DNA of 33,574 bases from Bacteroidota bacterium (GTDB lineage Bacteria; Bacteroidota; Bacteroidia; JABDFU01): contig JACPDY010000113.1 in the NCBI GenBank assembly GCA_016183775.1, positions 1 through 33,574 on the forward strand, written 5' to 3'. A program made the translations under genes and the position numbers. Under the pieces are notes generated by a model. The model was not told where the DNA came from and ran no database searches. It was given only the letters and a program-made list of their open reading frames with translations. The stretch's first letter is position 1. Each line of letters starts with the position of its first letter. This document shows, one piece after another, positions 1-33,574 of the stretch.

Positions 1-184
1 GGGGTTGTAGAGGTTTATTTTTTTCCTCTAATTTTCACCTCAAGTCCTTATCTTTTTAATCTTAACTTTTTTATTATCAACCGTTTGTTGTCAATTTAAT
101 CCATAGCTCACGTTAAATAGGGTAATCACGAAAACCTCAACATCACTATTCACAATGGTTTGGTGATAAGTCGCATGTAAAAAA

Positions 185-220
185 GCCCCACAATGGCAAA
201 GAATTTGCGCAAAGTGGGGC
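185..220. repeat. Hairpin just before the decayed transposase
   Basis: GCCCCAC at 185-191 pairs perfectly with GTGGGGC at 214-220, with a 22-nt loop. It lies directly against the GTG that opens the transposase reading frame. It may be a structure of the insertion-sequence left end that limits read-through transcription or translation. The rest of 1-184 holds no gene I can recognise, only a small AGAGG/CCTCT hairpin near 9-29. Confidence 0.5.
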
Positions 221-1490
221 GTGAATCGCACCACAAATTTACTATTTTCTGACAAAGAATTACTAGATAAAAGTTTTTTACAAACCGATTTAGGCAAACT
301 TTATTTAGCCATTCCTTTTGACGAAATATCGAAAAAAATCCCTCCCACCCCTCACCAGCAAAGCTTAATGGGGTGCAAACCATGGTTTGATATAAAAGGA
401 GGTATAGCCCTTATGTTTTTGAAGCATTACTTGTGTATGAGTGATGCCATGCTCATTGATAGGATCAACACCGATTGGAGCATGCAACAATTTTGTGGCC
501 TATCACTAAAACCCTTTGAACGTATCCAGGATAAAAACTTACCCAGTAGTTGGCGAAGCTATTTGGGAGATCATTTAGATATAGAAGAACTTCAAAAGGT
601 TTTAGCCGGGTATTGGAAGCCACATATGGAAGATATCCGCATAGAAACAGTATGGTTTTATTCAATTGCAACGCGAAAAATTAGGCTTACGTAAAAGCCG
701 AAGCAATTATAAAAAGCACCTGCTTCTGTTTACAGATTATCAGAAAAAGCGCAAGAAGACAAAGCGACAAGAAAGGCGCACAAGGAAAAAACTATTGAAA
801 TTTTTATTCCGTTTAATGGAAGGTTGGGGCCTATTGAACAACAAATACATTATCACTCTATCTGTCCGTAAAACCAAGATGTTGGAGACAATAAAAAAAG
901 TATATGTTCAACAACATAAAAAGGCATACGGAGAAAAAGGAGCGACAATCGAAGATCGCATAGTATCCTTGAGCAAACCCTATATCCGCCCAATTATCAG
1001 AGGTAAGGAAGTAAAGCCAGTTGAGTTTGGTGCCAAAGTAAACAAACTAATGGTTGGCGGGATTGGTTTTATTGAACACCTGAGTTTTGATGCGTTTAAT
1101 GAAAGCACGCATTACCAGAACGGAATATATCTTCAGCGAAAATTGTTTGGCAAATGCACACACCACAGTGCAGATGCCATTTACGCAACAAACAAAAACA
1201 GAAAATATGCCACCGCTCAAAAAATACAAACCAATTTTATTCCAAAAGGAAAGCAGCAACAACAATACACAGCACAAGCTGATCAAATGCGAACAATACT
1301 CAACAAATACCGTTCAACAGTATTAGAAGGAAGTTTTGGCAATGAAAAAAATCACTACTTGCTCAATCGCATAAAAGCAAGGACAGAGCAAACAGAAAAG
1401 TGCTGGATATTTTTTGGAATGATGACTGCTAACGCTTCGATCATTGCAAATCGAATCGAAGAAAAACAAAAACTCGCCCGAGCAGCATAG
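221..1490 (+). pseudogene. Decayed IS1182/IS5-like DDE transposase
   Basis: Two reading frames together spell one transposase. The first (221-694, GTG start) carries the N-terminal region, with LLFSDKELLDKSFLQTDLGK near its start and a conserved WFDIKGGIALMFLKHYL stretch. The second (from about 664 to 1490) carries the catalytic core and C-terminus, including SADAIYATNKNRKYA, where the second Asp is expected, and GSFGNEKNHYLL, with the likely catalytic Glu. The frames join at about 660-666: the first frame reads WFYS and the second continues QLQREKLG. In relatives I recall, a segment with the first catalytic Asp (a DATCYES-like motif) lies just before this junction. Here it is missing, so about 25-30 codons seem deleted as well as the frame being shifted. 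The element should be immobile unless helped in trans. Exact IS family is uncertain because no clear terminal inverted repeats were found. Confidence 0.8.
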
Positions 1491-1790
1491 TAATCAACAC
1501 TTCATTAACAAAATCGTGCATCAAAATAACGTTGCATTTAAAAACTATTGCCTAAAAAGTAAAAATCCAAGCAGTATCAACAAAAGGACTCCGGTTATTA
1601 ACAATCGGAGCTTTGTGAAACAGAAATTTTATTGGAATTTATTGACCAGCAAGATTACAGGAAATCCCTATTTTAGGATATTGCCTGAATTTACGGGGTT
1701 TTGTATATTAGTTGCTGGTATTTATTTGTTAAGGTATCTCCCTACAATAAAAACTGCAGAATTCTTTAATTAAATTAATTATTTTAAATA
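1491..1790. other. Gene-free stretch after the transposase remnant
   Basis: No convincing gene. An open frame (1444-1773) overlaps the transposase 3' end and has low-complexity, Lys/Asn-rich composition, so I do not call it. CTCCG at 1589-1593 pairs with CGGAG at 1606-1610 and could be a weak terminator. CCCTATTT at 1667-1674 is the inverse complement of AAATAGGG at 114-121 on the other side of the transposase. This might be a trace of the IS ends, but eight bases are not enough to claim it. Confidence 0.4.
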
Positions 1791-2651
1791 ATGACCAGGT
1801 CGTTCCGACAATTGATTTTATTTATAAGCATATTTACTTATGAAACTCTCCATTCCCAAGAATTAAGAGATAAACTTATCAAATTAAGCGGAGACACTAT
1901 TGTATGTCGCATAACATTAATTAACGATAATAACATTTTCTTCGATTACAATTATAAGAAAGGAAAAATTAGAAATGAGTATTTAAGTACTCGAGAACTC
2001 AAGGGATATATTCTTGACACAAATAACAAAGCTGAAATATTAGCGAGAGGGATATTGAAGGACACTACTCATGGTAATTCTCAACGTCTTATACATATTG
2101 ATCAATCGTTTTGGAAACCAGAATATATTATCCTACTAAATAATGATACATTATATGGAGAAACAAGGATAACTGGAGATTGGACATCTGTTATGTTTAA
2201 AATGAAGGGAGAAAATGAAGAAAGACCATATACTAACTATAATATCAAGGAATTTTTGGAATCAAACATTGAGTACTTTTTTTTTAACGAACCACCTAAA
2301 AATTCCAGGGAAAACTTGGCATCAAAATTAGGGTATTTTGGCAATAGTTACCTTTTTTGGGCAACTGATATTTCGGGGCCCCTTTATCTTTTATATCGGG
2401 AAATAATGAAGGACTATCCCAATTCTGTTCCTGGCTTAAGCTCAGGCTCATATATCTCGAAAGAGTATACTTTGTATGTAAAGGGAAATACCCCAGCAAT
2501 AATCGATAAAGGGGAGTTTAGAGACAAAGTTTCTATATACTTTGAAGACTATCCTGAATTAGCTTTAAAAATAAAAAATAAAATTTATAGCTATGACGAT
2601 ATTGGAAAAATCGTAGAAGAGTATAATCGATGGAAACTAAAAAATAAATAG
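1791..2651 (+). CDS. Secreted protein of unknown function
   Basis: A 286-residue protein that I do not recognise as a named family. It starts with a likely signal peptide: positive charge at residues 3-6, a hydrophobic stretch LILFISIFTYETL, and a possible cleavage site around HSQ at 21-23. The mature part contains two similar motifs, SGDTIVCRITLINDNNIFF and, near residue 115, IILLNNDTLYGETR. These resemble the short 'quantity of D-T/L with beta-strand' repeats seen in many exported Bacteroidota proteins of unknown role. The C-terminus is charged and probably helical (KIVEEYNRWKLKNK). Its stop lies only 4 bases from the stop of the convergent glycosyltransferase gene, so the two transcripts probably overlap. 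It is more AT-rich than its neighbours and sits beside an IS remnant, so it may be a recent arrival. Confidence 0.6.
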   Translation: MTRSFRQLILFISIFTYETLHSQELRDKLIKLSGDTIVCRITLINDNNIFFDYNYKKGKIRNEYLSTRELKGYILDTNNKAEILARGILKDTTHGNSQRLIHIDQSFWKPEYIILLNNDTLYGETRITGDWTSVMFKMKGENEERPYTNYNIKEFLESNIEYFFFNEPPKNSRENLASKLGYFGNSYLFWATDISGPLYLLYREIMKDYPNSVPGLSSGSYISKEYTLYVKGNTPAIIDKGEFRDKVSIYFEDYPELALKIKNKIYSYDDIGKIVEEYNRWKLKNK

Positions 2652-2655
2652 CTAA

Positions 2656-3402
2656 TTATTTCCAGTACTGACTCAGCTTTAACAATGGCTTAAGAAAAAG
2701 GGTAAGGAAACCTGGGCGTAAACCATTTATTTTCCATGCTTTCCTGTCTTCCAGATTGGCTTTGATACGATTCAGAATTGTAATATTGCTTTTCCCTCCT
2801 ACCCGCATTTTAACAAGTACCTGGGGCAAATAGGCAATGCTTATTTTGTATCTATGAATAAAACGCAGCATTATTTCGTAATCCGCTGCTGATTTAAGTT
2901 CAGTATTAAATACACCATACTTATTGTATACCTCTTTCTTTACAAAAAAAGTCGGGTGTGGCGGCATCCAGCCATTAAAAAACAGCTCCTCACTATATTG
3001 GCCGGCCCGCCAGTTGCGGATTATTTTTTGCGTATTGCTTTTATCAACATAATGCAGATCGCCATAAACGGCTTCTACTGCATTGTTTGAAAAAGCACTC
3101 ACAACCTGCGAGATAATAGTTTGAGAAGGATAAAAGTCATCTGAATTTAAATTTCCGATAATGTCTCCTGTTGCGAGGGTTATGCCTTTATTAATAGCGT
3201 GGTAAAATCCTGCGTCAGGTTCGGAGATAATAGTGGCTATTCTGTTACGATACTTGCTTATTATATCAAGCGTCCCATCGGTTGAGCCGCCATCAATAAT
3301 AATATACTCCATATTCGGATGATCCTGAGATAAAACAGATCTGATGGTATCCTCTATGGTGGATTCACTATTCTTACAAGTAGTGATGATGGATACTTTC
3401 AA
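2656..3402 (-). CDS. Glycosyltransferase family 2
   Basis: A 248-residue GT-A fold glycosyltransferase, expected to move a sugar from a nucleotide-sugar donor to a surface polysaccharide or lipid-linked acceptor. Family signs are in order: KVSIITTCKNSESTIEDTI at the N-terminus, EYIIIDGGSTDGTLDII (nucleotide binding, residues about 33-49), SEPDAGFYHAINKGI (about 60-75), and the metal-binding NLNSDDFY (about 84-91) standing for the DxD motif. WMPPHPTFFVKKEVY and SAADYEIMLRF further on are typical of the WcaA-like/PGL-type subfamily. There are no membrane segments, so it is probably cytoplasmic or peripheral. The start appears to be TTG at 3402: the peptide begins exactly where family members begin, and no ATG lies upstream before an in-frame stop. 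It stands alone, with no other polysaccharide genes beside it, so the acceptor cannot be guessed. Confidence 0.85.
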   Translation of the reverse strand: MKVSIITTCKNSESTIEDTIRSVLSQDHPNMEYIIIDGGSTDGTLDIISKYRNRIATIISEPDAGFYHAINKGITLATGDIIGNLNSDDFYPSQTIISQVVSAFSNNAVEAVYGDLHYVDKSNTQKIIRNWRAGQYSEELFFNGWMPPHPTFFVKKEVYNKYGVFNTELKSAADYEIMLRFIHRYKISIAYLPQVLVKMRVGGKSNITILNRIKANLEDRKAWKINGLRPGFLTLFLKPLLKLSQYWK

Positions 3403-3418
3403 AGGAAATTAGTTATTG

Positions 3419-3500
3419 GTTGATAGTTGTTAGTTGTCGGGGGCAAGTACCTCATTCCAAACTTCTCATCCAACAACTGACAACCAACAACAGACAACTA
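3419..3500 (-). terminator. Inverted-repeat region after pntB
   Basis: TAGTTGTC at 3431-3438 pairs perfectly with GACAACTA at 3493-3500. The flanking GTT/AAC-rich sequence makes an alternative pairing with GACAACC near 3480-3486. It lies just downstream of the pntB stop (minus strand), so it could end the transhydrogenase transcript. No long T-run follows. A similar TAGTT-rich stretch recurs at about 8178-8205, so this may instead be a dispersed intergenic repeat. Confidence 0.4.
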
Positions 3501-3501
3501 T

Positions 3502-4929
3502 TTACAAAGTTTTAATTTCTGCAACTAGTTCGGTCAGCGCTTTCTTGGCATCACCAAAGAACATGCTTGTTTTCGGATCGTAGAACAGGTCGTTCTCGAT
3601 ACCGGCATAACCGGCATTCATACTGCGTTTGTTAACGATAATGTTTTTTGCTTTATCAACTTCCAATATCGGCATACCATAGATCGGTGAACTTGGATTG
3701 CTTTTAGCAGCGGGATTTACAACATCGTTTGCACCAACAACGAGCACAACATCTGTATTTTCAAGTTCCGGATTTATTTCATCCATCTCAACCAACTTGC
3801 CGTAATCAACATTCGACTCGGCCAACAAAACGTTCATATGGCCGGGCATACGTCCCGCCACAGGGTGAATAGCGTATTTTACCTCAACGCCACGTTCTTC
3901 CAGCAACATTTCCAGTTCGTGAATAATATGCTGAGCCTGGGCTACCGCTAAACCATAACCAGGAACAATTACAACTCTTTTAGAGTAGTTCATTAAAATA
4001 GCAAGATCGGAAACAGTGATGTCTTTGATATTACCTTTTGCACCACCGGTATCCGCTGTATCGCTACTTGCACCAAAGGCACCGAAAATAACGTTACTCA
4101 ACGGACGGTTCATCGCTTTACACATTACCAACGTAAGCAAGGTGCCGGCCGAACCAACTAATATACCTCCGGTTAACATTACTTTATTATCATACAAAAA
4201 TCCACCAAATGCTGCAGCCAAACCTGTAAATGAGTTCAATAATGAAATAACAACAGGCATATCAGCACCACCAATAGGAATAACAAACATTACCCCATAA
4301 AACAGAGCAGCCGCAAATAACAAGTATACAAGCATTAAGTTGCCGCCTGTCATGATCAAATACCCCGCAAAGGCAAACACAGCCAACATAATGATCGTAT
4401 TGATAATATTATAGCTTGGCAAGCGGATAGGTTTTGCCATCGTTCCATTCAGCTTTAAAAATGCAATAACGCTACCGGAAAAAGAAACACTTCCAATCAC
4501 CAAACCTGCCATAATTGAAAGTAATGTTCCATGACTTGCAGCTTCACCTGAATGAGACAAATGATTAAACTCGATCAACGATATTAACGCCGCACAAGCT
4601 CCACCCATACCATTGAACATTGATACCAACTCGGGCATTTTGGTCATTTGTACTTTTTTAGCCGTCATCCAACCAATAACAGTACCGATAAGAATTGCCA
4701 GGAAAATAAGTCCATAAATCATACCTGGCACCTGGTAATCTGAAATCACCTGGCCGGTTTCATCTTTCTTAACAAAAAGAAAAATTGTACCAAGGATGGC
4801 TAAAGTCATACCTGCGGCGCCAATAAGGTTTCCCTTACGGGCTGTTTTTGCGTTTCCCATCATCTTTAATCCGATGATAAATGTTACCGATCCAATGAGG
4901 TATATAATTCCCAGAATGTGTCCAGACAT
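3502..4929 (-). CDS. pntB: NAD(P) transhydrogenase subunit beta
   Basis: The 475-residue beta subunit of the proton-translocating transhydrogenase, which uses the proton gradient to reduce NADP+ with NADH. The N-terminal ~280 residues form the membrane domain II, with many hydrophobic helices. The C-terminal ~180 residues form the NADP(H)-binding domain III, with VIVPGYGLAVAQAQHI, HPVAGRMPGHMNVLLAE, VVLVVGANDVVNPAA and KRSMNAGYAGIENDLFY all intact. Length is normal for the family. It is the last gene of the pntA1-pntA2-pntB set, 30 bases after pntA2, and probably cotranscribed from the promoter before pntA1. The product sits in the inner membrane and would supply NADPH for biosynthesis and thiol reduction. 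Confidence 0.97.
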   Translation of the reverse strand: MSGHILGIIYLIGSVTFIIGLKMMGNAKTARKGNLIGAAGMTLAILGTIFLFVKKDETGQVISDYQVPGMIYGLIFLAILIGTVIGWMTAKKVQMTKMPELVSMFNGMGGACAALISLIEFNHLSHSGEAASHGTLLSIMAGLVIGSVSFSGSVIAFLKLNGTMAKPIRLPSYNIINTIIMLAVFAFAGYLIMTGGNLMLVYLLFAAALFYGVMFVIPIGGADMPVVISLLNSFTGLAAAFGGFLYDNKVMLTGGILVGSAGTLLTLVMCKAMNRPLSNVIFGAFGASSDTADTGGAKGNIKDITVSDLAILMNYSKRVVIVPGYGLAVAQAQHIIHELEMLLEERGVEVKYAIHPVAGRMPGHMNVLLAESNVDYGKLVEMDEINPELENTDVVLVVGANDVVNPAAKSNPSSPIYGMPILEVDKAKNIIVNKRSMNAGYAGIENDLFYDPKTSMFFGDAKKALTELVAEIKTL

Positions 4930-4959
4930 AACTTATTGAGTTATTGTTTACTTATAAAT

Positions 4960-5265
4960 TTATTTTTTCTTAAACATTTCAAGCATGCGATCGGTAACAA
5001 CAAAGCCTCCGACAACGTTGAGTGTTCCGAGTATCACAGCAAGAAATCCCAATGCCAAAGCAACGTAATTATCGGCTGCGGTATTAAGCATCACATAAAT
5101 AGCACCTACAATTACCACTCCATGAATTGCATTTGCACCACTCATTAAAGGTGTATGAAGTACAGTTGGCACACCGCCGATAACTTCAATGCCAACGAAA
5201 ATGGACAGAACGATAAAATAAATCATCTCTTCGTGCTGGCTGATAAAACTTAAAAGGTTTTCCAT
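4960..5265 (-). CDS. pntA2: NAD(P) transhydrogenase alpha subunit, membrane part
   Basis: A 101-residue membrane protein corresponding to the C-terminal, domain-II part of PntA. In many bacteria outside the enterics PntA is split in two genes, and that is the arrangement here. Three to four hydrophobic helices are visible (MIYFIVLSIFVGIEVIGG, GVVIVGAIYVMLN, YVALALGFLAVILGTLNVVGG). The conserved TVLHTPLMSGANAIHG segment and the GTLNVVGGFVVTDRMLEMF ending are typical of this subunit. Flanked by pntB (30 bases downstream) and pntA1 (57 bases upstream) on the same strand. It pairs with PntB to make the proton channel. Confidence 0.95.
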   Translation of the reverse strand: MENLLSFISQHEEMIYFIVLSIFVGIEVIGGVPTVLHTPLMSGANAIHGVVIVGAIYVMLNTAADNYVALALGFLAVILGTLNVVGGFVVTDRMLEMFKKK

Positions 5266-5322
5266 GTTTTATTAATTTGCGTTTATATTCTTCTCCCGTA
5301 AAAACGGGCAAAATGACACTAC

Positions 5323-6453
5323 TTATACTGTTGCTGCTTTTTTAACACTTGGGTGAACAGCTTGTCCTTTATACACAATGAGTGAGCCTTTGGTCACATC
5401 TTCTTCCATCTCCCACTTGAACTTGTCTTTATCAGCCAGGTGATAAAATAAGGTTTGAATATTCTTTGCATACAGGTCGCTGGCATTCATTGGCAGGAGG
5501 CTTGGTATATTACCTTCTCCCAAAATCGTAACGCCATACTTCTGAACTGTTTTATTTAATTCGCTGCCTACAACATTTCCGCCTTGTTCAACAGCCATAT
5601 CAACTATCACTGAACCGAAACGCATACTTTTTACCATCTCTTCGGTAACAAGCAATGGGGCTTTCTTTCCCGGTATAAGCGCTGTGGTAATAACGATATC
5701 AGCTTCTTTAACGTGTTTTGCAACCAACTCCTGCTGCATTTTCAAGAACTCTTCAGATACACCTTTCACGTAACCACCCTCAATTTTAATGCTGGCATCA
5801 CCTTTCATCTCAATGAATTTTCCGCCAAGAGATTGAACCTGTTCCTTTGTTTCAGGACGAATGTCGCTTACTTCCACTACAGCACCCAAACGTTTTGCGG
5901 TTGCAATAGCCTGAAGACCGGCGACACCGGCACCAAAGATCACCACTTTCGAGGGACGGATTGTTCCCGCGGCAGTGGTCATCATAGGTAATATTTTTCC
6001 AATGGTATCCGCAGCAAGTAACACCGCTTTATAACCTGCAAGGTTAGCCTGTGAACTAAGTGCGTCCATTTTCTGAGCTCTTGAAATACGTGGTACGGCA
6101 TCCATTGAGAAAGCCGAAATACCCGCTTTTTCGCACGCACTAACCAATTCAGGGTTTGTAGCTGCGAACATAAATGAAATAAGAACTGCTTCCTTTTTCA
6201 TTTTAGCAACTTCATCAGGTGCAGGAGCATTCACTTTAAGCACCACATCGGCTTCGGAATAAAGTTTTGATTTATCCGAAGTTAATTGAGCTCCGGCGGC
6301 ACTGTAAGACTCGTCAGAGAAAAAAGAATTGAGTCCCGCTCCGTTTTCAACAACTACCTCAAAACCTTTTTTAACGAAATCTTTAATAACATCAGGGGAG
6401 AGTGCAACCCTGTTTTCTTTGAATTTTGTTTCTTTTGGAATGGCGATCTTCAT
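5323..6453 (-). CDS. pntA: NAD(P) transhydrogenase alpha subunit, NAD(H)-binding part
   Basis: The 376-residue cytoplasmic domain I of transhydrogenase, which binds NADH and passes hydride to NADP+ on PntB. Visible motifs are MKIAIPKETKFKENRVALS at the N-terminus, the RISRAQKMDALSSQANLAGY loop, the dinucleotide-binding VVIFGAGVAGLQAIATAKRLGA with downstream EVSDIRPE, and ITTALIPGKKAPLLV and VIVDMAVEQGGNV near the end. The domain belongs to the alanine dehydrogenase/PntA fold. The reading frame stays open up to 6507, but the family always starts at MKIAIPKE. A promoter-like pair at 6477-6508 also lies inside the longer version, so the ATG at 6453 is chosen. First gene of the three-gene transhydrogenase operon. 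Confidence 0.95.
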   Translation of the reverse strand: MKIAIPKETKFKENRVALSPDVIKDFVKKGFEVVVENGAGLNSFFSDESYSAAGAQLTSDKSKLYSEADVVLKVNAPAPDEVAKMKKEAVLISFMFAATNPELVSACEKAGISAFSMDAVPRISRAQKMDALSSQANLAGYKAVLLAADTIGKILPMMTTAAGTIRPSKVVIFGAGVAGLQAIATAKRLGAVVEVSDIRPETKEQVQSLGGKFIEMKGDASIKIEGGYVKGVSEEFLKMQQELVAKHVKEADIVITTALIPGKKAPLLVTEEMVKSMRFGSVIVDMAVEQGGNVVGSELNKTVQKYGVTILGEGNIPSLLPMNASDLYAKNIQTLFYHLADKDKFKWEMEEDVTKGSLIVYKGQAVHPSVKKAATV

Positions 6454-6476
6454 CAGGAATAAGAAATTTAGGTGTA

Positions 6477-6508
6477 CGAAAGTAGTAAATAATTGACTTT
6501 GCAACAAA
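6477..6508 (-). promoter_or_regulatory. Bacteroidota-type promoter of pntA operon
   Basis: On the minus strand TTTG (complement of 6505-6508) is followed after exactly 20 bases by TACTTTCG (complement of 6477-6484). This fits the Bacteroidota -33 TTTG and -7 TAnnTTTG consensus with one mismatch. Transcription should start a few bases downstream, leaving a short leader before the ATG at 6453. Confidence 0.6.
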
Positions 6509-6579
6509 ACTTAGTACATACTACGGAGATTGTCTGATTAATGCTTAAAAAAGTACGACAAAATGAAATTTATTATCCT

Positions 6580-8067
6580 TTAAAGACGTTCCATTGGTAT
6601 AATAATACCATCTACACAACGATAACATTTCAATTTATCCTTAAAAACAGACGACTTAAAAACCGATTTTCCAAGCAACATACGCACCCCCTCTTGTATT
6701 CCTTCTATTATTGAGGGGTGAGGATGAAGCATTTCGGCCAATTCCCGTACTCCCTTATTCATTGATATAAGAAGCGCAACAGCCTGGATGGCGCTTGAGG
6801 CATGTTCACCCACCACACGCATTCCTAATATACGCATGTCATCATCATCTGAAACAAGTATTTTGAAAAACCCCTGTGTTTTACGCATGGCAATGGCTCG
6901 AGCAATGCAGGAATAGTCAATTTTCACTACTCTGAAATTAAGCTTTTTTTCAAGTGCCTGCTGCTCATTTAACCCAACTGTAGCTACTTCAGGATTTAAA
7001 AACATGATGGATGATAAATTGTCGAAATTAAGTTTGCGCCTGTTATTTGCATAGATCCGCTCAACAGCGTAACGACCGCCCATTTCCCCAACGTTCACAA
7101 GGGCTATATTCGCCGATATATCACCTACAGCATATATATTTGGAACAGTTGTCTGCGTATCCTCCTGGGCCACAAAACCACGTTCGTCAACTTTAACCCC
7201 TGCTTCCTGCAAGCCAATATTATCCGTATTCGGAACACGACCTACTGAGATCAGCGCCTTCTCAACGCGATGCACCTCTTTATGTCCATCCTTATATGAT
7301 AATTCGTACTCGACCTTTCCGTCCACAATTCCCATTCGTACGAGGCTCGAGTTTTTGTGAATAGTTACTCCGTTCTTCTCGAGGTTAGATGCCACGAAAC
7401 CTGCCACATCTTCATCCTCGAAAGGAAGAATACGATCAGCTTTATCAATTAAAAAAACTTTTGTTTTACCGAGGTTTGAAAAAATTGTCGCGAATTCGCA
7501 ACCAATAACTCCGGCACCAAGCACTACAATACTCTCGGGAGCATCTGCAAATGAAGCGACACCATCGCTGGTAACAATTATCTTTTCATCAATAGGAATG
7601 GTTGGCAATTTGCGCGGACGGCTGCCTGTTGCTATGATAATATTATCGGTATAGATCGTCTTTTCTTCATTCGCTTTTATGATTTTCACTTCATTCTTAT
7701 TCATTAATTTCCCTACACCTCTTTCATGATAAAAAAGCTTGCTTTCCGTTTCGGTTTGCAAAAGCTTGAGATGTACTGCCAACTGAAATTTACGATCAAA
7801 GACAGCTTCATTCATCACTTTGATCATGTCGTTATAACCAACTTCAAGGTTCACGTTCGAAAGAGCTTTTAAGTCGGAACGCACTGCCGCGAACTTGTTT
7901 GAGAATTCCCACATTGCTTTGGAGGAAAGCGCTCCATTATAAAGGCCCGCTCCCCCGATCTTATCCTGCTCAATAAGCAAAACCTTTTTACGATAATCGA
8001 TGGCACGCATAGCAGCAGCATAGCCTGATGGCCCGCCGCCAATAATACAGAGATCGTATTTTTCCAT
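6580..8067 (-). CDS. Lpd/SthA-like flavoprotein lacking the redox disulfide
   Basis: A 495-residue FAD- and NAD(P)-binding protein of the pyridine nucleotide-disulfide oxidoreductase class I fold. The FAD motif CIIGGGPSGYAAAMRA (7-22), the NAD(P) motif VVLGAGVIGCEFATIF (about 180-195), the second FAD motif IYAVGDISANIALVN (about 313-327) and the dimerisation domain with LHPHPSIIEG (about 444-453) are all present. The active-site segment reads GGAGLYNGALSSK (38-50) where dihydrolipoamide dehydrogenase has GGTCLNVGCIPSK, so both redox cysteines are Gly41 and Ala46. Soluble transhydrogenase SthA also lacks a normal pair. A CxxC pair (Cys481, Cys484) sits in an extended C-terminal tail. It lies upstream of pntA on the same strand, 126 bases from the pntA ATG, which suggests a role in pyridine nucleotide balance. 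Not a normal E3 enzyme; the substrate is unknown. Confidence 0.85.
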   Translation of the reverse strand: MEKYDLCIIGGGPSGYAAAMRAIDYRKKVLLIEQDKIGGAGLYNGALSSKAMWEFSNKFAAVRSDLKALSNVNLEVGYNDMIKVMNEAVFDRKFQLAVHLKLLQTETESKLFYHERGVGKLMNKNEVKIIKANEEKTIYTDNIIIATGSRPRKLPTIPIDEKIIVTSDGVASFADAPESIVVLGAGVIGCEFATIFSNLGKTKVFLIDKADRILPFEDEDVAGFVASNLEKNGVTIHKNSSLVRMGIVDGKVEYELSYKDGHKEVHRVEKALISVGRVPNTDNIGLQEAGVKVDERGFVAQEDTQTTVPNIYAVGDISANIALVNVGEMGGRYAVERIYANNRRKLNFDNLSSIMFLNPEVATVGLNEQQALEKKLNFRVVKIDYSCIARAIAMRKTQGFFKILVSDDDDMRILGMRVVGEHASSAIQAVALLISMNKGVRELAEMLHPHPSIIEGIQEGVRMLLGKSVFKSSVFKDKLKCYRCVDGIIIPMERL

Positions 8068-8120
8068 AATGCTTACCTTTAGTATCGATCAAAAATAGGA
8101 AAAAAAGGGAGAAGGGGCCA

Positions 8121-8148
8121 TGCCTACGCTGAAGAGCTTCGGCAGGCA
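8121..8148. repeat. REP-like hairpin upstream of the flavoprotein
   Basis: TGCCT at 8121-8125 pairs with AGGCA at 8144-8148, and GCTGAAG pairs with CTTCGGC inside it, with a two-base bulge. The element sits in the divergent intergenic region between the flavoprotein and the hydrolase, followed by purine-rich GAGGGACGAGGG sequence. It has the look of a dispersed intergenic repeat rather than a terminator, since both flanking genes point away from it. Confidence 0.45.
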
Positions 8149-8260
8149 GACGAAGGGCGAGGGACGAGGGAAAAGGAGAGTAGTTAGTTGTTGGTTCTTA
8201 GTTGACAAGCGGCAAAAAATAAAAATCAAAGCGTCCTATTTCTAAAATTCACAAAACTTA

Positions 8261-8291
8261 TTTATCCGGCCTAATATGTTTAGTACTTTTG
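8261..8291 (+). promoter_or_regulatory. Bacteroidota-type promoter of the SGNH hydrolase
   Basis: TACTTTTG at 8284-8291 matches the -7 consensus TAnnTTTG exactly. TTTA at 8261-8264, 19 bases upstream, matches three of four bases of the -33 TTTG. Transcription starting just after 8291 would give a leader of about 30 bases to the ATG at 8325. It also rules out the in-frame TTG at 8289, which lies inside the -7 element. Confidence 0.5.
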
Positions 8292-8324
8292 GGTGGTACC
8301 TCATTTAAACCGTTCGACAATACA

Positions 8325-8957
8325 ATGACAAGCAGTGATAAAATACGTTATGTTGCTTTGGGTGATTCCTACACAATTGGCGAGGGCGCTGAGAAACATG
8401 AAGCATGGCCTGTTTTGCTTACCAAACATTTGCAGGAAACGGGTGTTAGAATCGAACTGATCGCCAACCCTTCCGTTACAGGTTGGACCACACAAGATCT
8501 TATTGATAAAGAATTGCCGGTTTTTAATTCATCGAATCCGACATTTGCAACTCTGTTAATAGGAGTAAACGACTGGGTACAAAAAGTGGAGATAGAAAAA
8601 TTTCATTCTAACCTTAATTATATTATTGACAAGGTACTTGAAAAATTGCCAAACAAAAGGAACCTGGTTTTAATTACAATCCCTGACTTTAGCGCTACTC
8701 TCAATGGCGGCAAATACGGACATGGGAGAGATATTACTGAAGGTATTAAAGAGTTTAATACTATTATTACAAGTGAGGCAAACAAACGTGGATTAAAAGT
8801 GGTTGATATTTTCCCCACCACTCAGCAAATGAAAAACAAATCCGATCATGTGGCTGCGGATGGATTACATCCATCGGCAAAAGAATACGCCGTGTGGGAA
8901 ACATTGATATTTCAGGAGGTGGCCCCTCTCCTACTCTCCCCGCAGGGGAGAGAGTAA
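8325..8957 (+). CDS. SGNH/GDSL-family hydrolase
   Basis: A 210-residue lipase/esterase-like hydrolase. Block I is YVALGDSYTIGEGAEKH near the N-terminus, with the nucleophilic Ser in GDSY. Block III is LLIGVNDWVQ, with the oxyanion-hole Asn. The catalytic Asp-x-x-His is in VAADGLHPSAKEYA near the C-terminus. No signal peptide is seen from the ATG at 8325, so a cytoplasmic location is likely. That start is favoured because the longer TTG version would begin inside a promoter element. The final residues (PLLLSPQGRE) are encoded by a GC-rich hairpin and look unlike the family, so the natural 3' end may have been altered by a repeat insertion. The substrate cannot be told; such proteins remove acyl or acetyl groups from lipids or carbohydrates. 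Confidence 0.88.
   Translation: MTSSDKIRYVALGDSYTIGEGAEKHEAWPVLLTKHLQETGVRIELIANPSVTGWTTQDLIDKELPVFNSSNPTFATLLIGVNDWVQKVEIEKFHSNLNYIIDKVLEKLPNKRNLVLITIPDFSATLNGGKYGHGRDITEGIKEFNTIITSEANKRGLKVVDIFPTTQQMKNKSDHVAADGLHPSAKEYAVWETLIFQEVAPLLLSPQGRE
8934..8952. repeat. Perfect hairpin at the 3' end of the hydrolase gene
   Basis: CTCTCCCC (8934-8941) and GGGGAGAG (8945-8952) form an 8-bp perfect stem with a GCA loop, inside the last codons of the hydrolase gene. A few A residues follow but no T-run on the plus strand, so it is more like a dispersed repeat that supplied a new stop codon than a normal terminator. Confidence 0.5.
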
Positions 8958-8971
8958 AAAACGATACCCAA

Positions 8972-9460
8972 GTGGACTTAGAAAAATTTAAAAGTGAAGC
9001 AAAACGTGCGCAAAGCGCGATAAAAACCCTTTTTACCAGGATCAAAAGGATGCGTCCGAATGACCTGGATGATACGTTCCATGAATTGCACGATGAAGCC
9101 TTTGAACAAATTAACTGTCTTACCTGTGCCAACTGCTGCAAAACAACCAGCCCCATTTTTTACCAAAAGGATATTGAACGTTTGGCCAAACACCTTCGCC
9201 TCCGTCCTTCTGATGTAATTGAAAAGTATTTACACATTGATGAGGACAATGATTATGTTTTAAATAGTACACCCTGCGCATTTTTGGGCGAAGACAACTA
9301 TTGCTCTGTATATGATGCGCGGCCAACTGCTTGCCGGGAATATCCACATACGGATCGTAAGAAGGTTTACCAGTTACTTGACCTGACTGCGAAGAACGCA
9401 CAGGTTTGCCCGGCTGTTTTTTATATTTTCAAGAAACTGGAGGATAGGTTTAAGAGTTAA
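8972..9460 (+). CDS. YkgJ-family cysteine-cluster protein
   Basis: A 162-residue protein of the YkgJ-type zinc- or iron-chelating cysteine-cluster family (CxxCxxCC). The signature is INCLTCANCCKTTSPIF near residues 48-64, followed by TPCAFLGEDNYCSVYDARPTACREYPH and a last Cys in AQVCPAVFYIF. The eight cysteines are all spaced as in the family and should bind a metal or an Fe-S cluster; the biochemical role is not known. The frame is open upstream to a GTG at 8894, which would overlap the hydrolase and begin with low-complexity residues read through the 8934-8952 hairpin. I prefer the GTG at 8972, which gives VDLEKFKSEAKRAQ and avoids the repeat. Probably cotranscribed with the hydrolase, 14 bases upstream. 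The start is the least certain part. Confidence 0.85.
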   Translation: MDLEKFKSEAKRAQSAIKTLFTRIKRMRPNDLDDTFHELHDEAFEQINCLTCANCCKTTSPIFYQKDIERLAKHLRLRPSDVIEKYLHIDEDNDYVLNSTPCAFLGEDNYCSVYDARPTACREYPHTDRKKVYQLLDLTAKNAQVCPAVFYIFKKLEDRFKS

Positions 9461-9538
9461 ACATTGTATTTGGAAAACCTGATCACATGAAATAGCCATA
9501 AACCTTTTGGCATACCAACCGAAATGAATATGGCAGGG

Positions 9539-9559
9539 CAAACTGCCGGTGGCAGTTTG
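9539..9559. terminator. Hairpin between convergent operons
   Basis: CAAACTGCC (9539-9547) and GGCAGTTTG (9551-9559) make a perfect 9-bp stem with a GGT loop. It lies in the gap between two operons that converge, the YkgJ-type gene (plus) and the efflux operon (minus), so it could stop transcripts from both sides. ACCAACCG and CGGTAGGT just outside extend the symmetry imperfectly. Confidence 0.6.
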
Positions 9560-9626
9560 AGCCGGTAGGTGTGAAAGCCATCTGACAATTAATAATTTAC
9601 AAAAATATATACAGATGAAACAAATC

Positions 9627-10763
9627 TTACTCCTCCGATTTGTTTTTCAACTCCATAAGTAATGAATAGGCGCCTTTTGCAACAAACTGAATACCGGATA
9701 GGTCTTTTCCGTCAACAGAAATTATCTCTACAAAACTATTCTCTGAAGCCCCCCTTTTTATTTCAAGCAATTCAAATGTATTGTTCCCCTTAGCAACAAA
9801 AACAAAATCCTTTCCTTCATGACTAACAATAGCGTCGTCATTTATTGAAGCCACATTACTGCTTTTAAGCTCAAGTTCCGCGTTCATATACATACCCGGG
9901 AACAGGGTTTTATCGTAATTTTCAAAATGGCAATGCACTTCAGCGCTTCTGTCTGCCGAAAGATCCTGGCTGATCAGGATTATTTCGCAATGATATTTTT
10001 TTTCGGGTTGATTGTTGTTAAAGGCCAAAAGTTTTTGTCCAATCGAAAGTTTATCGAGATCTTTCTCAAACACTTTTAAATTCAAATGTATGTCCAACGG
10101 ATTTATAAGCTCAAAAAGTATGTCGGATGGATTGACATATTTACCAATATTCACATTTACTTTAGATACATAACCATCAATGGTGGAATATACATTTATG
10201 CTGCGCGATAAATTGGACTCATTGAGTGATTCAGGATTAATATTTATGAGTCTTAGCTTTTCTGCCAAAGCGCTTACTTCAATTTTACGACTTGTATAAT
10301 CCATTTCAGCTTGTTGAAAAACTTTATCGCTGCTTGCTTTACTCAGGTTCAACTCCTTTTGGCGGTGGTATTCATTTTCAGTAAACGTCAGTTTTGACCT
10401 GGCCGTTAAATATTCCTGCTGTAACTGAATGTATTGCTGATCTTCCATTGTAGCAATAACCTCACCCCTTTTAATATGCATCCCGGGCAACAATTGAGTT
10501 GATCTCAGGAAGCCTCCGAATGGGGTGCTCACAGAAACCATATTTTGCGGGGGAACATCTATCTTTCCGTTAAGCTTCAATATTGTTGAAAGGCTCCGTC
10601 GCTCCAATTTACCCACTTCGATCCCCGCACTTTTATGCTGCGCTTCGGTAAGCACAACAACCCGCTCATCTACTGCGGCATTTGATCCGGTTCCAGGATC
10701 TTTTTCCCCTCCGCAAGAGGATAATACAAGAAGACCGGTGATAATCATTAATATGTGCTTCAT
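9627..10763 (-). CDS. czcB: RND efflux periplasmic adaptor lipoprotein
   Basis: A 378-residue membrane-fusion protein that joins the inner-membrane pump to the outer-membrane channel. It starts with a lipoprotein signal, MKHILMIITGLLVLSSC, with the lipid-accepting Cys at residue 17. Then come a beta-barrel/lipoyl half (GKIDVPPQNMVSVSTPFGGF, LLPGMHIKRGEVIATMEDQQY), an alpha-hairpin (residues about 115-175, with QLQQEYLTARSKL), the second lipoyl half (YSTIDGYVSKVNVNIGKYV), and a C-terminal beta domain with LFPGMYMNAELEL. I see no extra His-rich metal-binding N-terminus. Only 7 bases separate it from the end of the pump gene upstream, so they are cotranscribed. By analogy with CzcB it would serve divalent heavy-metal export. 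Confidence 0.88.
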   Translation of the reverse strand: MKHILMIITGLLVLSSCGGEKDPGTGSNAAVDERVVVLTEAQHKSAGIEVGKLERRSLSTILKLNGKIDVPPQNMVSVSTPFGGFLRSTQLLPGMHIKRGEVIATMEDQQYIQLQQEYLTARSKLTFTENEYHRQKELNLSKASSDKVFQQAEMDYTSRKIEVSALAEKLRLININPESLNESNLSRSINVYSTIDGYVSKVNVNIGKYVNPSDILFELINPLDIHLNLKVFEKDLDKLSIGQKLLAFNNNQPEKKYHCEIILISQDLSADRSAEVHCHFENYDKTLFPGMYMNAELELKSSNVASINDDAIVSHEGKDFVFVAKGNNTFELLEIKRGASENSFVEIISVDGKDLSGIQFVAKGAYSLLMELKNKSEE

Positions 10764-10770
10764 TTTAATA

Positions 10771-13700
10771 TTATTTTGTCGTTAAATAATTGATCTGAAT
10801 TATAGATTCATTGAGACTATTAACCGCATCGAGGTAACCTGACCGTATACTGATAGCCTGGTTAGTTAACATTACCCACTCCAGGTAATTTATCTCTCCA
10901 TTTGCAAATTGTTTATTCGCTGTATCAAAAATTAAAGTCGAATTTTTAAGACCGGTTGTTTCATAATAATTTACCGCCGTTAAATTTGTCCGGTATTGAT
11001 CAACGGCCGACCTGTATTGAGCCTGCAAGGCATTTAACTCCTGCAAATAAGTATTGTCAGCTATGCTCCTGCTGATCTTTGAAGCATTAAGCCTCGCCCT
11101 TTGCGCGCCAAAAAACAGGGGAATACCAACACCAACCTGCATGGCCTGGAATCGTGAAGAAGAATTGTAAATTACATTATCCGCTCCTGTGCCTTTCATA
11201 CTCATGTTATAATATCCAACATTTAAGTCGGGTAAAAATTTCGACCTTTCCAGCTTCTGATTTATCAATGATACTTTCTTCTGCTGTTCAATTATTTTGA
11301 GAAAGGGATGCTGCATAACCAGGGTGCTATCCAGACTTACAACCATATTTAACTTAACATCGGGTTCCGTCGGCACAAGGCGGACAGTAGTATTCAGCAA
11401 CAACGTGAATTGAAGCTGAACTATTTCCAGGTCGTGACGTAGCTGCTTAAGCTGTACAGCGATAGCTCCACGCTGGGTTTCCGCCGTTGCCTTTTCAAGT
11501 ATATTGCTTTCTCCTTTTGAAAAACGCAAATTCGCCTTTTCAAGGAATACACTATAAATGCTGTCATTTTTCAAAAGCAACTTTTCCTTTTCTTTCAAAT
11601 AAAGAAATGTATAGAAAATCCTGCGCACCGATCTTCTTGTATCTTCCTCTTTAAGAGAAATATTCAACACAGCTGTATTCCAATCTTCAGTTAACAGATT
11701 TTTTTGATTGATATAAACCGCAGGAAAGTTAAATGATTGTGAAACACCCAACCTGTTATCATTGTAAGAACTGTTCAGCTGGCCGTATTCGCCGATTACA
11801 TTCGTCTGCGGAATTGCAGCAGCCGATTTGATCAGCTTTTGCTGGTATTCTGACCGCAGCCTTTCATTTTTCACATTCAGATTGTTTTTAAGCGCAGTAT
11901 CTATTGCCGACTTCAGATTGATCGGGGTCTGAGCTAAAGACGTATATCCAGGCAAGCAAATTAACAGCAATGAAACAACAGCTGCACCCGGCTTTGCTTT
12001 TATTTTAAATCCCTTTTCAAACAAAATATATAAAACGGGTAAAACAAAAAGAGTTAAAAAGGTGGCGAGCACCAGTCCGCCAATAACTACTGTAGCCAAA
12101 GGGCGCTGAACCTCCGCGCCCGCGCCATTGCTTATGGCCATAGGTAGAAAACCCAAAGATGCCACCAACGCAGTCATCAACACAGGCCGTAAACGAACCT
12201 TTGTTCCAGTTAAAACAATGCGGCGCAGGTTAACATAGCCTTCCGATTTTAACCGGTTAAATTCGGCGATCAACACAATTCCATTTAACACAGCAACGCC
12301 AAACAAAGCTATAAACCCTACACCTGCACTGATACTAAATGGAAGGCCTCTCAATGCGAGGAAGAAAACACCACCGATAGCTGACAGTGGTATTGCGGAA
12401 TAGATCAACAAACCCTGTTTAACAGAATTGAAAGCGAAAAACAAAAGCAGGAAAATAAGAACAAGTGAAACCGGAACAGCGATCAGCAATCGCTGTCGGG
12501 CGGCATTAAGATTTTCAAAAGCCCCGCCATACGTCAGATAATACCCGGAAGGGAACCTGATCTGCCGGTCAACCTTTTGCTGCAATTCGGTTACAATACT
12601 TTGTACATCACGCCCTCTTACATTAAAACCGATTATGATGCGGCGCTTTGCATCTTCACGCTGTATCTGGTTAGGACCATTCCGGATCTCTGTTTTTGCC
12701 AATTGATATAAAGGAATTTGAACGCCATTTGGCGCAGGTATTAAAAGGTTCCTCACATCTTCCAGGTCTTTCCTCCTGTCCGTATTCAATCGCACCACAA
12801 TGTCAAAACGCTTTTCTCCGTCAAACAAAAGGCCTGTACTTTGTCCGGCGAAAGCTGTATTTATTACCCTGTTCACATCGGCAATTGTCAAATGATATTG
12901 TGCGATCGCAGCCCTGTTATATTCAACTATCACCTGGGGCATTCCCGTTACAGATTCAACATACAGGTTTTTCGCTCCTTCAACAGTATTGATCAGACCA
13001 CCTAATTTTTGTGCATACAATGCAAGTGTGTCCAGGTTCTCTCCGAAAATCTTACAAACCACATCCTGCCGTGCTCCGGTCATTAATTCATTAAACCGCA
13101 TTTGTACCGGAAATTGAAAACTCGCAGTAATTCCCGGGATATCTTCCAACGCGCCACCCATCTTCTCAGCCAATTCATTGAATGTTTTAGCCGACTTCCA
13201 TTCACTTTTGTCTTTCAATATTACCATCATATCGCTTGCTTCCATGGGCATTGGGTCTGTTGGCACTTCACCGCTCCCGATCTTGGTAACCACTTTTTCC
13301 ACTTCCGGGAAGCGTGTTTTTAATATATGAGCGGCTTTCTGTGTATTTTCAATGGTGGTTTTCAAATTACTTCCGGTAAGTACCCTGGTATCAACCGCAA
13401 AGTCGCCTTCTTCCAAAGCAGGAATAAACTCACCGCCTAAAAAAGTAAGCGTAATTACAGCCGAAATGAATAGCGTAATTACTGTAGTTAAAACAACAAC
13501 AGGGCGACGCAACACTTTACTCAAAGCTTTTTGATAAATGCGTTCAATACTACTCATTAATCTATCCGATACATTAGGTTTGTGCTTTGTCTTTTTACTT
13601 AAAAACAACGCACTCATCATCGGAATATAAGTAAGCGAAAGCGTAAATGCTCCGAGCAACGCAAAAGCTACCGTTTGCGCCATTGGCCTGAACATTTTAC

Positions 13701-15120
13701 CCTCTATTCCCTGCAAAGCGAAAATAGGTAAGTAAACTACAAGTATGATCACCTGGCCGAACACAGCGCTGTTCATCATTTTACCCGCGGAATGATTGAC
13801 CTCCGCATCCATTTCCGTTTGATTCAATTGATCTTCACTTCTGAATTTAAATTTGTGTGCAACCTGGTGCATAACAGCCTCCACAATAATCACGGCTCCA
13901 TCCACGATCAAACCAAAATCGAGCGCTCCCAGGCTCATCAGGTTTCCGCTCACACCAAATACATTCATTAAAATAACCGCGAATAACATGGATAAAGGAA
14001 TCACTGATGCAACCAGTAATCCCGCCCTGAAATTTCCAAGAAACAACACCAGAACAAATACCACAATTAACGCCCCTTCCATCAAATTTTTCTCGACAGT
14101 GCCAATAGCATTGTTTACCATTTTGGTCCTGTCCAAAAAAGGCTCAAGCAAAACTCCTTCAGGCAACGTTTTTTGAATTTGAGAAATACGTTCCTTTACA
14201 TTTTTAATTACTTCACTGCTGTTTGCGCCCTTTAACATCATTACAATAGCGCCGGCCACCTCCCCTTCATCGTTATAGCACATTGCTCCGTAACGTGTGG
14301 CATAACCGATCTGCACATCGGCTACATCCCTTATAAATAATGGTGTGCCATTTGAAGTCGCTTTGATCGATATGTTTTTAATATCCTCCATATTTCCGAT
14401 CAACCCTTCACTTCTGATAAATAAAACTGTCGGTCCTTTTTCAATATATGCACCGCCTGTATTCTGATTATTTTTTTCCAACGCCGAAAAAATATCATTG
14501 ATAGTTATATTATACGACTGCAGCTTATTAGGGTCAACAGCGATCTCATATTGCTTTAGCTTGCCTCCGAAACTATTTACTTCGGCTACTCCTTTAACTC
14601 CCAACAATTGCCGGCGAATGATCCAATCCTGAATAGTCCTTAACTCGGTTTCATTGTATTTGTTTTCATAACCATCTTTTGCCCGTACAACATATTGATA
14701 GATCTCACCAAGCCCTGTTGACACCGGCCCGAGTTCGGGCGTTCCTATTCCGGGCGGAATTTGTGTCTGCACTTTTTGCAAACGCTCGGCAACCTGCTGC
14801 CGTGCCCAATAAATATCGGTTGCATCCTCAAAAACAATAGTCACCAACGACAAGCCAAAGCGGGAAAAACTCCTGATCTCTTTTAGACCTGAAATATTAT
14901 TGTTTGCCTGTTCTATCGGAAAAGTAATGAGTCGTTCAATATCAGTAGCGCCAAATGAAGGAACTACTGTTATTACCTGCACCTGGTTATCCGTAATGTC
15001 CGGCACAGCATCAATAGGCAGCTTTGTGGCTTCATAAACGCCAAACACAACAAGCGCAATTACAAAAAGCCCGACAATGAGTTTGTTTTGAATAGAAAAT
15101 CGGATGATCTTATTTAACAT
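10771..15120 (-). CDS. czcA: CzcA-type metal RND pump fused to TolC-like channel
   Basis: A 1449-residue fusion. Residues 1 to about 1035 are an RND proton-driven pump: TM1 near residues 13-30, conserved PDITDNQVQV, and a TM4 motif DFGLIVDGAVIIVE. The Asp, Asp and Glu at spacings 0, +6 and +13 match the HME1 (Zn/Co/Ni, CzcA) subclass rather than the Cu/Ag CusA type. Residues from about 1065 to 1449 are an outer-membrane factor of the TolC/CzcC kind, with the usual two alpha-helical repeats. Between them lies AAVVSLLLICLPGYTSLAQ, which looks like a leftover signal peptide. Fusions of this kind are known in Bacteroidota. How the C-terminal half reaches the outer membrane (cleavage or otherwise) cannot be read here. 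It sits 85 bases after the small His-rich gene and just before czcB. Confidence 0.92.
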   Translation of the reverse strand: MLNKIIRFSIQNKLIVGLFVIALVVFGVYEATKLPIDAVPDITDNQVQVITVVPSFGATDIERLITFPIEQANNNISGLKEIRSFSRFGLSLVTIVFEDATDIYWARQQVAERLQKVQTQIPPGIGTPELGPVSTGLGEIYQYVVRAKDGYENKYNETELRTIQDWIIRRQLLGVKGVAEVNSFGGKLKQYEIAVDPNKLQSYNITINDIFSALEKNNQNTGGAYIEKGPTVLFIRSEGLIGNMEDIKNISIKATSNGTPLFIRDVADVQIGYATRYGAMCYNDEGEVAGAIVMMLKGANSSEVIKNVKERISQIQKTLPEGVLLEPFLDRTKMVNNAIGTVEKNLMEGALIVVFVLVLFLGNFRAGLLVASVIPLSMLFAVILMNVFGVSGNLMSLGALDFGLIVDGAVIIVEAVMHQVAHKFKFRSEDQLNQTEMDAEVNHSAGKMMNSAVFGQVIILVVYLPIFALQGIEGKMFRPMAQTVAFALLGAFTLSLTYIPMMSALFLSKKTKHKPNVSDRLMSSIERIYQKALSKVLRRPVVVLTTVITLFISAVITLTFLGGEFIPALEEGDFAVDTRVLTGSNLKTTIENTQKAAHILKTRFPEVEKVVTKIGSGEVPTDPMPMEASDMMVILKDKSEWKSAKTFNELAEKMGGALEDIPGITASFQFPVQMRFNELMTGARQDVVCKIFGENLDTLALYAQKLGGLINTVEGAKNLYVESVTGMPQVIVEYNRAAIAQYHLTIADVNRVINTAFAGQSTGLLFDGEKRFDIVVRLNTDRRKDLEDVRNLLIPAPNGVQIPLYQLAKTEIRNGPNQIQREDAKRRIIIGFNVRGRDVQSIVTELQQKVDRQIRFPSGYYLTYGGAFENLNAARQRLLIAVPVSLVLIFLLLFFAFNSVKQGLLIYSAIPLSAIGGVFFLALRGLPFSISAGVGFIALFGVAVLNGIVLIAEFNRLKSEGYVNLRRIVLTGTKVRLRPVLMTALVASLGFLPMAISNGAGAEVQRPLATVVIGGLVLATFLTLFVLPVLYILFEKGFKIKAKPGAAVVSLLLICLPGYTSLAQTPINLKSAIDTALKNNLNVKNERLRSEYQQKLIKSAAAIPQTNVIGEYGQLNSSYNDNRLGVSQSFNFPAVYINQKNLLTEDWNTAVLNISLKEEDTRRSVRRIFYTFLYLKEKEKLLLKNDSIYSVFLEKANLRFSKGESNILEKATAETQRGAIAVQLKQLRHDLEIVQLQFTLLLNTTVRLVPTEPDVKLNMVVSLDSTLVMQHPFLKIIEQQKKVSLINQKLERSKFLPDLNVGYYNMSMKGTGADNVIYNSSSRFQAMQVGVGIPLFFGAQRARLNASKISRSIADNTYLQELNALQAQYRSAVDQYRTNLTAVNYYETTGLKNSTLIFDTANKQFANGEINYLEWVMLTNQAISIRSGYLDAVNSLNESIIQINYLTTK

Positions 15121-15205
15121 TCTGAATTAATTTTTACCCGGTAATGTGAATCAGGAAAACCCAAATACAATATATATCGGAGAAGTCCGAAAATCAAAAT
15201 TGAAA

Positions 15206-15592
15206 TTACGCAGATTTTGGCGGCTGCCAAATGGAGGAAAGATACGCGGTGGATAAAAATTGTTCAATATAAATTGACCAGGCTTTGTTGGGAGTGTATA
15301 TCAATTTTGTAGAGGGATTCTCGAAACCTGAAGGTATAAATGCCAGTGTACTTGCGTTAACACAACTCTCGTGCGATTTGAAAGGTAATTTCATGTCCTT
15401 CTCTCTGTCCCCATCATGATTGTCGCTTTGTGCGTAATGCATCGCCAAAAACTGCCAAAATGAGATATCATTATCTTTTCCCTTGTGCTCTGCAAAATGC
15501 TGTACCAGTATAGGCAATTTTGTTAACTGATTGAGCTCGGTAATCGAAACAAAATAAACAGATAATAATGCTATGATGAGAAACTTCTTCAT
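15206..15592 (-). CDS. Small exported protein ahead of the metal efflux pump
   Basis: A 128-residue protein with a probable N-terminal signal or anchor (KKFLIIALLSVYFVSIT), followed by a recurring Bacteroidota pattern: ELNQLTKLPILVQHFAEHK, then ISFWQFLAMHY, a His/Asp-rich stretch (HYAQSDNHDGDREKDM, about residues 52-67), DMKLPFKSHE, and an ending of SSIWQPPKSA. I do not know a named domain. It is the first gene of the operon with the CzcA fusion and CzcB-like adaptor, and similar small proteins often sit in front of such pumps in this phylum. The His and Asp residues suggest binding of a divalent metal in the periplasm, perhaps as a chaperone or sensor. This is inference. Confidence 0.65.
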   Translation of the reverse strand: MKKFLIIALLSVYFVSITELNQLTKLPILVQHFAEHKGKDNDISFWQFLAMHYAQSDNHDGDREKDMKLPFKSHESCVNASTLAFIPSGFENPSTKLIYTPNKAWSIYIEQFLSTAYLSSIWQPPKSA

Positions 15593-15597
15593 TGATA

Positions 15598-15605
15598 CAA
15601 ATATA
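15598..15605 (-). promoter_or_regulatory. Possible -7 element before the metal efflux operon
   Basis: The minus strand reads TATATTTG, an exact match to the -7 consensus TAnnTTTG, five bases before the ATG at 15592. No TTTG lies at the expected distance upstream. If used, it would give an almost leaderless mRNA. A second, weaker GATATTTG lies just upstream. Confidence 0.35.
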
Positions 15606-15670
15606 CCAAATATCGCAATTCAATGCCGTTCAATGAATTATGATTAATACCGAGATCATAGATGATTTTC

Positions 15671-15852
15671 TTAGAGACTGTTTAAATTTCATATAAAATA
15701 AATGTTATGTCGCCCCGATGGGGCTTCGAATCATTGGGTTTTAATTTTCTACCAAGATTTCGCTCCTAACGGAGCTATTAAAATCCTGTAGGGATGGAAT
15801 CTTGGTAGAAACATATAACATTTCAAATAGATAAATTTTAAACAGTTTCTTA
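15671..15852. repeat. MITE-like element with nested inverted repeats
   Basis: The two ends are imperfect inverted copies: TTAGAGACTGTTTAAA on the left at 15671-15686, and the reverse complement reading TTAAGAAACTGTTTAAA at the right end (about 15836-15852). Both continue inward to ATGTTAT. Inside, TTCTACCAAGATT (15747-15759) pairs perfectly with AATCTTGGTAGAA (15798-15810), enclosing a GCTCC-TAAC-GGAGC hairpin (15762-15775). A GCCCC-GAT-GGGGC hairpin lies at 15712-15724. It codes for nothing. It resembles the short, structured, non-autonomous repeats found in many copies in Bacteroidota genomes, and it lies at the edge of the scrap zone. Confidence 0.7.
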
Positions 15853-15983
15853 ATCTTATGCGTTAAATTTATTATGATTGAGTTTCAGGCTTAAGCCCGA
15901 TCAATAATACCTTTAAAAATTGTTAGTTTTGACTTTTGAGAAAAGATTAATAGAAATATTATGTCAGTTAAAAAAATCAGTAT

Positions 15984-16118
15984 ATGCCTTTTGTAAAAGT
16001 CTATATTCATTTTGTGTGGAGCACCAAAAACAGGACACCCTTTCTTTCGACAAAGAATGTAAGACAACAGGTTTGGCAGCACATAAGAGAAAATGCAAAG
16101 AAGAAAAATATTATATAG
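15984..16118 (+). pseudogene. Truncated IS200-like (Y1) transposase
   Basis: From ATG 15984 the frame reads 44 residues starting MPFVKVYIHFVWSTKNRT and including VRQQVWQHIRENAKKKN. This is the N-terminus of the Y1 (HUH) transposases of the IS200/REP-associated group, which open with a 'Y-x-H-F-V-W-S/A-x-K-x-R' pattern. The frame ends at a TAG. The next residues of the normal protein (YIDFI) appear one frame over at about 16112-16127, so a frameshift is present. The active-site HUH motif and catalytic Tyr are missing, because the sequence then runs into an unrelated antitoxin fragment. Non-functional. Confidence 0.7.
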
Positions 16119-16251
16119 ATTTCATTATTCTTACTTTGGAAGCAAGGGCATAGTATCGGAATTTCTCAACAAAAAACGCGGCTTATCTACCCGGGTTATA
16201 AAAGCGCTTCATAAAGGACTCGGCTTGCCGTATGAGGTGTTGCTTTCCTGA
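16093..16251 (+). pseudogene. 3' remnant of a HigA-like antitoxin gene
   Basis: The last ~40 codons of this frame read GSKGIVSEFLNKKRGLST, then RVIKALHKGLGLPYEVLLS and a TGA. This is the recognition helix and C-terminal end of the HTH domain found in HigA-type antitoxins of type II toxin-antitoxin systems. Nothing of the N-terminal half or of a HigB-like toxin precedes it. The frame instead overlaps the end of the Y1 transposase fragment, so a deletion or insertion joined the two remnants around 16118-16135. The ATG at 16093 is probably fortuitous. A short free-standing HTH peptide cannot be excluded, but I expect no function. Confidence 0.6.
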
Positions 16252-16272
16252 GTTTTATCTTTTAGTATTACA

Positions 16273-16294
16273 GGTCGAGACGAATGTCCCGACC
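16273..16294. repeat. REP-like hairpin
   Basis: GGTCG (16273-16277) pairs with CGACC (16290-16294). Inside, after one mismatch, GAC (16279-16281) pairs with GTC (16286-16288) around a GAAT tetraloop. Y1 transposases of the kind broken at 15984 are known to act on short imperfect palindromes of this form, so it may be a relic of the same element. Confidence 0.45.
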
Positions 16295-16799
16295 AACGGG
16301 TCTTTACGTTGTGTGCGATGTTTCGGCGTTTCTCTTGCTGTTCTATGGCTTGCAGAATTTCCATTCGTGAATGTTAGGGAATTAGAAATCCAGTTTAAGT
16401 GTACGCTGGAAGATGCTTTAAAAAAATTCTCTGATATAAAATAAAGAGATGTTGTGGTTTCAAATTCTTTAACATCATCCATATTGAACAGAAAATAAAA
16501 GATGGGTAAACAGCCCGGTATGAAAAAATCAGTGTTAAACTGAAAAAAGAACAGAGCTGCTACCCACATTTTTAAAATCTTTTTATGACTATTATGAAAA
16601 TATTACCTCCTTTCTTCTTTCCTGACTACCTAAAAAGCCCTTTTGACGAATATCATAGAAATCGGCTAAAAGCGGTAATATTTTTGTTGCATTTTAGGGG
16701 CATCGGCACTTGCTTGAGGTTACCTGGTTATAATATTTATAGCTAATGAAATAATACAAAAGAAATCTAAAAAATATAATCTTTAAATAAAAAAATATC
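16295..16799. other. Gene-free scrap zone with inverted repeats
   Basis: No gene is supported. AAAATATTACC at 16597-16607 is matched by GGTAATATTTT at 16674-16684, an 11-bp perfect inverted repeat 66 bases apart that could mark the ends of a small degenerate element. TGGGTA at 16503-16508 and TACCCA at 16561-16566 form another loose inverted pair. The last 60 bases are very AT-rich and lead to the first gene of the stress/ion cluster. A TTG followed by TATAATATTT (about 16713-16738) might be its promoter. Confidence 0.4.
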
Positions 16800-17051
16800 A
16801 TGACAGAATTTAACGACCGTATAGAAGGCGAAATCAAAACGCACGAAAAAGAAATGATGAGAAAAGCAGTCATCCTAAAATATGGCAGCAAAGATCTGAT
16901 TGAGCGCATTCACTATGTGATGTCAACGTATGAGAAAGACCATTGGTCTGAAGAGGAAATGTTTGAAAGGCTTACCGAGCTTGGGCTGAATGGAACAGAC
17001 AGCATAAATGACGTTAAGAATGTGTTCAGTAATCCTTCTTATTCAAAATAA
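16800..17051 (+). CDS. Small protein of unknown function
   Basis: An 83-residue soluble, charged protein (TEFNDRIEGEIKTHEKEMM, then RHYVMSTYEKDHWSEEEMFE-like helices and a NDVKNVFSNPSYSK end). It has no signal peptide, no membrane segment and no motif I can name. It reads as three or four helices. Codon use looks natural, and it stands on the same strand as the following cluster, 140 bases before the TerB-like gene, so it is likely real. That gap contains a separate promoter-like region, so it may be transcribed apart from the rest. The role is unknown. Confidence 0.6.
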   Translation: MTEFNDRIEGEIKTHEKEMMRKAVILKYGSKDLIERIHYVMSTYEKDHWSEEEMFERLTELGLNGTDSINDVKNVFSNPSYSK

Positions 17052-17079
17052 AAATGTAATTAAGGTCAAACATAAAAAC

Positions 17080-17113
17080 TGATCTATCTCATATCTTCCT
17101 TTGACATAGATCA
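17080..17113. repeat. 8-bp inverted repeat upstream of the TerB-like gene
   Basis: TGATCTAT at 17080-17087 and ATAGATCA at 17106-17113 are perfect inverse complements with an 18-base spacer. The right arm overlaps the FNR/CRP-like box. It could be a terminator for the small gene before it or a second operator half-site. Confidence 0.45.
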
Positions 17114-17144
17114 CTTGTTAGTAACTGGTATAGGAGTTTATTTG
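17101..17144 (+). promoter_or_regulatory. FNR/CRP-like box and -7 element
   Basis: TTGAC-ATAG-ATCAC at 17101-17114 matches eight of ten positions of the FNR consensus TTGAT-N4-ATCAA. TTTATTTG at 17137-17144 differs in one base from the -7 consensus TAnnTTTG. If transcription starts about 6-7 bases after it, the box would be centred near -42, where class II activation by CRP/FNR proteins occurs. It would drive the long Usp-Mrp-Ca2+ gene set in response to oxygen or redox state. Predicted by eye only. Confidence 0.4.
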
Positions 17145-17191
17145 TAAAAAGCAAAAAAATAAACACAAACTCAAACGTAAAAAGCAAAGGA

Positions 17192-17584
17192 TTGAATCAC
17201 AAACAATTCTATAAAGAATTTGGTCATCTATTGTATGCAATAGCCAGTTCAGATGGTAAAGTCCGCAGAAAAGAAGTTGAAGCATTGCGCGAATTTGTAT
17301 TAAAGGAGCTTACTCCTTTTGAGCTTACCTCAGATTCATCGGGTATGAATCAGGCATTTTATACTCAGTTTGAGTTTGATGACATGGCTGATAAACATAT
17401 ACCTGCATCGGAAGTATTTATGTCTTTTGTGCAATATCTGAAAAGCAATGCTCCGCTAATTAACGAACAATTGAAAAATTCAATTATAAAAGCTGTGGAA
17501 AAAGTTGCCCATGCCTATAAAAAAACAAATAAGCTGGAGCAGGAGATGGTAGATAAACTTAAAGAAGAAATTGAAGTATTGTAA
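17192..17584 (+). CDS. TerB-like protein
   Basis: A 130-residue, all-helical soluble protein. YAIASSDGKVRRKEVEALREFV (from residue 15, with Asp21 and Glu28) matches the 'A-x-A-D-G-x(4-6)-E' helix-turn of the TerB/tellurite-resistance and DnaJ-associated family, whose members bind metal ions or sense membrane stress. The C-terminal helix is Lys/Glu-rich (KKTNKLEQEMVDKLKEEIEV). The start is a TTG at 17192, preceded by AAAGGA, a fair ribosome binding site; no ATG in frame suits. It is the first gene after the FNR-like box and 41 bases before the DoxX-like gene, so it likely begins the main transcript. The family assignment is moderate; the function is not known. Confidence 0.65.
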   Translation: MNHKQFYKEFGHLLYAIASSDGKVRRKEVEALREFVLKELTPFELTSDSSGMNQAFYTQFEFDDMADKHIPASEVFMSFVQYLKSNAPLINEQLKNSIIKAVEKVAHAYKKTNKLEQEMVDKLKEEIEVL

Positions 17585-17625
17585 AGTGCTAAATTTTAAC
17601 AAAAATCTAATAGTAATTTCCCAAG

Positions 17626-18060
17626 ATGATTGAAATCAATGACGAAAATGTTTTAGTATTTACCCTTCGTGTAATACTTGGGCTGCTTTTCTTCTTCCAG
17701 GGATATGATAAAGTATTTAAGGTTAAAATTCCCGGTGTAATAACATTCTTTAGAAGCGAATTAGGGAGCATTAATGTACCCGACCTGGTTCTGAAACTTT
17801 CGACTTATTATACTTCATACATTGAGTTTTTATGTGGAGCCTTACTCATAGTCGGGCTATTCACCAAGTATGCATTATATCTGCTTGGGCTTGATCTTAT
17901 TCTTGTAGTTGGGGCGTTCAGTTTGATTAAGCCAATGTGGGATATGCAACTCCTGTTCCCGAGATTGATGTTATTAAGTATTCTTCTTTATCTTCCTGAA
18001 GAGTGGAACCTGATTTCAGCAGACCATATATTAAATTATTTTTTTCATATATCCACATAA
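17626..18060 (+). CDS. DoxX-like membrane protein
   Basis: A 144-residue inner-membrane protein with four hydrophobic helices: about residues 11-28 (FTLRVILGLLFFFQGYDK), 62-80 (YIEFLCGALLIVGLFTKYA), 83-100 (LLGLDLILVVGAFSLIK) and 108-122 (LFPRLMLLSILLYL). The 'R-V-x-L-G-L-x-F-F-x-Q-G-x-D-K' start and the G-A-L-L-I-x-G-L-F-T-K-Y stretch fit the DoxX/SURF4-like family. These are linked to thiosulfate or redox stress in some bacteria, but mostly uncharacterised. It ends 4 bases before the first Usp gene, so the two are almost certainly cotranscribed. What it does in this cluster is unknown. Confidence 0.75.
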   Translation: MIEINDENVLVFTLRVILGLLFFFQGYDKVFKVKIPGVITFFRSELGSINVPDLVLKLSTYYTSYIEFLCGALLIVGLFTKYALYLLGLDLILVVGAFSLIKPMWDMQLLFPRLMLLSILLYLPEEWNLISADHILNYFFHIST

Positions 18061-18064
18061 CAAC

Positions 18065-18919
18065 ATGAGAACAATACTTGTCCCCACCGATTTTTCTGAG
18101 TGCTCTGCCGATGCAGTAAAATATGCCATCCATTTTGCTGAAAAAACCGGAAGGAAGTTGCTGTTTTTTCATTCCACCTTTCTGCTCATCCCTACCAGGA
18201 GTTCGAATACAGCACACTTAAATGCGGTGAAATCCGATAAACAAACGAAGTTGAAAATGTTGACTGGTTTTATTGAAAAAATTTATCGTTCGCTTAATAT
18301 TAAAAGAGATGAGAATAATACACGATTTCTTGTAAAATTCGGAAATTCCGTTGTAGAAAATATCTCCGAAGTTATTGATGAACAATTTATTGATTTAATA
18401 ATCATCGGTACACATGGAGCTACCGGCTTTAGGAAAGTTTTTGTCGGAAGTAACACGGCAAACGTAATTGAAGAATCCTATTGCCCGGTTCTTGCCATTC
18501 CGCATAAGTATAAGTTCAATGGCATTAAAACAATTGCGTACGCTTCCTCTGATTTGGATAACCTGAAAAAAGAATTAAAAAAAATTATTCCTGTAGCGAA
18601 AAAACTGGAGACTTCGTTGGAAGTATTTCATATTACAGCTGGTGCTGAATCGTTGATTGAAAAACATGAAAAATTCAATTCGGAAGTGTTTATGAAATCT
18701 CTTTCACGCCTTTTCAAATTTCATAATATGAGCTTGTATGTGATTAATGGCGGGAAAAATATTCTGATTGATGCGATCGGAAATTTTGTAAAACACAACA
18801 AGCCTGATATACTTACGATGCTGACACATAAGAGAGGGTTCTTCGAAAAAATATTTAATACGAGTCAAACGAAAGAAATCTCTTATAAATTGAGTGTTCC
18901 ACTAATGGTGTTAAAATAA
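18065..18919 (+). CDS. Tandem-domain universal stress protein 1
   Basis: A 284-residue UspA-family protein with two domains. Domain 1 opens with RTILVPTDFSECSADAVKYA and ends with the ATP-binding signature IIGTHGATGFRKVFVGSNTA, i.e. G-x2-G-x9-G-S, intact. Domain 2 begins with IKTIAYASSDLDN (residues about 155-167). It has lost the ATP signature and ends THKRGFFEKIFNTSQTKEIS before a VPLMVL strand. Such proteins are cytoplasmic, bind ATP and are made under starvation, oxygen or redox stress. First of five Usp genes here, starting 4 bases after the DoxX-like gene. It is about as similar in plan to the other four as tandem duplicates that have diverged a good deal. Confidence 0.92.
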   Translation: MRTILVPTDFSECSADAVKYAIHFAEKTGRKLLFFHSTFLLIPTRSSNTAHLNAVKSDKQTKLKMLTGFIEKIYRSLNIKRDENNTRFLVKFGNSVVENISEVIDEQFIDLIIIGTHGATGFRKVFVGSNTANVIEESYCPVLAIPHKYKFNGIKTIAYASSDLDNLKKELKKIIPVAKKLETSLEVFHITAGAESLIEKHEKFNSEVFMKSLSRLFKFHNMSLYVINGGKNILIDAIGNFVKHNKPDILTMLTHKRGFFEKIFNTSQTKEISYKLSVPLMVLK

Positions 18920-18935
18920 AAAAACAAAAATAACG

Positions 18936-19346
18936 ATGGAAATAATCATAGACAAAAGCAAGAAAATAAATACAATACAAAAGGAATTTCAAAAGCGATT
19001 CCCTTTTTTGAAAATTGAATTTTACAAACAAGCTCATTCTCAGGGGGAGGGTTCGTCAAAGAAAAATACGCTGAACAATGAACTGACTATTGGTGAAGTG
19101 CAGAAAAAACACACATCCGGAACAGTTAAAATAACCGGACTGATGAAGGTTTCAGAACTTGAAAGTGCATTTACAAAAACCTTCGGTTTGTCAGTTCAGG
19201 TTTTTCGCAAATCGGGGAATGTATGGCTTCAAACCACCATAACCGACAATTGGACACTTGCAGAGCAAAATCAAAGAGCGAGTGAAAAAGTGGCCACTGC
19301 TGAAGAAAATATAATTAGTTCAATGGATCGCCAGGAATTGGAATAA
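18936..19346 (+). CDS. Unknown protein within the Usp cluster
   Basis: A 136-residue soluble protein. An N-terminal half (MEIIIDKSKKINTIQKEFQK, then FPFLKIEFYKQAHSQGE) and a second half (TSGTVKITGLMKVSELESAF, then FGLSVQVFRKSGNVWLQTT and TDNWTLAEQNQRASE) read as an alpha/beta fold with a conserved-looking aromatic/Gly patch. I do not recognise a domain with confidence. It has no signal or membrane segment. It lies between two Usp genes with 16- and 20-base gaps, so it is made with them. Proteins with this KSGNVWLQTT-like ending may be typical Usp neighbours in Bacteroidota, but this is from memory and should be searched. Confidence 0.65.
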   Translation: MEIIIDKSKKINTIQKEFQKRFPFLKIEFYKQAHSQGEGSSKKNTLNNELTIGEVQKKHTSGTVKITGLMKVSELESAFTKTFGLSVQVFRKSGNVWLQTTITDNWTLAEQNQRASEKVATAEENIISSMDRQELE

Positions 19347-19366
19347 TAATCTTTAAAAAAGCACCG

Positions 19367-20200
19367 ATGAAAGCAATACTTGTACCAACTGATTTTTCTA
19401 CAAATGCGAACAACGCATTAAAATATGCCAACGCATTTGCACAAGCTGCAAAAAATAAATTAGTATTACTGAATGTTTATAAACCCATAGTAGGGAAGTA
19501 TAATATTATACCCGGAATAATTGCAGAAGAAACTGCGACAGCAAAAAAGGAAAGTAAAAAGAAGCTAAAAGCTTTATGCAACAAATATGTAAAAGCATCT
19601 TGTGCCGAGTTGGTTGAAGTGGGCGATCCAACAGATGAAATCATGGAAGCAGCTCAAAAAAACAAATCCAGCCTGATTATTATGGGAACACATGGCGCAA
19701 GTGGTTTAACAGGAATGCTATTTGGAGGAAAAACTTCCGCTGTAATTTCTAAATCTAATATCCCGGTGCTTGCCATTCCGCAACGTTACCGTTTCAGGAA
19801 AATAAAAACCATTGTTTATGCTTCTGATCTTAAAAATGCGGTAAATGAATTGAAACACCTCATTTCAATAGCTAAATCTCTAAATGCAACAATAGAAATT
19901 CTAAATCTTGATTATGGTTGGGGTGATAATGCAGAGAAAAAGAAGTTACTTGAAAGAAAAATTAAATCAATGGGCTATAAAAAAATAAAACTTGTTGAAC
20001 AAAAAGCAAGCATTGAGGAAACCGTGTTAGAACAAATCAAAAAATACCTTCAAAAAAGCAAACCTGAAATTTTGGCCATGTTCCCTGAAGAGAAGGGGTG
20101 GTTTGATAAAATTTTTATCAGCAGCAAAACCGAAGAGCTTGCCTACCATGTAAAAATTCCTTTGCTTTCAATTAGAAAATCCATTGTTAAACCAAAATAA
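19367..20200 (+). CDS. Tandem-domain universal stress protein 2
   Basis: A 277-residue Usp protein. Domain 1 runs from KAILVPTDFSTNANNALKYA to IIMGTHGASGLTGMLFGGKT. The ATP signature is nearly intact, but the usual G-S/T after the nine-residue gap is Gly-Gly here, so nucleotide binding may differ. Domain 2 begins with IKTIVYASDLKNAVNELKHL and ends EKGWFDKIFISSKTEELAYH with the strand IPLLSI. The C-terminal domain again lacks the ATP motif. Between usp 1's neighbour and usp 3 with gaps of about 20 bases. Confidence 0.9.
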   Translation: MKAILVPTDFSTNANNALKYANAFAQAAKNKLVLLNVYKPIVGKYNIIPGIIAEETATAKKESKKKLKALCNKYVKASCAELVEVGDPTDEIMEAAQKNKSSLIIMGTHGASGLTGMLFGGKTSAVISKSNIPVLAIPQRYRFRKIKTIVYASDLKNAVNELKHLISIAKSLNATIEILNLDYGWGDNAEKKKLLERKIKSMGYKKIKLVEQKASIEETVLEQIKKYLQKSKPEILAMFPEEKGWFDKIFISSKTEELAYHVKIPLLSIRKSIVKPK

Positions 20201-20221
20201 TCGTATAAAACTTAAAATACC

Positions 20222-21046
20222 ATGAGAATTTTAATTCCGACCGATTTTTCAAAACTGTCAAAAGTGGCAGTTCAATATGCCGTTAAAATGTCAAAAAAAC
20301 TTAGTGCAGAACTCGTCCTTCTGCATGTGGTCTATATTGATGCCCCACCTCGTGCTGCTGTTGCTGTAAAAATTAAAAGCATAGAAGATGCGATGGTTGA
20401 TAATGCGACACAAGATTGTATCCAGCTTATTAATGAAATTAAATCAGAGAATAAGGGAAAACTAAACGTATCATACAAAATTATAAAAGGATATCCTGTT
20501 GAAGACGTAGTTGGAAATTTTGCTCATCATAATGATATTTCACTCATCATTATGGGAACCAAAGGTGCAACCGGGTTGAAAAAGGTACTGATGGGCAGCA
20601 ATGCAACGGCAGTAATAAACAACAGCGATATTCCCGTAATTACTGTACCTGAGTTTGCAAGGTTTAAGAACCTTAAACACATTGTTTATGCTACTGATTT
20701 GACAAACCTAAATGCTGAAATGAAGGTGCTTGTTCCGTTGGCAAAGTTGTTTGATGCTACTGTTCATATTTCTCACATTCTTTCACCAAAATCAAAAAAG
20801 AAGGTTGATACAAAAAAAATCATTGCTGATATAATCAGGAAAATGAGTTATCCTAAAATCACTTTCCACATTTTGATGAATGACGATATTACAGAAGGAA
20901 TAGAAGAATACATTGCCGATACAAAAGCCGATATGCTGGCCATGTTCACACATAATCTTACATTCTTTGAAAGACTTTTTGGTAAGAGCGTTACCCGCCA
21001 AATGGCATTTCAAGGCTGGGTTCCATTATTGACTATTAAAAAATAG
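20222..21046 (+). CDS. Tandem-domain universal stress protein 3
   Basis: A 274-residue Usp protein. It opens RILIPTDFSKLSKVAVQYA and has a complete ATP signature, IIMGTKGATGLKKVLMGSNA. The linker PEFARFKNLKHIVYATDLTN starts the degenerate second domain, which ends THNLTFFERLFGKSVTRQMA and a final VPLLTI strand. The second domain is short on Gly and cannot bind ATP in the usual way. It is followed after 5 bases by the VKOR-like gene, so the two are translationally close. Confidence 0.92.
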   Translation: MRILIPTDFSKLSKVAVQYAVKMSKKLSAELVLLHVVYIDAPPRAAVAVKIKSIEDAMVDNATQDCIQLINEIKSENKGKLNVSYKIIKGYPVEDVVGNFAHHNDISLIIMGTKGATGLKKVLMGSNATAVINNSDIPVITVPEFARFKNLKHIVYATDLTNLNAEMKVLVPLAKLFDATVHISHILSPKSKKKVDTKKIIADIIRKMSYPKITFHILMNDDITEGIEEYIADTKADMLAMFTHNLTFFERLFGKSVTRQMAFQGWVPLLTIKK

Positions 21047-21051
21047 AGTGT

Positions 21052-21477
21052 ATGAATAGCTATGTTACAGCAATATTAATTTTCGCAGCAATTGGCATTG
21101 CCAATACAATTTATCTATCATGGTGCTGCATTACACAAAGAGACGTGAAATGTTTGTTTCTGCCAGCCAAGCAGTGCCTTAAAGTGCAACACAGCAAATA
21201 CAGCCGTACAATGGGTATTCCCAATCCTTACCTTGGTTTAGCAATGCTTGTTGCCATTTTTGTGCTCACCATTCTTTTTGTGAAAGGGTCAATTACCTTT
21301 TTAATAATCTTTGGAATTATCGTTTTCGGATTTTTATTTTCCATCTATTTCACTTTAATCCAAGCTGTCAAGCTTAAAGCATTTTGCACTTGGTGTGTAT
21401 TATCTGCTATTGTGTTTACGGTACTTTTTGTTTTATCACTTCTGCAAATGATTTTATTATATCCTAACCAATTTTAA
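21052..21477 (+). CDS. VKOR-like membrane thiol oxidoreductase
   Basis: A 141-residue membrane protein of the vitamin K epoxide reductase family, which makes disulfides in partner thiol oxidases by passing electrons to quinone. It has a four-helix pattern, the loop pair Cys34-x7-Cys42 (spacing as in known VKORs) and the active-site FCTWC (Cys111-Cys114) at the start of the last helix. GIPNPYLGLAML after the loop is also typical. Unlike many bacterial VKORs, no thioredoxin domain is fused, and no DsbA-like gene is adjacent, so a partner must lie elsewhere. It sits between Usp 3 and a small lipoprotein, with 5-base gaps on both sides. It may couple the quinone pool or oxygen state to the cluster's envelope proteins. 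Confidence 0.85.
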   Translation: MNSYVTAILIFAAIGIANTIYLSWCCITQRDVKCLFLPAKQCLKVQHSKYSRTMGIPNPYLGLAMLVAIFVLTILFVKGSITFLIIFGIIVFGFLFSIYFTLIQAVKLKAFCTWCVLSAIVFTVLFVLSLLQMILLYPNQF

Positions 21478-21482
21478 AAATT

Positions 21483-21914
21483 ATGAAAAACAATTACAAA
21501 AATACAGGGAATATTGTCAGCATGTCGCTTGTTTTATTTTTTGCCATTTCCTGCTCTAATGATAAGCTAAAAGAGGAAAAGTCACAAAACGATAATGGAA
21601 AAGAAATAATTAGTGCATCCGATTCAACCGAGATTAAATTTCAGGCCATGAAGGAGAAATACAGCCAGCAGATCAAAGAGGAAATAACGGAGACGGATAA
21701 AAAGATTGATGAATTAAATGAACAATTTGATAAAGCCAAAGGAAAACTAAAAAACAAACTCAAAGAAGAAATAACTGAATGGCAGGCAAAAAAACAAATC
21801 CTCAAAGAAACCTGGGATAAAATTGAAAAAACTACTAAGGATAATTGGGAGAATTTTGAAAAAGAAATGAAAGACACATTGAGAATGGTGCAAGATAGCG
21901 TAAAAACAAAATGA
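21483..21914 (+). CDS. Coiled-coil lipoprotein
   Basis: A 143-residue protein with a lipoprotein signal: the hydrophobic stretch VSMSLVLFFAISC, with Cys27 as the likely lipid-accepting residue. The rest is almost entirely charged heptad-like helix (KEEITETDKKIDELNEQFDK, then KGKLKNKLKEEITEWQAKKQ, ending ETWDKIEKTTKDNWENFEKE). It has no known domain. It probably stands in the periplasm as a long coiled coil, attached to inner or outer membrane. Five bases after the VKOR-like gene and 19 before Usp 4, so it belongs to the same transcript. No cysteines remain after the lipid Cys, so it is not the VKOR partner. Confidence 0.75.
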   Translation: MKNNYKNTGNIVSMSLVLFFAISCSNDKLKEEKSQNDNGKEIISASDSTEIKFQAMKEKYSQQIKEEITETDKKIDELNEQFDKAKGKLKNKLKEEITEWQAKKQILKETWDKIEKTTKDNWENFEKEMKDTLRMVQDSVKTK

Positions 21915-21933
21915 ACAAACAAAAATTATTTTT

Positions 21934-22776
21934 ATGAAAACAATACTTGTACCAACCGATTTTTCTAAGTGCGCCTATAATGCTGCTAACTATGCGGTAG
22001 CACTGGCCAAAGCAACTAAAGCAAAAGTAATTTTGTTGCACGTTTATCAGGCTCCTGTTCCTCCACCAGAGACATATATAAGTCCCATTTCAATTACAGA
22101 ACTTTATGAGGCAAACATGAAGCGTTTGAAGAAAATGGCTGACTTTGAACTTAGTATAAACACTGAAACATCAGAACTTGAAATTAATTGCGAAGCGAAA
22201 GCAGGTTTAGTAGTTAGCGAAATTATTGATGCTGCAAAAAAATATAACGCAGGAATGATTGTAATGGGAACGGAGGGTGCTACCGGTGTAATTAAAAAGT
22301 ACATACTTGGAAGTAATGCTGCCAATGTAATTGCAAAATCACCCTGCCCCGTGTTGGCTGTACCTGAAAACGCAAAATATCTTGGGTTCAAGCAAATTGT
22401 TTTTGCTGCTGATTTTCACGAAGTAAAAAACAATTCATCTTTTGATTCGTTAGCTGAAATTTCACTTCTTTTTGATTCGAAGATCTTGATTCTATCCGTC
22501 AGTAAAAATAAAGGTGATATTCCGTCAATAACCGAGGCATTTGAAGGGCTAAATCTTGATAAGGTTTTTGAACGTATTCCGAATAGTTTTCATAATGTAG
22601 TTTCAGAAGATACTGCGAGAAAAATTAGTGATTTCGTAAATACAAACAACGCTGATCTGTTGGTTACCATGCCGCAAAAGCATAGTTATCTTGAATTGAT
22701 TTTTAATAAGAGCATCACGCGTGATCTTGTATTTCATACACAAACACCAATCCTCTGTTTACCCGAAAAACAATAA
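21934..22776 (+). CDS. Tandem-domain universal stress protein 4
   Basis: A 280-residue Usp protein. It opens KTILVPTDFSKCAYNAANYA. The signature VMGTEGATGVIKKYILGSNA has ten rather than nine residues between G-x2-G and G-S, a one-residue insertion that may bend the phosphate loop. Domain 2 starts GFKQIVFAADFHEVKNNSS and ends HSYLELIFNKSITRDLVFH with a TPILCL strand. It is followed after 26 bases by the eRF1-like gene. Confidence 0.9.
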   Translation: MKTILVPTDFSKCAYNAANYAVALAKATKAKVILLHVYQAPVPPPETYISPISITELYEANMKRLKKMADFELSINTETSELEINCEAKAGLVVSEIIDAAKKYNAGMIVMGTEGATGVIKKYILGSNAANVIAKSPCPVLAVPENAKYLGFKQIVFAADFHEVKNNSSFDSLAEISLLFDSKILILSVSKNKGDIPSITEAFEGLNLDKVFERIPNSFHNVVSEDTARKISDFVNTNNADLLVTMPQKHSYLELIFNKSITRDLVFHTQTPILCLPEKQ

Positions 22777-22802
22777 TCTCTGTATAAAAAAATCATAGAA
22801 CG

Positions 22803-23213
22803 ATGAAAAAACAAACTGGTATTTGGATAGATGGTTCAAAAGCAATAATTGTTACGCTGTTTGGTGGGCAGGAAAGTATAAAGGAAATTGAATCCGATAT
22901 TGAAAATCGTATTTATCACGAAAAGGAAGGAGATAAAGGATCATTTATGGGAAGCCGGCACATCAATAATGAGAAAAAATTTGAAGAAAGAAGAAAACAC
23001 CAGACATACAGCTTTCTGAAAAGTGTGTTGGAACAAATAAAGCATAATGATGAGCTTTATGTTTTTGGGCCTGCTGAAATCAAAACAAAATTAAAACAGC
23101 ACATTGAAAAGGAAGGAAATGGTGTAGTCAATAAATTAAAATCAGTCAAAACAGCTGATAGCATGTCCTTGAATCAGGTGGTAGCAAAAGTGAAGAAATT
23201 TTATGATTTATAA
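22803..23213 (+). CDS. Possible bacterial eRF1/Pelota-like protein
   Basis: A 136-residue soluble protein: KKQTGIWIDGSKAIIVTLFG at the start, a charged middle with GSRHINNEKKFEERRKHQTY, and DELYVFGPAEIKTKLKQHIEK near residues 80-100. The 'G-x-W-I-D-x-x-K-A' start and the 'L-x-x-F-G-P-A-E-x-K' stretch recall the small host-attachment or bacterial eRF1-like (BaeRF) group, which share a fold with ribosome release and rescue factors. The match is by eye and weak. It could join Usp-mediated stress with translation, but this is guesswork. Found between Usp 4 and Usp 5, same strand. Confidence 0.55.
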   Translation: MKKQTGIWIDGSKAIIVTLFGGQESIKEIESDIENRIYHEKEGDKGSFMGSRHINNEKKFEERRKHQTYSFLKSVLEQIKHNDELYVFGPAEIKTKLKQHIEKEGNGVVNKLKSVKTADSMSLNQVVAKVKKFYDL

Positions 23214-23244
23214 TACAACTCCGTACAAAAACATCTTTTAGCCA

Positions 23245-24120
23245 ATGAAGATTATAAAAACGATTATTGTGCCTACCGACTTCTCAATTCCTGCTGATAA
23301 TACAGTGCATTATGCAATGAAGCTGGCAAATGTATTTGATGCTTCCATTATACTTTATCACTCTTTCATTCCATTTGAAAGCGGTTTTTACCCCCGCGCT
23401 CAAAGCCAAAAGGAAAATAAGAATACGGAGGATAATTTAATTAATCGTCTTGCCAAAATTAAAGACAAACTTTTGAAATCAAACAAAAATATTCCTGTTT
23501 CTATTCATGTTGATCGGGGACCGGAAAGCCTTCGATTGGCAGAGTTTTGCAAGAAAAAGAAAATTGACTTAATAGTAGTGGGAGCGAAAGGTGCAAGCGG
23601 ACTAAAAGAAGTTGTAATTGGAAGTTTTACTGCCGATACAATGACTAAAGCTCCTTGCCCTGTATTAGCGATTCCGCAAAAATGTAAATTTAAAATCCCT
23701 AAAAAAATAACTTTCGCATCCGATTATCACAAAAAGGACATTCAGACAATCAAATTCCTTTTAAAATGGAATGAACCGTTTAAGGCAAAAATTAATATAC
23801 TGCATATAGATGACGGGAAATACATACCCGCATTTGAAGAAGAAATATTCAGGAATTATAAAAGAAAGATTGAAAAGCAGTGTAAAGATAATTCTCTTTC
23901 TTTTCAGCATGTTGAAGAAAAGGACATCTCAAAAGCAATTTTACACATTACCTTAAATGATAAAACAGATATTTTAGTTTTATCACCAATAAAAAGAGAA
24001 GAGATTTGGAATCGCTTGTTTCATAAAAGCATAACAAAATCTACCGCTTATCATATCCGCTTTCCATTACTAACAATTCCGATTAAAAGCCATGAAAATA
24101 CTATTCAAAATAAAGTATGA
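23245..24120 (+). CDS. Tandem-domain universal stress protein 5
   Basis: A 291-residue Usp protein. It begins IKTIIVPTDFSIPADNTVHY and has an intact signature, VVGAKGASGLKEVVIGSFTA. Domain 2 starts PKKITFASDYHKKDIQTIKF and ends EIWNRLFHKSITKSTAYHI with FPLLTIP. Its last codon overlaps the start of mrpA in ATGA (24117-24120). This is the classic sign of translational coupling, so its level should track that of the Mrp antiporter. This join is the strongest physical link between the Usp part and the ion-transport part of the cluster. Confidence 0.92.
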   Translation: MKIIKTIIVPTDFSIPADNTVHYAMKLANVFDASIILYHSFIPFESGFYPRAQSQKENKNTEDNLINRLAKIKDKLLKSNKNIPVSIHVDRGPESLRLAEFCKKKKIDLIVVGAKGASGLKEVVIGSFTADTMTKAPCPVLAIPQKCKFKIPKKITFASDYHKKDIQTIKFLLKWNEPFKAKINILHIDDGKYIPAFEEEIFRNYKRKIEKQCKDNSLSFQHVEEKDISKAILHITLNDKTDILVLSPIKREEIWNRLFHKSITKSTAYHIRFPLLTIPIKSHENTIQNKV

Positions 24121-26423
24121 ATCCGATCTTAACCTGCCTGAGTATTATTTTCGCAGGAGCTATAGCGGCTCCGTTCATCTGCCGCCTGTTTAAAAAATAT
24201 TCGCCCTGGTTGCTTTGCCTCTTTCCACTCCTTTCTTTTACAGGATTTTTAAGTTTAGCTCCACATGTATTTTCAGGAAAACGTCTCATAGAAAAATATG
24301 AATGGGTAAATGCACTCGAATTCAATTTTCAATTTGACCTTGATGGGTTAAGTTTGCTCTTCGTGCTGTTAATTACCGGCATCGGAACGCTTATTATTAT
24401 TTATGCCGGCTCGTATCTTTCAAAAGATAAAAATCTGCCAAATTTCTATTCTTTTATATTCATCTTCATGGGAGCCATGCTTGGCATGATGCTTTCTGAT
24501 AATATTTTTGTACTCTTTATTTTCTGGGAACTTACAAGCATCAGCTCCTACCTGTTAATTGGATATAACCATGAAGAAGAAAATGCAAGAAAGTCGGCCC
24601 TCCAGGCGTTGCTGGTGACAGGCACGGGAGGACTGGCATTATTAGCAGGATTGATACTGGCTGCTAATGCCGCTGGATCTCCCAATATTTCCGATTGGAT
24701 TGCAGGCGGGAGAACTTTAATTGACTCCAAACATTTTGGTTTAATGCTCACCCTTCTGCTGCTAGGTGCATTTACAAAATCAACTCAGTTTCCATTTCAT
24801 TTCTGGCTGCCCAACGCTATGGCAGCGCCCACTCCTGTAAGCGCCTATTTACATTCCGCCACTATGGTAAAAGCGGGAATATACCTCCTCGCCCGGCTTA
24901 ATCCTTATTTTTTTCAGGCGGAAGAATGGCGTTATTCATTAATCTTCCTCGGAGGAATTACCATGCTGGTCGGGGCTGTGTCTGCACTGTTTCATTCTGA
25001 CCTAAAAAAAATCCTTGCGTATACAACAATATCTGCCCTGGGAGTAATGGTTTTAGCCATCGGTATCGGAACACCGCAAGCTATACAGGGATTGGTGGTA
25101 TTTTTACTTGCTCATGCCATTTACAAAGGCGCACTGTTCATGATAGCCGGAAATATTGACCATGCAACAGGCACACGGGATATAAATAAACTTTCGGGCT
25201 TGTTCAGGAATATGCCCTTCACTGCTTTTGCTGCCATGCTTGCTGCCTTATCCATGGCGGGAATCCCTTTTATGCCAGGCTTCTTATCCAAAGAACTTTT
25301 TTATGGAGCCATAATGGAATCTCCCGAATTATCTTTACTGTTGTCTTTAATCATTGTATCCGCCAACAGTATTTTCGTTGTTATTGCGCTGCTGCTTGGA
25401 TGGAAATTATTTTTCAATACTCCGTTTCTGAAAAAACCACAACTTGCTGAAGTAGCTCCCGGCATGTATCTCGGCCCTGTTGTTCTGGGAATTGCGGGTA
25501 TGTTTATCGTTATTTTTCCGTTCCTAAAAGCGGAGACGCTGCTTGCAAGCGCGGCAGTTTCTGTTTCCCGCTCAGCTGCAGGATGGGAACTGCGAATATG
25601 GCATGGCTTTACTTCTGTTTTAGGATTAAGCGCCCTTACGCTTCTGCTTGGCTGGCTTGTATACAGGTTTCATGAAACCATTTTTAATAAATTCAGCCAA
25701 TGGATTTACAAACTGGAAAAATACGGCCCCGAAGCTATTTATAATTTATCCTGGAAAGCAATAATCCGTTTTGCCGAAGTGATCATATCTATTGTACAAA
25801 ACGGCTATCTGCGTTTTTATATCATGAGCATCCTGGCTACTTTGATCTTCTTTATTTTATTTACTATTCATCATTACAACCTTGTTGAATTCAATTTCTC
25901 TTTTTCGGGAATTGAAATATATGAAATACTCCTTACCATACTTGTTATATCAGCAATTGTGTTTGTTGTCATTTCAAAATCACGCCTGATTGCCGTTGTT
26001 ATTCTGGGTGTAGTAGGATATGGTGTGGCCTTATTTTACGCCATCTACGGAGGAGCTGACCTTGCTATGACCCAATTCCTGGTGGAAACACTTACCGTAG
26101 TAATTTTCGTATATATCCTGTCGAAACTTCCGGGATTTATTAGTCTTTCTTCCCGCATACAGAGATGGCGTGACATTTTAATTGCTTTTACAGGTGGTGC
26201 AACTATAACCACTATAATGTTATTGGTAACAAACTATCCGCTTGTTTCGGAATTGAAGGCTTTTTTTGGCGAGAACAGTTATTTGCTTGGAAAAGGAAGA
26301 AATGCCGTGAACGTTATACTGGTTGACTTCAGAGCGCTGGATACATTGGGAGAAATTACAGTGCTTGCCATTGTCGCCCTTGGTGTCTTCGCATTAATAA
26401 AATTTAAATCCCAAACAAGCTAA
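24117..26423 (+). CDS. mrpA: Na+/H+ antiporter subunit A
   Basis: A 768-residue, many-helix membrane protein, the largest subunit of the seven-part Mrp (Mnh/Sha) antiporter, related to NuoL of complex I. The NuoL-like core holds [20 protein letters not shown], with the conserved Glu, then [19 protein letters not shown] and [20 protein letters not shown]. The C-terminal DUF4040 region has [20 protein letters not shown] near residue 645, as in full-length MrpA. Length is normal. It exchanges cytoplasmic Na+ for protons. The start overlaps the stop of Usp 5. The gene is followed by mrpB-G in canonical order. Confidence 0.96.
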
Positions 26424-26443
26424 ACATAAATTTTTGTCAACGA

Positions 26444-26848
26444 ATGAAATCACTGATATTACAAACAACAGTTAAAATCCTATTTCCTTTCCTGGTCATT
26501 GCGTCTGTATTGTCATTATTCAGGGGGCATAATGAACCGGGAGGCGGATTTATAGGGGGCTTGGTGGCCGCCTCGGCATTCATACTGCTCACGTTTGCCT
26601 TTGGAGTAAAGGAAACAGAGAAAAGAGTGTATATAAAACCCATGTTGTTTACAATTATTGGATTAACCTGCGCTTTTATGGCTTTAGTGCTGCCGGTGAT
26701 GTTTGGGTTTAATTTTTTTGAAGCGATATGGGCGGATTTTAAACTCCCGATTATCGGAAGGCCCGGAACACCGCTGTTATTTGATACCGGTGTTTACTTA
26801 GTTGTTACAGGAACGGTATGCAAAATAATTTTTGTAATAGGCGATTGA
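26444..26848 (+). CDS. mrpB: Na+/H+ antiporter subunit B
   Basis: A 134-residue membrane protein with four predicted helices. [20 protein letters not shown] near residue 26 is the family hallmark, and [18 protein letters not shown] near the end fits too. It starts 20 bases after mrpA. MrpB is needed for assembly and activity of the antiporter complex. Confidence 0.95.
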
Positions 26849-26890
26849 TGAATTATAATATAATTTGATGAAACTAACATTTACTGAATA

Positions 26891-27244
26891 ATGGAATTTT
26901 TTTTATCCATATTAACGGGTGTACTTTACACTGCATCCTTTTACATGATGCTGAGACGTAGTATGGTAAAATTAATTTTCGGCATGGTGTTATTCAGCCA
27001 TGCTTCCAACCTGCTCATCTTAACCCTGGGAAGATTATCAAAAGGAAATCCCCCGATCATTCCCGAACACGCGGAACTCCTTACTACCCCTTATGCCGAC
27101 CCTCTTCCACAGGCAATGATTTTAACTGCCATTGTAATTAGCTTTGGCATACAGGTATTTGCCATCGTGCTTATAAGAAGAGCATATGAAGAAACAGGCA
27201 GCGATGATTTAGATAAACTGACGTCAACGGATAAAATACAATAG
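26891..27244 (+). CDS. mrpC: Na+/H+ antiporter subunit C
   Basis: A 117-residue NuoK-like subunit with three helices. [20 protein letters not shown] and [20 protein letters not shown] are typical; NuoK-type proteins carry the same A-L-x-L-T-A-I-V-I pattern. It starts 42 bases after mrpB and forms part of the ion path with MrpA and MrpD. Confidence 0.95.
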
Positions 27245-27304
27245 ATATATGGCAACTATAAAATTTTACATCATCTACCTGCTGTCAGCTAACCGCCACT
27301 GTAT

Positions 27305-28795
27305 ATGAATTTAGTAGTACCCATACTTATCCCTTTCTTAACCGCTTTGCTTTGTCTTGCGGCATGGCGAATGAGACGGCTTCAGGGCTGGCTCACGGTT
27401 GGCGGCATGGGAGTAATGCTCTATACTGCTTATGTTCTTTTTATTAGTGTTAGGGCAAAAGGCATTATGAGCCTGCAAATGGGAAACTGGAATGCCCCCT
27501 TCGGCATCACCCTTTCGGCAGATTTGCTTTCCTGCATTATGCTCATTATGGCGGCCCTCATCGGGTTAGCTGTAAGTTTTTATTCCATTGCTTCCGTGGA
27601 TGAGGAAAGACAATCCTTCGGATTTTATCCCCTGTTCAATTTTCTTATTTTCGGAGTAGCGGGTGCATTTGCAGCAGGCGATATTTTTAACCTCTATGTA
27701 TGGTTTGAAATCATGTTGATCTCTTCTTTTGTGATGCTGGCGCTGGGAGGAAAAAAAGAACAACTCGAAGGTTCAATAAAATATGTAGCGCTTAATTTTC
27801 TTTCTTCCGGCTTTTTTTTAGCCGGGGTTGCCATTCTCTACAGTATTACCGGCACATTAAACATGGCTCATCTTGCTCAGCAGGCGGCAGTTGTTCCTGA
27901 AAAAGGATTGCTTGCGGTTGCCTCTGTATTTTTCTTAATTGCTTTCGGCATCAAAGCAGCTGTATTTCCTTTATTCTTCTGGTTGCCCGCTTCCTATCAT
28001 ACACCTCCCGTTGCAGTAACGGCAATATTCTCCGGCCTTCTGACCAAGGTGGGTGTATATGCACTTATTCGTATGTTTAGCCTGATCTTTGTATTTGACA
28101 CCGGCTACACACATACCATATTGATGATTTTATCTGCGTTAACTATGATAGTGGGAGTGCTTGGCCCTATCATACATCATGATTTCAGAAGGATATTATC
28201 ATTTCATATCGTCAGCCAGATTGGCTATATTATTATGGGCATGGCAATCTTCAGTCCTCTTGCACTTGCCGGAAGTATTTTTTTTATTATGCACATTATC
28301 CTGGTAAAGACCAATCTTTTTCTCATCAGCGGCATCGTGCATTACCTAAAAGGAAGTTTTAACCTGCGATTTGCGGGGGGCATTTATCGTGATTATCCCT
28401 GGCTTGCCTTTCTATTTCTTGTTCCTGCCCTTGCGCTTGCAGGGTTACCGCCCTTTTCCGGTTTTTGGGCAAAAATTATTCTTATAAAATCGGCTATTGA
28501 CGCGGAACTTTTTTGGCTCCTGTTTATTGCGTTGGGTGTAAGTTTACTGACTTTATATTCCATGACTAAAATATGGAATGAAGTTTTTTGGGCAAACGAA
28601 GCGGAGGCGAAGGACACTTCAGAACATTTTGCCATAAGCTCCGGTCCATTATGGATGATGGCATTGCCGGTAATTTTTTTGGTTGGCTGCACTTTGCTGA
28701 TCGGGCTTTATCCGGTACCATTTTTTAAGCTCGCGGAAGAAACAGCTCTCCAACTGCTGAACAGGAATGAATATATAAAAGCAATTTTGCATTAA
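27305..28795 (+). CDS. mrpD: Na+/H+ antiporter subunit D
   Basis: A 496-residue NuoM/N-like subunit with about fourteen helices. FNLYVWFEIMLISSFVMLAL, with the conserved Glu, FGIKAAVFPLFFWLPASYHT, with the conserved Lys, and HIVSQIGYIIMGMAIFSPLA are present. It pairs with MrpA as one of the two antiporter-like units. It follows mrpC with a 60-base gap that carries no gene. Confidence 0.95.
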   Translation: MNLVVPILIPFLTALLCLAAWRMRRLQGWLTVGGMGVMLYTAYVLFISVRAKGIMSLQMGNWNAPFGITLSADLLSCIMLIMAALIGLAVSFYSIASVDEERQSFGFYPLFNFLIFGVAGAFAAGDIFNLYVWFEIMLISSFVMLALGGKKEQLEGSIKYVALNFLSSGFFLAGVAILYSITGTLNMAHLAQQAAVVPEKGLLAVASVFFLIAFGIKAAVFPLFFWLPASYHTPPVAVTAIFSGLLTKVGVYALIRMFSLIFVFDTGYTHTILMILSALTMIVGVLGPIIHHDFRRILSFHIVSQIGYIIMGMAIFSPLALAGSIFFIMHIILVKTNLFLISGIVHYLKGSFNLRFAGGIYRDYPWLAFLFLVPALALAGLPPFSGFWAKIILIKSAIDAELFWLLFIALGVSLLTLYSMTKIWNEVFWANEAEAKDTSEHFAISSGPLWMMALPVIFLVGCTLLIGLYPVPFFKLAEETALQLLNRNEYIKAILH

Positions 28796-28816
28796 ACAAA
28801 AAGAGATGAACAACAA

Positions 28817-29311
28817 ATGAAATGGCTCCTGATTAATATTGTCATAGCCCTGGCCGGATATTATTTTGCCGGCAATTTTGTAGCGCTTAATTATGAAAAG
28901 CCTGCGATTTTCCTCCTTGTATTCAGCAGTCTATTTCTTTCTTTCTGGCTGTTGACTTTCCTCTTAAACAGGCAGTATTTCTTTAAAGTTCCGAAGATTA
29001 TTAAATTCATTGGCTTTATCCTGAAAGAATTATTTATCAGTAATCTCCGCATAACCTATGATGTTTTAACGCCGGGACACCGGATGAATCCTGCAATTAT
29101 AGCCCTCCCCCTGGATGCGCAAACCGATATTGAAATCGTTGCACTTGCTATCCTTATCACATTCACACCTGGTACACTGGGTTTAAAAGTATCAGAAGAT
29201 AAAAGAATACTATATATACATGAAATGTATATACCTGACAATGATGTGGAAGCAGCAAAAAAAAGAATTAAAAACGGATTTGAACGAAGATTACTCGAAA
29301 TAACCAGATAA
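28817..29311 (+). CDS. mrpE: Na+/H+ antiporter subunit E
   Basis: A 164-residue subunit: two N-terminal helices (LLINIVIALAGYYFAGNFVA and IFLLVFSSLFLSFWLLTFLL), then a cytoplasmic domain with ALAILITFTPGTLGLKVSED and ILYIHEMYIPD. The T-P-G-T motif marks the MrpE family. It starts 21 bases after mrpD and ends 4 bases before mrpF. Confidence 0.94.
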   Translation: MKWLLINIVIALAGYYFAGNFVALNYEKPAIFLLVFSSLFLSFWLLTFLLNRQYFFKVPKIIKFIGFILKELFISNLRITYDVLTPGHRMNPAIIALPLDAQTDIEIVALAILITFTPGTLGLKVSEDKRILYIHEMYIPDNDVEAAKKRIKNGFERRLLEITR

Positions 29312-29315
29312 AAAG

Positions 29316-29570
29316 ATGGCAATCATTATCTCCTTAATACTATCAATTCTTGCTACAGCGCCAATAATGTACCGTCTTTTAAAAGGCCCGTCCATTGCCG
29401 ACCGTGTTGCCGCATTTGATGTGCTGACATGTACTGTTATGGGAATGATTGGAATTCTCAGTATTAAAACTGATAATACTGTTTACATTGACGTGGTTTT
29501 GACCATGTCTTTCGTGGTTTTTTTAGGCGCAATTGCGTTTGCATATTATATGGAAAAAAGAAAAAAATAA
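29316..29570 (+). CDS. mrpF: Na+/H+ antiporter subunit F
   Basis: An 84-residue, three-helix subunit. YRLLKGPSIADRVAAFDVLT near residue 18 is the family signature, with its conserved Arg, Gly-Pro and Asp. It starts 4 bases after mrpE, suggesting coupled translation. Confidence 0.94.
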   Translation: MAIIISLILSILATAPIMYRLLKGPSIADRVAAFDVLTCTVMGMIGILSIKTDNTVYIDVVLTMSFVVFLGAIAFAYYMEKRKK

Positions 29571-29621
29571 ACATCGTTTAGAATTCAAGAAAAAACAGAC
29601 CATTTGTAAAAAAAAATTAAA

Positions 29622-29945
29622 ATGCTGACGAATATTAGTATCTGTATGGGTATCTCTTTTATTTTGATTGCTGCCATAGGCATCATTCGGATGCCCGACG
29701 TACTAACGCGGATGTCAGTGGTTTCAAAAGCGATAACATTTGGTCTGGGATTTATTTTATTGGGCATAATTATTCATTTTAATGATACCTCCACATTTAT
29801 TAAAGTTGCCATCATTTATATTTTCCTTTCTTTATCCACCTCAATAGCTGCTTCTGTCATTGGGCTTGCAGCCTATAATGACAAAAAAACAAAATTAAGC
29901 GATCTGACTTTTTTGGATGAGATGAACGATGAGAAGAAACAGTAA
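29622..29945 (+). CDS. mrpG: Na+/H+ antiporter subunit G
   Basis: A 107-residue, three-helix subunit with IGIIRMPDVLTRMSVVSKAI near residue 20, matching the 'G-x-x-R-x-P-D-x-x-x-R-x-H/S' family pattern. With it the Mrp set A-G is complete and in the usual order. It ends 58 bases before the exchanger gene. Confidence 0.93.
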   Translation: MLTNISICMGISFILIAAIGIIRMPDVLTRMSVVSKAITFGLGFILLGIIIHFNDTSTFIKVAIIYIFLSLSTSIAASVIGLAAYNDKKTKLSDLTFLDEMNDEKKQ

Positions 29946-30003
29946 TTACAGTATGGTAACTGCTAAAATTTAAACGTATAGGACAAAACTAACAATATAA
30001 GGG

Positions 30004-31014
30004 ATGAATAATATATATATACATATTGCCGGATTTTTAGTTTGTGCCGCAATTATTATTTATAGCGGTACCAAACTTTCCTTTTACGGAGATAAAATTG
30101 CCGAGCTCACAGGAATGGGCAAGGCCTGGGTAGGGCTTATTTTAATGGCGTCAGTTACTTCATTGCCTGAATTAATAACAGGGATTAGTTCAGTAGCCAT
30201 TGTTAAAGCACCCAACCTGGCAGCCGGAGATATTTTTGGCAGCTGCGTATTTAACCTGCTCATACTTTCTGTTTTAGATACCAGGATAAAACAACCTCTT
30301 TTTTCAATGGTCAAATCAAGTCATATCGTAGCAGCAATTTTCGGAATTATTTTATTAACGGTAACAGGTATGGCAATTTACTTGTCGGATGAAATACCGT
30401 CCGTATTATGGATAAGCAGTTTTTCATTTGTCCTGTTTGGAATATATTTAGTATCTATATGGGGCATTTTTAAATATGAACATGCCGCTTTGATTGAATC
30501 TCCGCCATTGGAAATTCCTCAAAACTCTTCCCATTCTGCCGACCTGAAAAAAGTTATTGGCGGCTATGCGCTACATGCCTTAATTGTAATTGGTGCAGCT
30601 ATATTTCTACCCTATTTTGGCGATCACATTGCAACACATACGGGTTTAGGTAATGCATTTTTCGGCACACTATTTATTGCTGCGGCAACATCTTTACCCG
30701 AATTGGTAGTTTCCCTAGCTGCGTTACGAATGGGCTCGTTGGATATGGCTGTTGGAAATTTATTGGGCAGCAATGTGTTTAATATGTTTATACTCGGCAT
30801 TGATGATATTTTTTACCGGGAAGGTTCCTTGTTTAATGCCATTTCTCCCTCTCATTTGTTATCGGTATTTGTTACGATTATTATGACCGCTGTAGTAGGG
30901 TTAGGGCTACTTTTTAAACCAAAGAAAAAACAACTATGGCTTTTAAGCCTTGATACTTTTATAATTGCCCTTCTATACATGGCTCTTATGACCTATTTAT
31001 TTATTAAAAAATAA
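30004..31014 (+). CDS. CaCA-family Ca2+/cation exchanger
   Basis: A 336-residue inner-membrane antiporter with two inverted alpha repeats. Repeat 1 is MASVTSLPELITGISS with LAAGDIFGSCVFNLLIL. Repeat 2 is AAATSLPELVVSLAALRMG with MAVGNLLGSNVFNMFILG. Each repeat brings the ion-binding Glu of 'T-S-L-P-E-L'. Members (YrbG/MaxB type) usually move Ca2+ out in exchange for Na+ or H+. In repeat 1 the usual G-N-x-x-G-S-N reads G-D-x-x-G-S-C, which could alter ion choice. Coming straight after Mrp, it could use the Na+ gradient that Mrp creates. It starts 58 bases after mrpG and ends 12 before the ATPase gene. Confidence 0.88.
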   Translation: MNNIYIHIAGFLVCAAIIIYSGTKLSFYGDKIAELTGMGKAWVGLILMASVTSLPELITGISSVAIVKAPNLAAGDIFGSCVFNLLILSVLDTRIKQPLFSMVKSSHIVAAIFGIILLTVTGMAIYLSDEIPSVLWISSFSFVLFGIYLVSIWGIFKYEHAALIESPPLEIPQNSSHSADLKKVIGGYALHALIVIGAAIFLPYFGDHIATHTGLGNAFFGTLFIAAATSLPELVVSLAALRMGSLDMAVGNLLGSNVFNMFILGIDDIFYREGSLFNAISPSHLLSVFVTIIMTAVVGLGLLFKPKKKQLWLLSLDTFIIALLYMALMTYLFIKK

Positions 31015-31026
31015 AGTAACAGGAAA

Positions 31027-33462
31027 ATGAACTGGCATTTATTACCTCTTGCCGAAATATCTCAGTTGTTAAATACAACACCGTCAGGCATTGATAATTT
31101 AACTGCCTCGCAGCGGTTGGTTGAGCACGGTAAAAATCAGATCACTGACAAAAAAAAGAAAACCGTTTTTCAGATGCTGCTGCATCAGTTAATGGATTTC
31201 ATGATTCTCATCCTTATTTCAGCGGCAGTTATATCGGGCATTTTAGGAGATATGACAGACACTATAATTATTCTTGCCATCATTATTCTGAATGCAGCTG
31301 TTGGAATAATACAAGAGTATCGTGCCGAAAAAGCAATAGAGGCACTAAAGCAATTGGCAGCCACCAACGCCCGTATTCTGCGTGAAGGAAAAGCTGCTGA
31401 TGTTCCTGCTTCTGATTTAGTGCCCGGAGATGTGGTGATACTTGAAGCCGGAAATATTATTCCTGCTGATATACGATTTTTTGAAACGCATCAAATTAAA
31501 GTAGATGAATCAGCGCTCACAGGCGAATCGCATAATGTAGAAAAAGACTCCAATGAATTGCCCGAAGGAGATTACCCGCTCGGTGACAGAATAAACATGG
31601 GCTTTAAGGGAACATTTATTACAAATGGCCGTGCGCTTGCCTATGTGGCCGCAACAGGTATGGGCACTGAACTTGGGCGGATCGCAAAAATGATTCAAAC
31701 CGATGAAACATCAACACCACTGCAAAAAAGATTAGCTACATTTGGAAAACGCTTGTCAGTAGGAATATTGATTATTTGCACGGTAATATTTCTTATTGGC
31801 TGGATGAGAGGCGAAGAAATATTAACCATGTTGTTAACTTCCATTTCGCTTGCAGTTGCAGCCATACCGGAAGCATTACCTGCATTGGTAACCATAGCGC
31901 TTGCGTTTGGTGCAAAACGATTAGTGAAAAGCAATGCACTTATCCGTAAACTACCTGCTGTCGAAACCCTTGGCTCTGTTACTTACATTTGCTCCGATAA
32001 AACCGGCACGCTTACACTCAATAAAATGACGGTGCAGGAAATTTATGAAGCAGAAATTGACAACTCCAATGTTGTGTTTTCAGATAGCCATCCTTTACTC
32101 ACTGCAATGGCATTAAACAACGATGTTTCAAAAGACAATGACGGAAAATGGCTAGGCGATTCAACAGAAGTTGCCCTGGTTCAATATGCTTTCGATAATA
32201 ATTCAGAGAGAAGCGATTTGGAAACAAAGTTTCCAAGAATTGCAGAATTGCCCTTTGATTCCACAAGGAAGTGCATGACCACATTGCATGAAACTAAAAA
32301 TGGAATCATTGCGATAACAAAAGGTGCAGTGGATGTATTACTCGGAAAACTGAATAATGAACAACAATCACTTATTATTGAATTTGAACGCAAAGTAAAT
32401 GAGATGGCTGAAAAAGGTTATCGGGTTTTAGGATATGCAATTAAAATGCTGCCGGCTTTGCCGGAGAAGATAAATACTGATGAAATAGAAACATCATTAA
32501 CACTTATTGGCTTTGCCGGAATGATCGATCCTCCGCGTGAAGAAGCAAAACAAGCAGTAGCGGAATGTAAACAAGCAGGAATTATTCCTGTGATGATAAC
32601 AGGCGACCATAAACTCACCGCCAAAGCCATTGCAAAACAATTAGGAATAATTTCCTCTGAAGAAGACATCGTATTAAACGGTTCCGAACTTGCCAAATTA
32701 ACACTTGATGAGTTTGAAAAAATTGTAGAAAGAGTGCGTGTGTATGCTCGGGTAAATCCTGAACAAAAACTAAAGATCATACGTGCCTTACAAGACAAGC
32801 ATCACTTTGTAGCTATGACGGGCGATGGTGTGAATGACGCACCCGCGCTAAAAAATGCCGATATCGGTATTGCAATGGGTATCAACGGAACCGAAGTATC
32901 CAAGGAGGTATCACACATGATTTTGCTTGATGATAATTTTGCAACAATTGTTATTGCCGTAAAACACGGGCGAAGAATTTTTGATAATATTTTAAAATTC
33001 ATCAAATACATTATGACCGGAAATTCAGGGGAAATATGGGCAATTTTTCTTGCCCCATTCTTCGGTCTGCCAATTCCGTTGTTGGCAATACATATTCTGT
33101 GGATTAATCTTGTAACTGATGGATTACCGGGCTTAGCACTTGCTTCTGAGCCGTCAGATGCCAACATTATGAAACGAAAGCCAAGAAATCCAAAGCAAAA
33201 TATTTTTGCAGGAGGCATGGCATTGCACATTTTATGGGTAGGATTTTTAATGGGCGTAGTAACCATTGGAATGCAGGCTTATGCAATACAAAGTGAAAAT
33301 TCACATTGGCAAACAATGGCTTTTTCTGTGCTTTGCTTCAGCCAGCTGGGACATGTAATGGCAATTCGTTCAGAGGGAGTATCCATTTTTAAAATAGGCG
33401 TGTTTTCTAATAAGCCATTATTAGGGGCATTATTTCACCCGAGTTTGACACTTGATTTTTAA
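31027..33462 (+). CDS. Type II Ca2+-ATPase, C-terminally truncated
   Basis: An 811-residue P-type ATPase of the SERCA/PMCA-like group. Domain order: actuator with LTGESHNVE (about 164-172), TM4 motif IPEALPALVT (about 280-289), phosphorylation site CSDKTGTLTLNKM (Asp324), hinge TGDGVNDAPALKNADIGIAM (from about 598), TM5 NSGEIWAIFLAPFFGLPIPL and TM6 ILWINLVTDGLPGLALA. The retained Glu, Asn and Asp of TM4-TM6 fit Ca2+ site II. TM8 carries Gln, not Glu, suggesting a one-ion pump. Homologues run to about 870-900 residues. Here the protein breaks off at ALF (residue ~803), inside TM9, followed by the eight foreign residues HPSLTLDF and a stop. TM9 and TM10 are lost. The gene may still make protein, but normal function is doubtful. 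Last gene of the cluster. Confidence 0.88.
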   Translation: MNWHLLPLAEISQLLNTTPSGIDNLTASQRLVEHGKNQITDKKKKTVFQMLLHQLMDFMILILISAAVISGILGDMTDTIIILAIIILNAAVGIIQEYRAEKAIEALKQLAATNARILREGKAADVPASDLVPGDVVILEAGNIIPADIRFFETHQIKVDESALTGESHNVEKDSNELPEGDYPLGDRINMGFKGTFITNGRALAYVAATGMGTELGRIAKMIQTDETSTPLQKRLATFGKRLSVGILIICTVIFLIGWMRGEEILTMLLTSISLAVAAIPEALPALVTIALAFGAKRLVKSNALIRKLPAVETLGSVTYICSDKTGTLTLNKMTVQEIYEAEIDNSNVVFSDSHPLLTAMALNNDVSKDNDGKWLGDSTEVALVQYAFDNNSERSDLETKFPRIAELPFDSTRKCMTTLHETKNGIIAITKGAVDVLLGKLNNEQQSLIIEFERKVNEMAEKGYRVLGYAIKMLPALPEKINTDEIETSLTLIGFAGMIDPPREEAKQAVAECKQAGIIPVMITGDHKLTAKAIAKQLGIISSEEDIVLNGSELAKLTLDEFEKIVERVRVYARVNPEQKLKIIRALQDKHHFVAMTGDGVNDAPALKNADIGIAMGINGTEVSKEVSHMILLDDNFATIVIAVKHGRRIFDNILKFIKYIMTGNSGEIWAIFLAPFFGLPIPLLAIHILWINLVTDGLPGLALASEPSDANIMKRKPRNPKQNIFAGGMALHILWVGFLMGVVTIGMQAYAIQSENSHWQTMAFSVLCFSQLGHVMAIRSEGVSIFKIGVFSNKPLLGALFHPSLTLDF

Positions 33463-33574
33463 CAATTCAGCAATGATGTGGGTTTGCGGGCATGGGGTTA
33501 GGTTTGTGCCACTACATTTTGGGTTCTGTCTTAAGAATTTTGGGCGGGATTTGCATTCCTAAGGTTTTGAAGAG
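33436..33574. mobile_element. Probable end of an insertion sequence
   Basis: Homology of the ATPase gene stops abruptly at 33435, and the sequence after it (CACCCGAGTTTGACACTTG onward) has different composition: G-rich on this strand, with GGGTT repeats. A reading frame on the minus strand ends shortly inside it. An insertion sequence whose 3' end faces the ATPase gene fits both facts. Only ~140 bases are visible, so the other end, the family and any target duplication cannot be determined. Confidence 0.5.
33512..33574 (-). CDS. C-terminal tail of a partial ORF, possibly transposase
   Basis: On the minus strand the window edge enters an open frame that reads LFKTLGMQIPPKILKTEPKM and stops at 33512. 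Twenty residues are too few for a sure assignment. The Lys/Pro-rich ending resembles the last residues of some Bacteroidota DDE transposases, and its position against a broken gene supports that reading. The rest lies outside the window. Confidence 0.35.
   Translation of the reverse strand, partial: LFKTLGMQIPPKILKTEPKM

Follow-up and report, generated by a model that had tools for sequence, protein, structure and literature searches.

In the window, i.e., the whole stretch of 33,574 nucleotides analysed here, five genes (U1 to U5) encode universal stress proteins (Usp) made of two tandem domains, and the second domain (D2) of each lacks the ATP motif of the first (D1) while ending in a shared pattern of residues. 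The question raised by this locus is whether such a pattern reflects a kept function other than ATP binding, such as dimer contact or partner binding, as proposed in an initial annotation, or only the residual core of the Usp fold. Two structural observations from passages of one study are relevant to this question: the alpha4/beta5 element forms the dimer interface in single-domain Usps, and in solved tandem Usps the repeats touch as a type 1 dimer via beta5 and alpha4 (PMC3673472). Our analyses favor, with a probability of about 0.7, an intramolecular Usp pseudo-dimer in which D2 is the half without ATP and serves mainly as a structural partner of D1, comparable to TTHA0350 and, with the domains in reverse order, to UspE.

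Materials and methods

Two sets of tandem Usps were assembled. For the 192-row set, rows had to match both halves of a profile built from U1-U5, and sequences more than 70% identical were removed; for the 305-row set a D1 match was sufficient, most loci being derived from the U1-U5 profile or the D2 profile, with removal above 75% identity. Pattern and conservation tests were carried out on 187 other tandem Usps, U1-U5 themselves being left out. Residue counts refer to 302 D2 rows (285 degenerate and 17 canonical), after leaving out L062, L048 and L246, which were poor or non-Usp. D2 strand and helix columns for the conservation test were taken from the predicted secondary structure; these replaced a hand-picked "strand core" comparison (p 0.79), whose columns had been picked after the column table was seen. 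In the phylum-wide D2 profile search, up to 14 candidates were scored in each of 296 genomes. dN/dS values were obtained from four orthologous pairs, U4 being left out because no orthologue of it was found in L085.

Results and discussion

Five tandem Usps with a shared D2 signature

The PF00582 model matched the whole U1-U5 proteins with 86.4 to 121.4 bits (cut-off, 24 bits), the top-scoring stretch being D1. The motif G-2x-G-9x-G-S is intact in D1 of U1, U3 and U5; in U2 G-G replaces G-S, and in U4 the second gap comprises ten residues. The ATP motif G-2x-G-9x-G-(S/T) had no match in D2 of U1-U5 (0/5), its three glycines being lost in all five, and all five second domains share the ending [hydrophobic/aromatic]-x2-3-[IL]-F-x-x-S-x-T followed by P-[LI]-[LM] (Table 1), both as initially described. 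The proposed opening I-x-[YF]-A-[ST/A]-D is likewise seen in U2-U5, that of U1 being longer by one residue. The D2-only alignment of U1-U5 displays ten invariant columns, including the signature residues F, S, T and P and the opening residues A and D. The pattern is real in all five paralogs, but the five are not independent samples, because U1, U2 and U3 share one group of 26 rows, in which Ser is found in 24/26.

Table 1. Tandem Usp genes of the window and the conserved elements of their second domains.
Feature	Positions	Strand	Basis and remarks
U1, tandem universal stress protein, 284 aa	18065..18919	+	ORF; PF00582 87.9 bits, two stretches
U1 D2 opening IAYASSD	18533..18553	+	Sequence
U1 D2 closing signature FFEKIFNTSQT...PLM	18839..18907	+	D2 alignment; identical in L085
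U2, tandem Usp, 277 aa	19367..20200	+	ORF; PF00582; D1 loop end G-G, not G-S
U2 D2 opening IVYASD	19811..19828	+	Sequence
U2 D2 closing signature WFDKIFISSKT...PLL	20099..20167	+	D2 alignment
U3, tandem Usp, 274 aa	20222..21046	+	ORF; PF00582
U3 D2 opening IVYATD	20681..20698	+	Sequence
U3 D2 closing signature FFERLFGKSVT...PLL	20963..21031	+	D2 alignment; model helix 247-253
U4, tandem Usp, 280 aa	21934..22776	+	ORF; PF00582; D1 loop +1 residue
U4 D2 opening IVFAAD	22396..22413	+	Sequence
U4 D2 closing signature YLELIFNKSIT...PIL	22687..22755	+	D2 alignment
U5, tandem Usp, 291 aa	23245..24120	+	ORF; PF00582
U5 D2 opening ITFASD	23707..23724	+	Sequence
U5 D2 closing signature IWNRLFHKSIT...PLL	24004..24072	+	D2 alignment

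Register of D2 with the ordinary Usp fold

D2 is homologous to ordinary Usp domains: D2 of U3 alone scored 33 bits against PF00582 (cut-off, 24), 64 of 67 D2 matched this model at E<=0.01, and the alignment of D1 and D2 profiles reached a probability of 99.6 and an E value of 2.6e-23 (3.6e-20 with other rows). A phmmer search of D2 of U2 alone against PDB sequences returned no Usp at E<=10, an alignment profile being needed there. In the gap-free alignment, S-x-T and P-[LI]-[LM] of D2 correspond to G-S-x-T and P-V-L of D1, that is, to the ATP loop, alpha4 and beta5, and LLGSVTENVI of MJ0577 (1mjh) falls in the same register. By this alignment the signature is no new motif, S-x-T and P-[LI]-[LM] being left over from the normal Usp pattern. 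The glycines, in turn, are lost at all three D2 positions in the phylum sample, often in favor of V, I or F (position 242), K (245) and R, E or K (255), and Gly118 becomes Phe. The place of the D1 glycine loop is taken in D2 by an aromatic segment, F-F-x-x-[IL]-F. This segment sets degenerate D2 apart: an aromatic residue occupies position 248 in 188/285 degenerate but in 1/17 canonical D2.

Conservation beyond the five proteins

In the 187 other tandem Usps, signature columns were about twice as conserved as the other D2 columns. The six loop and helix columns of the signature exceeded the D2 helices in conservation (p 3e-5), but their mean of 2.03 was not clearly higher than that of the D2 strands (1.47, p 0.10). 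The literal full pattern was found in 50/187 other D2, compared with 5/187 D1 and a mean of 0.6/187 shuffled D2, and F-x-x-S-x-T by itself in 59/187 (4.4 in shuffled D2). With F, S and T required in register, 63/187 other D2 and 78/285 degenerate D2 carry all three, so that the exact pattern is a minority outside U1-U5. The most fixed positions among the 285 degenerate D2 are P268 (281), [LM]270 (267) and [IL]252 (219). Ser256 is retained in 166/285 and Thr in 104/285, and Pro replaces Ser in 65/302 D2 rows, for which reason we discarded S-x-T as a functional polar signature of general validity. S-x-T and P-[LI]-[LM] are therefore only residual fold core, which the initial annotation had named as a refutation; this does not extend to F-F-x-x-[IL]-F.

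Two further candidates were rejected. Thr258 occurs in 103/182 rows with Ser256 and in 0/65 rows with Pro256 (Fisher p 2e-19); however, the tree offers only 8 independent pairs, with a Thr difference in 0.7 of them on average, and the Ser-Thr association may therefore be due to descent. His264 was dropped as a D2-specific residue since 11/17 canonical D2 also carry it.

In canonical Usps, the Ser of S-x-T and the opening Asp are residues of the site. Both are retained in many D2, an observation that counts against a pseudo-dimer in which D2 is without ATP.

Structure models and the putative pseudo-dimer

AlphaFold2 models of U3 and U2 (mean pLDDT 89.0 and 88.7, respectively) are both complete tandem folds, and the predicted U3 fold aligns along its whole length with solved tandem Usps at Z 20-24, among them 3loq (Z 24.0), UspE 5cb0 (Z 23.7) and TTHA0350 3ab8 (Z 22.6) over 246-260 residues. 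The aromatic segment of D2 is predicted as a short helix (U3, 247-253; U2, 247-250 and 254-261), whereas in D1 of both models the equivalent place is an unstructured, low-confidence loop. The S-x-T region is poorly modelled (U3 residues 254-262, pLDDT <50; U2, 53-60), so that the geometry of this loop is provisional.

Since the D2 signature maps to the alpha4/beta5 interface element, dimer contact, one of the two roles initially suggested for it, is plausible and a sensible guess; a binding partner, the other one, is not indicated. By analogy with solved relatives, each chain would amount to a Usp dimer whose halves are joined covalently, the first alone keeping the nucleotide loop. D2, a genuine Usp domain that has lost the three glycines, would act chiefly as a fixed partner of D1, its S-x-T (start of alpha4) and P-[LI]-[LM] (beta5) representing remains of the Usp dimerisation element. 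The short predicted helix of F-F-x-x-[IL]-F would stand in for the flexible loop of the ATP site and probably occupies the old, dead pocket of D2. On this reading only D1 would sense or bind ATP, with D2 stabilising D1 and shaping a partner-facing surface. D2 is probably such a structural partner because its signature consists mostly of leftover family pattern plus an aromatic helix.

Comparison with known Usps and alternative readings

Tandem Usps with a degenerate half are already known, and a separate new function of D2 is unsupported. AF1760 of Archaeoglobus (3loq), the top structural match of U3 (252 residues), differs in that its C-terminal domain is without the aromatic segment in the alignment (SRGAGSVMTMILGS). 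UspE/YdaA of E. coli, Salmonella and Proteus (5cb0, 4r2j and 4wy2; Z 23.2-23.7) likewise combines a half with the ATP motif and a degenerate half; however, in UspE the motif lies in the C-terminal half, as opposed to the N-terminal half in U1-U5, and UspE1 scored only 2.0 bits against the D2 profile. U3 scored 33 bits against the UspE model PRK11175 (cut-off, 227), the second half of UspE being aligned to D1. No description of the Bacteroidota D2 was found in titles, abstract starts and passages of the open-access literature.

TTHA0350 of Thermus thermophilus (3ab7/3ab8; 246 residues aligned) shares the arrangement of a canonical N-terminal and a degenerate C-terminal Usp domain, but was not found by the D2 profile at E<=1. 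In contrast to the role proposed here for D2, its C-terminal domain, which has no ATP motif, binds ATP and was found ATP-bound, according to passages of PMC3673472 and PMC12159084. Motif loss is therefore no proof of lost ATP binding, and on this precedent D2 could bind ATP, or a different adenine nucleotide, even though the glycine motif is gone; the opening Asp is kept in 207/285 degenerate D2, along with Ser256 at the frequency given above. Nevertheless, none of the three positions keeps its glycine, bulky or charged residues being frequent substitutes, Phe stands at Gly118, and Pro takes the place of Ser in the 65/302 rows noted above; we consider nucleotide binding by D2 a long shot.

Alternatively, D2 might be a working domain of the UspA type (class I), its aromatic helix and alpha4 making up a pocket or surface that receives a protein partner, a lipid-like molecule or another nucleotide. 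UspA (E. coli; 1jmv of Haemophilus) also lacks the glycine motif and has F-W-x-K-L-M at the D2 position, the E. coli protein reading HHQDFWSKLMSS at the aromatic segment. Family matches of 67 D2, among the 25 of 37 families listed, included UspA (8), UspC (5), UspD (4), UspG (4) and UspF (2), with UspE absent from those 25, and those of 48 D1 were UspE (47), UspG (47), UspF (41), UspC (22), UspA (21) and UspD (4); by these counts D2 leans to non-ATP Usps. When E. coli UspA, UspE, UspF and UspG were scored, the D2 profile gave 30.2 bits for UspA, 26.5 for UspG, 18.7 for UspF, 12.5 for UspE2 and 2.0 for UspE1, and the D1 profile 66.2 for UspG, 59.1 for UspF, 40.9 for UspE2, 40.0 for UspA and 14.2 for UspE1. 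Passages of PMC4750201 further describe a hydrophobic ligand pocket in UspE. However, UspA leads UspG by only 3.7 bits with the D2 profile, the similarity is weak, UspA is a single-domain protein with two residues fewer at the aromatic segment, before alpha4, and the FW-x-KL common to both may be convergent. With neither a partner nor a ligand for D2 indicated by any analysis, we regard this reading as unlikely. Slightly more speculative is the idea of a phylum-wide class of heterotypic Bacteroidota Usps, in which an ATP-sensing UspF/G-type half would be joined to a dedicated UspA-type half in the order opposite to UspE, and the aromatic helix would be a lid for a partner or ligand, reading the nucleotide state of D1.

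Returning to the intramolecular pseudo-dimer, the aromatic segment together with the P-x-L strand, S-x-T being optional, provides a usable marker against double-canonical Usps, and the locus frames the question of whether the nucleotide state of a Usp is read through a dead half.

Genomic neighbourhood, selection and spread

Among 80 named loci, homologues of the non-Usp neighbours showed clear synteny only in L085, one to three such neighbours being found in 20 further loci; the neighbourhood therefore does not explain D2.

The loss of the ATP motif and the lower overall conservation of D2 (mean relative entropy 1.24 vs 1.46 in D1) could be taken as signs of a functionless, decaying remnant. 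Such decay is hardly credible, given that dN/dS was 0.140 for D2 and 0.143 for D1, i.e., purifying selection on D2 is as strong as on D1, and that D2 profile matches occurred in 285/296 genomes sampled across the phylum, degenerate D2 being common in Bacteroidota. D2 is thus kept by selection, as the initial annotation had concluded from its conservation, although the further step, to a role distinct from ATP binding, is unsupported. Accordingly, many tandem Usps of Bacteroidota would carry as their second half a selected partner domain devoid of ATP motif rather than a product of decay. Between the window and its L085 orthologues, 35/36 motif residues are identical, compared with 410/501 of the other D2 residues (Fisher p 0.008).

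Five tandem universal stress proteins and their genomic context

Five tandem universal stress proteins (Usps), here U1 to U5, are encoded on the plus strand of the window, and their coordinates and residue letters in the initial annotation were borne out on re-reading the sequence. A Usp Pfam match was found in all five proteins, and a second matching stretch in four. On alignment, the first domains (D1) have V/I-P-T-D-F-S and the glycine loop in common; in the second domains (D2), degenerate in having lost the glycines of the ATP motif, ten columns do not vary across the five, and these take in the opening's A and D as well as F, S, T and P from a terminal signature (a hydrophobic or aromatic residue, two or three residues, [IL]-F-x-x-S-x-T, then P-[LI]-[LM]). 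The U5 stop overlaps the MrpA start.

Usp genes and neighbouring features in the window
Feature	Positions	Placement	Pfam match	Homologues (80 named Usp loci)
TerB-like ORF	17192-17584	upstream of Usp cluster	PF05099, 23.5 bits, slightly below cut-off (24.4)	14
U1	18065-18919			
136-aa ORF	18936-19346	between U1 and U2	none above cut-off	4
U2	19367-20200			
U3	20222-21046			
U4	21934-22776			
ORF like bacterial archaeo-eukaryotic release factor family 5	22803-23213	between U4 and U5	24 bits (cut-off 27)	10
U5	23245-24120			
Mrp/Mnh-type monovalent cation/H+ antiporter operon, complete A-G	24117-29945	directly after U5		
Ca/Na exchanger gene	30004-31014	after Mrp/Mnh operon		
Ca2+ P-type ATPase	31027-33462	after Ca/Na exchanger gene		

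The D2 signature and its conservation

In profile alignments of D1 and D2, S-x-T was matched to G-S-x-T, and P-[LI]-[LM], with no gap in between, to P-V-L, which was reproduced with other rows; I-x-[YF]-A-[ST]-D, with which D2 opens, corresponded to the V-P-T-D strand, and MJ0577, a solved ATP-binding Usp, aligned in the same register. The signature is thus what remains of the ordinary Usp pattern once the three glycines are gone. The novelty of D2 lies in the aromatic segment: an aromatic residue occupies column 248 in 188 of the 285 degenerate D2, versus 1 of 17 canonical D2 (motif kept), and at the equivalent D1 place 70% of D1-canonical rows carry Gly.

Conservation was assessed in 192 tandem Usps (<70% identity) from the window's genome, from relatives and from 80 named loci; Bacteroidota account for nearly the whole set. 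Excluding the window's own five, the literal full pattern occurred in 50/187 D2, versus 5/187 D1 and a mean of 0.6 in shuffled D2. Mean relative entropy was 2.36 for the nine signature columns versus 1.10 for those D2 columns that belong neither to it nor to the opening (p 2e-5). With columns classed by predicted secondary structure, the six loop/helix signature columns (mean 2.03) exceeded D2 helices (0.91, p 3e-5) and all other D2 columns (p 0.001); against D2 strands (1.47) p was 0.10. Therefore, the signature proposed in the initial annotation is genuine and well kept, yet not clearly above the fold core.

Variability of the S-x-T residues

By D2 class, 305 tandem Usps comprised 166 degenerate with Ser, 65 with Pro, 56 with another residue, 17 canonical and 1 gap at column 256, the Ser of S-x-T; Thr is present in 104/285 degenerate D2. 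Over a FastTree tree of 302 rows, built with motif columns removed, this position (Ser, Pro or other) changed at least 48 times; Pro by itself required 18 changes, and starred branches forced 11 of these. A catalytic or phosphate-binding Ser hydroxyl would hardly vary so, and such repeated replacement would rather fit a helix start; in the AlphaFold2 model of U2, alpha4 (helix 254-261) starts directly after Ser253, with low confidence at that place.

Selection and spread

Orthologues of four of the five Usps were found in L085, a syntenic Flavobacteriales MAG locus. Pooled dN/dS over the four pairs was 0.143 for D1 and 0.140 for D2, and identical residues amounted to 35/36 in the signature and 410/501 in other D2 (p 0.008). 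Matches to the D2 profile (E<=0.001) occurred in 285/296 genomes sampled across the phylum, a figure to be read as a maximum for this particular D2 type because weaker matches may be other Usp domains. L085 also carries an additional tandem Usp (6525-7343) between TerB-like and DoxX genes, absent from that place in the window.

Usp class, structure and proposed role

By family matched, 48 D1 hit UspE (47), UspG (47), UspF (41), UspC (22) and UspA (21), and D1 resembles ATP-type Usps. For 67 D2, the matches listed included UspA (8), UspC (5), UspD (4), UspG (4) and UspF (2); direct scores were 30.2 bits for UspA and 26.5 for UspG with the D2 profile, and 66.2 for UspG and 40.0 for UspA with that of D1. 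D2 may hence tilt the opposite way, toward UspA/C/D. In UspE, according to passages of PMC3673472, the first half clusters with class I and the second with UspF/G, so the class order would be reversed in the window proteins; this is a lead rather than a result, and the UspE first half, scoring just 2.0 bits with the D2 profile, counts against it.

AlphaFold2 models displayed complete tandem folds (mean pLDDT 89.0 for U3, 88.7 for U2). In U3, D2 contains a helix (247-253) where the equivalent D1 place is an unstructured loop, and the model matched AF1760 (Z 24.0), UspE (23.7), TTHA0350 (22.6) and Rv2623 (22.1) end to end. Matches of the U3 model, with Z up to 13.8, extended to cation-chloride cotransporters in their cytoplasmic domain, a known fold likeness.

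D2 most likely constitutes the non-ATP partner in a dimer built into one chain; its register, motif loss, selection and spread were observed directly. Following the literature on solved tandem Usps, D2 would touch D1: tandem repeats are described as contacting as in type 1 dimers, via beta5 and alpha4 (passages of PMC3673472). The D2 pocket would be filled and free of ATP. The motif-less half of TTHA0350 can nevertheless still bind ATP, as excerpts of PMC3673472 and PMC12159084 indicate, which calls for caution on this last point. TTHA0350, UspE and PA1789 are known cases of a tandem Usp in which one half is degenerate (portions of PMC3673472 and PMC4750201), and the Bacteroidota D2 is a further example, of which we found no description in titles, abstract openings and passages of the open-access literature. 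A separate Bacteroidota tandem Usp class has a D2 ending in G-P-[YFS]-A-Q-Q-[IV]-V-N-H-S-x-[VI]-P-V-L-S (loci L006:64-960, L222:1288-2175 and L214:1278-2174).
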